From assembly GCF_001613545.1 (NCBI RefSeq), contig NZ_BDCO01000002.1, forward strand, positions 1,674,001 through 1,738,000: a stretch of 64,000 nt of DNA. The letters are read 5' to 3'. A model generated the notes under the pieces. That model did no database searches. It worked only from the letters and a program-made list of their open reading frames with translations, and was not told the DNA's origin. Positions 1 through 64,000 of the stretch are shown here, piece by piece (positions within the stretch are counted from its first letter, which is position 1; the number at the start of each line of letters is the position of its first letter). A program made the position numbers and the translations under genes. The DNA is from Terrimicrobium sacchariphilum (GTDB taxonomy: Bacteria > Verrucomicrobiota > Verrucomicrobiia > Chthoniobacterales > Terrimicrobiaceae).

Positions 1-2
1 GG

Positions 3-152
3 GGAATCCTGCTCTCGCCTCATGTGGCCGGGCCGACCTCCGATACCTATCCGTTGTGTGGGTGGCAGGCATTGGAGAATGTTGCCAGATTCCTGAGGGG
101 CGAGACACCCGCTCATCTTGTCACTTTGGAGGCTTACGACCGGGCGACTTGA
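3..152 (+). CDS. 2-hydroxyacid dehydrogenase-like protein, C-terminal fragment
   Basis: The frame is open from the window edge and ends with TGA at 150-152, giving the last 49 residues of a protein whose start lies outside the window. The segment LLSPHVAGPTSDTY followed by a short helix-like stretch (ALENVARFLRGE) is the usual C-terminal end of D-isomer-specific 2-hydroxyacid dehydrogenases, where the His of the PH-A-G segment is catalytic. The last 32 bases overlap the 3' end of the convergent LacI-family gene. The family call rests on a short stretch only, so the substrate cannot be given. Confidence 0.55.
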   Translation, partial: GILLSPHVAGPTSDTYPLCGWQALENVARFLRGETPAHLVTLEAYDRAT

Positions 153-1242
153 CCGCCTTTTGTTTTTTCTGCCGGGTCGTATTCTGACGTTCGGGATGCA
201 CGGGCGACGGTTCCTGGCGCTGCAAGGTTTTGCCGGGTTGCCAGGTTCCCTCGACGAGTACGCGGACGGGAGTTTCCGGGATACCGGTTTCCCTGCGGTG
301 AATCATGTCGACGACCATGTCGACGGCCTTGCGTCCGATGAGCCGGCCATTCTGGTGAACTCCAGATAGGTAGTAATCGTTATTATCCAGAAACGGACAG
401 GCGAAGCCGATATCCTGAGGAACCCGGTAGCCGATCGAGCGCAGGCGATGAGCTGTCGTATGAAACGAGATGACCACATCTGGGCGGTGTTCCTTTGTCC
501 ACGCCTCCAGCTCTTTGGTTTCTTCGTTGTCCCAGATATCCCAAAGAATCGGGAGCCGAGCCAGATCCGGTCGCTGGGCGTGCAGAAGCAGCAGTCCGCT
601 TTGCCAGGCGTGCTCCACCTTGGCGTCCCAATCACTTGGGATCACCAGGCCGATCCTGCGATAGCCCAACTCGAGCACCTTTTGCAGCAGGAGCTTCATG
701 GTGTGCACGTGATGGTTGGACACCAGATCGAGGACGGCCGGCTGCATGGTGTAGCCAAAGGCGATGGCGGAGAGCTCGTCGTATCGGAGGTCGAGATAGA
801 TGTTTGCCAGTGGCTGGGGAGCCAGCAGTGCTCCCTGAATATTGCGTGCTCTCAGGATACGGTGGAGCTTTTCCACAGTCATGCCTGACTCTCGGAGCCA
901 GAATTCCTCAACCATGTATCCACGCTCCTGCGCTCGCTCGCTGGCCCCGGCGTAGTATTGGCTAAACTCCCCATGACGGTAGAGCTGCTCTGGGCTCGGC
1001 CAGTTGTGAATCCACGCTATGGTGGCTTGATAATGCGCGGGGCGGCAGGACTTCCGATAGGCGTTGAGCGCAGCCAGCATCGGGTCTGGGCGATAGCCCA
1101 TGGACTCCGCGATCTGAAGGACTTTTTCTCTCGTGGAGGCTTTCAGTCGAGGGCTTTGACGCAGTGCCAGGCTGACTGTGGTGAAGTGCACCCCGGCCTT
1201 TTCAGCAATATCGCGAACCGTAACCCGGGGTAAGGAAGGCAT
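121..1242 (-). CDS. LacI-family transcriptional regulator
   Basis: This 373-residue protein starts with a LacI helix-turn-helix (RDIAEKAGVHFTTVSLAL, about residues 9-26, followed by a recognition and hinge region up to about residue 60) and continues with a periplasmic-binding-protein-like sensor domain to about residue 335. The last 35-40 residues form a Lys/Arg/Pro-rich tail that is not part of the usual fold. Such proteins repress or activate sugar-use genes in response to a small ligand. The next gene on the same strand upstream is a rhamnosidase more than 130 bases away, so its target may be local, but no operator was identified. Confidence 0.9.
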   Translation of the reverse strand: MPSLPRVTVRDIAEKAGVHFTTVSLALRQSPRLKASTREKVLQIAESMGYRPDPMLAALNAYRKSCRPAHYQATIAWIHNWPSPEQLYRHGEFSQYYAGASERAQERGYMVEEFWLRESGMTVEKLHRILRARNIQGALLAPQPLANIYLDLRYDELSAIAFGYTMQPAVLDLVSNHHVHTMKLLLQKVLELGYRRIGLVIPSDWDAKVEHAWQSGLLLLHAQRPDLARLPILWDIWDNEETKELEAWTKEHRPDVVISFHTTAHRLRSIGYRVPQDIGFACPFLDNNDYYLSGVHQNGRLIGRKAVDMVVDMIHRRETGIPETPVRVLVEGTWQPGKTLQRQEPSPVHPERQNTTRQKKQKAVKSPGRKPPK

Positions 1243-1380
1243 AAGATACGAAGTTCAACAGTGAGCAAGATAATGCAAGGAAATCCGGTGCGGAGAGGCA
1301 GGACGCATTCTACAACGATGAATAATTCCGGGGAACAGACTCAGTGCAGCCTTGTCAGTGGATTTCATGTGGAAAGGCAT

Positions 1381-4300
1381 TCAGCGAGTGGCCGGCAACT
1401 CGATCTCCGGGTAGGCCACGAGTTTCACGGGGCCGAGCAAGCCGCTCTGTTCAGGCTCGGCATTCTCCGCGAGCCAGTCCTTGATCCGGGGCCACGACGT
1501 CCACGTGGTTCTCTCCCGCGCGGGCAGTGACTGGTCGGCCATGAGGCGGTTATACCAGGTGTTGACCACCTCTATGCTAATGGAATTTTCGCCGGGGTTG
1601 ACAAGTCGATCGACTGAAATCTGCCATGGCTGGCGCCAGAGCGTCCCTGCATTGCGGCCGTTGATGGAAACACGGCACGCCCGCCCGACGTGGCCGATAT
1701 CGAGGATTACATTTCCTGCATCCCTGAGAAAATCCGGAGGGACATTGAGCGAGGTTTCATAAACGACGAGACCGGAGTAGTTCCGGAATCTGTCGTCGGA
1801 TAGACTGGTCCAGGATACGGGTTCGGTCATGGTGATTTCGGGCTGTCCTGCCAGTTGTCTAAATTGAAGCCGCCATGGTGTGTTCACGGGCAATGTGCGA
1901 GGCGAAGGAAAGTTGAGCGTAATGACTGCGCCTTCGGGGCATGTGAGGGAGACCTCTTTGCTCTGGGTTGAGGTTGCAGTCCAGCGGGTGGGCGAGCGTT
2001 CCCGAAAAGCAATGCCAGCCAGGCCGGTGAAACTGGATTCGCTCGGATGCGTCGACACCCAGCGGGGTGCCGCAACGGTTTGCAGGACGATGAAAACACT
2101 GCTTTTTGCCGGGATATCGACTGGAAAGATCGTACGGCCTGCGCGGTGCCGGAAGACGGGCAGAGGTGCAATGGAGCCGTTGGCGGGGTCCCAGCGTTCC
2201 GGCATCCTCTTTTTCAGGTCTGCGACATCGCAGACAAAGCTGGCCGGGCCCTCGTTGGGGTTGAATAAAAAGTAAGCTTCCTTATCCTCTGACAGAATGT
2301 GGCAGAATTTTACATTTCGCCCCCCTTCGGAGGAGTTCGATCGTAGCGTCGGCAGGTAGCCTGCATTTGCCAGCACCTGGGCTACGTTGTCGGTCCGATA
2401 AACAAAGCCCTTTCCCACTCGATGAGGATCAAGGGTGTTGTCAGGCAGGTTGTTCCATAGGTGCGCGACCAGCGCCTTCAGCAACGCATCCTCTTCGCGA
2501 AAATTGAGCAGTCCCGGTGTACGCAAAGGCGGCTCGCCAATGAGAGTAGCGCCTGCATCCACCAGTTTCGAGAGGCACTGCAATGTATCCACGCGCAACG
2601 CACTTCCGGAGGAGAACATCGTGCTGCCAGGCAGGATCAGGCAGGCAAAGGTTCCCGCGTTGTCGAGCCGGAGCATGCCGTCCTTTACGCTGATGCGGTT
2701 TATCAGGGTGTCGTGATCGATGAAGAGCGGCTGGACATTTTCCGGCAGGACGAACTTTGAGAGATTGAGCTCACTGCGCGGCAGAGTGTCGCCGTAGTAG
2801 ATCAGGATGTCGTGAAAGGAGGAGGAGTTTTGAAAGATGTATTGTTTGCGCGCCAGCTCGGAAAGCCAGTCGCGGGCCAGGGTCCACCAGGTGTTGTGCC
2901 GCTGGAAATGCTGGCCGAATCCCTGCAAGGTCAGGCCAGGCTGTCGCTCGTCCGGCTGGTGCATCATGGAGTGCAGCGAGGCCTGATTCATGCCCTTGAG
3001 GAAAGCGAGGTCTCCGACAAACGAAAAATCTCCGGGCGTCCTGCGCCAGTCGCCACGGAGCGAGGTAAACAATTCGTAGCCAAATATCCTTTTGCCACAC
3101 ACCTGCGCGGCACTGGCAAATACCGTTTGCGTGATCGTGCCGTCTGGAATGGTCGGAGGTTTGCCGTCCTTCCAGTCGGACCAAAGCTCCTCCATGGGAA
3201 CATCGATGGCGCGGGTCATACGGAAGGCGTCGAGACGAGGCCCGGCGAAGGCAAACTCTGCGGCAAATGCGAGGCCGTCAGCATGTGCCAGTTGGCAAAG
3301 CTTCTCGTAATAGTTCTCAATGACGAGGTCCGAGATGGTTTCCCTAAAGTCATTGAAGAAACGCAGAGTTTCCTGCGTGGAATTCACCGTCGCTCCTGTG
3401 AGTGCGGGCATCCAAGGTACGATATCGTAGCCTCGACGACGTCGGAATTGCTCGGGAAAATCGGCGCACCAGTTTTGCATGCCCGACTCCCAGCTGTCGG
3501 CTGTGAGCAGCGTGAATGTTGAGCGATTCCCAGACCCGGCTGCTTCCAGAATGGGCGTGATATATGAGCGATATTGCAACTCGGTAGCCGCGGCGCTCAT
3601 CTTGTCGGACTCATAGCCAGCTCCACCCGGTGGCGCCGGGTTGATTTTCTGGTTTGTCGTGGTGTATCCGTAGCGCACGATCCGCCAACGCCCCGGCGGA
3701 ACTTTCCACGTTACGATGTCGCCCGTGCGAAGAGCGGTCAGGTTGACCACCTTGTCCGCCGGGATGTCGCCTGCAGTCGGCGTGAGCGAGGCCGTTGCCA
3801 GGATGGAGAGCGGACCAGCCGAGTCGGAAATCTGGCTTCCCAGATCGCGGAATGCGCTGTCCCACTGAGGGGATTCTTCTGCCTCGAGGAACTCCGCCTC
3901 GCGCAGGGAGAACTGACTGGCATTGAAGGAGGCATTATCCGGAAGCCGGACCTCCACCTCAAAGGTTTGCGCAGTAACGCGGGGAAAGGTGATCGTGATT
4001 GGCTCCTCCAGTTGGGAAACTGACATTTCCTTTTCCGCGACGAGATGTCCGTCAGCCCTTATGCCAAGGGTGAGGGGCTGGCTTTTCATCCAGATCGAAC
4101 TTTGAAGCCAGATAAAGGCCCTTTCGGCGCGGTGTCCGGTAGAGAAGGGAATCGAAACACTCCAGGTTTTACTGTCGGCTGATGCCGCTGAAGCGATCGA
4201 GGTGGATGGATTTGCATCGCATAGGGCATTCGTATCCTCAGACCGGCCGTTATTGAGAACCCGGGGTGAAAGGGACATGCGCGAGGGCGTCCGATGATCC

Positions 4301-4824
4301 GGCCACGCCAGGACATAGGTATCTCTGGCCCAACCGGCATTCGCCGGCAGGGCGGGAAGCTGTACGGTGACTTCCCTGTCACCATCGACGGTTACGGATG
4401 AGAAGACGACACGCTTCATGGATTGTTCCACGGGAATCCATGGCCCTCCCGCACCGCTCCAGCCGGGTCCGGCGGTGAGGCCGAGCGTAATGCCGCGCAT
4501 TTTCGCTTCGTTTGCGGTAAACCGGATAACGTCGAAGAACTCCGGCGTTCCCAATGCAATCGGAGAGTCAGCGCCTGCTCCAAATCCCACCAGGGTGATC
4601 GTGGCTCGCTGTATGCCCTGCATCTTCATGCTGTCGAGATCCAGGGACAAACCGTCCTTGCTGATCCGGCCATCCATCCAGTGCCACCAGGTTTCCACTC
4701 TCGACCTTGCGGGAGGCTGGGCAAAGGAGGAAGGTTCAAACGTCTCGCCAATCACCGTGGAGAGCAACATGCTCGCGGCACCGACGGCCAGGACTCCTGC
4801 TTTCCATGATCGAGGACGATTCAT
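1381..4824 (-). CDS. GH106-type alpha-L-rhamnosidase, secreted
   Basis: The protein has 1147 residues from the ATG at 4824, chosen because it begins a good signal peptide (MNRPRSWKAGVLAVGAASML, cleavage near residue 26) and lies 13 bases after the stop of the upstream gene. The mature N-terminus carries WWHWMDGRISKDGLSLDL, close to the conserved WWHWMNG region of the GH106 rhamnosidase family, and the C-terminus has a jelly-roll-like galactose-binding module (about residues 980-1130). Family members remove terminal L-rhamnose from pectin side chains and other glycans. Catalytic glutamates were not assigned. It is probably co-transcribed with the Verru_Chthon A-like gene in front of it. Confidence 0.82.
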   Translation of the reverse strand: MNRPRSWKAGVLAVGAASMLLSTVIGETFEPSSFAQPPARSRVETWWHWMDGRISKDGLSLDLDSMKMQGIQRATITLVGFGAGADSPIALGTPEFFDVIRFTANEAKMRGITLGLTAGPGWSGAGGPWIPVEQSMKRVVFSSVTVDGDREVTVQLPALPANAGWARDTYVLAWPDHRTPSRMSLSPRVLNNGRSEDTNALCDANPSTSIASAASADSKTWSVSIPFSTGHRAERAFIWLQSSIWMKSQPLTLGIRADGHLVAEKEMSVSQLEEPITITFPRVTAQTFEVEVRLPDNASFNASQFSLREAEFLEAEESPQWDSAFRDLGSQISDSAGPLSILATASLTPTAGDIPADKVVNLTALRTGDIVTWKVPPGRWRIVRYGYTTTNQKINPAPPGGAGYESDKMSAAATELQYRSYITPILEAAGSGNRSTFTLLTADSWESGMQNWCADFPEQFRRRRGYDIVPWMPALTGATVNSTQETLRFFNDFRETISDLVIENYYEKLCQLAHADGLAFAAEFAFAGPRLDAFRMTRAIDVPMEELWSDWKDGKPPTIPDGTITQTVFASAAQVCGKRIFGYELFTSLRGDWRRTPGDFSFVGDLAFLKGMNQASLHSMMHQPDERQPGLTLQGFGQHFQRHNTWWTLARDWLSELARKQYIFQNSSSFHDILIYYGDTLPRSELNLSKFVLPENVQPLFIDHDTLINRISVKDGMLRLDNAGTFACLILPGSTMFSSGSALRVDTLQCLSKLVDAGATLIGEPPLRTPGLLNFREEDALLKALVAHLWNNLPDNTLDPHRVGKGFVYRTDNVAQVLANAGYLPTLRSNSSEGGRNVKFCHILSEDKEAYFLFNPNEGPASFVCDVADLKKRMPERWDPANGSIAPLPVFRHRAGRTIFPVDIPAKSSVFIVLQTVAAPRWVSTHPSESSFTGLAGIAFRERSPTRWTATSTQSKEVSLTCPEGAVITLNFPSPRTLPVNTPWRLQFRQLAGQPEITMTEPVSWTSLSDDRFRNYSGLVVYETSLNVPPDFLRDAGNVILDIGHVGRACRVSINGRNAGTLWRQPWQISVDRLVNPGENSISIEVVNTWYNRLMADQSLPARERTTWTSWPRIKDWLAENAEPEQSGLLGPVKLVAYPEIELPATR

Positions 4825-4837
4825 ATGAGGAGTGCTG

Positions 4838-7800
4838 TCAGGGAGCGAACGGTCGATTCGAGCGCTGGCGCCACCGGTAGAAAGTGTCGAGCGAGGGGGT
4901 GGCGTTTGGATTGGCCGCGTAGTCCTTGATATCAGGATTGGCCGGGTTGATGAACCTCTCCAGAGTCGTCGAGCCGCGGTAGTCGCCGGTGACGCTATCC
5001 TTGCCTTCTTCCCACACACCTTGATTGGAGCCGGGGCGCTTCTTTAGTGATTGGGTGCGGTAATACACGGTATAGGTATTTGAGCGGGTGGTTAGGCGAG
5101 GGTACACCGTCGTGTAGATCCGCTCTCGTGAATTGTCACCAGTAAGGGCGTGAGCCGCCCAGTAGGCGGCCATGCTTTGGTCGAGGGACTGCTTGGACCC
5201 GGTGGATGGAGAGGCGTCGTCGGGAATGATGTGAAAGTCACAGATCTCAGCGGGGGTTCGGAAGGCGTAGAGGCCCGACCCATCGGAGTTTGAAAAGCGG
5301 TAGTCGAGCTGCTTGAGGGTGTCGGGTATATTGACGGGACGTCGATAGGAGTTGGTGCCGCTATTTTTGTATGTGCCAGTGTCTTCATTGGGCACCGAAA
5401 CGACCTTCTCCTGTTTAAGCACGGCGTTCAGTCCGGTATTTCGCTGCACCCAGGTGAACGGAATGATCTGCTGGTTGAGATTGATCTTTCCGGCCGTCGA
5501 GAGAGGTTCGCTGATCGCGTAGGGTTCGACGACCGGCATCCAGAAGAGATCGAGGATCAGGTAGTCGGGGTTGGCAATGAAGCCTCCGGGCGCGGAGGGG
5601 TAGTTCGGATGGCCGGGCTGCCTGCGGAAAAGCAGCGTTTCCCAATGATGCTCCCTTTTGATCCCGGTCGGCAGCGAACCAAACATGCCGGGAGAGGGAA
5701 TGATGCGGTTCGGCGAGAAGAAATTGCTGACGTCGAACATTTCCGCTCCATAGCTCTCATAGTAGGGGACGCGTTCGGATGATGCGTTGATGTATGTATT
5801 GCCTTCATCTGGCTTGTTGAGGTAGGGGCCGTCGGCATCATTCGTCAATCCATTGTCCCAGTCGCCTGTCGCCTGGGCCGCGGGGACGGGGAGGGGGGTG
5901 TCGGGATGGCTGGAGCGCTGATAGTTTTGGGTCATGTTGGCCAGCTTGCCCCCATAGGTTGTGGACAGGCTGTCGTATTTGGACCCATCGCGAAAGACAT
6001 GCATGTACCAGCCGCCACTATACTCGGTGAAGGAGTCGGCCAGGCGATAGTCGTTGTTATAAAGCGGGTGAGGAACGAAGTGCGTGTCTGTCGTCGGAGT
6101 GATGTCGTCGGTCCTGGCAGCGAGGATGCGGAAGTCGGCATTGTTGCCGTTTTTGTCGGCAGGCACGATGGAACGGACAAGATCGGAGTTCCGTTCCAGG
6201 ACGAAAAAGTCTCCGCCTCCGAAATCACCAGCCAGCCTGCCGGCAGAGACCGTGCCACCCTTGTCATCGGTAAGTCCGGCTCCTCCTGCCTGGAACGTCC
6301 ACTGCTTCTGCGCCGCTGACTTGACGGAGCCATCGGCATTTAGTGTCGTCGTATTATTCAGGATCGGCGCAGGAAAGGTGCCTCCCGGCATGTCTGCGGT
6401 GATCTTCTGTACGACGTCTCCCGTGGCCCGCTTGAGGATATGGAAGGTCAGACGTCCTCCGCTGAAGGTGAGCCTCGGATCGCTCGCCATGACCCGGATC
6501 GTCACCGGCTCACTAATAAATGGGTATTGTCGGTTCTTTGTTACTCCGGCTCCTCCATCCGTGCTGCTGCTAAACATGGAATCCTGTGGCAGGCGGCCAT
6601 TGTTGCGGGCACGCACGCCTCTGCCGTCGAGAGTCCACCAGAGCCCCATGTTGCCGCCGGTTGGGAACCCCCCATTCACATCATGCGAGTATTTCCCGAG
6701 AATCATTCGGCCCGCCTTCGTTTCAGTCTGGTCGCTTTCGGGAGGGAAGCCCAGTGCAACCGCGGAGCCATCGGCATTGCCTTTTACGGTGAAGTTCTCC
6801 AGTCCCTCGATCTTGATCTCGATGTCCGGCCTCAGCCCCGCATAGCCCTGCATGGGGGTAAAGAGCTCCAGGAGCATTGCCGCCTCGATGCGGATTTGCT
6901 TGGTGCCAGCCGATGTGTCTTTCTGAAGCACCCTGTCATCCCATGCCGTGGCGGGGTCATTTGTTCCCGGCAGAGTCTTGTTGCGATCGGTGAAGACGCC
7001 GTTGGAGTCGATGCTGTTATTGGAGGCGGGAATGTCGGGGTCTGCCGTGCAGATGAACCAGATGCCTGCCTCGGTCAGGCTTAGTTCGCGTCCGAACCCC
7101 TTGGTGTCTCCGATGCGGATCGGCTCCACGACTCCATAATCAAGACGGGTTTTGTTGTCTGCTGAGTTGGCCTTTATGCCGGTGGCATACCGGCTTGCCT
7201 TGGCCAGATTGCCGTCATAGAGATTCGTGCTTCGGATATAGTCAAATATCTCGGTCAGGACCTGATCGGAATCATTGCCATATTTCCCGGAGAGCGTATC
7301 TCCGAACCCCGGAAATTTGCGCGCCATGAGGTCCCTTAAGTAGGCGTAGAGGGTCCTGTTACGGAGGATCTTGTCGTAGTCATCAGTCGGGCTGGCGGCA
7401 TTGGCTCGTTGAAAGTAGTAGGGCTGATTATTGATCGTGCTGCAAAACGCGATCAGCCGGTCAAACGGGGTTCTGTAGTTGGAGGAGTTGGTCGAGTGAA
7501 TCGGCCAGCACGAAACGCGGGGAAGATTGAACAGATTCGTCTCCGGAGCCCTGCTGGAGGTGGTGAGGAAGAACTTTCCGCGCTCCAGCATTGAGCGGGT
7601 GATGCCTGCATTTTCCGCGCGCGAGTTGGAGAAAAGCAGTTCGTCCTCTGTGGCGATGAGCCGGTCCTGGTCCAGCCCTGCCGCGGCGGCATCGCTGACC
7701 TTGATGGTTCCATTCCGGGAACCCTCGTTCTTCAGGCGGGGAACCAGGCTGAAGATCTGGTCTCGCGTCAGGTTGGGAAACACGGCTGAGAGGCTCGTAG

Positions 7801-8617
7801 TTGCCGGGTGGCCGGGATAGGCCTGAAACTCGTTCTTTGCGGGCTGGTACTGGGCCAGGTCCTTTTCCTGGGGGGTGCCAAATCTCGGGGCATCCCAATA
7901 CGTTCCCTCCGAGGCGGTATTGACGTTGATCTTGCAACTCTCGTCGTCGGTCCAGAACGCGACGCGGCCCACGATGCGGTTGGAATCCGAGGCGCCGGGC
8001 ACGGTGGCGGTATCGCCTGATCCTGAAGGGGCGACCATCTGGCCGTCCTGGAGGATGTAGAGCCAGGTGACGGGCATGGGCGCCGGGTTGGTGATTCCCT
8101 GGGATGCACCGGTCGGGGCGGAGTTCAGGGCGAAGCCTTCCACCTCCCCGGCGGCTGATGGATCAAGGATCGGCCACTTGTCCACTGTACCGTCGAAATC
8201 GCTATCGGCCGGCATGTTGAGGTCCGTGTAGAGAGCCGGGTGTTTATACCAATCGGAAAGTGTCGATGCTTCCGCGGTCGGAACGAGCGCTCCCTCCGTC
8301 CACATGGACGGAGAGCTGTAGAGTTTGTATGTTCTTTGAGCCTTTCCGCTGTTGTCAAAGGTGCGGATGAGCCCCGGCTGTGAGGTCCATGCGACTGTCG
8401 TGCCTTGTTTGGTAGCGGCATCGATCTGCGCCTGGACGACCTGTACAGCGTCTTCCGCAAGTATCTTTGCGCTGATGGAGGAAGCGTAACCACTGGCCAC
8501 TCCTCGCTCGACCTGCACCCGCGAAAGAATTCCTACGACGAGAGCCAGCACCAGTACCATGATCGCGAGGGCGATGATCAGTGCAGCTCCCTTTGTTGGA
8601 GTGGGACGAGACTTCAT
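4838..8617 (-). CDS. Verru_Chthon cassette protein A-like (isolated paralogue)
   Basis: The 1259-residue protein has a single N-terminal membrane helix after KGAAL (about residues 9-33), like PilX/prepilin-type anchors, and a long extracytoplasmic region. It shares blocks with the cassette A protein at 25272-29003: GRVAFWTDDESCKINVNTA, LTEIFDYIRSTN, SPNRIIPSPGMFGSLPTG and DLFWMPVVEPYAIS. These place it in the Verru_Chthon cassette A family, whose function is unknown but is thought to involve a pseudopilin-like assembly. Unlike the usual arrangement, no B, C or D gene is next to it; its only close partner is the rhamnosidase 13 bases downstream. Confidence 0.85.
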   Translation of the reverse strand: MKSRPTPTKGAALIIALAIMVLVLALVVGILSRVQVERGVASGYASSISAKILAEDAVQVVQAQIDAATKQGTTVAWTSQPGLIRTFDNSGKAQRTYKLYSSPSMWTEGALVPTAEASTLSDWYKHPALYTDLNMPADSDFDGTVDKWPILDPSAAGEVEGFALNSAPTGASQGITNPAPMPVTWLYILQDGQMVAPSGSGDTATVPGASDSNRIVGRVAFWTDDESCKINVNTASEGTYWDAPRFGTPQEKDLAQYQPAKNEFQAYPGHPATTSLSAVFPNLTRDQIFSLVPRLKNEGSRNGTIKVSDAAAAGLDQDRLIATEDELLFSNSRAENAGITRSMLERGKFFLTTSSRAPETNLFNLPRVSCWPIHSTNSSNYRTPFDRLIAFCSTINNQPYYFQRANAASPTDDYDKILRNRTLYAYLRDLMARKFPGFGDTLSGKYGNDSDQVLTEIFDYIRSTNLYDGNLAKASRYATGIKANSADNKTRLDYGVVEPIRIGDTKGFGRELSLTEAGIWFICTADPDIPASNNSIDSNGVFTDRNKTLPGTNDPATAWDDRVLQKDTSAGTKQIRIEAAMLLELFTPMQGYAGLRPDIEIKIEGLENFTVKGNADGSAVALGFPPESDQTETKAGRMILGKYSHDVNGGFPTGGNMGLWWTLDGRGVRARNNGRLPQDSMFSSSTDGGAGVTKNRQYPFISEPVTIRVMASDPRLTFSGGRLTFHILKRATGDVVQKITADMPGGTFPAPILNNTTTLNADGSVKSAAQKQWTFQAGGAGLTDDKGGTVSAGRLAGDFGGGDFFVLERNSDLVRSIVPADKNGNNADFRILAARTDDITPTTDTHFVPHPLYNNDYRLADSFTEYSGGWYMHVFRDGSKYDSLSTTYGGKLANMTQNYQRSSHPDTPLPVPAAQATGDWDNGLTNDADGPYLNKPDEGNTYINASSERVPYYESYGAEMFDVSNFFSPNRIIPSPGMFGSLPTGIKREHHWETLLFRRQPGHPNYPSAPGGFIANPDYLILDLFWMPVVEPYAISEPLSTAGKINLNQQIIPFTWVQRNTGLNAVLKQEKVVSVPNEDTGTYKNSGTNSYRRPVNIPDTLKQLDYRFSNSDGSGLYAFRTPAEICDFHIIPDDASPSTGSKQSLDQSMAAYWAAHALTGDNSRERIYTTVYPRLTTRSNTYTVYYRTQSLKKRPGSNQGVWEEGKDSVTGDYRGSTTLERFINPANPDIKDYAANPNATPSLDTFYRWRQRSNRPFAP

Positions 8618-9015
8618 GGACGCGGGGTAAAAGCTAGGCGGATATCGTTAGGTCCCCGACAAGTGGCCGGGCGAGGAATCTCGGCTTTCCATCGCGCACG
8701 ATTACTTCCCGCGACGCAGGGATTTGAATCGTTTCGGAGGGTGAAACGGAGTCCATGGAGGACTATTAGGCTGGGGGGAGGGGGAAACCAAATCGTTTAT
8801 TGTTCGTGTTGTAGAATCTCGCGCTTTCGGCGAGCTTCCGTCCGCGAACAGGTGAGATGATGTGAGGGAAATTTCAGGCTGTCGATTTTGATGGTCGGAA
8901 GTGGTTTTTGGAAGGCGCTGCACCGGAATTCCCTCGAGGAGAGGGAATCAACAGGTAGAATGGATTTTTTGAGAATTTCGCTTTTGTGCGGCTGGTTGCA
9001 TTCTAAAATCGTCTC
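8618..9015. other. intergenic region between divergent genes
   Basis: These 398 bases separate the divergent Verru_Chthon A-like gene and the PEP-CTERM gene. No credible coding frame was seen. The only element that can be pointed to is a possible promoter for the right-hand gene at its very end (TAAAAT at 9004-9009). No copy of the ATATCGATAT operator is present. Confidence 0.6.
8982..9009 (+). promoter_or_regulatory. candidate promoter for the PEP-CTERM protein gene
   Basis: TTTTGT (8982-8987) and TAAAAT (9004-9009) are separated by 16 bases. The predicted start of transcription falls at or within a base or two of the ATG at 9016, so the transcript would have almost no leader. The -35 hexamer is weak. 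Confidence 0.4.
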
Positions 9016-10857
9016 ATGAGTAAGTGTCCCCTCACACTTCCGATGCTGTTGATTTGTGCCTCGGCGGCATTTGGACAGACCTCCCAAACCTGGAACTCCG
9101 ATGTGGCGGGTTCGCTATGGTCCGAAAATACAAACTGGAGTCCCAACGGCAGTCCGGCGGGAAATGACGTGATATTCGGAGATACTTACGGAAAGACAGC
9201 GAATTCCACCACGGTCGGAAATGTCGTCGATCAAAGCTATACGCTGAACTCACTGACGTATAATAATACGAATATCGCCGGAAATCCCTGGCAGGTCACC
9301 CAGATCAACTCTGGTGTCACGCTGACGCTGAATTCCTCGGCGACCACGGCGCCGAACCCCATTTTCTCCGTCGGCGGAGTGGCGGCAACGGTAACTAGCA
9401 TTCAAATGAGGGTGGCTATACGCGGAAGCGGCGCCCTGGTGATTGATGAAAGTTCTTCCAGTATCTCTGTGGGCGGGCCATCTTCAGGATCATCCGCGAT
9501 GCTGGATATGTCGGGGCTGTCGACCTTCAATGCCAACGTGGCGACCCTGAACTTCGGCGGTGATACGAGTCGGTCGACGGGATCGGTTTCCCTCGCAGAT
9601 GCCAATGTGCTGACGGCTTCCACTATGAACCTCGGCACCTCGACCGGCAGCACGAGCGGTGGAGCGGTGAGTGCGCTCACTCTGGGGCAGACCAATACGA
9701 TCAATATCTCGACGATCAATGTGGGCAGCAATTACGGTGGAGCTACGATTTCCTATCGTGCGAGCCTGATTGACGCGACGACGGTGATACGTGGGACGAG
9801 CGGAGGCTCCGCACGGGCCAATCTCAATATCGGAACATTCGCGAGCACCTTCGGCGTGAACAACTCCAAGAATGGGACAGTTGATCTACGTGGCGGCAGT
9901 ATTGATGCGTTAATTGATCAGATGAAGGTGGGAACCCGCTCTGAGTCAGGAGCCAACCTCGGCGGCAACACGACGGCCGGCTTTTATATGAAGCAGGGCA
10001 CCGTGGATGCAAACTCCCTGGTCGTGGGAAGGACCGCATATGGTTCCGGAACCCCGGGGAGTTTAGGGGCTCTCACCGCAACCATCGGCATCGAGGGCGG
10101 GTCCTTCCGTGTCAACGGAGATGTCAATATGGCAGAAAATGCCAGCGGGGTCGTTCCAGTGACCGCCTCCATTAATGTCTCGGTCACCGGATCGATGTCA
10201 GTCGGAGGCAATGTAACCATGGGAAGCAAGGCGGGAACAGCCGCCACGGTCGCCGCCAATGTCACGGTCTCGGGCGGCACGCTCCTGATCCAGGGAAATC
10301 TCACGGAGGGAGCAGGAGGCGATGGAGTCACGTCGACCGTCACAGTGAGCGGCGGCACCCTGAACATGGATCGTGGCAATATCGCGGTGGATACATTCAA
10401 CTTCACCTCGGGAAAGCTGAAGGACGTCGCGTCTTTCTCGGCAGGCACCTCTGGCGGTCTCAATGTGCAGAATGCATCCACTCTCGCCTATAGCCTGGAT
10501 GGATCGTTCACCAGCCTGGCTCTGGTGGGAACACTGACTTTGGGCGCAGCGTCAAACCTGGAGCTCACTCTTGCCAGTGGATTTACGCCCGGAGGGAGCT
10601 TTGTCCTGGTGGCGAATGACCAGTTGGATTCCATCACTGGAACATTTGCCAAGATCAACGGTTCGGCTTTTGGAGTTGGCAATACGTTTTATCTCAGCAA
10701 CGACATGGGGACTTTTGAATATCGCCTCAGCTACGCCGGAGGGGATGGAAATGATCTGGTCATTTCGGCTGTTCCCGAACCCGTCACTGGCGCTCTCTTC
10801 GTGGGTGCATTGGCCAGCCTGTGGATATTACGTCGACGTGCCACCTCGCAGGGTTAA
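9016..10857 (+). CDS. secreted repeat-rich protein with PEP-CTERM sorting signal
   Basis: The 613-residue protein has a short signal peptide (cleavage after AAFGQ, about residue 21), then WNSDVAGSLWSENTNW, typical of the first strand of autotransporter-associated beta-strand repeat proteins. The body is rich in Gly, Ser, Thr and Asn with recurring VSGGTL-type strands (about residues 410-450), which suggests a beta-solenoid. The C-terminus has VPEPVTGALFVGALASLW followed by LRRR, a PEP-CTERM tripartite signal recognised by an exosortase. It is probably a surface or matrix protein. It stands alone between a divergent gene and a terminator. Confidence 0.85.
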   Translation: MSKCPLTLPMLLICASAAFGQTSQTWNSDVAGSLWSENTNWSPNGSPAGNDVIFGDTYGKTANSTTVGNVVDQSYTLNSLTYNNTNIAGNPWQVTQINSGVTLTLNSSATTAPNPIFSVGGVAATVTSIQMRVAIRGSGALVIDESSSSISVGGPSSGSSAMLDMSGLSTFNANVATLNFGGDTSRSTGSVSLADANVLTASTMNLGTSTGSTSGGAVSALTLGQTNTINISTINVGSNYGGATISYRASLIDATTVIRGTSGGSARANLNIGTFASTFGVNNSKNGTVDLRGGSIDALIDQMKVGTRSESGANLGGNTTAGFYMKQGTVDANSLVVGRTAYGSGTPGSLGALTATIGIEGGSFRVNGDVNMAENASGVVPVTASINVSVTGSMSVGGNVTMGSKAGTAATVAANVTVSGGTLLIQGNLTEGAGGDGVTSTVTVSGGTLNMDRGNIAVDTFNFTSGKLKDVASFSAGTSGGLNVQNASTLAYSLDGSFTSLALVGTLTLGAASNLELTLASGFTPGGSFVLVANDQLDSITGTFAKINGSAFGVGNTFYLSNDMGTFEYRLSYAGGDGNDLVISAVPEPVTGALFVGALASLWILRRRATSQG

Positions 10858-10909
10858 GGGCTTTCCCCAAACCCGCCGGCATTGATCTGTCCTAGACGGC
10901 GGAAGAGGG

Positions 10910-10931
10910 GACGTGCGGTGAACTGCACGTC
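10910..10931. repeat. small inverted repeat
   Basis: GACGTGC (10910-10916) and GCACGTC (10925-10931) form a 7-bp perfect stem with an 8-base loop, about 50 bases after the PEP-CTERM gene. There is no following T-run, so its role is unclear. Confidence 0.4.
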
Positions 10932-11026
10932 GGTAGGGCGGCAGGGAGTTCATGTCGACTCGTTTGTCCAGGGGGCTCGGGCCTGCCTTGGGTACCGCGG
11001 GAGGTCTTCTTCATGATGCCTCAAGC

Positions 11027-11057
11027 AAAAAGGCGCGCTGAGGATAGCGCGCCTTTT
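11027..11057. terminator. bidirectional intrinsic terminator
   Basis: GGCGCGCT (11032-11039) pairs perfectly with AGCGCGCC (11046-11053) around a 6-base loop; the stem is flanked by an A-run on the left and TTTT on the right. It lies between the convergent PEP-CTERM gene and alginate-lyase-family gene and can serve both. Confidence 0.85.
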
Positions 11058-11083
11058 CCTGCCTTGGTAGCTCGAGATGAAGG

Positions 11084-12616
11084 TTACTTTGTCGGACCGG
11101 TATTCGAGTGAGTCAGCGTTTCCCAGGCGACATTACACCCGGTGGGCCACACGACGTTCTCGGCGCGGATGCCGGGTTCCACGGGAACCCAGGACCAGGA
11201 GCGCCCGTTGATTTCCTTGGTGAGGCAGGGACGCAGAGCCTTGTCGATAAGGGCCTTGGTTTTGGGCAGTTCCATGCCGAGGCGGTTGTGATAGTGATTG
11301 TAGCCAGCCTCCACGAACGACTGGATCGGCGTACCACGAACGCGGAAAAATACCGGAGGAACGGTTTCGTCAATACGTAATCCGGAGTTCAGCTCGAGGA
11401 ACTTCGTGAGCCTTTTCGCCTCCAGGGCATAGAGGTCGATGCCCTGGTGCCAGGCGATTTCCGCGCAGCTTACGAGCGCGGCAAATCCCAGGTCGCAATG
11501 GCCCAGGTCGCGGAATGTTTCCGCCGACAAGCCATCTACAAATGCCGCAGCCGGCGCGCCGTTCCAATGGCGACGACCCACACCGAAGTTTTCCTCCAGC
11601 TTGTAGAGCGAGGAATCGTCGCCCAGCTTGTTCTCCTTCATGACCGTCAGTATCTCCTGGTCGCGGAACATCCACTTTTTTCCCGGTGAGAGGGCGGCAA
11701 GCTCTTCATTGCTGGGCTTGGTCAGCCAGAAGTCGGGGCGGATTGGCTCAGGACCATCCTCTGTCAGGTAGATCCAGCAAGGCACGTAGCTGATCCACCG
11801 GTGCATGCCCTCGGCAAAGGCAGCCTTGTCATTGTTGAAGACGCCGATGGCCATCATAGCCTGACAGACGGAGAAGTACCGGTTCCCGAAGGCCATGCGA
11901 TTGTGAAAGATCGGCAGAAAGGCTTCCTCCAGCATTTCGGAAAAGGCGGCGATTTCGTCCTGTTTCCAGCCATCCCAGGTATAACGCATGATCTCGGCCG
12001 CCTCGGCAAACGTGCCTGCGAGCCAGGCTGCCTGCAGATACCAGTTTCCTCCCAGGTTTTCTCGCAGGATGCTCCAGTTATTCAGGATCGCCACCGCATT
12101 GCGGGCATATTGCTCGTTGCCGGTGAAGACCCACATGAGTGCCTGGGTATATGCCGCCTTGGCGTCCATCGAAGCGCCGCTGACCCCGCCATCTGCCGCT
12201 CCTGCGCCATTGATGCCGGAGCGGATGGTTTTCCGGGGGGTATTGGGTTTGTAGTCAAGCGCCGCCCAGAAGGAGTTCTTCATCTGCTCGAAGGCGCTCT
12301 TCCATGGCTCCTCTCCTGCGGCGATCTTGCCTTTTACAAACTCCAACTCCTCTCGGGTATTCAGGATGCCGGGATGGGTGAACTTCTCCGGGATGGCCGG
12401 GAGTTTGATGGGACGAGGGGTAAAGGACGGCCGGATCGCTGGAGTATCGGCAGGCTTTGGTGAAGCGTCGGACTCCGATGCGGGGTTATCGCTTTCCGGC
12501 GAGTCCGTCTCGGCTGCCTGCACTGAGGACAAGTGAGCGGAAAAGCCGAGGATCAAAAGTGCTGCAGCAACCTGGAGGCGGCGGGACATGCTCTGGAGTG
12601 GGGCGGGGAGTGGCAT
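11084..12616 (-). CDS. alginate-lyase-family (alpha/alpha toroid) protein, secreted
   Basis: The start at 12616 is preferred over one at 12655 because GAGGTG lies 8 bases before it and a signal peptide follows (ending VQA, about residue 34). The 510-residue protein has a Ser/Pro/Asp-rich linker and then an alginate-lyase-like helical domain: HPGILNTREELEFVKGKI, NWYLQAAWLAGTFAEAAEI and, near the end, VEAGYNHYHNRLGM with the Asn/His/Tyr cluster expected of this fold. Family members cleave uronic-acid polysaccharides by beta-elimination; the actual substrate is unknown. It is last in a three-gene minus-strand group with a deacetylase-like protein and an oxidoreductase. Confidence 0.8.
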   Translation of the reverse strand: MPLPAPLQSMSRRLQVAAALLILGFSAHLSSVQAAETDSPESDNPASESDASPKPADTPAIRPSFTPRPIKLPAIPEKFTHPGILNTREELEFVKGKIAAGEEPWKSAFEQMKNSFWAALDYKPNTPRKTIRSGINGAGAADGGVSGASMDAKAAYTQALMWVFTGNEQYARNAVAILNNWSILRENLGGNWYLQAAWLAGTFAEAAEIMRYTWDGWKQDEIAAFSEMLEEAFLPIFHNRMAFGNRYFSVCQAMMAIGVFNNDKAAFAEGMHRWISYVPCWIYLTEDGPEPIRPDFWLTKPSNEELAALSPGKKWMFRDQEILTVMKENKLGDDSSLYKLEENFGVGRRHWNGAPAAAFVDGLSAETFRDLGHCDLGFAALVSCAEIAWHQGIDLYALEAKRLTKFLELNSGLRIDETVPPVFFRVRGTPIQSFVEAGYNHYHNRLGMELPKTKALIDKALRPCLTKEINGRSWSWVPVEPGIRAENVVWPTGCNVAWETLTHSNTGPTK

Positions 12617-12713
12617 TACGATTTCACCTCTATCGTCGGGTTTCCAAATATGCAAATGTGGGGAAATTCTTCTTGTAGTACCTCAAGCGCACTGCTGTGC
12701 ATATCGCTATGGT

Positions 12714-14042
12714 CTATTTGGAGGCAAAATCGGAGGCCTTCACAAACTCCGCCTTTTGCGCGACTAGGAACTCGACGATTTTTATGAACTGATTCCAGCG
12801 GTCATCGTTCCAATGGGTGGGATGTCCCTGCATGACAAAGTATTCCGCGCCGCGGTTGTGGGCATATCCTTCGAGGAAGTCGGCATAATTTGGGATGAAG
12901 GTCGGGCTTTCGATCGTAACTGCATAACAGCGGCTCAGGACTTTCTTGCCGGCCGGTTGTTTGCCATTTCCGTACATCCAGACCTTGATGTCGGGGGATT
13001 CCTCCAGCACCTTTACGGTATTGGCGTCGGTGGCGTTAAAGGGTGCGCCGAAGGAAATGAACGGAAACCCGAGTTTCTCCCTCGCCAGTCGATTGGCATC
13101 GGCCATGTGAGCCTTCTGATGATCGAATCCGGTGCCGTTGAATTCCTGCACCTTTTTCCCCTCGGCGTTTGGTCCCTCGGCGTGATCATATCCGTGATTC
13201 CAGAACTCGATTTCCCCTGCCGCGTTGCGCTCCTTCGTCCACTGAAAAAACGCGGGAGCATCTTCCTCGAGTCCTTTGGCCACGATCCCAAACGTCACCG
13301 GGATGTTCTTTTCCTTGGCGTATTGAGCGACCTTGATCCACTTTGGGTGGACATTCCCGTTGCGCGGTCCGAAATCATCCAGCTTCAAAACGATGCGCGG
13401 CGCGGATTTGCCACGGTGGGGGTTGTCGGCGATCTCCTTCTCCAGGAGTGCAAGTCGTGCAGGGTCGGCGGGAGGGATTGGAGCTGCGCCATCGGCATCG
13501 CGCTGCATGGGCACGATCTCGCCCAGCTTTTTGACCATGAAGTCATCCAGCATGGCGGTGCCAGGATCGCTATTGGCGGCTGGAATGATCTGGATGCTGA
13601 GTGAGGCGGCATTTTCTGGAGCGGCCGCTGCCAGGATGGAGTTCTCCCAAAAAGGCCCTGCGCTCGTGCTGCCCGCGGGCCACTTGCGGATTTTTCCCAT
13701 GGCAGGCTTGAGGGTGCTGCCACTGGCATCTTTGAATATCATCTTTACCGCAACCCGGCCGCTCTCTTCCTTCGAACCAGTGCTCCAAAATTCCACGGCG
13801 TACGTTTCCCCCGGCTGAACGGGTAGCGGCGTGCTGGAGATCTGAAAATCCGACCCGGTTTTCACACGGAGACCCAGCGCGCCGAGGGATGCCGCCTCGG
13901 GGACGGCCTCGGCCGGAGCGCCCGGAGAAAGAGTCCATCCGCTCAATCCGTCCTCGAAACCTGCGTTGGCCAGAGGCAACAAGGTATCGGTGGCAATGGC
14001 GAGGGGAGTGGCCAGGAGAAAGGCCGCGATAAACCGTTTCAT
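12714..14042 (-). CDS. polysaccharide deacetylase-like protein with N-terminal carbohydrate-binding-like domain
   Basis: A signal peptide (MKRFIAAFLLATPLAIA) leads into a beta-sandwich of about 150 residues (NAGFEDGLSGWTLSPG at its start, a pattern of carbohydrate-binding modules), followed by a NodB-like domain. The latter shows KLDDFG (about residue 220) and HGYDH (about residue 285), corresponding to the metal-binding Asp-Asp and H-x3-H motifs of carbohydrate esterase family 4 and related hydrolases. The protein is 442 residues and probably acts in the periplasm or outside the cell. It sits between an oxidoreductase and an alginate-lyase-family gene on the same strand, so the three may act on one acetylated acidic glycan. 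Confidence 0.75.
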   Translation of the reverse strand: MKRFIAAFLLATPLAIATDTLLPLANAGFEDGLSGWTLSPGAPAEAVPEAASLGALGLRVKTGSDFQISSTPLPVQPGETYAVEFWSTGSKEESGRVAVKMIFKDASGSTLKPAMGKIRKWPAGSTSAGPFWENSILAAAAPENAASLSIQIIPAANSDPGTAMLDDFMVKKLGEIVPMQRDADGAAPIPPADPARLALLEKEIADNPHRGKSAPRIVLKLDDFGPRNGNVHPKWIKVAQYAKEKNIPVTFGIVAKGLEEDAPAFFQWTKERNAAGEIEFWNHGYDHAEGPNAEGKKVQEFNGTGFDHQKAHMADANRLAREKLGFPFISFGAPFNATDANTVKVLEESPDIKVWMYGNGKQPAGKKVLSRCYAVTIESPTFIPNYADFLEGYAHNRGAEYFVMQGHPTHWNDDRWNQFIKIVEFLVAQKAEFVKASDFASK

Positions 14043-14137
14043 TCCTCAATGATCGAAGAGTTCGCGTCGCGGATAAATCCAAATGGCGGGAGCATTTTGT
14101 TCGTCCTGTAGACGGATGCTCCTTTCGGCCGGCGGAT

Positions 14138-15865
14138 TCAGTGGGTGGCCGACATCGGGGAGGGCCAATCGAGGATCTGATGATCAGCGAGTAGCTTCTC
14201 GCGGAGTTCCGTATAAGGGAGGGACTGGAGGGAACTGCCGCGATCCATCGCGAGGCAGGCCGCAGTCGCAGCGGATTGCCCGAGCACCATGAAAACCGGC
14301 TCCATGCGCATGGAGCCATAGGCGGCATGCGTGGCGGAGGCGCAGACGGGAACGAGCAGATTTCGGCATTCCTCCTCCTTGGGGATGATCGCACGATAGC
14401 TGATGCCGTACGGACCTGGGAGCTGGACAAACATGCCGCCCTCGTTTTTCACGAAACCCTTGGGAGAGATGGTATGGCGGATCGCATGGGAGTCCATGGC
14501 GTACGAACCCAGACCGACCGGATCGGAGACCGGGTCTTTGCCCAAAGCCGTATTCTCCGTGACCACGTAGTCGGCAACCATGCGACGCGCTTCGCGGATG
14601 TAAAGCTGATGCGGCCAGTTTCCCGTACGGTTGAACTCATCCCGCGCGAGCCCCCAGGGGGCATAAAAGTCCCGGATTTCCTGGGGGACGCGAGGGTGAT
14701 TCTGGAGAGTCCACATAAAGCCGCGCTGGTATTGCTCATGGGCCTTGATGATTTTTTCGCGAGTTGCGTAATCCGCCTCCGGGTATGCAGCGCTCATTCC
14801 GATGAAATCGGTGGAGACGTATCCGAGGTTGTTGGAGTCGGTCTTGCGATTAGGCAGGAGATCCAGGGTGATGAATCGCTTCGTTCCGATTTCCAGGGCG
14901 CGCAGCAGGAGTTCGTATTGGCTCTCATCGTAATCGGCAGGCTTTTCGATCGCGACGCGGTTCTCCGGCACGTCTGTGAGGCACATGCGGAAATTATACG
15001 CTTGGACACCCCTATCTCCCTCACCGGGAGGGAGGCCGTGGTCGGGTTCCACCCGGGGAAGCAGTCCGCTGGCGGGGTCGCCCTTGATGCGGTAGGGATC
15101 GATGCCTTCGGGGAACTTCGCCGGGCTCAACAGCGAGCGAACTCCATTATTGGTCTCTTGGTAGCGGCTGTTGGGTTCGCGCCCCACGATATACGAGACA
15201 CCGGCTGCGGCCAGAAGGTCACCCTCGTAGGAGGCATCGATGAACATGCGCCCATCGAATGTGCGGCCAGATTCCATTGTGATGGAGGAGATGGTCTGGT
15301 TTCCTTTGTGGACGCCCGCCGTGCGGTTCAGTCGCTCGCTGCGTACGATGGTGATGTGAGGATCTGCCGCCAATTGTTCGAAAAGAGACTCCGCCACTCC
15401 GGGCTCGACGATCCACATCGTTTCATCGCCTTCGGCGAGCTTGCCATGCTGGCCGGGCATGGAGCGCCGGGGTTCCCATTTCCACGAGTCATCCTTCTGA
15501 TAATGCTGCCATACGCGATGAAAGTACTCGCGGGCGATGCCTCCAATCGTGCTGGGATCGCCGACATCGACCCACCCGAGGCCCCCAGCGGTCATTCCTC
15601 CCAGCCGGCCACCCGGTTCGATGAGCGTCACGGACTTTCCCATGCGAGCTCCTTGAAGCGCCGCGGCTACGCCTGCTGGCGTACCTCCGTAAATGACGAG
15701 ATCGGAAGAACTGCCCTTTGCGCAGGAAATTGGGGAAAGGCCGACGATCACCGAGAGGGCCAGCGTCATGCACGCGATGTATCTGGCGGGAAGAGATGGT
15801 ATGAACCGGGAGGTCGCGAGAACCATGAGTCCCTTTTTAGGGAAAGTGTCGCAGATTGCCAACAT
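14138..15865 (-). CDS. FAD-dependent oxidoreductase
   Basis: The N-terminal hydrophobic segment (about residues 33-50) is followed by DLVIYGGTPAGVAAALQGA, a Rossmann dinucleotide-binding loop with the altered G-G-T-P-A-G pattern, and RLGGMTAGGLG. This is the layout of the FAD-dependent oxidoreductases often found in verrucomicrobial and planctomycete glycan loci, whose substrate is usually unknown. The 575-residue start at 15865 has AGGAAG nine bases upstream; an alternative start at 15826 would shorten it by 13 residues. A promoter with a variant of the ATATCGATAT palindrome lies about 60 bases upstream of the start. Confidence 0.8.
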   Translation of the reverse strand: MLAICDTFPKKGLMVLATSRFIPSLPARYIACMTLALSVIVGLSPISCAKGSSSDLVIYGGTPAGVAAALQGARMGKSVTLIEPGGRLGGMTAGGLGWVDVGDPSTIGGIAREYFHRVWQHYQKDDSWKWEPRRSMPGQHGKLAEGDETMWIVEPGVAESLFEQLAADPHITIVRSERLNRTAGVHKGNQTISSITMESGRTFDGRMFIDASYEGDLLAAAGVSYIVGREPNSRYQETNNGVRSLLSPAKFPEGIDPYRIKGDPASGLLPRVEPDHGLPPGEGDRGVQAYNFRMCLTDVPENRVAIEKPADYDESQYELLLRALEIGTKRFITLDLLPNRKTDSNNLGYVSTDFIGMSAAYPEADYATREKIIKAHEQYQRGFMWTLQNHPRVPQEIRDFYAPWGLARDEFNRTGNWPHQLYIREARRMVADYVVTENTALGKDPVSDPVGLGSYAMDSHAIRHTISPKGFVKNEGGMFVQLPGPYGISYRAIIPKEEECRNLLVPVCASATHAAYGSMRMEPVFMVLGQSAATAACLAMDRGSSLQSLPYTELREKLLADHQILDWPSPMSATH

Positions 15866-15910
15866 GCAAGCCGTCTTCCTGTAGATCGATCCCCTCCTTG
15901 CCGAAGAGGA

Positions 15911-15949
15911 ATAAATGTGTTGATTATATTTATATATCGATACATTTAT
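15911..15949. repeat. inverted repeat spanning the divergent promoter
   Basis: ATAAATGT (15911-15918) and its reverse complement ACATTTAT (15942-15949) bracket the -10 region and the palindrome variant in the oxidoreductase/sulfatase divergent region. The arms are 8 bp, perfect, with a 23-base interval. Confidence 0.5.
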
Positions 15950-15958
15950 GTGTGTGAA
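15929..15958 (-). promoter_or_regulatory. promoter with operator variant (site 1), FAD oxidoreductase operon
   Basis: On the minus strand TTCACA (15958-15953) and TATAAA (15934-15929) are spaced by 18 bases. The decamer GTATCGATAT (15943-15934) ends on the first T of the -10 hexamer, the same register as in the galactose locus. The site could also influence the divergent sulfatase gene. Confidence 0.6.
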
Positions 15959-16050
15959 CGCTCCGCCCGGTCGGATGTTCGGTGTGCTATATCGCGATGT
16001 GCCGGAACGATTCCCCCCTCACGGAGTCATCACAGAGTCGTCGGAAAGAG

Positions 16051-17496
16051 ATGGGAAAAATGAAATCCAATTTGGTGGCCAAGCGCGCGTTTGGTGGAAT
16101 CTCGAGAGCAGGAAAGGCGGGGAAGGCGCTGGCATGCCTCGCCGCGATGTGGGGCTTGCATGGCGGACTCGAGGCCGCCGAGGGCAAACCGAATATCATC
16201 TTCATCCTGGCCGATGACCTGGGATATGGAGATCTCGGCTCCTATGGGCAGACAAAGGTGCAGACGCCCGCACTCGATCAGATGGCCAAAGAGGGGATGC
16301 GGTTCACGCAGTTTTACGCGGGAGCCACGGTATGCGCCCCTTCTCGATCGGTCTTGCTGACAGGATTGCATGGAGGGCATACGGCGGTGCGTGCGCTGCC
16401 GTATCATGCCGTCCCGCCTTACAAGGATGGTGAGCCGCCCATCCCCGCCAGCGCTCCGTCGTTGGGCACACTCGCAAAAGATGCGGGATACAGCACCGCA
16501 ATCATTGGCAAGTGGGGCTTGGGGGCAGTCGGTAGCGAGGGCGATCCCAACAAGCAGGGCTTCGAGCTGGCTTACGGGTACATCGATCACGGAGAGGCGC
16601 ATAATTACTACCCGAAATTCCTCTGGCGCAATGGCGCGAAGGAGCCTGCGAGCGGGTACTCGCACGATCGCTTCACCGAGGAGGCACTGAAGTTTCTCAA
16701 TACCAACAAGGACAAGCCCTTTTTTATCTATCTCCCCTACACGATTCCGCACTTCAACCTCAACCCGCCTTCAGTCGATCCATATGCGGAAAAGGACTGG
16801 CCGCAGGTGGGTAAGCAGCGGGCTGCGATGATCACCCGACTGGACCGCGATGTCGGCAGGATCCTCGATGAACTGAAGAAGCTGGGTATCGCGGACAATA
16901 CGCTGGTCCTCTTTACCAGTGACAATGGTCCGACGCCAGAGAGTGGCGCACCGTTGGAGCTCTTCAACTCCGCAGGCGGCCTGCGCGGCATCAAGCGGGA
17001 TCTCTACGAGGGAGGAATTCGCGTGCCGTTGATTGCGTGGTGGCCGGGGACGGTTCCTTCCGACACCACATCGGATTTCGTCGGGAGCTTTTGCGACGTC
17101 CTGCCGACTCTGGCCCAGGTGGAGGGAGTACCCATTCCTCCCGGCATGGACGGAGTCTCCATGCTGCCGGAGTTGAAAGGAAAGCACCCGGAGCAGCAGC
17201 AACACACCGTGCTGTACTGGGAGACGGTGGAAAAAGGCGGAGCCCAGGCTGTCCGTATGGGGCGATGGAAGGGCGTGCTCAAGGGAATCTGCTCCAAGTC
17301 GCCAGGGAAATTTGAACTCTATGATCTCAATACGGACCCGGCCGAGAAAACCGACCTCGCCGCCCAGCATCCAGAGCAGGTAAAAATCCTGATGGAGGCC
17401 ATCAAAAAGGAACATGTCACCTCGCCAATTTTCCCGCTCAATGTCGAGGAGCGGCAGGCAGCGCAAGCGACCAATGCCCGGGTTCCCTCTCCCTGA
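16051..17496 (+). CDS. type I sulfatase, secreted
   Basis: From ATG 16051 the protein has 481 residues, with an N-terminal signal-like segment (about residues 22-43, ending EAA) and NIIFILADDLGYGD, the metal-binding start of S1-family sulfatases. Cys95 in VCAPSRSVLLTG is the C-x-P-S-R sequence that is converted to formylglycine. DNGP (about residue 290) is a further family motif. It removes sulfate esters from a carbohydrate or other substrate after maturation by a formylglycine-generating or anSME-type enzyme not seen here. ATG at 16060 is an equally possible start. It diverges from the FAD oxidoreductase. Confidence 0.9.
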   Translation: MGKMKSNLVAKRAFGGISRAGKAGKALACLAAMWGLHGGLEAAEGKPNIIFILADDLGYGDLGSYGQTKVQTPALDQMAKEGMRFTQFYAGATVCAPSRSVLLTGLHGGHTAVRALPYHAVPPYKDGEPPIPASAPSLGTLAKDAGYSTAIIGKWGLGAVGSEGDPNKQGFELAYGYIDHGEAHNYYPKFLWRNGAKEPASGYSHDRFTEEALKFLNTNKDKPFFIYLPYTIPHFNLNPPSVDPYAEKDWPQVGKQRAAMITRLDRDVGRILDELKKLGIADNTLVLFTSDNGPTPESGAPLELFNSAGGLRGIKRDLYEGGIRVPLIAWWPGTVPSDTTSDFVGSFCDVLPTLAQVEGVPIPPGMDGVSMLPELKGKHPEQQQHTVLYWETVEKGGAQAVRMGRWKGVLKGICSKSPGKFELYDLNTDPAEKTDLAAQHPEQVKILMEAIKKEHVTSPIFPLNVEERQAAQATNARVPSP

Positions 17497-17653
17497 ATTG
17501 ATCGGGCCGCGGCGGGTCGAGGTAGATCCAATGAGAGGCTGATGCCAGAGGACGATCCTCCCTCTATCCCATAGTGTGAAGAGGGCTGGTGAGAAGTCTG
17601 CTTGGTGTCACCCGGGGTTACTTGATAAGAAGTTCCAAGCGGGCAGCCGCCTC

Positions 17654-18460
17654 ATGAAAATCTATCTGCATACTATCGCCTTGGAACCGGCGCGCTGGAC
17701 CCCGCAGCGGGTTTCGCAAACGCTTCCGGTTCTCCTTCCACTTATCGCGGAGGCTGGATTTCCGGAAGTGGAAATCTTCGAGCCGCATCTGACCGCCGAG
17801 ACGATCTCCTCCGAGATCCGGGATGCTTTTGCCAGCAATAATATCACCCCGGTAATTCTCAGCTCCTATCTGAATCTCAACCCAACCGTTACCACGGACT
17901 CCCAGGTCGATTCCCTGGTTGATCAGATTGCCGAACGCATCGAATTTTACGGCTTTCAGAAGATTCGCCTCTTTCCCGGCGCGGGAATGAAGCCGGATGA
18001 TGCCGAGGGCGTGCAGGCGCTCCGGGAAAGGTTGCAGCGTGTCGCTGCACGCATTCCCGACACGGAGATCCTACTCGAAACCCATGATGGTTCCGTGGCG
18101 GACGATCCGCGTGCGCTCGTACGACTGGTCGAGGAAATCGCCAATCCGAAGGTGGGGCTTCTGTTTCAACCGACTTTTTTCAAGGATGTGGACCTTATCC
18201 GGGAGCAACTTGAGTTGGAAAAGCCGTACATCCGGCACATTCACCTTCAGAACCGGAAGCCGGATGTGTCGTTCGAAACCATGGAGGCTGGTGTTGTGCC
18301 TTGGGGCGAGCTTCTCAGTGGCATCGCAGACGGAGTGGAGGCCACGATGGAATTTGTTCCTGTGGGCATTTGCGGCGTCGAGAGCTTTGATCTCGCAAAA
18401 ACCATCGAAGAGGCCAGAAGCGAGGTTGCCTATGTGCGGCAGTTGCTGGCCAAGGCATAA
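17654..18460 (+). CDS. sugar phosphate isomerase/epimerase (TIM barrel)
   Basis: The start MKIYLHTIALEP at 17654 fits the first beta-strand of the xylose-isomerase-like TIM barrel. Residues such as EVEIFEPH (about 40), RLFPGAG (about 115), LLETHDGS (about 145) and HIHLQNRKPD (about 197) are positioned as the metal- and substrate-binding strands of AP-endonuclease-2-type isomerases/epimerases. The 268-residue protein has no signal peptide and is expected in the cytoplasm. It lies between a sulfatase and a transporter in the same direction, so a role in catabolism of an imported sugar is likely, but the substrate is unknown. Confidence 0.78.
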   Translation: MKIYLHTIALEPARWTPQRVSQTLPVLLPLIAEAGFPEVEIFEPHLTAETISSEIRDAFASNNITPVILSSYLNLNPTVTTDSQVDSLVDQIAERIEFYGFQKIRLFPGAGMKPDDAEGVQALRERLQRVAARIPDTEILLETHDGSVADDPRALVRLVEEIANPKVGLLFQPTFFKDVDLIREQLELEKPYIRHIHLQNRKPDVSFETMEAGVVPWGELLSGIADGVEATMEFVPVGICGVESFDLAKTIEEARSEVAYVRQLLAKA

Positions 18461-18487
18461 AGTCCGACGGGCGAGAGCGACTGCGGG

Positions 18488-19714
18488 ATGAAAAGTACGG
18501 CGGGACACCATAAAGGTGTGCCTTTTCTTCTGGCGGCGCTCTCTGCCTTGGGGCCGTTTTCGATAGACGCATATCTGCCGTCGTTTCGTGATATTGGACA
18601 TCACTTTGGGGCATCACCCTTGGTGGTGCAGCAGACGATCACGGCATATCTGCTGCCATTTGGCGCCATGACCTTATTTCATGGCGCCCTTTCGGACAGC
18701 TTCGGACGGCGGAGGGTGACACTGATCATGGTGGCCATCTTTGTGCTGGCTTCGATCGGGTGCATGTGCGCCTGGAGCATTGAGTCGTTGATTTCTTTTC
18801 GTGTACTGCAGGGCCTGAGCGCTGGAGGCGGGATGATCATCGGCCGTGCCATGGTGCGCGACTTGTTCGATGGCATCGAGGCGCAACGTTTGATGAGCCA
18901 GATCGCGGTAGTGTTTGCAATAGCGCCTGCGCTTGGCCCGATTGTCGGAGGATGGCTGCAGATGGCCGTGGGCTGGCGTGCGGTGTTTGGCTTTCTCGTG
19001 GTATTCTCGGCGCTCGTTTGGCTGGCATGCTGGAAGGCATTGCCGGAAACCCTGCCGCATGCAAATCGGCAGCCTCTGCATCCCTTGCATCTTTTGCGAG
19101 GATATTGGGGCGCTCTCAGTTCCATCCAATTCGTCACGCTCGCCGTGACATTGACCCTGAATTTCTCCGCGGTCTTCGTCTACATCGTATCCGCTCCGGC
19201 ATTTATCTTTGGCATTTTGAGGCGGCAGGAGACGGAGTTTTTCTGGCTTTTTGGTCCGATCACGGCGGGAATGATGCTGGGGACGGCTTTGGCGGGCAGA
19301 CTCGCGGGCAGGCTTTCCTCCGCGAGGATATTGACGTCGGCCTACGGCCTCATGTTTGCCTCGGCGCTGGGTAATTTTGTGTTCAGCCTCACACACCCGC
19401 CATCCTTGCCCTGGAGCATTGTGCCGCTCTTCTTTTATGTTGTCGGGAGCGCCATGGGGATGCCGACCCTGACGATTATGGCCCTGGATATTTTCCCGCA
19501 CCGCAGGGGGCTGGCATCTTCATGCCAGGGATTTATCCAGACATCCGGGAATACGATTATCACCGCTGTGGCTGCTCCCGCGCTGTGGAGTTCCGCGCTT
19601 TACCTGTCCATGGGAATGCTTGGGATTTTCCTGACGAGCGGGGTGGCGCTGCTGGCGTATTCCTTATTGAGTCGAGCCTCCCGGAAAAGACTTCCGATCA
19701 GAACGCCCGGTTAG
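18488..19714 (+). CDS. Bcr/CflA-family MFS transporter
   Basis: The 408-residue protein has 12 predicted membrane helices. The opening LGPFSIDAYLPSF and the loop GALSDSFGRRRV (MFS motif A) are characteristic of the Bcr/CflA drug-resistance branch, and GGWLQMAVGWRAVF is the typical helix 5-6 region. Known relatives export bicyclomycin, chloramphenicol or cysteine; the substrate here is not known. The gene starts 27 bases after the epimerase and its last 17 bases overlap the end of the convergent AraC-family gene. Confidence 0.88.
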   Translation: MKSTAGHHKGVPFLLAALSALGPFSIDAYLPSFRDIGHHFGASPLVVQQTITAYLLPFGAMTLFHGALSDSFGRRRVTLIMVAIFVLASIGCMCAWSIESLISFRVLQGLSAGGGMIIGRAMVRDLFDGIEAQRLMSQIAVVFAIAPALGPIVGGWLQMAVGWRAVFGFLVVFSALVWLACWKALPETLPHANRQPLHPLHLLRGYWGALSSIQFVTLAVTLTLNFSAVFVYIVSAPAFIFGILRRQETEFFWLFGPITAGMMLGTALAGRLAGRLSSARILTSAYGLMFASALGNFVFSLTHPPSLPWSIVPLFFYVVGSAMGMPTLTIMALDIFPHRRGLASSCQGFIQTSGNTIITAVAAPALWSSALYLSMGMLGIFLTSGVALLAYSLLSRASRKRLPIRTPG

Positions 19715-20609
19715 GGGCGGTCTCCCCCAGCGATCGGGTCATCTTTCGGCGATAGGATGACGCGCTGACTCCAAAGTGACGTTGGAAGCTGGTGGCGAAC
19801 TGCTTCGGTTCCGGCCATCCCACAGCGACGCCGATATCTCCGATGCGAGTTGACCCCGAAAGGAGCAGGGTGGCAGCGCGTTCCGCCCGGATGCGGGAGA
19901 GAAATTTCATCGGGCTGCTTCCGGTTTCGGTCCGGAAAAGGCGCACCAGATAGCTTGGGTTGAGTCGGAGCTGAGCGGCGAGCCTGTCCAGAGTCCAGTC
20001 CTCCGCGATACCCGAGTGTATGAGATCAAGGGCCTGTCGAATCGAGGGGTGCATTTCCAATGGCTTCACAACCGGCCGGTCCTTCGTTTGGACAAGTGTC
20101 TGGAGAAAGTCAAAAATCAGTAATAATCTTGCGAGGAGCGCTGTACGAGATCTCTTGCCCGTATAAGCTCGCTCCAGGTCGGCGAGCAACGGGTGGAGGG
20201 TCTTGAGACGACGAGGGGAAGCCCGGAGTTTTTGTACTGGAGCGAAGCCTCGTGGGCTGGAAATACCGAGGAGCTGGCCGAAAGAAGGGTCATCTTTCAT
20301 CCAGCCGAGTTCCTTTTCCATCAATACCGGGGAGAGTAGGCAATTGAAGACCTCGAAATGTCTGCAATCACAGTATCCATGCCATGCCCCCGGTGGAATG
20401 ATATGGATGTCCCCAGCGGAGCTTCGCTCCTCCCCATCGACGACGAAATGACGCGCATTTCCGTGGAGAATGAATGCGATCTCCAGAAAATTATGGTCAT
20501 GAGCTACCACGTCCTGCTGTCCGCGCAAATGGTTCAGAAAGAGCCAGGAGGAAGGCTGGACCTCGAGGTGATTGACCGGCCGGTCGGAGGATAAGGTGAC
20601 GCCATTCAT
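19698..20609 (-). CDS. AraC-family regulator with cupin sensor domain
   Basis: The 303-residue protein has an N-terminal cupin-like sugar-sensing half (HNFLEIAFILHGNARHFV, IHIIPPGAWHGY) and two C-terminal helix-turn-helix motifs: WTLDRLAAQLRLNPSYLVRL (about 220-240) and IGDIGVAVGWPEPKQFATSF (about 268-288). This is the layout of AraC/RhaS/MsmR activators. It is divergent from a GH78 rhamnosidase with 86 bases between the starts, so it probably activates that gene in response to a sugar such as rhamnose; the ligand is inferred from context only. Confidence 0.9.
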   Translation of the reverse strand: MNGVTLSSDRPVNHLEVQPSSWLFLNHLRGQQDVVAHDHNFLEIAFILHGNARHFVVDGEERSSAGDIHIIPPGAWHGYCDCRHFEVFNCLLSPVLMEKELGWMKDDPSFGQLLGISSPRGFAPVQKLRASPRRLKTLHPLLADLERAYTGKRSRTALLARLLLIFDFLQTLVQTKDRPVVKPLEMHPSIRQALDLIHSGIAEDWTLDRLAAQLRLNPSYLVRLFRTETGSSPMKFLSRIRAERAATLLLSGSTRIGDIGVAVGWPEPKQFATSFQRHFGVSASSYRRKMTRSLGETAPNRAF

Positions 20610-20695
20610 GGCCGCCGCAATATGTCAATTTATGGGAAATAAAAGAAGCGGATTTCGGTAACGCTGTTTTTTCCGTTGCGATCAAATACACTCCC

Positions 20696-23068
20696 ATGAG
20701 TGCGATTCCCTCCACCAAGGTCCCGGATATTATCACCAAGGCTTTTTGGATCTGGCCGGACAGTCTCTGCTGGGATCTGGGAAACTGTTATGCCCTGTTC
20801 CGGAAAAGCTTTTCGCTAAAGTCCCTGCCAAGAAAGGCACCATTCTACATTACGGCGGACCAATCGTATCAGCTCTACATCAATGGACGTTATGTATGTC
20901 GTGGGCCGGCGCGCGGATTTCAGCATTCCTGGCCTTATGATGAGGTGGATGTCCGGGAGTGGTTGCGGAAAGGGCGCAATGTCATCGCGGTAAGAGCGTA
21001 CAACCCGGGCCGGAGCAACTTTCAGTATCTTCATCAAGGGTATGCCGGTTTGCTGGTCGCAGCGCGCTGGGGTGGGGTGGAGATCACGACGGACAAGTCC
21101 TGGAGCTGTCGTCGGCAGCGGGGTGTCAACCGTGCGACTGTGCCGACGAGTTTGCAGTTGTTTCCTCAGGAGGATATCGATCTGCGCCTTGAAGATCCGG
21201 GTTGGATGCTGCCGGGATTTCAGGAGGACGAAACCTGGACTCCTCACGAATATGGGGCGGCAGTCTGGAACAGTATGCCATGGGCATCGCTGGAGGAACG
21301 GGGACTCCCGATGCTCGATGAGGCGCTCGTTCCCTCCGGCTCTTGCATCGGCCAGGCCTCCGGTCGCAGCATGACTGATTGGCGCGTTACGCGAAATCTG
21401 GCCATCAATAGGTATAACGAAGGCCTCGGGCATGAATCCTGTACCGCATCAGCCGAGAAGAGTGAGTTCTTGCCAGTCCGGAAGGGTGGGTGGAGAAGCC
21501 TCCTGATCGATTTTGGAAAGGTCGTCGTGGGGAGTGTGATTCTATCCGTCGAGGGAGCCTCGGGCGGCGAGTGCGTAGAGACTTTTCATACGGAGACGAT
21601 CGATCCAGAAAAGCTCGAGCCCCATTTCCTTCCAGAGGCTCATTGTCGGATGGCATTTGCCCACCGCCTGACGTGCCGCCCAGGCGGGCAGGAGCACCAG
21701 TTTTTCCATCCCTTCGGGTTCCGCTATCTGGTACTCACCGTGCGGGAAAACCCGGGCACGCTTCGAGTAGGCGTCTCGTTGCGCACAGCAGTCTATCCGC
21801 TCGAGCAGAAAGGCAGTTTCCAGTCCTCCGAGGGCGCTCTGGAGAAGATCTGGGAAGCCTGTGCCTGGACGGAGCGTATCTGCAGCATGGATGCCTACGT
21901 CGATACACCATGGCGAGAGCAGGCCCAGTGGTGGGGAGATGCCCGGGTCCAGGCCTGGAATACCTTTCACCTGAGCGGGGATGCCCGGTTGCTGCATCGC
22001 GGTATCCGCCAGGTCGGCGCCATGACCACGCCGACCGGCATCACCTACGGACATGCTCCGACGATGGCGCACAATTGTATCCTGCCAGATTTTACTCTGA
22101 TCTGGATGGCAACGCTCTGGGACGAATATTGGCAGACTGGATCGATTGAGTCCTTCCTCGTTCAACAAGGCACCATTGCCTCCGCTCTTGCGTACTTTGA
22201 GGAGTGGACGAATCCGGAAACGGGGCTTTTGAAGTATGACCAGAGATATTGGCTCTTCCTTGACTGGACCGATATCCAGAAGGATGGAGAGTCGGCGATT
22301 TACAGCTTCTGGCTGCTGTATGCTCTCGATCGGCTGAGCACGTTGTATAGTGTGGCGGGCCAGCGGCCCGCTGCAGCGCGCTGTCGACGTTGGGCGATGA
22401 GGGTCAGAAGGGCTCTCCTGGGTTTGCAAGGAAAGGACGGTCTGATCTCCGACGGCATCCGTGTCAATGGAAGGAGAAATGCCCACTGCTCCGTTCACGC
22501 CCAGACGCTCGCCTTGATGAACCGGCTCTCCCCGCGGCACGACAGCGTCTTTGTTGAGAAGAGCCTGCTACCGTTCCTCCGGGGTGAGCTGAAGTCGGAA
22601 ATCACGCCGTCTGCGTACTGGATTACCTATGTATATACCGAACTGGCCTCACGCGGGTATGGCGCGGAGGTCGTGGCCGATATCGAAAAGCGCTGGCAGG
22701 AGATGGCGGAGTTTGGGACGACATTTGAGGGATTCCACGGCGAGTTGGGGAACGGAAGCCGATCGCACGCGTGGTCGGCACATCCGTTGTTTCATTTGAT
22801 GCAGATTCTGGGCGGGGTGAGGCAATCTGCGCCCGGTTGGAGTGAAATCACGTTTGAACCGGTCATAGTCGGGAGTCATGCGAGCACGAAGACCCCGAGT
22901 CCCCATGGCCTGATCCTGGCGGAGTGGCGTCGAGGAAAGGGAGGAGATCATGTGCAGGGATCGCTGACACTGCCTGCTGGTGTGAAGGCTTTGATTCGCC
23001 TGCCTGATCAGCGGCCTCATGAAGTGGATGGCCCCTGCCGCTATCGATTTACCGCAAAGGTGCCGTAG
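20696..23068 (+). CDS. GH78-type alpha-L-rhamnosidase, cytoplasmic
   Basis: The 790-residue protein has no signal peptide. Its N-terminal jelly-roll contains YALFRKSFSL, YQLYINGRYVCRGPARG and the later GFRYLVLTV strand, followed by an (alpha/alpha)6 barrel. Within the barrel DTPWREQAQWWGDARVQ places Asp403, Glu408 and Asp415 with spacings of 5 and 12 residues, the same as the conserved acidic residues of GH78 rhamnosidases. The enzyme would release L-rhamnose from imported oligosaccharides. A divergent AraC regulator and a downstream FGGY kinase support a sugar-catabolic unit. Confidence 0.85.
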   Translation: MSAIPSTKVPDIITKAFWIWPDSLCWDLGNCYALFRKSFSLKSLPRKAPFYITADQSYQLYINGRYVCRGPARGFQHSWPYDEVDVREWLRKGRNVIAVRAYNPGRSNFQYLHQGYAGLLVAARWGGVEITTDKSWSCRRQRGVNRATVPTSLQLFPQEDIDLRLEDPGWMLPGFQEDETWTPHEYGAAVWNSMPWASLEERGLPMLDEALVPSGSCIGQASGRSMTDWRVTRNLAINRYNEGLGHESCTASAEKSEFLPVRKGGWRSLLIDFGKVVVGSVILSVEGASGGECVETFHTETIDPEKLEPHFLPEAHCRMAFAHRLTCRPGGQEHQFFHPFGFRYLVLTVRENPGTLRVGVSLRTAVYPLEQKGSFQSSEGALEKIWEACAWTERICSMDAYVDTPWREQAQWWGDARVQAWNTFHLSGDARLLHRGIRQVGAMTTPTGITYGHAPTMAHNCILPDFTLIWMATLWDEYWQTGSIESFLVQQGTIASALAYFEEWTNPETGLLKYDQRYWLFLDWTDIQKDGESAIYSFWLLYALDRLSTLYSVAGQRPAAARCRRWAMRVRRALLGLQGKDGLISDGIRVNGRRNAHCSVHAQTLALMNRLSPRHDSVFVEKSLLPFLRGELKSEITPSAYWITYVYTELASRGYGAEVVADIEKRWQEMAEFGTTFEGFHGELGNGSRSHAWSAHPLFHLMQILGGVRQSAPGWSEITFEPVIVGSHASTKTPSPHGLILAEWRRGKGGDHVQGSLTLPAGVKALIRLPDQRPHEVDGPCRYRFTAKVP

Positions 23069-23168
23069 CTGTCAGCCATATCCCTGGAGGGGCGTCTCGC
23101 AAAGCCGAGGCGCTCGGCACGCGCGAGGGGAGCTTGGATTTCTCGCGGAGACCGCTACGGTTTGCTTC

Positions 23169-24656
23169 ATGATCCTCCTTGGCATTGATTGCGGCACCCA
23201 GAGCACCAAAACGATTGCTGTCGATGGTGAAACCGGGGCGGTATTGGCGGTGGGCCAGAGGTCGCATGCCTTCGTAAGCGGTCTGGCCGCTGAGGCTGCG
23301 GAGCAAGATCCCCGCCAATGGGTGCAGGCCTTGGAGGAATCGGCCGATGAGGTGATGAAAAAGCTGGGCGACCGCCGTCGCGAGGTCGCAGCCATCGGAG
23401 TGAGCGGACAGCAGCACGGGCTGGTCGCGCTGGATCGGGCCGGGACTCCGGTGCGACCGGCGAAACTCTGGTGTGATAACTCCACGGTTGTCCAATGCGA
23501 ACAACTGACGGCTGCCCTGGGAGGACCCGCCAGGACAGTTGAAACTGTCGGCAACAGTATGCGGACTGGCTACACCGCGCCGAAGATCCTCTGGCTGAAA
23601 CAGCAGGAACCGGAGAACTGGAATCGAACGGCCACCGTGCTCTTGCCGCATGACTATCTGAATTTCTTCCTCACTGGAAAGGCGCGGATGGAATTCGGCG
23701 ATGCATCAGGTATGGCGTTGCTGGATGTCAGGAATCGGGTGTGGTCGGAGGATGCGATCCGGGCTATTGGCGCCGAGTTGTGGGAAAAGCTGCCTCCGCT
23801 TGCATCGTCTCGCGAACCTGTGGGTGAGTTGCGTGAGGAACTGCGGGCCCGATGGGGACTCGCGCATGGTGTGATGGTAAGCGCTGGTGGCGGAGACAAT
23901 ATGATGGCGGCGATCGGAACGGGAAACATCCGGCCCGGCGTGGTTTCGGCAAGTCTGGGTACGTCCGGCACACTTTTTGCCTATTCCTCCGGACCCATCA
24001 TTGACCCTACGGGAGAGATCGCGGGGTTTTGTGACAGTACCGATGCCTGGTTGCCCCTGGTTTGCACGGTCAATGTCACGCTGGTCACCGAGCATGTGAG
24101 GAATCTCTTTGGCTGGGATCACGTCAGGTTTGAAGCCGAGATCAGCAAGGTGCCTGCGGGGGCGGACGGGTTGTTTTTCCTGCCTTATCTGACAGGTGAG
24201 CGCACGCCGGATTTACCGCAGGCCACCGGAGCGCTTAGTGGAATGACTCTCCAGAATTTCTCGCCCGCTCATCTGGCACGCGCTGCCGTCGAGGGAGTCA
24301 CTCTGGGCTTGGGCTATGGGCTGAACCGACTCAGGTCGTTCGGGCTTCGGGCCGCAGAGACTCGACTGACCGGCGGGGCGAGCAAGAGCGCGGCGTGGCG
24401 ACAGATTTGTGCCGATGTCTTTGATGGGGAAACGGTGTGCCTGACAACTAGCGAAGGCGCTGCCATGGGAGCTGCCATCCAGGCTGGAGCGACATTGGCG
24501 GGTGGTACCGACTGGGGGGAGGCTCTCACTTCACTGACTGCGCGGTGTGTTCACATTGATGAATCCACCCGCTGCGTGCCGGATGTGGCCCGCCGGGCAG
24601 TCTATCAGGAATTGCAGGAGGTGTTTTCCGAGCGGTGTCGCCCGGTTCAGCGATGA
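23169..24656 (+). CDS. xylB: xylulokinase-like FGGY carbohydrate kinase
   Basis: The start at 23169 gives LLGIDCGTQSTKTIAVD, the N-terminal phosphate-binding loop of FGGY kinases. SGQQHGLVALD and AKLWCDNST are signatures of the xylulokinase branch, and LTGGASKSAAWRQI near residue 395 is the second nucleotide-binding region. The 495-residue length is normal. The enzyme phosphorylates D-xylulose or a related ketose in the cytoplasm. It follows the GH78 gene by 100 bases and is convergent with the Verru_Chthon cassette, 7 bases apart. Because FGGY kinases vary in specificity, a different pentulose is possible. Confidence 0.85.
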   Translation: MILLGIDCGTQSTKTIAVDGETGAVLAVGQRSHAFVSGLAAEAAEQDPRQWVQALEESADEVMKKLGDRRREVAAIGVSGQQHGLVALDRAGTPVRPAKLWCDNSTVVQCEQLTAALGGPARTVETVGNSMRTGYTAPKILWLKQQEPENWNRTATVLLPHDYLNFFLTGKARMEFGDASGMALLDVRNRVWSEDAIRAIGAELWEKLPPLASSREPVGELREELRARWGLAHGVMVSAGGGDNMMAAIGTGNIRPGVVSASLGTSGTLFAYSSGPIIDPTGEIAGFCDSTDAWLPLVCTVNVTLVTEHVRNLFGWDHVRFEAEISKVPAGADGLFFLPYLTGERTPDLPQATGALSGMTLQNFSPAHLARAAVEGVTLGLGYGLNRLRSFGLRAAETRLTGGASKSAAWRQICADVFDGETVCLTTSEGAAMGAAIQAGATLAGGTDWGEALTSLTARCVHIDESTRCVPDVARRAVYQELQEVFSERCRPVQR

Positions 24657-24663
24657 TCAGGAG

Positions 24664-25275
24664 TTACGGGCGATAAACCCGGGCCTTTCCGGTCGCCGGG
24701 GAGATACCGATAACGGCATAGTTTGCCGGCAGGCTCGCGAGACCGTTTCCCTCCCCTGTGCGATGAATGGTCAAGTAGTGCTGGCTGCTGGACGACAGGG
24801 TCGGCACTCCATTCGGTTGAAAGCGCAAATACCAGCAGTCGTAATTTGTGCCGAGAGACCCAATGACAGGCGCTGACCCGCCACCCCATTGCTTGGTATT
24901 GGCGGAGGAGACAAAAGAAGAAAGCTGTGAGCCTGTGTCGATCCCGATGCCTGTCGCCAACCGGATCAGACCGCCTTTTGCACCGGTTGTGCCATCGGGG
25001 TCTACGAGCCGCATCTGGTACGAGGAGATAAAGGGTTCATTCTTGGGCTTGAGAAACCACACCTCGACCGGTTGATTCTTTGCAATTGCAACCTCGCGCG
25101 CGAGGGAGAGTGTGTCCAGGAGTTGATTGGCCGATGCGGTCAACTGGGCCGACTGGCTATTGCCTACGCCTGTGACGACCAGCACGCCTACCAGCGACGC
25201 GATCGCGATGACGATCAGCAGTTCGATCAGTGAAAACGCTTTGCGTTTACTGGATGGTGCCGAAGCAGGCATCAC
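24664..25275 (-). CDS. Verru_Chthon cassette protein D (prepilin-like)
   Basis: The 203-residue protein begins with a basic leader and KAFSLIELLIVIAIASLVGV, a type IV prepilin/GspH-like N-terminal methylation motif (Phe at +1, Glu at +5), then a globular domain. Size, motif and position after the large A gene identify it as the D component of the Verru_Chthon cassette. Its start overlaps the end of A by four bases (ATGA), which argues for translational coupling. It is expected at the inner membrane until processed by a prepilin peptidase. Function of the cassette is unknown. Confidence 0.88.
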   Translation of the reverse strand: MMPASAPSSKRKAFSLIELLIVIAIASLVGVLVVTGVGNSQSAQLTASANQLLDTLSLAREVAIAKNQPVEVWFLKPKNEPFISSYQMRLVDPDGTTGAKGGLIRLATGIGIDTGSQLSSFVSSANTKQWGGGSAPVIGSLGTNYDCWYLRFQPNGVPTLSSSSQHYLTIHRTGEGNGLASLPANYAVIGISPATGKARVYRP

Positions 25276-28200
25276 GGCTGGAACCTCCTGGTTTCGGTGA
25301 CACGATAGCGATAATAGCCCTCGATGGATTTATCGAAGTTCGCCGCGTTTGCGAAATCCGGCAAATCCTGTTCTCTGTCGAGATAGCGATTAATCGTATA
25401 GGAACCGCGATATTCCGAGGCGATGCGCTTCGCGTTTTCCGTCCACACACCGTCCGCGCCATTCGGGTCGGGTTTCAGGACCTGCACGCGGACATGGACG
25501 GTGAATGTATTCGACTTGGTCGTGAGGCGCGAGTACAGGCCGTTATAGGGGCGTTCACGTGTATTGTCTCCAGTGAGCTTATTATTGCCCCAGAAGGTCT
25601 CGGCGTCGGAGTCCGAGGTCCACGATTGATTGCTCGGCACCAGGTAGATTCCGCAGATTTGTGCGGCCGAGCGAAATATCTCGCCCTTGTCAAACAGGGC
25701 TTTGAACTGACGTAGAGAGCCCGTCGATTCGCCAGCGGTGACACCATCGGACTCCAGAACCTTCACGGGATTGCGATAGTTCAGTGACGGATTTCCGGAG
25801 GTTGTGCGGGATTTATACTTTCCTGCGTCGGTCGTGGGCACGGCGATCACATACTCTGACCCCAGGGTCCCAATGAGAGCAGTGGCTCTCGTTACATAGG
25901 TGAAAGGCGCCAGTTGGTAGTTCATATTGACCTTTCCTTCCGTGGCAAAGGTCGTGCTGATCGCATACGGTTCGACCACCGGCATCCAGAACCAGTCGAG
26001 CATGAGATAATCCTTTGGGTCGGTGGTCTGGCCAAAGTGGTTTCTCTGCGGACGGAAGAGCAGGGTTCGCCACGGCACAGCTGTCATGCCACCGACCGGG
26101 ACGCCTGTTGAGAGTGAGCCAAACATGACGGGGGAGGCGAGATTGCGGTTGGGGCTCGAGTATCCCCTTGCATCGGTGAGAAGACCGGAGTCTCCCTGCA
26201 TATAGTAGGTATAGGTGTCCTTGTTGCCCGTCCAGGTATCCAGGAAATACTGCATGCCCACCTCATCCGGCTTGTTGATATAAGGGCCGTCGGGGATGAT
26301 GCCGAGGCCATTGTCCCAGTCTCCCGTGGAGTCCGGGCCATTGGGGTCGGAGACCAGACCGGTGATGGGCAGGAAGTCACCATAGGTGACGCCCTTGACC
26401 AACTGGCCGGGACTGTTGAATCCCGTGGAAACCTTGAATCCGGTGTTGGGAAACGCTTCGCGCATCGAGTGCAGGGACTGCTTGGTTTCATCGAGCCCGG
26501 AGGGATGAACGAAGGTGGAGTCTGGTACAGTCCGCAGGGCTGAAACGAGGCGCAGATCGCCGTTGAACGTGGCCACTGCGGAGCGCGTGATGTCCGTTGT
26601 GTCAACGATCGGATAATCTGCGTTATTGCCTGATCCGAAGAATGCGTCAAAGAGCCGATAGTCGAATCTCGACTTGTTCTTGACCGGGACGCTGAGGTTG
26701 GAGAATGGCGGCAAGGTAACGGTCATTTCCTGCACCAGATAGCCGGGATTGCCCGCTTTCCCTTCTCCCACCTGATCTGCCCAGAAGATTTTCAGGTGCA
26801 ACGTGCCGCCGGTGAAGCTGAGTTTGTCGTCCTTGTTGACCAGGATATCATTGCCCCGGAAAGCGTAGGTGCTGGTATCGCCGCTGGCCTTTTCCACAAA
26901 CATGGGCCGTGGACCGGCTGCTCCTCCCCAGAAAAATGGGAACCATGATCCATTGTGCCATCGCACCGCTTTTGGAACGGAGCTGAATACCGAGCCCGCC
27001 GCGGGTGCGCTGAACAACGGCTTTTCCGTGCCATTTACGGAAAGCTTGAGCCCCAACAGGTCCGCTGTGTCGATCTGGACGCGCATGTTGGGGTAGAGAA
27101 TCGGCGGCCCCATCGAGGGCGAGAACAGGTTGATATAGATCGCGGGAACGATGGTGGGGTTGTCCACCACGGTGGTGTCTTTGGATACGCCGATATTGAT
27201 AGCGACTTCGCTGATCGAGTGGAATCGACCGAACCCTTTCGTGCCGAACTCCGAGATGTAGATGGGAGTCACCTGACCGCGCCCCATATCATAACTCCTC
27301 ACTGGCGAGCTAAAGCTGCTCAGGGGAGCGGTTTCCTGACGGAATTTTGTGTAGGTGTGATCCGTGGCGGGTGTCGTCCCAAACAGCATCGCATCGGTTA
27401 CGTTGGTCGACCGAATATAGTCGAAGATTTCGGTGAGGATCTGATCCATGCCGGGCCGCGTGTATTTTGCGACAAAGTTGTTTCCAAATCCCGGTATCTC
27501 TGTTCCGGAAAGTCGGCGTAGATAACCGAAGAGTTCCTTGTTCCGGGAAATATTCTCGTAGTCGGATGTCGGGCTGGTCGAGTCGGCGCGGGTGAAAAAA
27601 TAGGAGGCGGGCTTGGAGGAGGCGGCATTCAGTGTGGCAGCGCTGGCGATCATGCGATCGAAACGGGTCGCATAGGCGCTCGTGGCATTGCTGAGGAAGT
27701 CGTTGTGGATGGGCCACATCGCGATGCGAGGCTTTCCGAAGAGATTGATCTCCGGGGCCTCGCTTGAGGCGGTGAGGACAAACTGGAGACGGTTCAGGTC
27801 GCTGCGGGTGACGAGTTGCTTCTGCGCGCCTCCCTGTTCGACATAGGTATTGAGACTCCGTTTGCCACCAGAGGCATTCTGGCTGAATATCCATTCATCC
27901 AGAGTGGTATATGGTGTGGCTCGTGCAGGTGAGGCCATTGTGGCTGGGTCCTCCAGCTTGCCCGCAAGGTCCCAGAAGGTGACGGTGCCACCCTGCGATC
28001 CGCCCCATTGGAGGAACGGAGTGACGCCTGTTATCGCGCGGGATCTCACAAATGGGCTGGCAGGCGCCAGGTCGGGGATCACGGTGCTAAGGCGTGTCTG
28101 CGCTGGATGCCCGATATAACGTTGAAATTCCCGTGCCGCGGGCGGGGTTACGGCAAACTGGCGGTCCCCGATAGCCTGTGCCGCAGTGGGACTCTTGACC

Positions 28201-29003
28201 GGTAATGCGCTGTCGAATCTCGGGCTGTCGAAATAGGTGCCATCGGCAGCAGTGTTGATGTTCAGCTTGCAAGTTTCGTCATCTGCCCAGAAGGCGATCC
28301 GGCCCACGATCGGATTGCTCTTGCTCGCTCCATCGACTTTGATGCTTCCGCTGGAGCCGCCTCCCTCCCCGGGCACCAGTGTGCCATCTCGCAGCACATA
28401 AAGCCATCTTACCGGCATGGGCGCGGTGTTGGATCCCGAGGGGCGCGCCGATTGATCGATGTCGAAGCCGGGAATTGCCTTGCTGGAGTTATTGCTGAAC
28501 TTTGCGCCGATCGGGTCCATGATCGGGTAGAGCTTGGTATTGCCATCAGCGGAGAGCACCGGGCTGTTGAGATCGGTAAAAACTCCGCCCCCTTCCCATG
28601 TGCCGGTAGGGAGGTCTGCCGTCAACTGGCTGAGTCCAGCGGACCCCGGTGAGGATTGGATCATCTTCTGGGCGGAGTAGAGCTTGAACCAGGTCGTCTC
28701 CTGGCCCTGATTATCATAGCACCTGATCATTCCCGGCTGGGAGGCCCAGGCGGTGGAGGGGCCTTGTGTGGTGGCTTCCTGCAGTTGGGAAATCACGGTT
28801 TGCACTGCGACGTTCGCCAGTCGCATGGCATTGTCTGCCGAGGCGTTGGCGTCGGTGGCCTGGGTATCGGTGCCCACGGTGCTCAATGTCGCCGTGATGA
28901 AGATCGCCACCAGCACGATGAGCAGCAGGGTGATGACGAGGGCAAAGCCCCGGGTGCGGGAAGGTTGGTTCACGACGCTTAAAGATTTTCCGTTTTGCTC
29001 CAC
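25272..29003 (-). CDS. Verru_Chthon cassette protein A
   Basis: The 1243-residue protein has an N-terminal membrane helix after TRGFALVITLLLIVLV (about residues 18-42), then a very long extracytoplasmic part. Conserved blocks include GRIAFWADDETCKLNINTA, LTEIFDYIRSTN, SPNRNLASPVMFGSL and DWFWMPVVEPYAIS. The family is known from Verrucomicrobium and Chthoniobacter-type genomes, always beside three prepilin-like proteins. It overlaps C by 25 bases at its start and D by 4 bases at its end, so the cassette is one transcription unit. A second A-type protein at 4838-8617 shares all these blocks. Confidence 0.92.
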   Translation of the reverse strand: MEQNGKSLSVVNQPSRTRGFALVITLLLIVLVAIFITATLSTVGTDTQATDANASADNAMRLANVAVQTVISQLQEATTQGPSTAWASQPGMIRCYDNQGQETTWFKLYSAQKMIQSSPGSAGLSQLTADLPTGTWEGGGVFTDLNSPVLSADGNTKLYPIMDPIGAKFSNNSSKAIPGFDIDQSARPSGSNTAPMPVRWLYVLRDGTLVPGEGGGSSGSIKVDGASKSNPIVGRIAFWADDETCKLNINTAADGTYFDSPRFDSALPVKSPTAAQAIGDRQFAVTPPAAREFQRYIGHPAQTRLSTVIPDLAPASPFVRSRAITGVTPFLQWGGSQGGTVTFWDLAGKLEDPATMASPARATPYTTLDEWIFSQNASGGKRSLNTYVEQGGAQKQLVTRSDLNRLQFVLTASSEAPEINLFGKPRIAMWPIHNDFLSNATSAYATRFDRMIASAATLNAASSKPASYFFTRADSTSPTSDYENISRNKELFGYLRRLSGTEIPGFGNNFVAKYTRPGMDQILTEIFDYIRSTNVTDAMLFGTTPATDHTYTKFRQETAPLSSFSSPVRSYDMGRGQVTPIYISEFGTKGFGRFHSISEVAINIGVSKDTTVVDNPTIVPAIYINLFSPSMGPPILYPNMRVQIDTADLLGLKLSVNGTEKPLFSAPAAGSVFSSVPKAVRWHNGSWFPFFWGGAAGPRPMFVEKASGDTSTYAFRGNDILVNKDDKLSFTGGTLHLKIFWADQVGEGKAGNPGYLVQEMTVTLPPFSNLSVPVKNKSRFDYRLFDAFFGSGNNADYPIVDTTDITRSAVATFNGDLRLVSALRTVPDSTFVHPSGLDETKQSLHSMREAFPNTGFKVSTGFNSPGQLVKGVTYGDFLPITGLVSDPNGPDSTGDWDNGLGIIPDGPYINKPDEVGMQYFLDTWTGNKDTYTYYMQGDSGLLTDARGYSSPNRNLASPVMFGSLSTGVPVGGMTAVPWRTLLFRPQRNHFGQTTDPKDYLMLDWFWMPVVEPYAISTTFATEGKVNMNYQLAPFTYVTRATALIGTLGSEYVIAVPTTDAGKYKSRTTSGNPSLNYRNPVKVLESDGVTAGESTGSLRQFKALFDKGEIFRSAAQICGIYLVPSNQSWTSDSDAETFWGNNKLTGDNTRERPYNGLYSRLTTKSNTFTVHVRVQVLKPDPNGADGVWTENAKRIASEYRGSYTINRYLDREQDLPDFANAANFDKSIEGYYRYRVTETRRFQP

Positions 29004-30013
29004 GGCTTGGGCACAAGCTCGACCACGATTTCCTTGCGGTTGTATCTCAGGTGGCGCGAATTCAGGTTTTCTTCAAATCGGGCAAAGTCTCCGGCATCGC
29101 CTCCGGATGGATGAAGCTTGGATGTATCTCTGAAGAGCGAACCGTACAGATCCGGCATACTGCTGGACTGTTCCAATCGCTTTGCGGAGGGTTCGTCTAT
29201 GGTGTACAGCGTGATCCGGATGGCGGGGGGAAGGCGATTTCTGGGATTGGTCGCAGGGTCGGTACGAGACTCGGAGGAGTCGTAGGCAAAGTCGCCCGTC
29301 AGCTCGGTTGCGTCTGGCGCGGTGGAATTTAGCGGTTCCACGATCATGGCGATCACGTTGTCTGCGATTGCGCGGGTTGCGAGAGGGGAACCCTGCATGG
29401 CGGTCTTCTGCCATCCGGTGGCTGGCTTGAAGGCAAACTGAGGTGATGTCGTGACGGTATCCGAATAGAGAGTGACCTCCTCCGCGGGCTGGAGAAATTG
29501 CATGAGGCGAAAACGGTACTCTTGTGATGGGGGAAGGATAGCCGGGCGATCGGCGTCTTTGTTGCTCCACTCGATGAAGTATCCGCAAATATTCAGCAGT
29601 CCCGAGAGGTTCTGATAGTTGCTATCATTGGTGACACCCAACGGGGCGGTGAAAAAGAGAGCATGGGTCGGAGAACTGCTTGAGGACCCCTGGAGAGAAC
29701 TCGAGCGGCCGGAAATGAAGCGCAGTTCCGATCGACGTCCCCATTTTACCGGATACCCCGAGCTATCAAATTCGTAGCCGAGATATTCATCGAGCGTGGC
29801 CTTGGATAGATTCGCTCCGATGAGGCTCAAGCCGCCTCGGGTTTCCCTGAACTGCTCGACCTTCGAGGAGGCAAAACGCCATGCACTGCTTGCCTGCTCG
29901 ATCAAACGAAAGGAGACCAGAAGGAGAATGATAAAAACTGTCAGGGCCACCAGTATCTCCAGCAAAGTCATGGCCCGCCTGTCGAGGTGGGGAATGCTGC
30001 GGCGGTATTTCAT
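28979..30013 (-). CDS. Verru_Chthon cassette protein C (prepilin-like)
   Basis: Starting at ATG 30013 the protein has 344 residues; a GTG at 30049 would add 12. After a basic leader it shows RRAMTLLEILVALTVFIILL, a prepilin-like N-terminus with Glu at the expected +5 position, and RGGLSLIGANLSKATLDEY, typical of minor-pseudopilin J-like proteins. Position between B and A fits the C component of the cassette. No good ribosome binding site is visible for either start, as is common in this phylum. Confidence 0.87.
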   Translation of the reverse strand: MKYRRSIPHLDRRAMTLLEILVALTVFIILLLVSFRLIEQASSAWRFASSKVEQFRETRGGLSLIGANLSKATLDEYLGYEFDSSGYPVKWGRRSELRFISGRSSSLQGSSSSSPTHALFFTAPLGVTNDSNYQNLSGLLNICGYFIEWSNKDADRPAILPPSQEYRFRLMQFLQPAEEVTLYSDTVTTSPQFAFKPATGWQKTAMQGSPLATRAIADNVIAMIVEPLNSTAPDATELTGDFAYDSSESRTDPATNPRNRLPPAIRITLYTIDEPSAKRLEQSSSMPDLYGSLFRDTSKLHPSGGDAGDFARFEENLNSRHLRYNRKEIVVELVPKPWSKTENL

Positions 30014-30099
30014 CGGGACGGGTTTGGCCGTTACGGGCAGGAGAAACACGCGGTGGAGATAAGAAACGACTCGCTGGCCCGGCGGTCTCTGGGCGTCCG

Positions 30100-30612
30100 C
30101 TACTGTTGCAGGACGCTCAGGTCCTTGCAGGTTACGAATCCGGAATAGGTAGCGAGGGCGGCGACATCGGCCTTGTAGAGGCCGCCTGGCGCTCGGAATA
30201 TGTCAACACTCACCGTGGCCAGGGAGGTGGGAGGTGTTGCGCCGCCGGGAATGCGGATCTGCTTTTGATTTCCTCCCTGATCGCGATTCACCCTTACTCG
30301 GGCAGCGTAGACCACGGAATTGTTGGCCGCCGTCTGGAGTTCGCCTTGGGCATCAAAGTAGCGGACGAAAGTGCCTGTTTGCAGCAGGTCAACAAAGGGC
30401 ATGCGGTCGGCCTCGAGCAACACGGTTTGGGAAATGCCCTGGGCTCGATTCTTTTCAATATTATTGCTGAGCTTGGCGATGTTCGAGGGCAACAGGCCGG
30501 CAAGCGAGAGCGCAGCGAACGTCATGATCGAAACACTCAGGGTCACTTCCACGAGTGAAAACCCGCGGACGAACCGGTCAATGCGGCGGGGGTGCATGCT
30601 TTGGGGGATCAT
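30100..30612 (-). CDS. Verru_Chthon cassette protein B (prepilin-like)
   Basis: The 170-residue protein carries the leader MIPQSMHPRRIDRFVRG followed by FSLVEVTLSVSIMTFAALSL, a clear prepilin peptidase site (Gly-Phe) and methylation motif. It is the first gene of the cassette, 86 bases before C. By order and size it is the B component. It shares an upstream region of 228 bases with the divergent beta-helix gene at 30841, where an operator-like site is found. Confidence 0.88.
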   Translation of the reverse strand: MIPQSMHPRRIDRFVRGFSLVEVTLSVSIMTFAALSLAGLLPSNIAKLSNNIEKNRAQGISQTVLLEADRMPFVDLLQTGTFVRYFDAQGELQTAANNSVVYAARVRVNRDQGGNQKQIRIPGGATPPTSLATVSVDIFRAPGGLYKADVAALATYSGFVTCKDLSVLQQ

Positions 30613-30655
30613 TATGACTGGATTTCTGCCAGAAGGTAGAACGATTTGTAGCGTA

Positions 30656-30683
30656 TTTCAAGAAAAATATATCGCTATAAAAT
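30656..30683 (+). promoter_or_regulatory. promoter with operator variant (site 2), beta-helix gene at 30841
   Basis: TTTCAA (30656-30661) and TAAAAT (30678-30683) are 16 bases apart. The decamer ATATCGCTAT (30669-30678) ends on the first T of the -10, the same register as the exact palindromes. The predicted leader is about 150 bases. The site could also affect the divergent cassette. Confidence 0.55.
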
Positions 30684-30840
30684 GCGTAATTTGAGGTTAG
30701 ATGTGAAAAAGTCCTGAGATACTTTTGTTCGTGACGTATCGAGATGAAATATGTGAGATAGCATCTGATCTCCTGGGTATGAATGATGCCTTCCCGGGTA
30801 AAGATCGCTCCACTCAACCTGGCATCCCTCCCACCGCGAT

Positions 30841-33438
30841 ATGTGCCGATCTGTTTTCCGAATCCTTCTGTATCCAGCCTGTCTTGTGGCATTCCTCCTG
30901 GGTCGACCTGTACAGGCAGGGGAGGGCTTTGTTGCTCCTGATCTGGTGACGGCTGGAATGCCATTTCAGTTGAGGCTGCCAAAGGGGACATATCAGATCA
31001 ACTGGGGCGACGGGACGAATATTGTCACGGATTCCCAGGGATATGTTTCGCATGTCTATCGGCAGGCGGGCAGCGTGACAGTGGAGGTTTCGGTTACGGC
31101 CGGAGGCATAAGCAAACCCTATCCTTGGAGCTATGACGCGATGATCATTGCGGCCAAGCCGCTGGTTTTTCTCTCAACTCCGGGAGGAGATGCCATATCG
31201 GGGCCTGCCGACAACCTGCCTCGCGCTTTGCCGTTGCAGGGAGAAGCCAGGGATGTTGCGGTGGAGAGTCGGGAGGGCACGAACGAGCTCTCCGCGGATT
31301 TGTGGGTGCGTCTCGATTCTCTGGAGGGGCGCCAGGTGCTGGTAGCGAGCCGGGAGGAGGCGGGTGGATTTGCGCTGGCTTATGAGGGAGCTGCGTTGTC
31401 TTTTTCGATCGTTGGCGCTGGAGTGGTTTCATTTCCTGTAGGGGAGCGGATTGCTGCCGGGAAATGGCATCATGTGGCAGTGGTATACGACGCAGTGCCG
31501 CTATTTCCCTTTGCCAACACGGTGAGGGTGTATGTTGACGGTCAACTCGCGGGCGATGGGCGGATAGCTGCCCGCCATTCCGGCCCGCTGAAGTTCTCTG
31601 GAATCCGCTTGGGAGGAGAGGGCGTGCAGGGGGCTATGTCCGGTTTTGCGCTGTATGACAAGGTGCTCTTCCCGCTCAGTATCTGGGATCGGTACTCTGC
31701 ACTTGCTTCTCCCAATAAATGGAATGTCTCTGTCGCATTTCCAGGATCGAGCAGGGTCACCGTGGTGGAACCAAAAATCCTGAAGACCATTGATGTCCCG
31801 CTTGATCCTGATCCCGCGGCGGATAATGGACCGGCCATCCGGAGTGCCGTCACGGCAGCGCAGCCTGGAACCCGCCTCAGGCTTGTCGATGCGACCACGG
31901 GAAAGCCGGGTACACGGTTCTCTGTGAAATCACTGATAGCGGGAAACAAGTGGGCGGCGATCCTTATTGAGGGCAAGCAGGATCTGGAGTTGAACGGAGG
32001 AGGCGCGACGCTCGTCTTTTCCCAGGCGATGGCCCGATACCTCTATATCCTGAAGTCCGCGCGCATCGCCGTGCGCGACCTTTCGTTCGACATCGATCCG
32101 ACGTATGCGAGGCCGGGACTGTATGCAAAAATTCTCGATTTGAACCGGGAAACCGGTGTGGTGACCGCGCAATTGGTCAATGGACGTGATGGATCCCCTG
32201 ATCCTATCATTCCCAGCCGGGCGTCTTATTGGCGGTGGAGACCGCATGATCCGGTCACCTTGCGCCATAGCGAAAAAGGTCCGGCCTTTCGGAGTGACAT
32301 TTACGCAGAAAAGCCTGTTCCGGATGGTTCTGGCCGCCCGGGAGTAATTGTATTCAAGGCGAAAAAGAAGCCGGAGGACAAATTTTGGGATGAGCTGAAA
32401 CAGTACGTGGAAGGCGATAACTTCTACATGATCAACAATGGTGATTTTTCATCGAACGCGGTGAGCCTGGACTTCAGCGAAGACGTGGTCTTTGAGCGGG
32501 TGAACTATTACGCCACACTTGGAATGGTGTTTCTTTCCTCGGATATTCGCCGGGTACGTGTCGCACATTGCGTGATCGGTATTCCGCCGGGCATGACCGC
32601 GGAGGATCGCCCGTTGTCCGCTGGCGCGGACGGGTATCACTTTCACCTGACTCAGGGAGATATCGTATTCGAGAATAACGAGGTCACCCTTACGGATGAC
32701 GATCCGATCAGCATAAAGGACAGCATGTGGGGAAAGCTGAAGAGGCTGGACAATTATACACTCGATGTCGGCGCGAAAGGTTTTACCAAGGGTGATCCGG
32801 TCGAGCTTTTAACACCCGAATATGAATCTGCGGGATATAAGGCAACGGTAGTGCGGGCGGACGGGACCAAACTGACACTCAGCGTCGCTCTGCCGGCGAC
32901 GATCGTCCCAGGCAGCGTTCTGATGAATCGCAGTCATCATACAAAAAATTGGATATTGAGAGGGAACTACTTCCACGACTACTACGGGCGGATCATGCTC
33001 TATACGGACTACGGGACGGTGGTCGGGAACCGTGTCCATGACAGTCTTTATCACCTCGGGATCAGCAATGCCTACTTTGAGGTGGCGGGAGTTTCGCGCA
33101 ATGTGGTGACCCATAGAAACCTTTTTGATAGCACCAATGCGGATACGGCAAACTGGGGAGGGAATGCCACAGTAACGGTTTTTAATCAGATTACCTACTC
33201 CGCAAACAGCTTTGTGGGGGGGCGTCTGCTACTCGACCAGGTATCTGGTGGAGCGATGATCCGTAATGCCTTTTACCGCAAAGAGCAATCCCCTCGCGGA
33301 AGTTCGATCCAGATCAAGGGTAGTCGCAATGTGGTTGTCTCGGACAACCTGCAGTTTGGACCTGGAGCGGATCAGTTTCTGTTGAAAAGTGACAACAATA
33401 CCAACCTGATCGAGACCCGGAACCGCGTCGTGAAGTGA
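30841..33438 (+). CDS. secreted right-handed beta-helix glycosidase-like protein with PKD-like and LamG-like domains
   Basis: The 865-residue protein has a signal peptide (cleavage near VQA, residue 26), a PKD-like domain (about 35-90, with INWGDGT), a concanavalin/LamG-like domain (about 145-285, with GKWHHVAVVYD) and a long parallel beta-helix (about 310-860). In the helix Asp597 (GADGYHF) is followed 23 and 24 residues later by Asp620-Asp621 in LTDDDPISI. The same D-x22-DD pattern occurs in the GH110 protein at 55942-57705. It is therefore probably a glycoside hydrolase of a GH110-like or GH28-like type, substrate unknown. It is convergent with the GntR/LacI gene, 4 bases apart. Confidence 0.7.
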   Translation: MCRSVFRILLYPACLVAFLLGRPVQAGEGFVAPDLVTAGMPFQLRLPKGTYQINWGDGTNIVTDSQGYVSHVYRQAGSVTVEVSVTAGGISKPYPWSYDAMIIAAKPLVFLSTPGGDAISGPADNLPRALPLQGEARDVAVESREGTNELSADLWVRLDSLEGRQVLVASREEAGGFALAYEGAALSFSIVGAGVVSFPVGERIAAGKWHHVAVVYDAVPLFPFANTVRVYVDGQLAGDGRIAARHSGPLKFSGIRLGGEGVQGAMSGFALYDKVLFPLSIWDRYSALASPNKWNVSVAFPGSSRVTVVEPKILKTIDVPLDPDPAADNGPAIRSAVTAAQPGTRLRLVDATTGKPGTRFSVKSLIAGNKWAAILIEGKQDLELNGGGATLVFSQAMARYLYILKSARIAVRDLSFDIDPTYARPGLYAKILDLNRETGVVTAQLVNGRDGSPDPIIPSRASYWRWRPHDPVTLRHSEKGPAFRSDIYAEKPVPDGSGRPGVIVFKAKKKPEDKFWDELKQYVEGDNFYMINNGDFSSNAVSLDFSEDVVFERVNYYATLGMVFLSSDIRRVRVAHCVIGIPPGMTAEDRPLSAGADGYHFHLTQGDIVFENNEVTLTDDDPISIKDSMWGKLKRLDNYTLDVGAKGFTKGDPVELLTPEYESAGYKATVVRADGTKLTLSVALPATIVPGSVLMNRSHHTKNWILRGNYFHDYYGRIMLYTDYGTVVGNRVHDSLYHLGISNAYFEVAGVSRNVVTHRNLFDSTNADTANWGGNATVTVFNQITYSANSFVGGRLLLDQVSGGAMIRNAFYRKEQSPRGSSIQIKGSRNVVVSDNLQFGPGADQFLLKSDNNTNLIETRNRVVK

Positions 33439-33442
33439 CGTT

Positions 33443-34564
33443 TCAGTGTCCCCGGGAAGCCCGTTTTTGCTTCCTGTCGCCGGGGTGAACGGACTGAGCG
33501 CTGCTGCGACTGACCAGATGCGGCCGGAGGGTGATATGTCGGTGGGTGGATTTTGAAGATGAGCTGGCGAGGTTTTGCTCCACAAGGTGAATGACCTCAC
33601 GAGTGAACTGATTCAGATCGATTTGTACGGTTGTGAGCGGAGGGTCTGTAAAGTCGCATAATGGCGACTCGCTCGAGTACGTGACGAGACTCACATCCCC
33701 TGGTACGCGGATGTTTCTCTCGCGGAAAGCCCTTAGAGCTCCTAGTGCGCCCGTCCAGCTCAAGCAGAATACCGCGGTGAAAGGGAGCACAGGCATGGCA
33801 TCCAGGCGCTGGCTGAGGCGCTCATAGGCACTGGAGATCGAGTCAGGACCATGCTGGACGGAACAGTCAATCACCAGGTCTCGGAGATCCGAAATGCCCG
33901 CTTTCAGCATTTCACTCCGCCAGCCTTGCAGGCGGGCCGTAGCCGACGGGTTATAGGGTTCGCTCAACATTGCGGCGATGTGCGTATGGCCCAGGTCCAG
34001 CAGGTGCCGGGTAGCCAGGCGGCCGACTTCGCTGTCGTCGACCCATACGGCACTGGCTTTCGCGGACTTGGGCCTTTCCCGAAGAAACACGACAGGCTTT
34101 CGTGCGCTGTTTACTGCGTGAATCTGGTCAGATGTGATGCCCTGTGTGCCAATAAGCAGCCCTGCGTCGTACTGTTTCAGGATCTGCTCGATATCGAGGT
34201 CGTGGATGTCGCTATAGATGTGGACTCCGAAGCCAAACTGCTCACGATGGCCCATTTCGTAGAGCCGGTTGGTGATTTGTTCGAAGTCCGGCGAGTACCA
34301 GAGGGGTCTAATAAGAGCCACGCGAAATCTGGAGCGTGCGCTGGTTTGTGCCACCACGAGCCGCTTTTTACCGTGCGGCTTCTCGATGAGGCCCTGCAGT
34401 CTCAGCCTCTCCAGTGCATGAGTGATCGTGATCTGGGAGCATTCATATGCCGCCTTCAGCTCTTCCATGGTCGGGAGGAGCTCCCCTGCACTCATTGACT
34501 GGATGTGATCACTGAGGAGCTTGGAGACATGAAAATGCTTGGTATGGGGAACTCGACGCGCCAT
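33443..34564 (-). CDS. GntR/LacI chimeric regulator (AraR-type)
   Basis: Residues 1-72 form a GntR winged helix (LLPTMEELKAAYECSQITIT, then LERLRLQGLIEKPHGKKRLVV). From about residue 78 the protein is a LacI-type periplasmic-binding sensor (FRVALIRPLWYSPDFEQI, HLLDLGHTHIAAML, DVSLVTYSSESPLCDFTDPP). This fusion is the architecture of AraR and related sugar-responsive repressors. The 373-residue gene is divergent from the secreted GH2 operon, and the region between holds an exact ATATCGATAT plus a degenerate copy close to its own promoter. It is the best candidate in the window for the protein that binds that palindrome; this has not been shown. Confidence 0.85.
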   Translation of the reverse strand: MARRVPHTKHFHVSKLLSDHIQSMSAGELLPTMEELKAAYECSQITITHALERLRLQGLIEKPHGKKRLVVAQTSARSRFRVALIRPLWYSPDFEQITNRLYEMGHREQFGFGVHIYSDIHDLDIEQILKQYDAGLLIGTQGITSDQIHAVNSARKPVVFLRERPKSAKASAVWVDDSEVGRLATRHLLDLGHTHIAAMLSEPYNPSATARLQGWRSEMLKAGISDLRDLVIDCSVQHGPDSISSAYERLSQRLDAMPVLPFTAVFCLSWTGALGALRAFRERNIRVPGDVSLVTYSSESPLCDFTDPPLTTVQIDLNQFTREVIHLVEQNLASSSSKSTHRHITLRPHLVSRSSAQSVHPGDRKQKRASRGH

Positions 34565-34600
34565 TGGCTATAAAGGGGATCATTGCACAACGATGTCGGT

Positions 34601-34635
34601 AATGCATTTAAAATGTGTCGATATGAAAATGCATT
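34601..34635. repeat. inverted repeat upstream of the chimeric regulator
   Basis: AATGCATTT (34601-34609) and AAATGCATT (34627-34635) are perfect 9-bp arms with a 17-base interval that contains the degenerate operator at 34615-34624. It lies 37-71 bases before the regulator start. Confidence 0.55.
34615..34624 (-). promoter_or_regulatory. degenerate operator (site 10), possible autoregulation
   Basis: On the minus strand this reads ATATCGACAC, matching the first eight positions of the galT site (ATATCGACAT). It is 90 bases, centre to centre, from the exact palindrome at 34705. It is flanked by the inverted repeat 34601-34635. Confidence 0.4.
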
Positions 34636-34690
34636 GGGCGGCGGAGGCGTGCCGAGGGAGTTTTAAGATATTTCGTTTTCAATTGTTGAT

Positions 34691-34719
34691 TTCAACTTGC
34701 GAAAATATCGATATAATAT
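34691..34719 (+). promoter_or_regulatory. promoter with exact operator (site 3), GH2 operon
   Basis: TTCAAC (34691-34696), 17-base spacer and TAATAT (34714-34719). The perfect palindrome ATATCGATAT occupies 34705-34714 and its last T begins the -10. A bound protein would block RNA polymerase. Confidence 0.7.
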
Positions 34720-34820
34720 AATTTGCGCGAACTGCTTGATTGAAGTCTCCCCTCGGACTGGCCGACAGGCTTTCAACGACGATGGAGTGCCTTCAGTTTT
34801 GTCACCGATTTCCTGTGCTG

Positions 34821-37439
34821 ATGAAAAAGATATTGATGAATTTCCTGACGATGGTTGCGACTTTACTCGTTGGCTTTCCAATGCTCGGGGGTGCGGTGGA
34901 GGCTGCGGAAACGCAGGCCCGCGAGCGCTCCAGCTTCAATGCCGACTGGCGATTCATCAAGGGTGATCCTGAAGAGGTGGGAGATACATTCCGACTGCCC
35001 GAGATCAATAAATGGCTCGCGAGCCAGCGGTCGGAGTACGAGGTCGGAAAGACAGCGTTGCGCCCGGAGGGTAATCTCGGTGCCGCAGTGAGCTATGTAG
35101 CGCCGGGCTTTGATGATGGCTCCTGGCGGAAGCTTAATCTGCCTCACGATTGGGGCATCGAGGGGCCTTTCAATCAGGAGTATGATGGCGAAACGGGGAA
35201 GCTGCCTTGGTGGGGGGTGGCATGGTACCGCAAACATTTCGAAGTGCCTGCCGCTGACAGGGGGAGTCAGCTCTACCTGGATTTTGACGGAGCGATGTCT
35301 TATGCGCTCGTGTGGGTGAATGGGAAGTTTGCTGGCGGATGGCCGTATGGATACAGCTCGTTTCGCGTCGACATCACCCCGTATGTGAATTTTGGAGGAG
35401 AGAATGTCGTGGCTGTCCGGCTGGATAATCCCCCGAATTCCTCGCGGTGGTATCCTGGCGGCGGGATCTACCGCAATGTCTGGTTGGTGCGCACCTCTCC
35501 CGTGCATGTCGCGCACTGGGGGACCCAGGTGACGACACCCCAGATCAGCGCTGCAGTTGGCAAAGTCGAGTTGAAAACCTCGGTTGTGAACAACACCGAA
35601 GCTCCAGCCTCGGTGTCTCTGAAAAATTCCATTTACGTACTGGATCGTGCTGGAGCCAAAGTCGGCAAAGCGGTGGCATCGGGCGCCACTCCGCCCCTTT
35701 CTATTGCACCGGGCGAGAGGAAAGAGATCCCTGCGCAGCTTGCAGTTCCCCGGCCTGACCTCTGGAGTCCCGAGACGCCTGCCCGGTATGTGGTGGTGAC
35801 CGATGTCCTCCAGGGAAACAATGTGGTCGACCAGTACGAGACGCCTCTCGGCTTCCGGACGATTGCATATCATGCAAAGGACGGATTCATGCTCAATGGC
35901 AAGCCTTACAAGTTTCAGGGGGTGTGCAATCATCACGATCTCGGCGCCTTGGGAACAGCTGTCAACTATCGGGCGCTGGAGCGTCAGGTGGAGTTGCTCA
36001 AGGAGATGGGTGGCAATGCCATTCGCACGAGTCACAATCCTCCGGCGCCGGAACTGCTGGAGATCTGTGATCGGCTCGGCATGCTCGTGATGGTAGAGGC
36101 CTTTGACTGTTGGGCCTCGGGCAAGAAACCAAACGATTATGGTCGTCTATTCAAGGAATGGCATGAGGCGGATCTTCGAGCGATGGTGCGCCGCGACCGG
36201 AATCATCCCAGCGTGGTAATCTGGAGCACCGGCAACGAAATCGCCGAGCAGAATGGTCCCTGGCTTTCTGAGAAACTGACCAGGATCGTGCACGAGGAGG
36301 ACAGCACACGGCCTGTATCGGTCGGGTGCAACTGGCTCGAAGCCGGATTCAATGGTTTTCAGAAGTCCGTAGATATTTTTGGCTTCAACTATAAGCCGGG
36401 CGTCTATGAGCGCTTCCACAACGAAAACCCGGATATCCCGATCTATGGGTCGGAAACCGCGTCGACGATCAGCACGCGAGGGGAATATTTCTTCCCGTTG
36501 GATCACGGTGGCCAGTCCGATTTTCAGATGAGCTCATATGACTTGTATTTCCCGGGATGGGCAACGACTCCCGATACGGAGTTCAAGGCTCAGGACAAGT
36601 ATCCATACGTGATGGGTGAGTTTGTCTGGACCGGATTTGACTATCTGGGTGAGCCGACTCCGTACAACAAGGATACGACGAATCTCCTGAACATGGCCGA
36701 TCCAGAGGCGAAGGCCAAGCTCAAGGAGGAACTCGATCGTCTTGGAAAGATTCAGGTTCCGTCGCGGAGTTCCTACTTTGGCATCCTCGATCTCGCGGGC
36801 TTCAAGAAGGATCGCTTCTACATCTATCAGGCAAAGTGGCGGCCCGATTTTCCGATGGCACATATCCTCCCGCACTGGAACTGGCCCGATCGCATCGGAC
36901 AAGTCACGCCCGTGCACGTCTATACATCTGGAGACGAGGCGGAACTTTTCCTCAATGGAAAGTCGCTCGGCCGCAAAAAGAAGGAAGCGGGCCAGTATCG
37001 CCTCCGCTGGGACGATGTGAAGTACGAACCCGGTGAGCTCAGGGTCGTGGCGTACAAAAATGGCCGCCAGTGGGCGGAGGATAAGGTCGTCACGACTGGC
37101 GAGGCTTCACAGCTCGCTCTTTCTCCCGACCGGGCCCGGATCTCGGCCGATGGCAAGGATCTTTCTTTCGTGACCGTAAAAGTGGAGGACGGAAAGGGAC
37201 GAGTCGTGCCCCGTTCGGGGAATGAGGTGAAGTTTGAGATTTCCGGTCCGGGTGAACTGGATGCCGTCGACAATGGTAACCCGGTCAGCCACGAGTCCTT
37301 TCAGGCAAGCGAGCGAAAGGCGTTCAATGGTCTGGCTTTGGCCATTGTTCGATCCAAACCCGGAGAAAAAGGAGAGATCAAGTTGAAAGCCGTATCTGCC
37401 GGCCTCGTCGCAGCCGAAACAACCATTAGCGCGGAGTAA
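34821..37439 (+). CDS. GH2 beta-galactosidase-like enzyme, secreted
   Basis: ATG 34821 is chosen because it opens a signal peptide (MKKILMNFLTMVATLLVGF..., cleavage near residue 29). The 872-residue protein has the GH2 order: jelly-roll (DWRFIKGD to about 225), immunoglobulin-like domain, TIM barrel, and a C-terminal bacterial beta-galactosidase tail (YTSGDEAELFLNGKSLGRKK) plus an invasin-like domain. Glu473 in WSTGNEIAEQ is the expected acid/base and Glu545 in YGSETASTISTRGEY the expected nucleophile. It probably removes beta-galactosyl residues outside the cytoplasm. It is 7 bases before the next gene and under the exact operator at 34705. Confidence 0.88.
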   Translation: MKKILMNFLTMVATLLVGFPMLGGAVEAAETQARERSSFNADWRFIKGDPEEVGDTFRLPEINKWLASQRSEYEVGKTALRPEGNLGAAVSYVAPGFDDGSWRKLNLPHDWGIEGPFNQEYDGETGKLPWWGVAWYRKHFEVPAADRGSQLYLDFDGAMSYALVWVNGKFAGGWPYGYSSFRVDITPYVNFGGENVVAVRLDNPPNSSRWYPGGGIYRNVWLVRTSPVHVAHWGTQVTTPQISAAVGKVELKTSVVNNTEAPASVSLKNSIYVLDRAGAKVGKAVASGATPPLSIAPGERKEIPAQLAVPRPDLWSPETPARYVVVTDVLQGNNVVDQYETPLGFRTIAYHAKDGFMLNGKPYKFQGVCNHHDLGALGTAVNYRALERQVELLKEMGGNAIRTSHNPPAPELLEICDRLGMLVMVEAFDCWASGKKPNDYGRLFKEWHEADLRAMVRRDRNHPSVVIWSTGNEIAEQNGPWLSEKLTRIVHEEDSTRPVSVGCNWLEAGFNGFQKSVDIFGFNYKPGVYERFHNENPDIPIYGSETASTISTRGEYFFPLDHGGQSDFQMSSYDLYFPGWATTPDTEFKAQDKYPYVMGEFVWTGFDYLGEPTPYNKDTTNLLNMADPEAKAKLKEELDRLGKIQVPSRSSYFGILDLAGFKKDRFYIYQAKWRPDFPMAHILPHWNWPDRIGQVTPVHVYTSGDEAELFLNGKSLGRKKKEAGQYRLRWDDVKYEPGELRVVAYKNGRQWAEDKVVTTGEASQLALSPDRARISADGKDLSFVTVKVEDGKGRVVPRSGNEVKFEISGPGELDAVDNGNPVSHESFQASERKAFNGLALAIVRSKPGEKGEIKLKAVSAGLVAAETTISAE

Positions 37440-37446
37440 TTTTGCA

Positions 37447-39885
37447 ATGAAGAAGACACTCGTCCCCCTGTTTATCACGATCGCGGCATCGTGTGTCCTC
37501 GGCGAGGTGCCATCAGACCAGCCAAGACAGGTGAGCGGCATCTATCCATCGCTTGCCATGTTTAACAAGGAGGGCGAGTGCGGAACGGGAGCGGTGGTTC
37601 CGTGGGCAGACAGGCTTTGGGCCATCACTTATGCACCGCATCGCCCTTATGGGTCCTCGGATAAACTTTATGAGATCACGCCGGACCTGAAGCAGATCGT
37701 TCGTAGCGAGAGCGTGGGCGGTACGCCTGCTGACCGGATGATTCACCGCGAAACCAATCAGCTGCTGATCGGCCCTTACGTGATCGATGGCGAGCGAAAT
37801 GTGCGGGTGATCAAGCCGAGCCAGATGCCCGGTCGCCTCACGGCAGTGGCCCGCCATTTAGTGGACCCGGCGACATCGGTCTATTACGCGACGATGGAGG
37901 AGGGCTTGTACTCGGTTGACCTCAAGACCTTGAATGTCACCGAGCTGATCAAGGACACCAACAGGGACAACAAGGGGCTGGGCACCGGCGTTGTGAGCGA
38001 TCTCCCGGGATATCATGGAAAGGGCCTCTACAGCGGTCAGGAGCGCCTCGTTTATGCCAATAATGGCGAGTATGGGCACGCGGCGGAGACAGACCCGACG
38101 ACACCTAGCGGTGCTCTGGCCGAGTGGCGGAAGCCTGGCGAAAACTGGACGATGATCCGGCGGAATCAATTCACCGAGGTGACCGGACCCGGCGGGATCT
38201 ATGGCAATAGCAACCCCGAGACTGATCCTCTCTGGGCGGTGGGTTGGGACTTCCGTTCTCTGATCCTCATGGTGCTCGATAAGGGAACCTGGCACTCTTA
38301 CCGTCTGCCCAAGGCGAGCCATAGCTATGATGGGGCGCATGGCTGGAATACCGAGTGGCCGCGCATTCGCGAGATCGGCGAGGGGTCTCTCCTAATGACG
38401 ATGCATGGCGGATTTTGGAAGTTCCCCAAGAACTTCGCTCCGTCCACCAGCGCCGGTATTTCTCCTCGGAGCAACTACTTGAAAGTGGTGGGAGATTTTG
38501 CCCGCTGGAACGATCGCATCGTGATCGGATGCGACGACACCGCGAAGAACGAGTTTCTCAACAAGCGCAAGGCCAAGGGGGAAATCGTTGGGCCGGGACA
38601 GTCGCAATCCAACCTCTGGTTCATCGATCCGACGCTCCTTGATCACCTGGGGCCGGTTATTGGTCGTGGTGCTCTGTGGTTGAACGAAGACGTGAAGAAG
38701 GGGACCACCAGCGATCCATATCTCTTCAGCGGTTTCGACTATCGAACGCTCGCGCTGTTTCACAACGGCGCAGCCCCCGTGCGGGTAGCCGTGGAGGTCG
38801 ATGTCGATGGGAATGGAACGTGGACGCCATCGAAGACCATCGATGTGCTCCCGGGAGCGCTGCAATGGGCGGATATGAGCTCCGAAAAGGGCGCCTGGAT
38901 TCGCCTTCGCCCGGAGGCCGATGCGAAGAAATTGACGGCGATGTTTCTCTATCGAAACCAGGACGGGCGCGAGGTTGCCGCGGCAAAAATCTTTGACGGC
39001 ATCGCTGCGCCGGATAGCAAGCAGGTCACTGGAGGACTGCTTTATGCCCGTGGGAATGACATCCGGACGCTACGCTTTGCCGCGCAGGATGCCAGCGGCG
39101 ACTTGGGATGCTACGATCTCGATGGGAATCTGACGTTGACGAAGGTCGACGAACCCGATGCTTCGAGGTGGATGAATGAGAATGTTGCGATTCCCTCGGG
39201 TGTGCTCGAGTATGACGACGCTTCCATTATCTATGTCGATCAGGTGGGTCGCTGGCGGCTTCCACGAGGTGACAGATCCCTGGACACTGCGGGTCCGCTT
39301 GGAGCCGAGCGCATCTGTCGCGAGGTTTGTACCGAGCGCGATCTCTTCAATGCGGGCGGCACGTTTTTTGAACTGCCGGCGGAGAACGCAGGTGGCGCGG
39401 CAAAGATCAGAGCCGTCACCACGCATAACCGGCGAATCAAGGATTACACGAGTTTTCGCGGGTTGTTTGTGATCAGTGGACTGGATCAATCTGCCCAGGC
39501 AGGGGACCATGTCATTCGATCGACCGATGGCAAGACTGCCCTATGGGTGGGTGCGGTGGATGACATCTGGCGGTTCGGAAAACCGCGGGGCTTTGGCGGA
39601 CCTTGGAAAAATGCACAGGTCGAAGCGGGAAAGCCCTCCGATCCCTACCTGCTCACCGGATATGACAAGAAGAGCCTGACGCTGTCCCACGACGCAACGG
39701 TCCCCGTCAAGATCACCGTGGAAATCGATCCCTCGGGTACCGGTACATGGGTGCCCTGGAAAGAGTTTAGCGTTCCGGCCGGCGAATCCGTGTCATATCA
39801 GTTTCCCGATTCGTTTAGCGCCTATTGGTTGCGAACCAAGTCCGACAGTTTGTGCAAAGCGACTGCTCAGCTGACTTACGAGTAG
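37447..39885 (+). CDS. secreted protein of unknown function with two copies of a C-terminal-type module
   Basis: The 812-residue protein has a signal peptide (cleavage near residue 20). Residues 30-400 contain repeated strands with Trp/Tyr-rich turns (LWAITYAPHRPYGSSDKLYE, LYSVDLKTL, WAVGWDFRSLIL) that suggest a beta-propeller. Two regions match each other: about 409-503 (SDPYLFSGFDYRTLALFHNG, ... GNGTWTPSK) and about 721-812 (SDPYLLTGYDKKSLTLSHDA, ... GTGTWVPWK). I do not recognise the family. Being 7 bases after the GH2 gene and ending at a strong terminator, it is very likely co-expressed and may bind or process the same glycan. Confidence 0.8.
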   Translation: MKKTLVPLFITIAASCVLGEVPSDQPRQVSGIYPSLAMFNKEGECGTGAVVPWADRLWAITYAPHRPYGSSDKLYEITPDLKQIVRSESVGGTPADRMIHRETNQLLIGPYVIDGERNVRVIKPSQMPGRLTAVARHLVDPATSVYYATMEEGLYSVDLKTLNVTELIKDTNRDNKGLGTGVVSDLPGYHGKGLYSGQERLVYANNGEYGHAAETDPTTPSGALAEWRKPGENWTMIRRNQFTEVTGPGGIYGNSNPETDPLWAVGWDFRSLILMVLDKGTWHSYRLPKASHSYDGAHGWNTEWPRIREIGEGSLLMTMHGGFWKFPKNFAPSTSAGISPRSNYLKVVGDFARWNDRIVIGCDDTAKNEFLNKRKAKGEIVGPGQSQSNLWFIDPTLLDHLGPVIGRGALWLNEDVKKGTTSDPYLFSGFDYRTLALFHNGAAPVRVAVEVDVDGNGTWTPSKTIDVLPGALQWADMSSEKGAWIRLRPEADAKKLTAMFLYRNQDGREVAAAKIFDGIAAPDSKQVTGGLLYARGNDIRTLRFAAQDASGDLGCYDLDGNLTLTKVDEPDASRWMNENVAIPSGVLEYDDASIIYVDQVGRWRLPRGDRSLDTAGPLGAERICREVCTERDLFNAGGTFFELPAENAGGAAKIRAVTTHNRRIKDYTSFRGLFVISGLDQSAQAGDHVIRSTDGKTALWVGAVDDIWRFGKPRGFGGPWKNAQVEAGKPSDPYLLTGYDKKSLTLSHDATVPVKITVEIDPSGTGTWVPWKEFSVPAGESVSYQFPDSFSAYWLRTKSDSLCKATAQLTYE

Positions 39886-40248
39886 CTGGAGAGGTTCAGT
39901 TCTCTTATAGATATGTCGGCCTGGGATCTTCTCCGGCCGACATATTTTATGCGCAAGAGGAACATGGGATCTGGTAATGAAGACCAGCTCCTGTAAAGTG
40001 GGAATGTCGGTACCTGGCTGGCTTGCCGGTTTCGAAGGGTAGGACTGCCCCCTTTGCGCGGCAAGGTCCTATGAGAATGAAGCGGACTTGGCTCTTCTTT
40101 CAGTCGGCCTTATCGGATGAGGAGGAACGACCTCCGTACGAAAATCGCGCCAAAGGTTGAGTCAACCATTCGTGGTCGCGGGCATGGCCGGGGCATGCCG
40201 AACTCCAAATGGCGCGAGAGGTTGCTCGCGCACCAGTTTCCAGCAACG
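39886..40248. other. intergenic region between convergent genes
   Basis: These 363 bases hold the terminator at 39911-39949 and otherwise nothing convincing. An imperfect AGGAC/GTCCT stem near 40041-40070 may help end transcription from the right. Short open frames here have no recognisable features. Confidence 0.55.
39911..39949 (+). terminator. intrinsic terminator after GH2 operon
   Basis: ATATGTCGGCC (39911-39921) and GGCCGACATAT (39935-39945) form an 11-bp perfect stem with a 13-base loop, followed by TTTAT. It lies 25 bases after the stop of the second gene of the operon. Confidence 0.85.
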
Positions 40249-42024
40249 CTAGTGACTTGGTTGCGTGAGGTTGAACGGGCTGGGCGCAGTCTCGATGGAA
40301 AAACCTTCGGCAAGCTTGTCGAGAGTATCTTGGGCGACATCTTTGCCGGAGACGGTTGCCTTGAGGTATGCACCGGGTTCGTACACCTTGTTGCCGCTTG
40401 TTGTGATGTCCGATGAGCGGGTCAGCCAAAGCAGAGATTCGCCATTGACTCCCTTGCCTGCGCCGGTGACGCTGGGAGGAGCAGTCATCACACGAGCGAA
40501 GAGGTTGTCCCGAATGGAAACACCCTTGGCCGCGAAAAGGACGATTCCGGGTCCGTTGAAGTCCTCGAATCGATTGCCCTCGATCCTGATATTCTGGAAC
40601 ACGGGGTATTTCGCCCCGGCCGCAATCGAAATGCACCCCGCTTGATCAGTCGACCACGACGGACAAAAATATCCCGTACCTTTGAATGTGTTGTTTCGAA
40701 TCACGAGATTTCGAATTCCCGCCGCAGCCTCGCCGGGAACCTCAGGAGAGACCGTGACACCGGAATGGCCGTCAAAGATCTGGTTGCCTTCAATCATGCC
40801 GTCGCCTGCCTTGATGAGAATGCGACCGGAGCTCCGGGTAATGTTGTTGCGGAAGATGAATCCGTTTCCTTGACGATCGGGGCAGTAGACCGACTCTCCG
40901 ACGAGAAAGGGGACATCGCCTTTGACGGTGACCTTGACCGCTTTCGTATTAGTGCGCCATAGCGTCCACTGGGGCGCCTCGGTCACTTTACGGGCCAAGT
41001 CATCGGGGAGTTTGACATACTCCTTGGCGATGATCTCGGCTGTCTTCCCATCGAGGGAGGTAGCGAGAGAGTCGCCGACCTGCGGGCCGAGGCAATGTTC
41101 GTCCCGGAAGGTAAGTGTCGCCGTTGAGCCATCGACGGCTACCACCATAAAGTCGCTGGACTGTACGCTCCATGAGTCGTCTCCCGCATCGCGGATCTCA
41201 CATTGCTCGACCAACGGGCCGCGTTTCATGGTTTTGCTCTGCATGGCATCCCATACGCTGCTGAGCAATCGCTCCTGTGTGGCTCCTTCCGGTTTGGGGC
41301 CGGGAACCACTTTGCATCGGGTGTAGCGCATGCCGCCATCGCCATCCTGCTCGATGATGCCAAACCCGGGCGCAGAAAATACCGAGACGCCTTCAAAGAC
41401 TGTGCCTGCGCAGTTTTCGATTGCGACAGCGTGGGCGACTCCTCCTGGCCGAGGACCTCCACTCATGGAAGCCATGTCACCGACCTTTGCAATCTTCCCG
41501 ATGTCTTTCACATATACACGCACGACATCCTCGCCCCGCATCTCGCCCTTCGCTCCCCAAAGAAATGGCATGCCGCGTTTGCGAAACCGCGTGGCAGGAT
41601 CGATGACATCGATGCGTGAATAGGGCTTCCGGGGATAACCTGCATGGATGCGTACATCGACCCAGCTGTCATCAGGCGCTGTCGCGATGATGTCGCCCTG
41701 CGTGTAGGGCAGGGGATCATAATCGATCGTCAGCCCTTTGAGCGTGACATTACGGGAGTTCTTGATTGTGACGGCCCTGGTCATGTCTCCACAGATCAGC
41801 TTCACGCCCTCGGCATTGATGGTCAGATCCTTTGCGTTATTTACCGTCACATGATTGTTGTCCCCGCCAACAGGCTTCAGATGATAGGTGCCTGCCGGGA
41901 TGGTGAATTCATGCGCTCCCGACTTTACGGCCTGCTCGAGAGCGGGGCGGAAATCGTCGCTGGAGTGGACGGCTGTTGCTCCAAGACAAAATGCTGTCAC
42001 GAAAGGTAGGAACGACTTTTTCAT
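40249..42024 (-). CDS. secreted right-handed beta-helix protein, GH110-like (paralogue B)
   Basis: The start at 42024 opens a signal peptide (MKKSFLPFVTAFCLGATAVHS); the protein has 591 residues. It shows TIPAGTYHLKP, then LTIDYDPLPYTQGDI (about residues 98-112) and parallel beta-helix repeats such as IEGNRFEDFNGPGIVLFAA. Asp259 in SSVWDAMQ is followed by Asp282-Asp283 (AGDDSW), the D-x22-DD pattern of the GH110 protein in this window. It is closely similar to the protein at 49857-51638 (both have TRFRKRGMPFLWGAK). It probably follows the symporter at 42092 in one transcript and acts outside the cytoplasm on a galactoside or related glycan; the substrate is inferred. Confidence 0.75.
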   Translation of the reverse strand: MKKSFLPFVTAFCLGATAVHSSDDFRPALEQAVKSGAHEFTIPAGTYHLKPVGGDNNHVTVNNAKDLTINAEGVKLICGDMTRAVTIKNSRNVTLKGLTIDYDPLPYTQGDIIATAPDDSWVDVRIHAGYPRKPYSRIDVIDPATRFRKRGMPFLWGAKGEMRGEDVVRVYVKDIGKIAKVGDMASMSGGPRPGGVAHAVAIENCAGTVFEGVSVFSAPGFGIIEQDGDGGMRYTRCKVVPGPKPEGATQERLLSSVWDAMQSKTMKRGPLVEQCEIRDAGDDSWSVQSSDFMVVAVDGSTATLTFRDEHCLGPQVGDSLATSLDGKTAEIIAKEYVKLPDDLARKVTEAPQWTLWRTNTKAVKVTVKGDVPFLVGESVYCPDRQGNGFIFRNNITRSSGRILIKAGDGMIEGNQIFDGHSGVTVSPEVPGEAAAGIRNLVIRNNTFKGTGYFCPSWSTDQAGCISIAAGAKYPVFQNIRIEGNRFEDFNGPGIVLFAAKGVSIRDNLFARVMTAPPSVTGAGKGVNGESLLWLTRSSDITTSGNKVYEPGAYLKATVSGKDVAQDTLDKLAEGFSIETAPSPFNLTQPSH

Positions 42025-42091
42025 GAAGGGAGAAGGTAACATTAGGTTTTTGAGCTGATATACGGGCCTGCGGTTTTGCGGATGTTTTGAT

Positions 42092-44038
42092 CTAGTCGGC
42101 CAGATTGTGGTGATTGACGACCGTGCCATCGTCCCGGGCATCGATGCGCTCCTCACGGAGGCGTCTGAAAAAGAGTCTGATATCCTTTACTCCACCCCAC
42201 GAAAACCAGACGGCGGTAACGAGAGCAAAGAAGATCGGAATGCCGATGCCGACAATGAACCAGAATGTGGACCAGACCTGTAAGGGCCATGGTGAGATGA
42301 GGTTCCAGATGGTGCCGATGACGAAGACAGCCAGCCAGATCATGCTCCAGCCAAAAAGACCGCAGGCGATGATTTTGTCGCCGATAGAAAAGTTCTCATC
42401 GAGGCCGATGATGCGCCCCCAGGAGACCTTGGTCTTTTTCTTCGTTTGGAATTTTTGCTCTGATTCCACCGCGTATTCGCCTCGGTGCAGCATACGATCC
42501 ATGTCGAAGTTTTTGCGGCAGGTCAGCAGAGAAACGGTGAAGTAAACCACGCACGCAATGATTGAGCCGCCGAAGGCAATTTGCGTGCCATTGAAGGGAA
42601 AGCTGTCACCCCAGACCTGCCGGGCCAGAATGCCAGAAGTTACAAGAGTTGACCCAGTGAGGAGGCCAGCCCACGCGCCCGCAGTGGTGCCTTTCTTCCA
42701 GTATAGTCCGCCGATAATGGCCGCTCCGGCTCCGCCAACATAGATTGCCTCGGTTACCGCCCACCACATCATCACGTACTCCGTCTGCTTGAAGAAACAG
42801 CCAAAAAGAAAGGCGAACAAAGCCACTCCTGTCATCGACCATCTCAACAGGCGGATATGTTGTCTGGGAGTGAAGGGTTTCTTGCGCAATGGCACCAGCA
42901 CATCCTGGATGAAAAGGCTCCCCCACGAGTGCAGATGGTTGCCGTCTCCACCGAATACACCCATAAGGAGAACGATGCAGAGAATGCCTTTGATGCCCAT
43001 GGGCAGCATGTGTTCAATGGCGATGGGAATCTTCATTTGCTGCTGGATCTTGGGCTGGGCGATCTGAGCCACCTCATGCTGAACTTCTGCAGCTTGGGCG
43101 GCATAGTGTGGATGTGCCAGATACGTCATGGCGCAAACCGCGAGGAGTGTGATTACGGCTGTATTTCCCATTCCCTTCCAGATGGAAAGGATGCCACCCA
43201 TGCGTGACTCGTGCGCGGTCACAGCAGCTGTGGCATAGGCGCTCTGGTTTTGCCAGGCCATCGTCCGATAGATGCCTCCCCAGAGGCCGATGAGCACATA
43301 CCAGATGTTGAAGTCTTTCAAACCCATCGAGTCGAAGGGATTCAGCAGCGACTCTCCTTTGGGCTGATTCTCGAGCACCTGGGAAATGTCCTTCCAGCTA
43401 AACATGCATAGCAGGGCTGCAATGATGATGAGGAAAAGGATCTGAGACATCATTCCCTCGAGGCAATTTGTGATCATCAACGTGATCAGGCCACCGGATA
43501 GGGTCATCGCGAGCGAGATGGTTAGCAGAACTGCCATCAATGGGATGTAGGTCTCGATCTGAAACCCAAAGAAGCTGAAGGTCTGAGGCAGCCCGAGGAA
43601 AAACGTGAGAAACCGGGAACCAATGACCGGAATGATGCCGAAGTTCACCACGCCTGCGCCGAAGCCGAGGATGCCGGTGAAGACACGGAAGCGCTTGCTA
43701 TATCGAATCTCAAAGAATTGGGCGAGAGTGAGAGCTCGTGTTTCACGAAATCGGTAGATCACCCAACCGCTGATGCCCACGATCAACATCACGGGTATAC
43801 TGAGCCATCCCCACCATGTGAGGACGAAACCTGAGTGCGAAATGATTTCGAAGGTGGCGACAAATACGACCGCGCCCACACCCTGTTCCCCCTTGGCCAC
43901 GGCGAGAAGGTAGCGCCCGGCCATGCGACCGCCGGAGAGGAAATCCGCGACGCCGCGCACATACCGTCGGGTGTAAAGTGTGACGATAAGCAGGGTGAGC
44001 AGCGGTATCGCGATGAGGAGCCAGTCGATTAGGTGCAT
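42092..44038 (-). CDS. sodium/solute symporter (SSS family)
   Basis: The 648-residue protein has about 13-14 membrane helices. The opening IDWLLIAIPLLTLLIVTLYTRRYVRGVADFLSGGRMAGRYLLAV is the SSS pattern, with the usual RRYVRGVADFLSGGR loop, and LTLAQFFEIRYSKRFRVFTG is the conserved helix 3-4 region. A hydrophilic C-terminal part contains MDRMLHRGEYAVE, seen in long bacterial SSS members. It lies between a GH2 gene and a secreted beta-helix gene on one strand, which suggests uptake of the sugar they release. The specific solute is unknown. Confidence 0.88.
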   Translation of the reverse strand: MHLIDWLLIAIPLLTLLIVTLYTRRYVRGVADFLSGGRMAGRYLLAVAKGEQGVGAVVFVATFEIISHSGFVLTWWGWLSIPVMLIVGISGWVIYRFRETRALTLAQFFEIRYSKRFRVFTGILGFGAGVVNFGIIPVIGSRFLTFFLGLPQTFSFFGFQIETYIPLMAVLLTISLAMTLSGGLITLMITNCLEGMMSQILFLIIIAALLCMFSWKDISQVLENQPKGESLLNPFDSMGLKDFNIWYVLIGLWGGIYRTMAWQNQSAYATAAVTAHESRMGGILSIWKGMGNTAVITLLAVCAMTYLAHPHYAAQAAEVQHEVAQIAQPKIQQQMKIPIAIEHMLPMGIKGILCIVLLMGVFGGDGNHLHSWGSLFIQDVLVPLRKKPFTPRQHIRLLRWSMTGVALFAFLFGCFFKQTEYVMMWWAVTEAIYVGGAGAAIIGGLYWKKGTTAGAWAGLLTGSTLVTSGILARQVWGDSFPFNGTQIAFGGSIIACVVYFTVSLLTCRKNFDMDRMLHRGEYAVESEQKFQTKKKTKVSWGRIIGLDENFSIGDKIIACGLFGWSMIWLAVFVIGTIWNLISPWPLQVWSTFWFIVGIGIPIFFALVTAVWFSWGGVKDIRLFFRRLREERIDARDDGTVVNHHNLAD

Positions 44039-44163
44039 GGACGTCTGTAGGGGGCAGGGGGATCAGAGGCTGCGCAGGCAAACAGGATCACCGGGATATG
44101 GTGCGCGCGTAAGGACCGGAAGCGCCGACACGGGGTGCGGCAAAAGCTCGGGCAACGAAAGAC

Positions 44164-44208
44164 CGCTTCTGAGGATGGATCTTGTGGCGCGACGCATCAT
44201 CAGAAGCG
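44164..44208. repeat. long imperfect hairpin between GH2 and symporter genes
   Basis: CGCTTCTGAGGATG (44164-44177) pairs with CATCATCAGAAGCG (44195-44208) with one mismatch and a 17-base loop. It lies in the 189-base gap between the GH2 stop and the symporter start. It lacks a proper T-run and may act as an mRNA stabiliser, attenuator or weak terminator. Confidence 0.55.
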
Positions 44209-44227
44209 AGCACATATCATTCGGCCC

Positions 44228-46555
44228 TTAAGCGAGCCGTTTGCTGGCAGACAAGTATCCCAGTCGCGCCGTAACGCGGATTTCCCCGAGGGGACCCGAA
44301 GTGCGAAGAAGGATCGAGGCGATCCCGGCATCGGTCGGGGCGGGATTGGGACCGATCAGTTCTGCCCGTCCATCGACCTCAAACCCGATAACCTTGCCGG
44401 AGATGGGAACCGTAGTGCCGTTCGCATCGACGATCCGGGCATGGACGATGAGGACATCAAGTCCATTTTCCGCAAGGGGGATATTGGCGAAATCAGCCCA
44501 GACTTCCAGGGAGTGGGGTTCCTCCGGGGTGGTGACATCATGCCGGGCAACTTCCGTGCCCTTGATGTAGCCGATAGCGGTGAGAGACCCGGAGCGATAG
44601 GCCACTCCTGTAAAGGTGAATGGAGGATGGGGGATATGGTTGGCGTTTCCGCCATCGTAAGGATTTCCTCCGGAGCGATCGTAATCGTCACCTACCGTCG
44701 CGAGATTGGTTTCCTTTCGCTCACTGTAGACGGTGTCCGGTCCTGCGTCTGGAGAGCGGCGACTGATTGCCAGACCGTTTACGAGGAGCTCGACTTCATC
44801 GCAGTTGGAAAAGACTATGACCTTCGTTTCTCCTGTGCGGGGCGTCCAATCGCTGGCGATGAACACCATGGGTCCGCTGGACCAGCGGCGGTCGATGATT
44901 TCCGGGTTACGCTGGCTCTGGTAAAGGTAATACACATACTTCGGCAGACGGAAGATATCCATCGCGCCGCAGGTGCAGGCGTCGTCATGGTATCCCCTGT
45001 TGTAATCAAACATCACCCATGTCGCGCAACCGCAGTAGTCGGACTTGGGATCGAGATATCCGGCATTGATGTGGTTAAGCGTCCACTGGTAGTTCCATGC
45101 CTGCTGGAGGAGCGCGGCCTCGCCTTCCCCGCGACGATGGCGGGACGTGCTTTCATTTCCTCCAAAGGAAAAATCGCCATACTCTCGGATCAGCCCCGTG
45201 ACGTCCCAATCCCAGCCTGGCTTCTCGGGATACGCATCGCCAAAGGTGAAGCATTGGTCGCCAGGATACTCCAGGTGCGTGATCTCGTGGGCGGTGCGGC
45301 ACCAGTCGGAATGCCCCAGACCGCTTTCGCCCACCCCTGTTTCATTGAGATTTGGCTCCCAGAAAATGATGCTGGGGTGATTGCGGTCGCGGCGAATGAG
45401 TTCACGGACGTCTTGGAAAGAGCGGCTGATGAAGGAATTATTTGGCCAGAACTGCTGCCATCCCGGGATCGCGGCCTGCACGAGGAGGCCGAGTTCATCG
45501 CAGGCATCCAGGAAGGACGGGTCCTGCGGATAGTGGCTGAGACGCACGAAGTTGAATCCAGCATCCTTGATGAGTTGGGCGTCGCGGCGCTGTGCATTAG
45601 GTGGCGCGGCGTTGCCGATGAAAGGATACTCCTGATGCCTGTTCGTCCCGCGGATCGGCAAGAGTTCCCCATTGAGGTAAAACTGGCGATCCATCGCGAT
45701 ATGCCGGATTCCGAAGCGCGTCTCGTGGACATCGATGAGTGCGCCATCCGCATAGACCTCGGTGATGAGGGTGTACAGCCGAGGTGTATCGGGATGCCAG
45801 GGCTTCGGGGAGACGATGACGACCTCTTGTTGGAAATGGTGTCCCTCCCCCCCTGCGATGATGAGCGGGAAGCTCTTGTCGGTCTGGACCATGACACCCT
45901 CCGGATCGAAGATGTTGGAGACGATGTGACAGCGACGGGCCGGGTCAGTGGCTTCATTGACCACATGCGTCTGGATACTGATGTGAGCGGCCTCGGGCTT
46001 CAGTTCCTTTGTGCGAACGAATACGCCTCCGCCAGCCTGGAGGTTTGCGCGGATAGGGTCGCTGACATGCAGCGGAGCTGTGATTATGAGTCTGGCTTCG
46101 CGATAGAGACCTCCGAAGTAGGAAAAATCAAGGTGCTCAAGAGGTTTGCCGGGGGGGCATTCGCTCGTGTCGCGATTATCGAGACGGACGACCACCAGAG
46201 CCTCCTTGCCATGGGATAAAAGATCAGTGAGATCGACGCTGAAAGGCAAATACCCGCCGAGGTGGCGCTGGCAATGCGTACCGTTGACCCAGATATCAGC
46301 GATTTGCATGCCAGCGCCAAACTCGAGCACCACCTGCTTCCCCACCCATTCGGGGCTGGGAGTGATTATGCGGCGGTACCAGCAGATGCCCTGGAAAGGA
46401 TAACGAACAACCTCGGCCTCGACCTGCGGAGTATGAGGCAGTTCGATCGATTCCCAGCTTTCGACGGAATACGATGGCTGCTCGCAGCGAGCGTTTTCGG
46501 AAACCTGACGGGAGAATTTCCAGCCGTCACAGACTTTGATAATGGAGCGCGACAT
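44228..46555 (-). CDS. GH2 beta-galactosidase-like enzyme, cytoplasmic
   Basis: The 775-residue protein lacks a signal peptide. It has the GH2 jelly-roll (GICWYRRIITPSPEW), the strand GAGMQIADIWVNG, the barrel entry NGELLPIRGTNRHQEYP, Glu405 in NLNETG as the likely acid/base and Glu458 in IREYGDF as the likely nucleophile, and a C-terminal beta-sandwich pair. It is the third gene of an operon after a vSGLT-like symporter and a 63-residue membrane protein, with only 7 bases between. This fits hydrolysis of imported beta-galactosides; beta-glucuronidase or another GH2 activity remains possible. Confidence 0.85.
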   Translation of the reverse strand: MSRSIIKVCDGWKFSRQVSENARCEQPSYSVESWESIELPHTPQVEAEVVRYPFQGICWYRRIITPSPEWVGKQVVLEFGAGMQIADIWVNGTHCQRHLGGYLPFSVDLTDLLSHGKEALVVVRLDNRDTSECPPGKPLEHLDFSYFGGLYREARLIITAPLHVSDPIRANLQAGGGVFVRTKELKPEAAHISIQTHVVNEATDPARRCHIVSNIFDPEGVMVQTDKSFPLIIAGGEGHHFQQEVVIVSPKPWHPDTPRLYTLITEVYADGALIDVHETRFGIRHIAMDRQFYLNGELLPIRGTNRHQEYPFIGNAAPPNAQRRDAQLIKDAGFNFVRLSHYPQDPSFLDACDELGLLVQAAIPGWQQFWPNNSFISRSFQDVRELIRRDRNHPSIIFWEPNLNETGVGESGLGHSDWCRTAHEITHLEYPGDQCFTFGDAYPEKPGWDWDVTGLIREYGDFSFGGNESTSRHRRGEGEAALLQQAWNYQWTLNHINAGYLDPKSDYCGCATWVMFDYNRGYHDDACTCGAMDIFRLPKYVYYLYQSQRNPEIIDRRWSSGPMVFIASDWTPRTGETKVIVFSNCDEVELLVNGLAISRRSPDAGPDTVYSERKETNLATVGDDYDRSGGNPYDGGNANHIPHPPFTFTGVAYRSGSLTAIGYIKGTEVARHDVTTPEEPHSLEVWADFANIPLAENGLDVLIVHARIVDANGTTVPISGKVIGFEVDGRAELIGPNPAPTDAGIASILLRTSGPLGEIRVTARLGYLSASKRLA

Positions 46556-46562
46556 GGGCTGA

Positions 46563-46754
46563 CTATTTTTTCCGTTTGGCCGAGAAGAACATGATGCAGC
46601 CGAAGATGAGCAGGAAGATGCCCCACCAGAGGTTGACGTTGATCCCGAGCGAACGCTGGTAGATCTCGGAGCTGGTGAAAAGTCCGGTGCCGATGAGGAT
46701 GAGGCCGAAGAGGCCGAACATCAGGCCGACGGGAAGGCGAAGGTCGAAGTTCAT
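46563..46754 (-). CDS. small two-helix membrane protein
   Basis: This 63-residue protein has two hydrophobic segments (LPVGLMFGLFGLILIGTGLF and VNLWWGIFLLIFGCIMFF) and ends with KRKK, which predicts a hairpin with cytoplasmic ends. It is tightly packed between the vSGLT-like symporter (9 bases) and the GH2 gene (7 bases). I do not recognise a named family. Its position suggests an accessory of the symporter. Confidence 0.75.
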   Translation of the reverse strand: MNFDLRLPVGLMFGLFGLILIGTGLFTSSEIYQRSLGINVNLWWGIFLLIFGCIMFFSAKRKK

Positions 46755-46763
46755 GACGGGTGA

Positions 46764-48509
46764 TCAGGCAAAGATGATGTTAAGGACGAGGACGAGAGCC
46801 AGCACGATGATACCGACAAAAGCAGGGCGAGTGTACCAGACTTCGCCTTCTGATTTGGGCTTGGGCGTGAGAGAGTAGACGAGGCCGGCAAGCTCCTCGT
46901 TGGTTTTCGTGCGAGCCGTCACCAGAGAGATGCCGATAGTGAGGACAAAGCAGACCGTCCACGCCACAATGGCAACCCAGAAGTTCTGCCCCATTTCGCT
47001 TTGAAAGTGAAAGACCGGCGTGATCCAGCCTCCCTTGATGCCGGGCACGGCATTGTGAGAGAGTGACAGACCGTGAAAGACTACCGCGGAAAGCGTGCCG
47101 GCCACCAACCCCCAGAAGGCGCCGTGTCCCGTAGCCCGGCGCCAGAACATACCGAGCAGGAAGGTCGCGAAAAGCGGCGCGTTCACGAATCCAAACACCA
47201 GTTGGAGCATGTCCATGATGTTATTGAAGTGCGACGCCATGAAAGCAGTGCCGATGCTCAGGATGATGCCCACTATCGTCGCCACACGGCCCATCCAGAG
47301 GTAGTGTTTGTCTGATTTTCCGGGAGCGAAATAGCTTTGGTAAATGTCGTAGGTCCAGACGGTGTTGAACGCCGTCACATTCCCCGCCATTCCGGCCATG
47401 AAGGAAGCCATGAGCGCGGTGAAACCCAGGCCGAGAAGGCCGGTCGGGAAGTATTGCGCCAATAGCGCCGGGATCACCATGTTGTAATCTGGAGTGCCGT
47501 CATGAGAAACCGGAAGGAACTTGCCCCCGGATTGGTAGTGCATGGCGATGGCGATCATGCCAGGGAGGATGACCAGAAGCGGGAAGAGCATCTTCGGTAC
47601 GGCGGCGATGAGAGGAGTCCGTCGAGCTGCCGACATGGACTCGGCAGCCATGGCTCGCTGGACGACCAGGAAGTCCGTACACCAGTAGCCAAAGGAAAGG
47701 ACGAAGCCAAGGCCCATGGCCATTGCGATCCAATTGACGCCCATGGGATTTTCTGCCGCGGAACCCATGTAGTGCCAGGAATGCGTCCATGTCCCGGCGG
47801 CGAAGCCTTCATTGGTCGCCACGGGAATAAGCTTTTCCTTCAGCGCACTCCAGCCGCCGATGGCCTTTAGGGCCAGATAGACGAGCGGGGTAAACCCGAG
47901 CACGATCATAAAGAACTGGAGGACCTCGTTATAAATTGCCGAGGTCAGCCCGCCGAGAAGGATGTATACCAGCACGATCGCGGCGGAGATCCCGATACAG
48001 GTCCAGTAGTTCCAGCCGACTAGGACCTCCAGCAGCTTGGCCAGCGCATGGAGGGAAATGCCGGAGGAGAAGATGGTCATTAGCGCGAATGAGAACGCAT
48101 TGAATCCACGCGTCTTTTCGTCAAATCGCAGCTTGAGATACTCCGGCACCGAACGCGCCTTTGACCCATAGTAGAAGGGCATCATGAAGATGGCCAGGAA
48201 GACCATCGCCGGGATTGCGCCGAGCCAATAGAAATGGCTGGTCATGATGCCATACTTTGCGCCGGAAGCAGCCATTCCGATGATTTCCTGAGCTCCAAGA
48301 TTGGCGGAAAGGAAAGCCAGTCCGGTGACCCACGCCGGGATCGCGCGGCCCGACTGAAAAAACTCGCTGCTGCCCTTCATGTAGCGCTTGAGGGCGAGAC
48401 CGATGCCGATGACGAATACGAAGTACAATCCGAGGATCAGGTAATCAACCGGCGTGAGATTGATATTGATCGAGGATGCGACGGAGGAGGTGGTCGGGGA
48501 TGCGGTCAT
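46764..48509 (-). CDS. vSGLT-like sodium/sugar symporter (SSS family)
   Basis: The 581-residue protein has about 14 membrane helices. Features of the sugar-transporting SSS branch include DYLILGLYFVFVIGIGLALK, WVTGLAFLSANLGAQEIIGM, the helix with SVPEYLKLRFDEKTRGFNAF, and YWCTDFLVVQRAMAAESMSAA. This is close in pattern to the Vibrio Na+/galactose transporter. It is the first gene of the operon running to the GH2 and further genes, behind the exact operator at 48579-48588 and divergent from galT. Na+-driven galactose or galactoside uptake is the most likely role. Confidence 0.88.
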   Translation of the reverse strand: MTASPTTSSVASSININLTPVDYLILGLYFVFVIGIGLALKRYMKGSSEFFQSGRAIPAWVTGLAFLSANLGAQEIIGMAASGAKYGIMTSHFYWLGAIPAMVFLAIFMMPFYYGSKARSVPEYLKLRFDEKTRGFNAFSFALMTIFSSGISLHALAKLLEVLVGWNYWTCIGISAAIVLVYILLGGLTSAIYNEVLQFFMIVLGFTPLVYLALKAIGGWSALKEKLIPVATNEGFAAGTWTHSWHYMGSAAENPMGVNWIAMAMGLGFVLSFGYWCTDFLVVQRAMAAESMSAARRTPLIAAVPKMLFPLLVILPGMIAIAMHYQSGGKFLPVSHDGTPDYNMVIPALLAQYFPTGLLGLGFTALMASFMAGMAGNVTAFNTVWTYDIYQSYFAPGKSDKHYLWMGRVATIVGIILSIGTAFMASHFNNIMDMLQLVFGFVNAPLFATFLLGMFWRRATGHGAFWGLVAGTLSAVVFHGLSLSHNAVPGIKGGWITPVFHFQSEMGQNFWVAIVAWTVCFVLTIGISLVTARTKTNEELAGLVYSLTPKPKSEGEVWYTRPAFVGIIVLALVLVLNIIFA

Positions 48510-48573
48510 TGAGGGCGGTAACGAAGTCTAGGGCGCAAGGGGAGTGGGCGGGAGAAAAGTCGGTATCGGGAAG

Positions 48574-48601
48574 TTTTTATATCGATATTGCTGCATGAAA
48601 A
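48574..48601 (-). promoter_or_regulatory. promoter with exact operator (site 4), symporter-GH2 operon
   Basis: On the minus strand TTTTCA (48601-48596) and TAAAAA (48579-48574) are 16 bases apart. ATATCGATAT at 48588-48579 ends on the first T of the -10. The -35 is weak. Confidence 0.62.
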
Positions 48602-48668
48602 ATAAGCAAGAATATTTGGCGTGATCGAGGGGGAGACGGTGCGGAAAAGGTCTCGGAGCAGGTTTTTC

Positions 48669-48695
48669 TTGGGATTTAACATATCGACATAAAAT
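48669..48695 (+). promoter_or_regulatory. promoter with operator variant (site 5), galT
   Basis: TTGGGA (48669-48674), 15-base spacer, TAAAAT (48690-48695). ATATCGACAT at 48681-48690 differs from the perfect palindrome at one position and ends on the first T of the -10. It is 102 bases, centre to centre, from the divergent site 4. Confidence 0.6.
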
Positions 48696-48755
48696 CTCGG
48701 ATCAGCTAGGTCAGCATTTCCTGAGCGCCTTTTTTTGGTTCGCAGCAATCTGGAT

Positions 48756-49778
48756 ATGAAAGCACTCTCTTCCGCTCCTCATCGACGTCTCAACGCCCTC
48801 ACGGGTGAGTGGGTCCTCGTCTCTCCACATCGTACGCAACGCCCTTGGTTGGGCCAGAAGGAGGCAGGTTCAAACGAGAAGCCTCCGACCCATGACGAGA
48901 AATGCTACCTGTGTCCGGGGAATGCGCGGATGGGAGGGGAACGGAATCCCGACTACGTCGGCCCCTTTGTTTTCAACAACGATTTTTCCGCCCTTCTGCC
49001 ACAGCAGACCGGGAGTTCGGCATCACCGGGAGAGGGCTTGTTCCGATATGAAGAGGTGGCGGGGGAATGCCGCGTGATATGCTTCTCTCCCAGGCATGAT
49101 CTGACTCTGCCCGATCTGTCGCTGCAGGAGATCCGGCAGGTGATTGATACGTGGGCCGGGCAGACCGAAGAACTCGGCAGAAAGTACCGCTGGGTTCAGA
49201 TCTTTGAAAACAAAGGTGCGATCATGGGATGTTCCAATCCCCATCCGCATGGCCAGGTGTGGGCTTCGTCGTTTATACCGAACGAACCTGCCAAGGAGGA
49301 CGTCCAGCAGCGCCGATATTATGAACGGGAGGGACGTACGCTTTTATCCGACTATGCCGAACGCGAGATGGTCGACCGGGAACGGATCGTGGTTGAGAAT
49401 GCGGACTGGCTGGCCGTTGTTCCGTACTGGGCTGTCTGGCCCTTTGAAACGTTGTTGCTCCCCAAAGTTCCCGTGCGGCGTCTTCCCGACCTTGATGAGG
49501 CCAGAAGGCTTTCGCTGGCTAAGATTCTGAAGGCGATGTTGTCGGGATACGACCAACTATTTGAAACGTCCTTTCCGTACTCCATGGGATGGCACGGTGC
49601 GCCCTACGGTGATGAGCCGGGTGAGCATTGGCACGTGCATGCCCATTTCTATCCGCCCCTGCTACGCTCCGCCTCAGTGAAGAAATTCATGGTCGGCTAT
49701 GAGTTGCTGGCAGAGGCTCAGCGCGATCTTGCGGCCGAGACGGCTGCCGCTCGATTACGCGAGGCCTGCGGGAGCTGA
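48756..49778 (+). CDS. galT: galactose-1-phosphate uridylyltransferase
   Basis: The ATG at 48756 gives a 340-residue protein of normal length. Cys50-x2-Cys53 (KCYLCPGN) is the metal-binding pair, and [10 protein letters not shown] at about 161-170 contains the HPH active site with His165 as the uridylylated nucleophile. The C-terminal [11 protein letters not shown] is the second His cluster. The enzyme converts galactose-1-phosphate and UDP-glucose to UDP-galactose and glucose-1-phosphate in the Leloir pathway. It is the strongest evidence that the locus handles galactose. galK, galE and galM are not in the window. Confidence 0.95.
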
Positions 49779-49821
49779 CGGGCAAGCGGGGGGAGCGTGG
49801 ATGTGTCTTTGTGTATCGAAT

Positions 49822-49849
49822 TTGACATAAAAGAATATCGATATATAAA
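49822..49849 (+). promoter_or_regulatory. promoter with exact operator (site 6), beta-helix paralogue C
   Basis: TTGACA (49822-49827), 16-base spacer, TATAAA (49844-49849); the best -35 in the set. ATATCGATAT lies at 49835-49844. The predicted transcription start coincides with the ATG at 49857, so the mRNA would be leaderless. Confidence 0.75.
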
Positions 49850-49856
49850 TTTTGCC

Positions 49857-51638
49857 ATGCTTCCATGGCGCCTCAAGTTTTGTCGCTTTGTTTCGGTTCT
49901 TTGCACTGTGGCTGGTATCCTCGGGAATATCCGGGCAGAGGCTGATATTCAGACACTGATCAGCAATGCCATCAGGCAAAAGGCCCCCGAGGTTGTAATC
50001 CCTCCCGGGGTTTACAAGGTGCAACCTGCCTCTGGTGGCCGTGTTCATTTGCAGGTTAAGGATGCGAGTAACCTGACGATCAAGGCCGAAGGAGTGACTC
50101 TCCTCTGCGGAAAGCGCACGATGGCCATGGAGTTCGTGTCCTGTAAAAACGTCCGGTTGCAAGGGCTGACGATCGACTATGAACCGCTGTGTTTCACGCA
50201 GGGGGAGGTGGTTCGTATTGCGGATGACCGTAGCTGGATCGACGTGCAGTTGGACGCTGGATACCCACGTGAACCTTTCTCTCGCATCGATCTGATTGAC
50301 CGCGTCACCCGTTTTCGGAAGAGGGGAATGCCATTTCTCTGGGGCGCCAAAGCCGAGATGGTCGGGGAATCAACGGTACGTGTGTTCCGAGACGGGATCG
50401 GCAAGGCGGCCGCTCTGGGCGATCTCGCCTCGCTCAGCACGGGACCAGATCCGGGCGGGGCTCCGCATGGTCTGACGATCACGGCCAGTTCGGACATGAC
50501 CTTTGAGGATGTGACAGTGCACTCGGCCCCAGGATTTGGGATATTCGAGAGCGCTGGACAGGGTGGCTCGACCTTTCGACGGTGCAGTGTGACGCCGGGT
50601 CCGCCCCCCACCGGTGCCACCTCGGAACGGCTGCTCAGCAGTTCATGGGATGCAATGATGACCGCTGCGGTGCGGAAAGGTCCCATTGTGGAAGATTGTC
50701 GGATCGAGAAGGCGGGTGACGACTCGTGGAGCGTTCAATCGACGGACTATCTCGTCCTGGCTGTCGATGGGACGAGGGCTATCATCGCCTCGCGTCAACC
50801 GTATGACGTGTTTCCCCAGGTCGGGGAGAGGCTTGTTACGGGATTAACTTCGCCGGAAGCGGTGGTCGCGAGTCTCCGCCCCGTAAACCTTGACCAGGTT
50901 TCCCTGGGGGCTGGCACCCGTGACAAGATCAAGGCGGCGAAGCCTTGGGAGGTTTGGGGAGTGAGTGCGAAGGTCTTTGAAGTCACGGCGAAGGATTCGT
51001 TCCCGTTTCCCGTCGGCCAGAATCTTTATAATCCGGATCGGCAGTGTAACGGCTTCGTTTTTCGCAATAATCACCTGCATAACTCTGGGCGTATTCTCAT
51101 TAAAGCTTCAGACGGAGTTATCGAAGGTAATGACATCAAGGATGGACACGCCGGCGTGACCATTGCGCCGGAATACCCCGGGGCGATTGGCGGCGTGCGC
51201 AATGTGGTCATCCGTAATAACCGCTTCGTCGGCACGGGATATTTTTGCCCAGCTCCTTGGAGTGGGCAGGCAGGATGTATTTCCCTGTCAGGCCAGGGCA
51301 GTATCGATGCACCCACTTTCCGGGACATTGTAATTGAGAAAAATTACTTCGAGGACTTTAACGGGCCGGGCATTGTAATAGTTTCCGCCGCCGGAGTTCG
51401 CATTGCCGACAACCTCTTCCGGAACGTAATGTCGGAAACGCCAAATCCCACAGGTCAGGACCTGGGAATCGATGGTGGAGCCTTGATCTGGGTGTCACGG
51501 AGTTCGGACTTAACCATCACTGGAAATCGTGTCGTTCGCCCCGGTGCCTTCTTCAGGCAGAAGGTCGTGTGGAATGAGGCGGAAAGCGACTCCGTGGCAA
51601 CACTGGAAAGCGGAATCGTGATTGAGCGGGGCGACTAA
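49857..51638 (+). CDS. secreted right-handed beta-helix protein, GH110-like (paralogue C)
   Basis: The start at 49857 is preferred because an upstream in-frame GTG-type start would put the promoter inside the gene, and because MLPWRLKFCRFVSVLCTVAG is a signal peptide (cleavage near residue 27). The 593-residue protein has VVIPPGVYKVQP, LTIDYEPLCFTQGEV (about 104-118) and many beta-helix turns. Asp265 in SSSWDAMM precedes Asp288-Asp289 (AGDDSW), the D-x22-DD pattern. It is the closest relative of paralogue B at 40249. A secreted exo-acting glycosidase is the likely role. Confidence 0.75.
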   Translation: MLPWRLKFCRFVSVLCTVAGILGNIRAEADIQTLISNAIRQKAPEVVIPPGVYKVQPASGGRVHLQVKDASNLTIKAEGVTLLCGKRTMAMEFVSCKNVRLQGLTIDYEPLCFTQGEVVRIADDRSWIDVQLDAGYPREPFSRIDLIDRVTRFRKRGMPFLWGAKAEMVGESTVRVFRDGIGKAAALGDLASLSTGPDPGGAPHGLTITASSDMTFEDVTVHSAPGFGIFESAGQGGSTFRRCSVTPGPPPTGATSERLLSSSWDAMMTAAVRKGPIVEDCRIEKAGDDSWSVQSTDYLVLAVDGTRAIIASRQPYDVFPQVGERLVTGLTSPEAVVASLRPVNLDQVSLGAGTRDKIKAAKPWEVWGVSAKVFEVTAKDSFPFPVGQNLYNPDRQCNGFVFRNNHLHNSGRILIKASDGVIEGNDIKDGHAGVTIAPEYPGAIGGVRNVVIRNNRFVGTGYFCPAPWSGQAGCISLSGQGSIDAPTFRDIVIEKNYFEDFNGPGIVIVSAAGVRIADNLFRNVMSETPNPTGQDLGIDGGALIWVSRSSDLTITGNRVVRPGAFFRQKVVWNEAESDSVATLESGIVIERGD

Positions 51639-51762
51639 CCCCGGAGCTTCCCGGTGTCTTCCGGCCTGCGACTTCGCTCACCACATTGCGTGGATGATCA
51701 TCAAAGATCAGCGAAAAGCCGGCCGAGACGCATGGAAGTCATATCATTGCTCGCCAGGAAAG

Positions 51763-51791
51763 TTGGATGAAAAATATATCGATATTAATTT
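51763..51791 (+). promoter_or_regulatory. promoter with exact operator (site 7), prepilin-like and beta-helix D
   Basis: TTGGAT (51763-51768), 17-base spacer, TAATTT (51786-51791). ATATCGATAT occupies 51776-51785 and touches the -10 directly. The predicted leader is about 28 bases. Confidence 0.65.
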
Positions 51792-51825
51792 TAAGATCTG
51801 CTTGGATGCGAGAGAAGATCAACCG

Positions 51826-52521
51826 ATGAAGATGAGAATTCCTCCCCGGAATGCAGTGAATGGTGCGTTCACACTCATGGAGCTTCTGGTGGCTATCAGC
51901 ATTGTGATTCTTCTCGTCGTGGTATTGAGTCCCTCTGCCATAAATGGGATGCGGGAGGCAGAGTCGGTCAAATGCATCGCCAATCTGCGCCAGCTTGGTT
52001 CCGCGATCACGACATATACTGCGGAGAAAGGGGTGTTTCCTCCGGGGGGATGGATCGGTGGTATTCCTTGGGTTACGGAGACATTCCCCTATACAGGGAA
52101 TCGCTCGGATGTCTATTTTTGCCCGGCGGGAGGGAAGCGAGGCCCGAACGGAGAATGGGCGTGGAACACGTTTCCTGCTCCCGCGCAAAAGATCCTTTAC
52201 TCCATGCATTATGCCTATAATGCCATGCTTAACGGCGATGGATCACCGGTGCCCTCCGGGCCGCGTAGTCCCCAAGGTGTGAGAAGTCTTTCCCATCTCC
52301 CCATGGTGATTGATGTCGTTTGGCAGAATAATTTCTATGCTTTCGATGGAGTCTTTCCAAGGGAACCGACTCCGAAGTCTGGCTCATCGTTTGCGACCAG
52401 ACATATGAATTTGGGGCATGTCCTGTGGGGCGATGGCAGCGTCACAGCCTCCAGCACCCAAACCCTATACGACCTCCAGCGCCAGGTTGGGCTGATGGAA
52501 TTCTTCCGTGGCGATTACTGA
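51826..52521 (+). CDS. prepilin-like protein with H-X9-DG domain
   Basis: The 231-residue protein starts after the operator-promoter. It has a basic leader and NGAFTLMELLVAISIVILLVV, a prepilin peptidase site (Ala-Phe at the junction, Glu at +5). Near the C-terminus H-MNLGHVLWG-DG matches the H-X9-DG motif of prepilin-type processing-associated domains that are abundant in Planctomycetes and Verrucomicrobiota. Function is unknown; pseudopilus-like structures or secretion are possible. It is 89 bases before the beta-helix D gene, so the two are probably one operon. Confidence 0.82.
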   Translation: MKMRIPPRNAVNGAFTLMELLVAISIVILLVVVLSPSAINGMREAESVKCIANLRQLGSAITTYTAEKGVFPPGGWIGGIPWVTETFPYTGNRSDVYFCPAGGKRGPNGEWAWNTFPAPAQKILYSMHYAYNAMLNGDGSPVPSGPRSPQGVRSLSHLPMVIDVVWQNNFYAFDGVFPREPTPKSGSSFATRHMNLGHVLWGDGSVTASSTQTLYDLQRQVGLMEFFRGDY

Positions 52522-52610
52522 TGGAGATACCCGTGGAGTTCCGACATGGGGGTGATCATTCTTGTGACCCCTCCGCTCCCGATATCCTCCGCTCACCGGG
52601 AACAAACATC

Positions 52611-54290
52611 ATGCGAAATCTTGTCGTTCTAGTAACCTTTGTCTTGCTGATCGGTCTGCCATCAGCAGGTTCTGCCCGGGCAGCGGGAGAGTTGTTCGAT
52701 CTGCAAAAGTTGATTGACGATGAGGTCGCCAAAGACAGCAAGGAGATCGTGATTCCTCCCGGAGTCTATCGGGTGAAGCCGCATGACCGTGTGCATCTGC
52801 GCCTGGAGGGACTTCGGGATACTGTGATCGTGGCCAAGGGGGTGACGATGATTTGCACCGAAACCACCCAAGCCATAAGCATTGGCAACTGCCGCAATCT
52901 CACGTTGCAGGGGTTGAGTATCGACTATGATCCGCTGCCCTTTACTCAAGGACGCATTACCGCATTGGGGCCTGAGAAGAGCTGGGCCGAGTTCGAACTC
53001 TTCAATGGCTATCCGGAGAATGTTGGAACCCATGTCGAAATATTCGACGGGCGTACTGAGCAACTTAAATCGCGGACTCATTATGGATGGCGCGAGGTGG
53101 AGAGAATCGCGGAGCGAACCTACAGGATCAAAAAGAGCGCGGCGTATGCCTATGATCCCGAGTCGGATCGAGAAGAGGTGGGGGACATCATGGTTGTCAG
53201 CAGCGACTATACTCCAGGCGGCTATCGGCCTCATGCCATCGTGAGTACAGGGTGTGAAAATCTCAGACTTGAGGATGTGACACTATATGCGAGCAACTGC
53301 TTCTCCTTCTTTGAAGTGGAGTGCGACAACTCCACATACCTCAGGTGCGCTCTCAAACCCCGACCGCTGGGCGACGATATCAAGCCACGTGGTTTGCGGC
53401 GCATACGTTCAGGCAATGCCGACGCCTTCCACAGCAAGTATGCGAGGCGCGGGCCCCAGCTTATTGACTGTGTCGCCAGGTTTCAGGGTGACGATTGTGT
53501 CAATATCTGTGGCGAGTATTTCATGACAGGGGAGTCTGCCGGAAACACGGTGCGGGTATTCCTTCATCGCCCCTTGAATATCGAGGTGGGTGCACTCATC
53601 GAGATCATATCCTATGATGGAACGCGTTTACCCGACGCCACTGTGGTGGCGATCCAGGAGGGCGGCAAGGTTACGGATGAGGAACGATCCTTTATCAAGG
53701 CTCAGCGCATGGATAAAGGGCAACAGGGAAAACTTGTCGCTCCAGGAGCTCGAGCCGCACTCCTGGTCCTTGATCGCAGCGTGACAATTCCCGTTGGTTC
53801 TGTGGTTGCTTCTCAAAAACGCGTTGGAAACGGATTCCTGGTGCAGGGATGCGATTTTGGCTTCAACCGTTCCCGGGGAATCTTGATCAAGGCAAGCAAC
53901 GGGAGGATCGTTAATAATAGGATCACCTCAACCTGGGGACCCTCGATTCTGGTTTCTCCAGAATGGTGGTGGCTGGAGGCGGGGAGTTCCTGCAACCTGG
54001 AGATCCGCGGGAATACGATCAAGGATTCACTCAATACCGCCATCGAAATCACGGCGCATTCCGGAGCTGGAGAAATCGCTCCTGCCGGTCTTCATCGCAA
54101 TATTGCCATTATGGATAACGTCTTCGAAGGCTGCCGCCTTCCTTGTGTCAAGGTGACCTCCACGGCGGGCCTTCGTATTGAAGGCAATACATGGCCTTCA
54201 GGTGCAGCGGATGGGGCGGCAGTCGTTTATCGGAATTGTTCGGGTGTGAACCCGTCTTTCCCCGCCCCAAAGAGCCAGTCGGCAGACTAG
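52611..54290 (+). CDS. secreted right-handed beta-helix protein, GH110-like (paralogue D)
   Basis: ATG 52611 opens a signal peptide (MRNLVVLVTFVLLIGLPSAG, cleavage near residue 25), giving 559 residues. IVIPPGVYRVKP and LSIDYDPLPFTQGRI (about 102-116) place it with paralogues B and C, but the middle is more divergent. Asp271 (GNADAFHSKY) is followed by Asp294-Asp295 (QGDDCVNICG), the D-x22-DD pattern. The cysteine-rich GDDCVNICG also recalls GH28 enzymes. A glycosidase acting outside the cytoplasm is likely. Confidence 0.74.
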   Translation: MRNLVVLVTFVLLIGLPSAGSARAAGELFDLQKLIDDEVAKDSKEIVIPPGVYRVKPHDRVHLRLEGLRDTVIVAKGVTMICTETTQAISIGNCRNLTLQGLSIDYDPLPFTQGRITALGPEKSWAEFELFNGYPENVGTHVEIFDGRTEQLKSRTHYGWREVERIAERTYRIKKSAAYAYDPESDREEVGDIMVVSSDYTPGGYRPHAIVSTGCENLRLEDVTLYASNCFSFFEVECDNSTYLRCALKPRPLGDDIKPRGLRRIRSGNADAFHSKYARRGPQLIDCVARFQGDDCVNICGEYFMTGESAGNTVRVFLHRPLNIEVGALIEIISYDGTRLPDATVVAIQEGGKVTDEERSFIKAQRMDKGQQGKLVAPGARAALLVLDRSVTIPVGSVVASQKRVGNGFLVQGCDFGFNRSRGILIKASNGRIVNNRITSTWGPSILVSPEWWWLEAGSSCNLEIRGNTIKDSLNTAIEITAHSGAGEIAPAGLHRNIAIMDNVFEGCRLPCVKVTSTAGLRIEGNTWPSGAADGAAVVYRNCSGVNPSFPAPKSQSAD

Positions 54291-54330
54291 CAATCATTTT
54301 TGCGCAGAGCTTCCAGGAAATAAATTCAAC

Positions 54331-54358
54331 TTGCAGAAAAACAATATCGATATAAAAT
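54331..54358 (+). promoter_or_regulatory. promoter with exact operator (site 8), PEP-CTERM protein gene
   Basis: TTGCAG (54331-54336), 16-base spacer, TAAAAT (54353-54358). ATATCGATAT lies at 54344-54353, ending on the first T of the -10. The leader would be about 10 bases. Confidence 0.7.
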
Positions 54359-54374
54359 GATTTGATAAATAGGT

Positions 54375-55112
54375 ATGACGAAGCTCCTGTTTCCCCTCGT
54401 GGTGGCCGGGATTGCGCTTTTTGCGCAGCTGTCTCCGGCTCAAACTCTCATAGGTATTAATTTCGGTGCAGACCAGCAGGCGGGAGAGATCCAGCCGGGT
54501 GATTTTGCCGGGGTGGTGCCCCAGTCTCACTGGAACAACACCACTGGCGGCTCAGGCACGGTGTTGGACCTGCTGGACGATGCTGGAAACACCACGGCTG
54601 TCGGGGTGACCTGGTCTTCCAGCAATACCTGGCGAGCTTGGACGGGCGGTGCGGACAATGGAGACCAACGTTTGCTTCAGGGATACCTCGATGGCGGAAG
54701 CAATGGCGTTCCGGCGGCGGTTACGGTAAGCAACATCCCGTTTTCGGTTTATAACGTCTACGTCTATATTAATCGCGATGGCGACAACTCGACCTCGACC
54801 TACACGGTCAATGGCCAGAGTCAGACTGTGACCCCTGGCGCCTACGCCACGACGCTTTCGCTGGCGGGACCAGCTGCTCCGGGTGTGCCCAATGCTTCCA
54901 CAGCAGGAACGTACATCCTTTTCACCAATGTCACTGGCAGCAGCCTGAGTCTGCTGACTTCCAATGCCGCTTCCTATCCTCAGTCTCTGGATTGGCGTTC
55001 GCCCGTCAATGGCATCCAGATCGTGGCGGTGCCGGAGCCTGCGGCTGGCGCTCTCGCGGGGTTCGCGATAGCCGCTGGTGCGATGCTGGTCATCCGTCGG
55101 AAGACCGCGTAA
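54375..55112 (+). CDS. secreted protein with PEP-CTERM sorting signal
   Basis: The 245-residue protein has a signal peptide (cleavage after SPAQ, about residue 23) and starts its mature part with TLIGINFGADQQAGEI, a jelly-roll-like beginning seen in many secreted verrucomicrobial proteins. SVYNVYVYINRDGDNSTSTY (about 127-146) is a beta-sandwich strand pair. It ends with AVPEPAAGALAGFAIAAGAM and RRK, a PEP-CTERM signal. It is probably anchored or released by an exosortase and may bind carbohydrate. It is in the operator-controlled set and precedes a 198-residue secreted protein by 17 bases. Confidence 0.82.
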   Translation: MTKLLFPLVVAGIALFAQLSPAQTLIGINFGADQQAGEIQPGDFAGVVPQSHWNNTTGGSGTVLDLLDDAGNTTAVGVTWSSSNTWRAWTGGADNGDQRLLQGYLDGGSNGVPAAVTVSNIPFSVYNVYVYINRDGDNSTSTYTVNGQSQTVTPGAYATTLSLAGPAAPGVPNASTAGTYILFTNVTGSSLSLLTSNAASYPQSLDWRSPVNGIQIVAVPEPAAGALAGFAIAAGAMLVIRRKTA

Positions 55113-55129
55113 CACTGGGTGCTTATTTT

Positions 55130-55726
55130 ATGAAATCACACATCGCACTATGGCGTCTTTGGCTGATGGCTGGAGTGCTCCTTATCGTGACGGGAGCGCA
55201 GGCGGGCGAGCTGGTCGCCTCGTTTAAGGAAGACTTTCAGGACGAGACCCCAAAGAAGGGCTGGCAGTATCAATGGAATGCCGACACCGTCGACGATACC
55301 GCAACGTATGCCAACCTATCCTACCAGAGCGAAAAACACGCCTATGTTACGGATCCCTACGCCGGGGGAGAGGGGGCTCCGGCGGGACCCTATATCAAAA
55401 GGGACTTTGCTCATCCTGGTGCGGAAAGTTCCAGCGGCGGAAAAAACTGTATCTATACCTATACGCTACAGGCAGGACAGGGCGGGAAGATCAGCATTAC
55501 GGACAGCACGATCATTCGCGTCGATCAGGCGAATCCTGGCGATATCGAAGTGCGTATCCGCGTGAATGACACGGTGGGCGATCCGGTTTCGATCGAGACG
55601 AAAGGCTCCTTTGATCGCGAACTGGGAACGCTCAAGGATGGTGATGTCATTTCTGTACTCGTTGGACCAGGAGCGAGCGCGAATTTCGATATGTATCGGG
55701 TTGATTTCTCCCTCATCAAGGAATGA
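55130..55726 (+). CDS. secreted beta-rich protein of unknown function
   Basis: The start at 55130 opens a signal peptide (MKSHIALWRLWLMAGVLLIV, cleavage near AGELVAS), giving 198 residues. The mature part has a GWQYQWNAD segment near its start, then alternating strands and a C-terminal FDMYRVDFSLI, the pattern of a jelly-roll carbohydrate-binding module. No family is recognised with certainty. It begins 17 bases after the PEP-CTERM gene and is expected in the same transcript. Confidence 0.72.
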   Translation: MKSHIALWRLWLMAGVLLIVTGAQAGELVASFKEDFQDETPKKGWQYQWNADTVDDTATYANLSYQSEKHAYVTDPYAGGEGAPAGPYIKRDFAHPGAESSSGGKNCIYTYTLQAGQGGKISITDSTIIRVDQANPGDIEVRIRVNDTVGDPVSIETKGSFDRELGTLKDGDVISVLVGPGASANFDMYRVDFSLIKE

Positions 55727-55770
55727 TGGAAAGATAAAGAGGGTTCTTCTCTCTTGGGTGAAATTTTTGG

Positions 55771-55820
55771 GATTCCGGCGATCTGTCTGCTGTGGGAGGC
55801 AAAGACAGTCGACCGGAATC
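55771..55820. repeat. interrupted inverted repeat (hairpin)
   Basis: GATTCCGG (55771-55778) pairs with CCGGAATC (55813-55820), and CTGTCT (55783-55788) with AGACAG (55803-55808), separated by a 4x4 internal loop. It lies between the convergent 198-residue gene and the GH110 gene, with no T-run. It may protect or end transcripts. Confidence 0.55.
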
Positions 55821-55941
55821 TCGCTTTCCCGTTTGAGGGGTCGGAGGTCCCGGATTGCCCGGGATGCAGCGGACGGATTTCTCGATCCGGCATTTATCTG
55901 ATCTGGGGAATTCAGCGATGCGAACGGAGGGGTGAGCGGAG

Positions 55942-57705
55942 CTAGGCCTCTGCCACAGGAACCAGGACTTTATGGGCGTCGGGAAGCGATCTCTTTCCAC
56001 AAATCTCGACAGGATCTTCCCACTGGATGCGGTCGCAGTTGGAGGAGTCGAGCCATCCGTGGCCGTCATTCTTGCGGGGAGGATAGAGATGGGTGAGTTC
56101 CACGCTGTTCTTGCGGAAGGTCAATCCCGAGACGGAATAGATCGCGACGAGTGGATGAGTGCCAAACACTCGGAAGACATTCTCCTCGATCGTGATATTT
56201 CGGTTGTACCTGCTGGCGACCCTGGAAGCTTCTGCGATGCCAGACCGGACCTCGATGCAGGCGTCTCCCCAGACGCCATAGTTGCAATTATCGAACGTAT
56301 TGTTCCGGATCACGACATCACGCACCCCGGCTTGTTCAAACCAATGATTGGCGTCTCCCTCAAAGAGCAGGGCGGCGCCTGGCGTATGAAAGGTGTTTCC
56401 CGTGATGCGCATCTTCCCGCGAGACCCCAGGAGGATGCCGCGGGCGCGGTTGTTTCGAATCACGCAATTCTCGATGATGACCTCCGCGGTATTGGCATCG
56501 GCATCCGCCACCACGGTACGTGGTAGAACGCTCGCCGGGAGCATCTCCGTTGTGGTGACGATGGAGTACTCCTTGTTGAGATATTCCACGCTCTCGACGA
56601 CGCACTCGCCGAAGCCTTCAAGGGTGCGATGATCGGAGAACTCCAGCCGCGTGCCTGCTTCGATAAATGTGAGGCCGGCTTGCTGGGGATGAACCAGACG
56701 CACCTCGAGTTTGTTCGGACCGAGGATGCGGGTCACCTGACCATACAGGCCGTGGATGTTTGATGCATCGTCCATCTGGTTTTCGAAAATACAGTCGCGG
56801 ATCTCGATGCGGCCGGTGCAGTTGGTGAAGTGGGTGGCATCAGCGGTCGCGCTGATCACGCGGGACTCGTTCGGCGGGGCAACGATGAGATGATCCAGGG
56901 AAATATTGGCCGACCGCTGCGCGATCACTCCCATGCCTCCGACATGATGGATGCGGACATTGCGCAGCCGGATATCGCTGCTCTTGGAAATGACAAATCC
57001 GGGATCATTGCGGTGGGCTGCGGCAAAGACCAGCGTGTCTCCAGGGCTGGCATTCACCCCCGGCACTTGTATTCTTACCTGACGCGGCCCGATGCTCTCA
57101 GCTGCGATACCCGACTGCACGCCGTATTTGTCATATACCATGTAGGCGGTCTCGCGGCGCTCCGGGTCATAGGCCAGCAAATGACCATAGGGGTAGAGTA
57201 TTTCTCCGCTCTTTACCGTCGTCGGGACGGACGGATGCCGGATGTCGGCGACGAAGACGAGCACGCCGTTGCGAATGTCGAAGGGATAATCCTCTGGTAT
57301 CGCCAGATCTACGCTATCCTCCCGCACGGCGAGGATACGGCCTTCCGAATGAAAGGGGCGGGTATAGTCGATACTAAGATTCTCGATGCGCAGGTCGCGA
57401 CACTCCTCGACCAGAAAAGGCGTCATCGGCCCGTGGAAGATAAACTGGGCGCCGCGGCCATCGATGCGGAAATGGTGCTTGCCGCGGAGCAGGAAGGCGA
57501 CGCGTTTCAATCCCTCATCATTGTTGCTGATGAAGGCATATTTCTCGAATGCCCGATCCGGCCAGAAGTGATACGTGCCACCCTCGAATGCAAGCGCGGA
57601 CGCATTTGTGTCCCGGCAAGCCGTCAGCGCCGCCCGCAATGCGGGGATTGCGTCTTTTTCCGAGTTGGGTTCGATCCCGAATCGGGCTGCTTCGATAAGT
57701 GGCAT
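55942..57705 (-). CDS. GH110 alpha-galactosidase (alpha-1,3-galactosidase type), cytoplasmic
   Basis: The 587-residue protein has no signal peptide. It is a right-handed beta-helix with LSIDYTRPFHSEGRI (about 110-124), ATADATHFTNCTGRIEI and ENQMDDASNIHG. Asp289, Asp312 and Asp313 sit 23 and 24 residues apart, the spacing of the catalytic Asp set of GH110 exo-alpha-galactosidases, which cleave terminal Gal-alpha-1,3-Gal. The H-F-x-N-C and N-Q-M-D-D strings are typical of that family. It has its own promoter and exact operator. The lack of an export signal implies an imported disaccharide or short oligosaccharide as substrate. Confidence 0.85.
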   Translation of the reverse strand: MPLIEAARFGIEPNSEKDAIPALRAALTACRDTNASALAFEGGTYHFWPDRAFEKYAFISNNDEGLKRVAFLLRGKHHFRIDGRGAQFIFHGPMTPFLVEECRDLRIENLSIDYTRPFHSEGRILAVREDSVDLAIPEDYPFDIRNGVLVFVADIRHPSVPTTVKSGEILYPYGHLLAYDPERRETAYMVYDKYGVQSGIAAESIGPRQVRIQVPGVNASPGDTLVFAAAHRNDPGFVISKSSDIRLRNVRIHHVGGMGVIAQRSANISLDHLIVAPPNESRVISATADATHFTNCTGRIEIRDCIFENQMDDASNIHGLYGQVTRILGPNKLEVRLVHPQQAGLTFIEAGTRLEFSDHRTLEGFGECVVESVEYLNKEYSIVTTTEMLPASVLPRTVVADADANTAEVIIENCVIRNNRARGILLGSRGKMRITGNTFHTPGAALLFEGDANHWFEQAGVRDVVIRNNTFDNCNYGVWGDACIEVRSGIAEASRVASRYNRNITIEENVFRVFGTHPLVAIYSVSGLTFRKNSVELTHLYPPRKNDGHGWLDSSNCDRIQWEDPVEICGKRSLPDAHKVLVPVAEA

Positions 57706-57720
57706 AATAGCGAGTAAGGT

Positions 57721-57749
57721 ATATTAATATATCGATATGGAAAGGGAAA
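57721..57749 (-). promoter_or_regulatory. promoter with exact operator (site 9), GH110 gene
   Basis: On the minus strand TTTCCC (57749-57744) and TAATAT (57726-57721) are 17 bases apart. ATATCGATAT lies at 57738-57729, here 2 bases before the -10 rather than touching it. The leader would be about 10 bases. Confidence 0.55.
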
Positions 57750-57891
57750 ATGTTTTAGCCTGCCAGGGCTGGGCATGCGAGTGGGAGGCAAGGTTTACAA
57801 AGTATATACAGGGAATTTGTGTTCGGTGGTGGCGGTGAAGAAGAAAAGCGCTTGATCTTGTGCGACCAGCAGAGGCAGACCAGAGGTGTTC

Positions 57892-58425
57892 ATGAGCCGT
57901 TATTTCCGGATCTTCCATCGCCGTGTTCTCCCGTTTCTGTTTCCCTTGATCGCCTTGACCGCGCTGACCGGGATGATCTACCGCGTCGGACGAGCATGGT
58001 TCGGAATGGATCGAACGACAGGTGATCTCGTTCTGAACATTCACACGGGTGGGTGGATGGGCGACGGGGTATCGCCCTTTTATGTTTTGTTGGTCGGATT
58101 TTCTCTTCTCGCGGCGCTGCTCACGGGCGGGGCGTATCTTGTCAGAAAAGGCGGAGGAGGCTGGTTGCGGCGGAGCCACCGGCTGCTTGGCTTGGTCTTC
58201 CTGCTTCCCTTGCTCGTAACGGCAGGCACGGGGATTCTTTTTGAGGCGGGTGAGACGTGGCTTCACTTCCCCGAGAGCACTTCCAAACTCCTGATGACGC
58301 TGCATGAAGGTCGCTGGCTGGGCAAGGGTGGACGCGTCTATTATGTCCTCGTGACCGGCAGCGCGCTGCTGGGAGTGGGCGTGATCGGCCTGGCTCTCTG
58401 GAGATCGCGCAAGAAGGCAAACTAG
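57892..58425 (+). CDS. PepSY-TM-like membrane protein
   Basis: The ATG at 57892 has AGAGG seven bases upstream and gives 177 residues with four hydrophobic segments. The first follows MSRYFRIFHRRVLPFLFPL and the third is in RRSHRLLGLVFLLPLLVTAG, which resembles the helix pair of PepSY-associated TM proteins. No PepSY domain or redox motif is present. Function is unknown. It lies between the galactose locus and the two-component cluster and shows no operator. Confidence 0.7.
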   Translation: MSRYFRIFHRRVLPFLFPLIALTALTGMIYRVGRAWFGMDRTTGDLVLNIHTGGWMGDGVSPFYVLLVGFSLLAALLTGGAYLVRKGGGGWLRRSHRLLGLVFLLPLLVTAGTGILFEAGETWLHFPESTSKLLMTLHEGRWLGKGGRVYYVLVTGSALLGVGVIGLALWRSRKKAN

Positions 58426-58580
58426 GAGTATTTGGGGTCGAGCAATCGTACGGTCGGGATTTCGTACGGCGGTCGGCCGGTTTGTTGAAGTCATAAGTTG
58501 CTTTCCATCAATGGAGAGCGTGTGGCGTTCGGGGTTGGCATACGGCATGAGACAGGGCGAGCCTCGATACTCAAACAGCC

Positions 58581-58787
58581 ATGATTCTCAAAACGCACCT
58601 TTCCTCGGACAAAACGAGAGAGATCCAGACTCTGGATGAACTGCGGGCCCAAGTCCGGATGGCTCTCCGTGAACAATATCACGTCGCAGACGATGGCTCT
58701 GCAGACGCTTCTATCATACAGAGCTATGAGGCTCGGTTTGAGGATACCTTGAACCGGCTTTGTCCGGCGGATCGGGCGGCGGCCTAG
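58581..58787 (+). CDS. small hypothetical protein
   Basis: A 68-residue, acidic, helix-prone frame (LDELRAQVRMALREQYHV, SYEARFEDTLNRL) with no membrane segment. It is not recognised and has no clear ribosome binding site. It lies just before the response-regulator cluster in the same direction, 57 bases upstream of the first gene. Confidence 0.4.
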   Translation: MILKTHLSSDKTREIQTLDELRAQVRMALREQYHVADDGSADASIIQSYEARFEDTLNRLCPADRAAA

Positions 58788-58796
58788 GACCGCATC

Positions 58797-58811
58797 ATAC
58801 CTTGGTATAAT
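58797..58811 (+). promoter_or_regulatory. palindrome overlapping a -10 element upstream of the regulator cluster
   Basis: ATACCTTGGTAT (58797-58808) is a perfect 12-base palindrome that overlaps TATAAT (58806-58811), 34 bases before the ATG at 58845. No good -35 hexamer is seen, which would fit an activator-dependent promoter. Confidence 0.5.
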
Positions 58812-58844
58812 AGACCGGTTCGGAAATCGCTGCCATTATCTCTC

Positions 58845-59255
58845 ATGAACGATCTGATGAAAACCGACTTCTCCATAGCTGTGGTGGATGACGACGAGTC
58901 TGTCCGGGAAAGCCTGGAAAGCTTGCTCAAGTCCCTGGGCTTTCATGTTTCCACCTTCGAGAGTGCGGAAGCATTCCTGGTCGCAGGAGAGTTGCGGGCG
59001 GCGGGATGTGTCATTCTGGACGTCCGGCTTGGCAGTATGAGCGGGCTGGATTTGCATCGGACCATGTTGACGATGGATGGCACGCCCCCGGTCGTGTTTA
59101 TCACGGCGCATGGTAATGAGGTATTGAGGCAAAAGGTCATGGCCGATGGTGCCATTGACTGTCTCTTCAAGCCCTTCAGCGAGGAAAAGCTTATCGCGGC
59201 GGTGGAAAAGGCCGCAGCCGCCTGGGAAGTCAGTCGCGAGATCGCTCCGCGATAA
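58845..59255 (+). CDS. receiver-only response regulator
   Basis: The 136-residue protein is a single REC domain: acidic pocket in VVDDDE (Asp15-17), phosphoacceptor Asp59 in VILDVRLG, and Lys109 in LFKPF. It has no output domain, so it can act as a phosphate sink or a relay partner (CheY/FixJ-receiver type). It is followed by the NtrC-type gene after 13 bases, in a unit that ends with a FixJ-type regulator. Confidence 0.88.
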
Positions 59256-59268
59256 TTCTGTGAACTTT

Positions 59269-60666
59269 ATGAGCGTACCGATCCCTCCCATTTGTGTTGT
59301 CGATGACGATGCCGGCATACGTGAGGCGGTGGAGGGCCTTTTACGTGCCGAGGGATTTGAGGTGGAATTGTTTGCCTCGGCCCAGCGTTTTGCGGCCCGC
59401 GCCCGGCAGGCGCCGCTGTCCTGCGTCGTCCTTGACGTGGAACTCCCCGGCCTGAGTGGCTTGGATTTGCAGCGTGAACTCGCCAGCGCCGGACTCGATG
59501 TGCCGATTATTTTCCTAACCGGTCATGGGAGTATCCCCATGTCGGTACAGGCGATGAAGGCGGGAGCCATTGAGTTTTTGACCAAGCCGTTCGATGCCGA
59601 CGATCTGCTGGGAGCGATCCAGCAGGCAGTGTCCGGCACGCACTCGGTGGAGCTGGAGACGAAAAATGGGACCACAGATGTGATCGGTGAGAGCCGGGTG
59701 ATTCGCCAGACCCTCTCCCGCATTCAAATGGTGGCGCCCACGGATTCCACAGTCTTGATCCTCGGTGAAACCGGGACGGGCAAGGAGGTGCTGGCCAAGG
59801 AGATTCACAGATGCAGCCGGCGAGCAGAGAAGCCTCTCATCCGGGTGAATTGCGCATCGATCCCCAAGGATCTCTATGAGAGTGAGTTCTTTGGCCACGT
59901 GAAAGGTGCGTTCACTGGTGCTTTCAAGGATCGGGTTGGCCGGTTTGAGGCGGCGGATGGCGGGACGCTCTTTCTCGACGAAATCGGTGAGATTCCGCTC
60001 GATCTCCAGAGCAAACTCCTGCGGGCCTTGCAGGAGCGGCAGTTTGAGCGGGTTGGGGATGATCGGACGAAACGTGCCGACGTGCGGATCATCGCGGCGA
60101 CCAACCGAGACCTCGGCGCAGAGGTCGCAGCAGGGCGTTTTCGCGAGGATCTATACTATCGCCTGAATGTCTTTCCCCTTGAGATTGCCCCCTTGCGAGA
60201 TCGCATGGAGGATATTCCGTTGCTCGCCCGCCACTTTATGGAGCTGGCGGCAAAGGAGATGAACTGCCCTCGGGCGCGGTTGACCCCGGCGGGGCTCGCC
60301 ATGCTCCAGAACTATCACTGGCCGGGGAACATCCGGGAACTGCGAAATGTTATCGAGCGGGCTGTCATCATGGCTCAGGGCGGTGCGGCGGAGTTTGATC
60401 TGCCGATCACGATTACCGAGCCTCTCCCGGTGAAATCCTCCGGCGAGGAGCCTTCTGGTACCGAGCGGGATTTTCTCACCGAGCCAGAGATGTTGAAAAG
60501 GGAGCGAGACAATCTCCTCGTGGTTCTGGAAAAGACCGGCTGGAAGATCAAGGGTGCTGATGGAGCGGCGGAACTGCTCGGCATCAAGCCGACCACGCTG
60601 CTCTCCCGCATCAAGAAAATGGGCTTGCGCCGCAGTGAGCCGGCTGCGAGGAGGGTGCCCGCGTGA
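59269..60666 (+). CDS. NtrC-type sigma-54-dependent response regulator
   Basis: From ATG 59269 the protein has 465 residues: REC domain (Asp56, Lys106), AAA+ domain with Walker A GETGTGKE (166-173), GAFTGA (213-218) for sigma-54 contact and Walker B LFLDEIG (234-240), and a C-terminal Fis-like HTH ([19 protein letters not shown]). It activates sigma-54 promoters when phosphorylated. The intact GAFTGA says it uses sigma-54. It overlaps the kinase gene by four bases (GTGA), which suggests coupling. Confidence 0.92.
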
Positions 60667-62447
60667 CAGCCTATTCGACCACCAGCGATGATACATCGCT
60701 CTCCCGCGAACAAGCGGATTTTTCGAAGTTCAAGCTGGAGCGCTCATGGCGGCACCGGTGTCCTGTGGCTCTGCGATACCTTATTGCGCTCGTGCTTGCT
60801 GGCCTTGCCTGGGTGACAACCTTTGGTCTGCGTCACCTGATTGATGCCCCGTCATTCCAGACGCCGTTTTTTGTCTGTGCCATTGTGCTGAGCAGTTGGA
60901 TCGGCGGCGCAGGTCCAGGCATTGTGGCGACCATTTTTTCGATATTTGCGATCGAGTTCTCGTTCACAGAACCGCGCTACACGCTGACTTTTACGTTTTC
61001 CGAGGTGCCGAAATTCACTGTTTTTTTCCTGGCTGGAGCATTTATCAGTCTGCTGGCTCGTCGTCAGCGAAGGGACGAGGAGGCTCTGCTGGTGGCTCGG
61101 GAGAGCCTGGAGGAAAAGGTGCGCGATCGTACGACGGATCTGGAGAGAGCGAATAGAAAGCTGACAGAAGAGGTGGCCGAGAGAACCCGCGCGGAACGAT
61201 CTCTGCAGCGACTTAATCGAGCCTGGCGGGTGAGGGGACTGTTCAACCGCTCGATCGCTCGCAGCGCTGATGAGCCGGAACTCGTCGCCAGAGTGTGTCA
61301 GACACTGGTAAAAAGCAGTGGATACCGACTCGCCTGGGTCGCCGAGGTGGACCAAAATCGTGTCGTCGCGGCGGCTCATGCTGCCGACGATCGCTTTGAG
61401 CGTGTGGCCGAGGCTTGGGCTGCTGATGGTCCTGGATACCCCATGGCGACCCGTGTGATCGAGTCCGGTCTGGCATTTTCCTGGGCGCAGCGAGACCGGA
61501 AGCGGGAGGAGCCGGGGGACCCTTGGTCGGAATCCAATGAGGTGAAGGCCGTGCTCGCGTTGCCGTTGATTTCCGACGACGCCATCCTCGGTGCGCTCTT
61601 GCTATACTCGGGCGATGGGGATGCCTTTGACAAACAGGAGACAGATTTGCTGCAGCAGGCCGCCAATGACGTGGCGCAGGGCATTCTGCTCTTCCGTGCT
61701 CGAGCGGCACGCGCCTCCGCGGAGACTGCCCTCAAGAAGACACGCGCTGAACTGGAGCGCGTTTCGCGAGTCACCACGATGGGGGAATTGACTGCTTCCA
61801 TCGCGCACGAGATCAATCAGCCCCTGGCGGCTCTGGTTACCAATGCCAATGCGTGTCTCCGTTGGCTGGACCGCAACCCGCCCGAGATGGATGAGGCACG
61901 CGAGGCTGCGCGCAGGATCATCCGAGACGGCAAGCGTGGCAGCGACGTGCTGGCCCGCATCAGGGCCATGCTGAAGAAGCAGGATCCGATCCGCGAAGAT
62001 CTTGCGATCAATGAGGTAATCGACGAGATCCTGGCGCTGGCCCGCACGGGGCTGGACGGAGTGCGGCTGGTTAAGGACTACTCCGCCCGATTGCCTCTCG
62101 TTCATGGCGACAGGGTGCAGCTTCAGCAAGTCATCCTGAATCTTGTTCTTAATAGCCTCGATGCGATGAAAGTCACACCTGACCGCGCCCCGGCTTTGAG
62201 CATCAGCACGGGCGTCACGGTGGGCGGAGATATCGAGGTGGCCATCTGCGACAACGGCATCGGCCTCACGGAGGAGCAGGTGGAAAAGATATTTACGACA
62301 TTTTTTACCACCAAGACCGAGGGGCTGGGGATGGGGCTGTCGATTTGCCGTTCAATCATCGAGCAGCATGGGGGCCGACTTTGGGCGGTGCCCAATGGTG
62401 ACACGGGCGTGACTTTCCGGTTTACTCTGCCGGTCGCACTCCTTTGA
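60663..62447 (+). CDS. membrane sensor histidine kinase with DUF4118-like and GAF domains
   Basis: The 594-residue protein starts with GTG at 60663. Three to four membrane helices (about 36-132) resemble the KdpD-like DUF4118 region; a coiled coil (about 138-185), a GAF-type domain (about 190-345), a DHp helix with His382 ([13 protein letters not shown]) and a HATPase domain ([22 protein letters not shown]) follow. The [10 protein letters not shown] box marks a kinase branch that is common in Proteobacteria. It is flanked by NtrC- and FixJ-type regulators, so it may feed both. The signal is unknown. Confidence 0.9.
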
Positions 62448-63073
62448 TGGCCGACTCTCGGAAAAACTCCCAGGTTTTCGTCGTTGATGACGATCTAGCG
62501 ATATGTGACGCCCTTTCGAGCCTTATTCGCTCGGCGGGATGGGCAGTCAAAACATTCGGTTCGGCGAGGGAGTTTCTCCGCCAGGAGGTTCCTGATGGTC
62601 CTGCCTGTCTGATCTTGGATTTGCGGTTGCCGGATGCCAGCGGTCTCGCTCTACAAGAAGACCTTCTCGCGCGGTCCTATCACATTCCGATCATTTTCAT
62701 CAGCGGGCATGGCGATGTTCCCACGAGCGTCCGGGCCATGAAAGCGGGAGCCATGGAGTTTCTGGTAAAGCCTTTCGGAGATGAGGAACTGCTTGGCGCG
62801 ATTCGTCAGGCACTCGCCCGGGCGGAGGAAATCCTTGGACGTCGCGCCGAGGAGGCTGGTTTGCGGGAACGCTATGAGACTCTGACGAATCGTGAACGGG
62901 AGGTGATGGGACTCGTTATCAGGGGACTCCTGAACAAGCAGGTGGCCGCCGAACTCGGAACCAGTGAGATCACTGTCAAGGTCCAGCGGGGCAAGGTCAT
63001 GCAAAAGATGAGGGCGGAATCCCTGGTTGATCTGGTTCACATGGCTGAAAAGCTCGGTGTGAATCGATCCTAG
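62447..63073 (+). CDS. FixJ/NarL-type response regulator
   Basis: The ATG at 62447 overlaps the stop of the kinase (TGATG). The 208-residue protein has a REC domain (Asp58 in LILDLRLP, Lys108 in LVKPF) and a LuxR-type HTH ([20 protein letters not shown], then [14 protein letters not shown]). It should bind DNA as a phosphorylated dimer. Closest in pattern to FixJ-family regulators that pair with [10 protein letters not shown] kinases. Its targets are not visible here. Confidence 0.92.
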
Positions 63074-63098
63074 GGGATCCCGCCCTCGGTTTCTCCTG

Positions 63099-64000
63099 CT
63101 AAATCTTGGAGAGGCGCAGCTTGAGTTCATCAGCCGCCTGCCGCATGGCCGACTGCACGGCTGGAACGGTGGAAAGTGCGTTCAGCAGTCCATAGTCGTG
63201 GATGAGATTGCTGTACCGGATCGCTGTCACTTCCACTCCAGCTTCGTCGAGTCTGGCTGCATAGGCTTCTCCTTCGTCGCGCAAGACATCCCGTCCTGCG
63301 GTCTGCACAAGGGCTGGAGGCAGGCCACGAAGCTGCTCCAGAGAAGCCTGGAGAGGGGAGGCAAGGATTTCCCTGCGTTGGGCCGGGTCGGGAGCGTAAG
63401 CATCCCAGAACCATTTCATCATGGCTTTTGAGAGGAAGTATCCGTCGGCATATTCGTTATAGGAACCTGTTTCGAAGTTTGCATCGGTGACCGGCCAGAG
63501 CAGAACCTGGGAGAGAATATTTGGTCCGCCTTTTGCCTTGGCCAGCAATGCGACCACGGCGCTCATGTTGCCGCCTACGCTGTTGCCGACGACCGCCAGC
63601 CGGGAGCCATCGACCTGAATTTCATCGCCATGCTGGGAAACCCATTTCGTCGCGGCATAGGCTTCATTGATTGCCGTGGGATATTGCGCCTCGGGAGATG
63701 GGGTGTAGTTCACGAATACAGCGGTAAAGCCGGAGTAGTGCACGATATCGCGCACGAGGCGTTCGTGAGTCGGGAAATCGCCAAGAATCCAGCCGCCTCC
63801 ATGGAAAAACATGAAAACGGGTGTCTTTCCTTGCACGGTCTTGGGACGCACGATCGTTAGTTTCACCTCGTGGCCGTCTTGAGAGATCGTTCGCTTCGAG
63901 ATGTCTGCAGGAGGAAGGGTGACCGGCACGGAGGCTTGAGCTCCCACCAGTACTTGTCGTGCTTCGGTCGGCGGGAGGGTTTCGATGGGCTGGCCGCCGG
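63099..64000 (-). CDS. alpha/beta hydrolase (esterase/lipase, HSL-like), 5' end outside the window
   Basis: The frame stays open to the right edge, and the residues there (PIETLPPTEARQVLVGAQ) are the usual start region of HSL-type esterases, so the gene begins beyond the window. FFHGGGWILGD is the oxyanion-hole HGGGW motif, NSVGGN the nucleophile elbow (G-N-S-V-G), and the C-terminal DVLRDEGEAYAARL and LIHDYGLL hold the expected Asp and His. It hydrolyses carboxyl esters of small acyl chains. It is convergent with the FixJ-type gene, 25 bases apart. Confidence 0.85.
   Translation of the reverse strand, partial: GGQPIETLPPTEARQVLVGAQASVPVTLPPADISKRTISQDGHEVKLTIVRPKTVQGKTPVFMFFHGGGWILGDFPTHERLVRDIVHYSGFTAVFVNYTPSPEAQYPTAINEAYAATKWVSQHGDEIQVDGSRLAVVGNSVGGNMSAVVALLAKAKGGPNILSQVLLWPVTDANFETGSYNEYADGYFLSKAMMKWFWDAYAPDPAQRREILASPLQASLEQLRGLPPALVQTAGRDVLRDEGEAYAARLDEAGVEVTAIRYSNLIHDYGLLNALSTVPAVQSAMRQAADELKLRLSKI

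Follow-up and report, generated by a model that had tools for sequence, protein, structure and literature searches.

Four protein families designated Verru_Chthon in NCBIfam (TIGR02600, TIGR02599, TIGR02598 and TIGR02596) are annotated without a function, and a cassette coding for a member of each is found in the stretch of 64,000 nucleotides analyzed here (hereafter the window). The locus thus raises the question of what a compact set of prepilin-like proteins, situated among genes for sugar use, might do. We consider it probable that the four proteins form a sugar-induced, exchangeable tip, which adapts a common type-4-filament machine to one particular cargo or glycan.

Gene content and boundaries of the cassette

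The gene order B-C-A-D given in the preliminary description was borne out: four open reading frames on the minus strand together span positions 24664-30612. Their predicted products are as follows:

30100-30612, minus strand: protein B, GspI-type minor pseudopilin with a class III leader and Glu5 (170 aa; TIGR02598)
28979-30049, minus strand: protein C, GspJ-type minor pseudopilin (356 aa; TIGR02599; model matches GspJ)
25272-29003, minus strand: protein A, giant GspK-type cap pseudopilin lacking Glu5 (1243 aa; TIGR02600; structure modeled)
24664-25275, minus strand: protein D, GspH-type minor pseudopilin (203 aa; TIGR02596, GspH)

Proteins A (6e-243, 809.6 bits, curated cut-off 332.3) and D (4.4e-24, 85.6 bits, cut-off 70) pass the thresholds of their families. 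C (3.5e-68, 230.5 bits, cut-off 256.5) and B (1.8e-10, 41.2 bits, cut-off 51.4) score below theirs, but their homology is clear, and the E-values of all four matches lie far outside the range of chance. The tight packing that had been described depends on the choice of start codons. The 25-base overlap of C and A is obtained if A starts at the GTG at 29003, whereas a start at the GTG at 28973 leaves a 5-base gap, and the leader lengths implied by both alternatives are represented among the paralogues of A. Similarly, A and D overlap by 4 bases if D begins with GTG and by 1 base if it begins with ATG (25272), the junction being GTGATG. The description of the products as three prepilins and a giant A protein needs the qualification that A is itself prepilin-like, though devoid of Glu5. 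The xylulokinase reported as a neighbor was recovered (TIGR01312, 517 bits).

Relationship to the minor pseudopilins of type II secretion

Several lines of evidence relate these proteins to the minor pseudopilins GspH, GspI, GspJ and GspK of the type II secretion system (T2SS). Counts made with a purpose-written motif finder place Glu5 in 23 of 23 B, 23 of 23 C and 23 of 23 D proteins of this genome, and in none of the 24 A proteins; it is likewise missing from all 68 relatives. Judging from the sequences, this missing Glu5 is the mark of a K-type cap. According to a published study, the HIJK complex is located at the tip, has a cap subunit without Glu5 and contacts secreted effectors, and the sets of the T2SS and of type IV pili can stand in for one another in piliation (PMC10191384). 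Family scans assign B to GspI, C to GspJ, D to GspH and A to GspK: among the 23 B proteins GspI was matched by 8 and XpsI by 10, GspH was matched by 21 of the 23 D proteins (3.3e-9 for the D protein of the window), and the N-terminus of A matches GspK at 8e-6. Against a tip function, the window proteins fall short of the cut-offs of the corresponding NCBIfam equivalogs (GspK 25.6 of 130 bits, GspH 37 of 80, GspJ 17.5 of 64.85), these matches rest largely on the conserved pilin N-terminus, and B gave no match to the GspI equivalog. Sequence searches of the PDB with the profiles of B, C and D mostly matched pilin N-termini, and those with the profiles of A and of the type-2 A proteins found nothing. 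Some β-propeller chains matched by the D profile were taken as chance.

The I and H assignments (B and D) come from sequence profiles, and structure models were made for A and C. The predicted model of C matches GspJ structures with Z-scores of 11.2-12.5 (3cfi_B 12.5, 3ci0_J 11.5, 5vtm_W 11.5), the next unrelated structure being at 2.9, and Foldseek gives 2.3e-5 for the same protein. The model of A (residues 44-1243, pTM 0.91) was aligned by VIA-align to GspK (3ci0_K) over 256 of 280 residues with an rmsd of 3.4 and a Z of 7.6, a range (below 8) in which a match may reflect merely a common arrangement; the next row scored 3.7. Foldseek with this model returned nothing at E<=0.001, the GspK match coming from VIA-align. 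The GspK-like tip structure suggested earlier is thus upheld by the models of A and C, which resemble GspK and GspJ, in agreement with the Glu5 pattern and the family scans. Models unlike a pseudopilus tip had been named beforehand as a refutation, and those of A and C do not turn out that way. Taken together, the profiles and models provide good support for equating B with I, C with J, A with K and D with H, and for predicting that the quartet makes up an entire minor-pseudopilin tip of the type built from GspH, GspI, GspJ and GspK.

Modeling further suggests that A combines the GspK fold with large, partly variable inserts. It is roughly four times the size of GspK (1243 aa, compared with 304 aa for the GspK of the same genome). 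A variable part is the following:

26334-27326, minus strand: variable central region of A (residues 560-890), including a predicted β-sandwich at about 594-776; proposed recognition part

Identity in this middle region is 25% among paralogues versus 44-50% in the cores, and reaches 82% between orthologues. The β-sandwich gave weak structural matches.

Multiplicity of the cassette and the filament machines of the genome

The genome contains 24 A-type genes, and full quartets are present at 23 of the 24 loci, one of them arranged as two divergent pairs. At 10 of the 11 type-2 loci the genes are collinear in the order D-B-C-A, which corresponds to gspHIJK. The exception to the quartets is a lone A gene in the same window (4838-8617), overlooked in the preliminary description; this orphan is kept at 81% in two congeners and, being conserved without B, C and D, is left unexplained by a strict quartet model. 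These two congeners yielded no close orthologue of the window cassette when searched, which weighs against our reading. The conserved orphan, along with the A-only loci that occur among relatives, would fit an alternative in which the expanded cassettes constitute a paralogous family that has lost tip building and now provides membrane-anchored surface proteins. We regard this as very improbable, as quartets are retained at nearly all of the loci with their cleavage motifs and Glu5 intact.

Only one complete T2SS operon was found (C2:3.00-3.02 Mb), with GHIJK genes of its own, and the genome codes for 8 ATPases of the T2SSE family versus 24 A proteins. No machine genes (GspD/E/F/L/M, assembly) were found in or adjoining the window cassette, an observation that counts against the preferred explanation. 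Across 193 genomes of the phylum an A-like match was detected in 109, all of which also match the GspD model; this association carries little weight because GspD is matched by 188 of the 193 genomes anyway. Most of the 109 matches span the N-terminal 60 residues alone, and 5 of the 193 genomes exceed the cut-off.

The quartet might, instead of a periplasmic pseudopilus, cap an extracellular type IV pilus, with the variable domain of A acting as a glycan-binding adhesin that captures polysaccharide on the cell surface for local digestion. A machine for this could come from a further type-4-filament locus, which contains pilins and an ATPase; tip pilins of modular build, binding glycans or DNA, have been published (PMC9934059, PMC6561018); and a subunit of the GspG/DUF1559 type belongs to the same putative regulon as the cassette (see below). 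We nevertheless think a pilus cap rather unlikely: the T2SS is the only complete machine identified that has an HIJK set of its own, and secreted β-helix enzymes, which are plausible T2SS cargo, adjoin the cassette.

Two candidate partners were considered and rejected. Proteins with autotransporter repeats (PATR; 41 proteins chained from 75 hits) lie within 5 kb of 4 of the 24 cassettes (rotation mean 2.7, fraction 0.26) and within 10 kb of 9 of them (rotation mean 4.4, fraction 0.018), a proximity too weak for a dedicated partner. The idea of one DUF1559 major pseudopilin per cassette was likewise dropped, the genome having 12 matches, few of them near cassettes.

Putative operators and a possible exchangeable tip

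Genes for regulators lie within 10 kb of 18 of the 24 cassettes (rotation mean 4.5). In the window, the cassette is accompanied by a putative sugar regulon with the following features:

30669-30678: operator variant ATATCGCTAT, upstream of both B (by 56 bp) and the gene at 30841 (by 162 bp)
30841-33438, plus strand: divergent secreted LamG/PKD protein with a GH110-like β-helix part (Laminin_G_3, GH110A); candidate cargo
33443-34564, minus strand: proposed regulator with GntR-type DNA-binding and LacI-type sugar-binding parts (PF00392 6.1e-7, PF13377 4.7e-28)
34705-34714: operator ATATCGATAT, between the regulator and a GH2 gene, more than 100 bp from both
48579-48588: operator upstream of a sodium:solute symporter gene (46764-48509, minus strand)
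49835-49844: operator at the 5' end of a β-helix gene (if its start is the ATG at 49857)
51776-51785: operator preceding the gene for the GspG-like pseudopilin
51826-52521, plus strand: GspG/DUF1559-type pseudopilin of the same putative regulon (PF07596 8.1e-9; GspG 1.2e-6)
54344-54353: operator upstream of a gene at 54375
57729-57738: operator upstream of a GLAA-B/β-helix (GH110-type) gene (55942-57705, minus strand)

Operators therefore precede the regulator, GH110-like β-helix genes, the transporter, the GspG-like pseudopilin, and B. With palindromic sites scored on both strands, the window holds 14 matches to ATATCGMTAT versus 0.09 expected. In the whole genome the pattern gave 14 rows, and its reversed form, used as a control, gave 6; single matches outside clusters therefore mean little, and the clustering constitutes the evidence. 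The variant between B and the divergent gene was confirmed as described, and that neighbor is indeed divergent; Pfam, which gave Laminin_G_3 at 4.9e-17, shows no β-helix there, but the β-helical GH110A was matched by phmmer (7.8e-5).

Conceivably, the operator at 30669 serves the divergent GH110-like gene alone, with the cassette expressed regardless of sugar. The site does sit between divergent genes and is one base off the palindromic consensus, and a search for promoters of the sigma-70 type between B and 30841 recognized none. This seems improbable to us, given that the site lies 56 bp from B versus 162 bp from the divergent gene and that the sites at 48579, 49835, 51776, 54344 and 57729 lie about 10-70 bp from gene starts. 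Moreover, three independent cassettes (L042, L050 and L039) carry local palindromes of their own, which precede the first gene by 40-75 bp. In a palindrome scan of the 24 loci, only L042, L046 and L050 surpassed every one of the 15 shuffles, L039, L040, L048, L054 and L055 equaled the shuffle maximum, and the other 16 were below it, including the window cassette, whose locus has two sites only. By whole-locus shuffles L050 (6 copies versus a maximum of 4) and L039 (4 versus 2) stand out; L042 is unremarkable by count (3 versus 5) and was retained on account of two identical perfect 16-base palindromes, while L046 was set aside, its word not being upstream of the cassette. The placement of operators here and at three other cassettes thus supports induction of the cassette with the glycan genes, the whole suggestion of sugar regulation coming from these operators.

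A sugar-inducible tip could work in the following way. The prepilins B, C, A and D would be cut by a shared prepilin peptidase, whereupon A, as the K-type subunit without Glu5, would cap B and C, with D joining beneath. The resulting complex would initiate a pseudopilus whose machinery is encoded elsewhere, most likely by the T2SS operon, and the variable insert in the giant A would recognize one specific glycan or exported enzyme. The GntR/LacI-type protein encoded nearby might act as a repressor, such that the matching sugar leads to joint production of the tip, the transporter and the secreted enzymes of the GH110-like type. As several of the tip versions are apparently run by local sugar-use genes, the cell may exchange one tip for another to suit the food at hand. 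More tentatively, about 24 interchangeable tips, each with its own sugar regulator and recognition domain, might retool one secretion machine for each polysaccharide. Four families without a function would thereby gain a concrete, testable role, and the proposal offers a way in which one secretion or pilus machine could serve many substrates, the choice of cargo by the T2SS being an open question. It would also account for the abundance of prepilin genes in this group's glycan clusters. A cluster induced by alginate in Verruconatronum alginivorum includes a pulG-like pseudopilin, of which that genome has 67 homologues (PMC13274419).

Among known systems the closest counterpart is the GspH-GspI-GspJ-GspK tip of the T2SS (3ci0, 5vtm, 9a1f), which likewise comprises four prepilins of which the K-type alone lacks Glu5, shares the GspK and GspJ folds predicted here, and has the H-I-J-K order seen in the type-2 cassettes. 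Unlike it, the cassette lies outside the machine operon, among sugar-use genes, occurs in about 24 sets per genome, includes an A about four times the size of GspK, and codes for proteins that remain under the equivalog cut-offs. The window proteins belong to the Verru_Chthon families, in which the gene order differs from locus to locus. In Streptococcus sanguinis PilB and PilC are similarly tip-borne pilins with recognition modules (PMC8179133, PMC9934059), and a lectin module is reported for PilA/PilC (PMC9934059); this system has two modular minor pilins rather than a repeated quartet, and the module of PilB is tied to the pilin via a short loop (PMC8179133), unlike the arrangement predicted for A. 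The ComZ/PilA2 pair of Thermus thermophilus also has a GspK-like pilin with a large inserted domain, a solenoid placed inside the GspK-like fold, and is proposed as a tip receptor (PMC6561018); it differs from the cassette in serving DNA uptake, in its β-solenoid insert, and in being a pair instead of a repeated quartet.

The cassette proteins and their predicted folds

The preliminary description placed a B-C-A-D cassette between a xylulokinase gene and a beta-helix gene, and four ORFs were indeed found there in that order. The features of the window considered here are:

24664-30612, minus strand: Verru_Chthon cassette B-C-A-D
30669-30678: variant of the putative operator word ATATCGMTAT
33443-34564, minus strand: GntR/LacI-type regulator gene
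51826-52521: GspG/DUF1559-type pseudopilin gene
4838-8617, minus strand: lone A-type gene (giant GspK-like)

An FGGY xylulokinase gene adjoins the cassette convergently, and the beta-helix gene is a divergent one, whose secreted LamG/PKD product includes a beta-helix resembling GH110. The proposed 25-base C/A overlap holds if A starts at the GTG at 29003, and gives way to a 5-base gap if the GTG at 28973 is used; the A/D junction reads GTGATG. An NCBIfam scan assigned A to TIGR02600 (809.6 bits) and D to TIGR02596 (85.6 bits), with C (TIGR02599, 230.5 bits) and B (TIGR02598, 41.2 bits) scoring under their family cut-offs.

Several lines of evidence suggest that these proteins are very probably the minor pseudopilins of a pseudopilus tip. 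Throughout the genome, residue +5 of the mature protein is Glu in B, C and D (23/23 each), and never in A (0/24 own proteins, 0/68 in relatives); a review likewise describes the cap subunit of the HIJK tip complex as lacking this residue (PMC10191384). Profile matches (n=23 for each of B, C and D) were to GspI (8), XpsI (10) and PilV (14) for B, to GspJ (15), GspI (9) and ComGE (21) for C, and to GspH (21) and GspG (17) for D, while A matched GspK in 8/13 proteins of one cassette type and 6/11 of the other. As these matches rest largely on the conserved N-terminus and none of the four window proteins reaches its equivalog cut-off, the predicted folds weigh more. The C model (60 sequences, pLDDT 88) aligned with GspJ structures at Z 11.2-12.5 and with a Thermus pilin at Z 11.8, the next unrelated row being 2.9. 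The A model (residues 44-1243, 69 sequences, pLDDT 83, pTM 0.91) gave as its best match the GspK chain of a crystal structure of GspK with GspI and GspJ (Z 7.6 over 256/280 residues, rmsd 3.4; next-best row Z 3.7), and a Foldseek search with it returned no significant match. The GspK alignment is scattered over model residues 5-1200, indicating that A, as modelled, contains a GspK fold broken by large insertions. Structure prediction for A and C supports the GspK-like tip suggested earlier.

The middle of A (residues 560-890) shows 25% identity among 13 paralogues (78 pairs) against 44-50% in the cores, and 82% over 12 orthologue pairs against 86-89% in the cores. This pattern would fit a specificity region, though relaxed constraint could also yield it. 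A beta-sandwich lies at residues ~594-776, with weak structural matches.

Cassette number and arrangement

In the 4.75 Mb genome (3 contigs), TIGR02600 matches grouped by gene gave 13 A genes above the cut-off and 10 weaker ones; an extra quartet reached via a C-like match at C2:646811 (L067) raised the total to 24. With B, C and D genes overlooked by rough gene calling regained using profiles, all three lie close to A at 23/24 loci. The sole exception is the lone A at 4838-8617, which has ~81% identical copies in two congeners; further A-only loci occur among relatives. One quartet (L040) forms two divergent pairs, and two very similar B-C-D-A cassettes (L047 and L048, contigs C3 and C1) appear from their alignment to be a recent duplication.

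A second cassette type accounts for 11/24 loci and is collinear as D-B-C-A in 10/11, the order of gspH-I-J-K. At nine type-2 loci (9/24 overall; e.g. L053:6796-7434 and L055:12541-13242), A is followed by a gene for a small protein of one secreted family, apparently with a signal peptide; neither of the two members scanned matched an NCBIfam model, and Pfam gave nothing for the one from L053. Related ~1000-aa proteins are encoded near three type-2 cassettes (L053:3739-6771, L054:2420-5428, L056:13294-16332), the first being a GH38 alpha-mannosidase by Pfam. Prophage-like genes, including a portal-like protein judged by eye, lie beside another (L057 right part, C2 ~842-849 kb).

A set of 80 related loci came from Verrucomicrobiota-type records, apart from a single one titled Blastochloris. 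All four genes were present in 54 of them (47/60 with sufficient flank); the most frequent orders were A-B-C-D (20), B-C-A-D (16) and B-C-D-A (12), while D-B-C-A occurred at 3 loci and A alone at 17. Only 5/193 genomes sampled from the phylum passed the TIGR02600 cut-off. At least one of two congeners has an orthologue (>=70%) of 8/13 type-1 A proteins; the A of the window cassette and four other type-1 A proteins have none in the two searched. The cassette set differs from species to species.

Probable sugar regulation and the secretion machinery

ATATCGMTAT is matched 14 times in the window (expected, 0.09); with perfect palindromes scored twice, these matches represent eight sites. A 13-base version (<=1 mismatch) occurs at 13 sites genome-wide, 6 of them within the window, although it covers 1.3% of the genome; the scan gave 14 rows, one site appearing on both strands, against 6 for a reversed control pattern. 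One putative operator lies 56 bp from B and another separates the GntR/LacI-type regulator gene from a GH2 gene; further ones precede a symporter gene, beta-helix genes, one gene of GH110 type and the GspG/DUF1559-type gene. The last has a perfect ATATCGATAT operator 40 bp ahead, so that a major-type subunit would belong to the same putative regulon as the tip cassette. Two more small operator clusters lie beyond the window (C2:856498-858606 and C2:3373571-3376912).

Of the 24 cassettes, 18 have a LacI-type regulator <=10 kb away (rotation mean 4.5, fraction 0.001), and in 5 it immediately adjoins the cassette. Counting from the first base of each site, L042 has a perfect 16-base palindrome 75 bp before B and a second copy 48 bp before a GH4 gene; L050 a repeated palindrome 40 bp before B, also close to a LacI gene and ahead of a polysaccharide-lyase-like gene; and L039 one that precedes a GntR/LacI regulator by 85 bp, weaker copies of which stand 67 and 282 bp ahead of D. 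In a scan of the 24 cassette loci, 21 had no palindrome above all shuffles. The window cassette is likely to be a member of the local sugar regulon.

A single operon (L063) encodes GspG, H-, I- and J-sized prepilins, GspK, L- and M-like proteins, GspD, GspE and GspF, with H, I, J and L named by position as NCBIfam gave no match for them. Pilins and an ATPase are also encoded at another filament locus (L065), and the genome totals are 8 T2SSE-family ATPases and 6 secretin matches. With 24 cassettes, tips outnumber machines severalfold. On balance we lean towards a sugar-controlled tip for a shared machine, with secretion favoured over adhesion.

Comparison with known systems

A literature search found no mention of the cassette family name. 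Modular tip pilins are already known (PMC9934059, PMC6561018, PMC8179133), and pilins and pseudopilins are described as enriched in two Verrucomicrobiae populations (PMC12487129). The nearest published result found is that on V. alginivorum, in which an alginate-induced cluster contains a pulG-like pseudopilin with 67 homologues, besides a separate T2SS (PMC13274419). That protein is a major-type subunit, unlike the B-C-A-D cassette of the window.

Follow-up and report, generated by a model that had tools for sequence, protein, structure and literature searches.

A divergent promoter region carrying two candidate copies of a short palindrome, ATATCGATAT, separates a regulator gene from a GH2 glycosidase gene in the window (the whole 64-kb stretch of DNA analysed), and further copies stand before a symporter gene, galT and genes for beta-helix and secreted proteins (Table 1). 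Orientations of the sites, like some of the gene starts, come from reading the sequence: the real start of the GH2 gene is likely near 34822, with a signal peptide after it, and that of galT is likely the ATG at 48757. Positions 1-29000, adjoining the galactose locus, hold a rhamnose-related set of genes (GH106, alpha-L-rhamnosidase, FGGY kinase, sulfatase, LacI, AraC).

Table 1. Regulator gene, candidate operators and candidate target genes in the window
Feature	Position	Strand	Remarks
Weaker candidate site ATATCGATAC	15934..15943		Between FAD oxidoreductase (-) and sulfatase (+)
Candidate site ATATCGCTAT	30669..30678		Before LamG/PKD gene at 30841
Regulator gene	33443..34564	-	373 aa; GntR winged-helix N-terminus and LacI-type sugar-binding body; Pfam
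Proposed regulator-proximal operator ATATCGACAC	34615..34624	-	2 mismatches; starts 60 bp before the regulator start codon
Exact ATATCGATAT, proposed GH2-promoter operator	34705..34714		Upstream member of the 90-bp pair
GH2 glycosidase, beta-galactosidase-like	34740..37439	+	Pfam
SSF sodium/solute symporter	46764..48509	-	Proposed target; Pfam/NCBIfam
Exact palindrome	48579..48588		Promoter signature toward the symporter (-)
One-mismatch copy ATATCGACAT	48681..48690		Before galT; 102 bp from 48579
galT, galactose-1-phosphate uridylyltransferase	48735..49778	+	TIGR00209, E=1.8e-150
Exact palindrome	49835..49844		Within TTGACA-N16-TATAAA, before the beta-helix gene
Exact palindrome	51776..51785		Before pseudopilin-like (SBP_bac_10/GspG-type) gene
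Exact palindrome	54344..54353		Before secreted-protein gene at 54375
Exact palindrome	57729..57738		24 bp before GLAA-B/beta-helix (GH110-type) gene 55942-57705(-)

The regulator and the palindrome

In the regulator protein, Pfam assigns PF00392 (GntR) to residues 14-65 and PF13377 (Peripla_BP_3) to residues 186-355, with an additional PF00532 match in the body. No LacI helix-turn-helix (PF00356) was found at the N-terminus, where GntR is the sole Pfam domain, and assignment to the LacI family proper was rejected on this ground. The predicted structure (pLDDT 83) consists of three helices at 9-56 followed by an alternating body, and comparison of this model places the body among LacI-family structures. 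The protein is a chimera of a GntR helix-turn-helix and a LacI body with AraR-type architecture, and the AraR domain order claimed in the sequence-only reading is borne out. The positions at which AraR and FadR carry the conserved contact residues Glu-Arg-Arg (helix-turn-helix positions 27, 38 and 42; PMC4494728) are occupied here by Met33, Gln44 and Thr48 (numbering of PMC4494728, Table 1), and in the two close paralogs by Ile/Val, Gln and Thr. These paralogs, with 59% and 54% identity, are found among 23 matches of LacI or GntR-LacI type to the regulator in the home genome.

The palindrome is concentrated in the window. Twelve copies with at most one mismatch are present where 1.0 would be expected, a count reached in none of 100 shuffles. 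Nine exact copies are present in the 4.75-Mb genome, where the reversed control pattern does not occur; six of the nine lie in the window as against 0.12 expected (Poisson P ~4e-9). One-mismatch sites are not usable on their own, because most of the 131 found genome-wide are expected by chance. Across 13 candidate sites the conserved symmetry spans 10 bp only, and the consensus lacks GT/AC arms. Outside the window, one exact copy precedes, by about 200 bp, a gene pair for a GH35 beta-galactosidase and a rhamnosidase (L067), another lies with two near-copies in a cluster that includes a PEP-CTERM protein gene (L066), and the third falls in a GC-rich stretch resembling coding sequence. The L066 copies, one exact and two with one mismatch, fall within 2.1 kb (L066:8502-10607) at a distance of 820 kb from the window, and this cluster is possibly a second target of the regulator or of a paralog. 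Nothing relevant to the exact motif was present in the literature among the matches listed.

The placement of the copies differs between the home genome and its relatives. The sequence-only reading had suggested looking for co-occurrence of regulator and motif in related genomes, and had named genomes with the motif and without the regulator as a refuting case. None of 58 relatives, 213 order-level and 387 phylum-level genomes yielded a homolog of the regulator above 40% identity, and a scan of named genomes gave one remote match (23%). The 10-mer is present in relatives; in three regulator-less genomes (G029, G045 and G001) all 20 copies examined lie inside ORFs, so the motif does not look regulon-like there and the core claim survives at the level of sequence. 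At home, five of the nine exact copies lie outside any mechanical ORF (Fisher P 1e-3 against the relatives' copies), and eight of nine do so (P 2e-6) once likelier gene starts, namely signal-peptide or pilin-like starts, replace the mechanical ones and ORF 57724-58548, which is doubtful, is left out. Neither same-genus genome has galT at E<=1e-40, and literature searches revealed no regulon of this type described for the lineage.

A site pair kept at 90 bp

The absence of any homolog above 40% from the relatives and the order- and phylum-level genomes searched led cross-species footprinting to be abandoned and a paralog to be used in its place, so that the promoter footprint is based on one paralog pair. 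The 59% paralog (L068) lies 380 kb from the regulator among genes for glutamine synthetase, an NMT1-type ABC transporter and an efflux system, with no galactose genes. In front of the regulator, the exact site at 34705 and the degenerate minus-strand site at 34615 are offset by exactly 90 bp, as was originally noted, and the 59% paralog carries the same arrangement: the pairs lie at -150/-60 and -141/-51 from the respective start codons, the -51 site reading ATATCGATAA and being equivalent to the 34615 site. The operators of the two promoters are identical at 17 of 20 bases, and the spacers between the paired sites match at 23 of 80 positions, where about 20 are expected from composition. Relative to the start codon the two pairs are shifted by 9 bp. 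When the upstream regions of all 23 related regulator genes were scanned, only these two had a site pair; the 54% paralog has a single two-mismatch site. Likewise, a search allowing at most three mismatches places pairs of ATATCGATAT at a 90-bp spacing twice in the genome, at these same two genes. In 57 relatives there is no such pair with up to two mismatches, and the four found with three mismatches are all crossed by an open frame.

Since the 90-bp distance has been kept exactly while the DNA between the sites has been randomised, the spacing itself appears to matter, which would be expected of cooperative or looped binding. The upstream neighbour of the 59% paralog is a MarR-like gene in the same direction, so the pair there most likely serves that regulator gene alone, which supports the autoregulation proposed earlier. 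The non-galactose neighbourhood of this paralog further indicates that the association of the sites follows the regulator and not galactose genes. The pair at 48579 and 48681 is, as previously stated, 102 bp apart, which differs from 90 bp by about one helical turn. In-vivo helical repeats of 11.1-11.6 bp have been fitted for lac loops (PMC1762422); at these values the two spacings are near 8 and 9 turns, and a repeat of 10.5 bp makes them non-integral.

The degenerate 34615 site had also been described as lying inside a 9-bp inverted repeat. This repeat, AATGCATTT (34601-34609) and AAATGCATT (34627-34635), is present around the site. Its arms, however, each contain the self-palindrome AATGCATT, so that it is equally a direct repeat, with the two self-palindromes 27 bp apart on either side of the operator candidate. 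Its centre (34618) does not coincide exactly with that of the site (34619.5), and it has no counterpart in the promoter of the 59% paralog. For these three reasons, the repeat was rejected as part of the operator.

Promoter geometry, proposed repression and other candidate readers

Two hexamers mark the sites when these are oriented to their target gene: one resembling TTGACA tends to start 12-16 bases ahead of the palindrome (P=6e-4), and one resembling TATAAT starts where the palindrome ends (P<2e-4). With the sites reversed, neither hexamer gives a signal (P ~0.6). A general scan for the sigma-70 consensus showed no enrichment, and the position-specific test alone gave the signal. The clearest overlap with a promoter is at 49835, where the palindrome occupies the spacer. 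Here (49835-49860) and at L066:8490-8530 so little separates the putative -10 from the start codon that transcripts would be near-leaderless. The signature at 34705 points to GH2, and therefore the regulator's own site would be the degenerate one at 34615, with 34705 as an auxiliary site.

A protein bound in a promoter spacer would exclude RNA polymerase, which makes repression the simplest reading. A dimer of the regulator would bind ATATCGATAT in the spacer and at the start of the -10 and block the polymerase. Its targets in the window would be GH2, the symporter, galT and the genes for beta-helix/GH110-type and secreted proteins, and elsewhere in the genome they may include the GH35 beta-galactosidase gene pair and the PEP-CTERM-gene cluster. 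At the regulator's own promoter and between the symporter and galT genes, the paired sites, some 8-9 turns from each other, would permit cooperative, possibly looped, repression. Because the targets include galT, the symporter, GH2, GLAA-B/GH110-type and GH35 genes, the inducer is likely galactose or a galactoside, and a galactose-derived sugar in the LacI-type pocket would release the regulator. The regulator very probably binds ATATCGATAT before its own gene and before genes for galactose use and galactan breakdown, and the candidate sites at its own promoter and in the promoter spacers of sugar genes are those that an autoregulated local repressor would have. We put at roughly 0.78 the probability that the protein encoded at 33443-34564 represses galactoside use locally and in response to sugar, acting through this palindrome, and regulates itself. 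The sequence-only reading had gone further and suggested that the protein may be the master regulator; the local role stands at sequence level, but 'master' does not, as galK has no site upstream and was dropped as a regulon member.

Other readers of the palindrome have to be considered. The base-contact positions of the helix-turn-helix (Ser43, Gln44, Thr46, Thr48 and Gly65) are identical in the regulator and both close paralogs, and the site pair recurs at the 59% paralog, so the galactose sites could be read mainly by one of these paralogs (C2:1325701 or C2:211520), or jointly by all three proteins. Yet of the three genes only the one at 33443 belongs to the galactose locus, where the divergent promoter region beside it holds an exact site, and the neighbours of both paralogs are non-galactose genes, which makes this arrangement unlikely. 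Even less probable is that the GntR/LacI neighbour is incidental and that the palindrome is read by an unrelated regulator, be it the LacI protein at 121-1242, the AraC protein at 19698-20609, the two-component regulators at 59146-63073 or one encoded outside the window. Such regulators are indeed present, and LacI-family operators typically have a central CG (PMC4052901), but no copy of ATATCGATAT is found at the promoters of the LacI, AraC or two-component genes themselves, the 10-bp conserved symmetry is short against the 16-22 bp of LacI operators (PMC4052901), and the 90-bp pairs track the GntR/LacI regulator family.

The fixed position of the sites relative to the -10 and their common A-rich 3' flank would also suit a promoter element of an alternative sigma factor, with ATATCGATATAAAAT no operator at all. 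This is very improbable, given that the core is perfectly palindromic, that spaced pairs recur at regulator genes and that the hexamers upstream lean toward TTGACA, the pattern of the housekeeping sigma factor. Repression by the local GntR/LacI regulator is thus the preferred reading, and as a regulon prediction it is solid but fairly ordinary; it links a galactan-use locus to a DNA motif, a predicted reader of that motif and a predicted regulon.

Regulator sub-groups and known systems

More distant homologs of the regulator have other palindromes. Just upstream of homologs with 36-40% identity (L070, L071 and, imperfectly, L082) stands TTGACAT-N12-ATGTCAA, which is probably the operator of this sub-group. 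Upstream of 29-32% homologs, TAGTCAGACTA palindromes precede the regulator gene (L083, with two copies, and L085) and are a candidate sub-group-specific operator. Two species of the genus have orthologs of another GntR-LacI gene (L013 and L035) with a shared inverted repeat, TATTGAA..TTCAATA, just upstream, likely the operator of that regulator; GTATCGATAT, upstream of L013, was uninformative as an operator since the whole stretch is conserved with L035. Each sub-group thus seems to have its own operator palindrome. A broader proposal can be put forward tentatively: the regulator and its paralogs may form a GntR/LacI group that lacks the Glu-Arg-Arg triad, uses a 10-bp palindrome free of GT/AC and maintains an autoregulatory loop dependent on the fixed 90-bp spacing, with an own palindrome at the regulator promoter of each sub-group. 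The 59% paralog, with its same pair and diverged spacer, is a natural setting in which selection on operator spacing can be tested directly, and it also exemplifies rewired DNA recognition in the GntR type.

Among characterised regulators, AraR of Bacillus subtilis shares the GntR/LacI chimera domain order (PMC4494728), sugar-utilisation targets and several palindromic operators, one of them at the regulator gene. AraR binds paired, phased operators cooperatively with looping (PMC4218819), and the candidate sites here are likewise paired. The differences include the spacing, which is 90/102 bp here. The AraR operator, At(T/A)tGTaCGTAcaa(A/T)T (PMC4218819), is of the ATTTGTACGTACAAAT type with GT..AC arms, whereas ATATCGATAT, the proposed operator here, is without them; correspondingly, Met33, Gln44 and Thr48 stand in place of the AraR triad. 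The likeness to AraR operators pointed out at the outset is therefore superficial, the core here being 10 bp, and identity as AraR proper was rejected with both triad and arms missing. The AraR body matches that of the regulator at E 1.4e-9, behind many LacI-family chains, and is not its nearest sequence match. The AraR effector is arabinose; the targets here suggest galactose or galactosides. AraR is a functional analogue only.

Local regulators of the LacI/GalR family (LacI, RbsR, AscG) resemble the regulator in their sugar-binding body, local control of sugar genes and central CG; 72% of LacI-family transcription factors are autoregulated (PMC4052901). They differ in having a LacI helix-turn-helix and an operator of 16-22 bp (PMC4052901), where the regulator has a GntR winged helix and a 10-bp core. 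BioR, a GntR-type protein with the operator TTATMKATAA (PMC4494728), has a GntR-type head like the regulator, and its palindrome too is short, AT-rich and free of GT..AC arms, but it carries a FadR-type C-terminal domain and has other targets, so that the likeness implies no homology of the effector domains.
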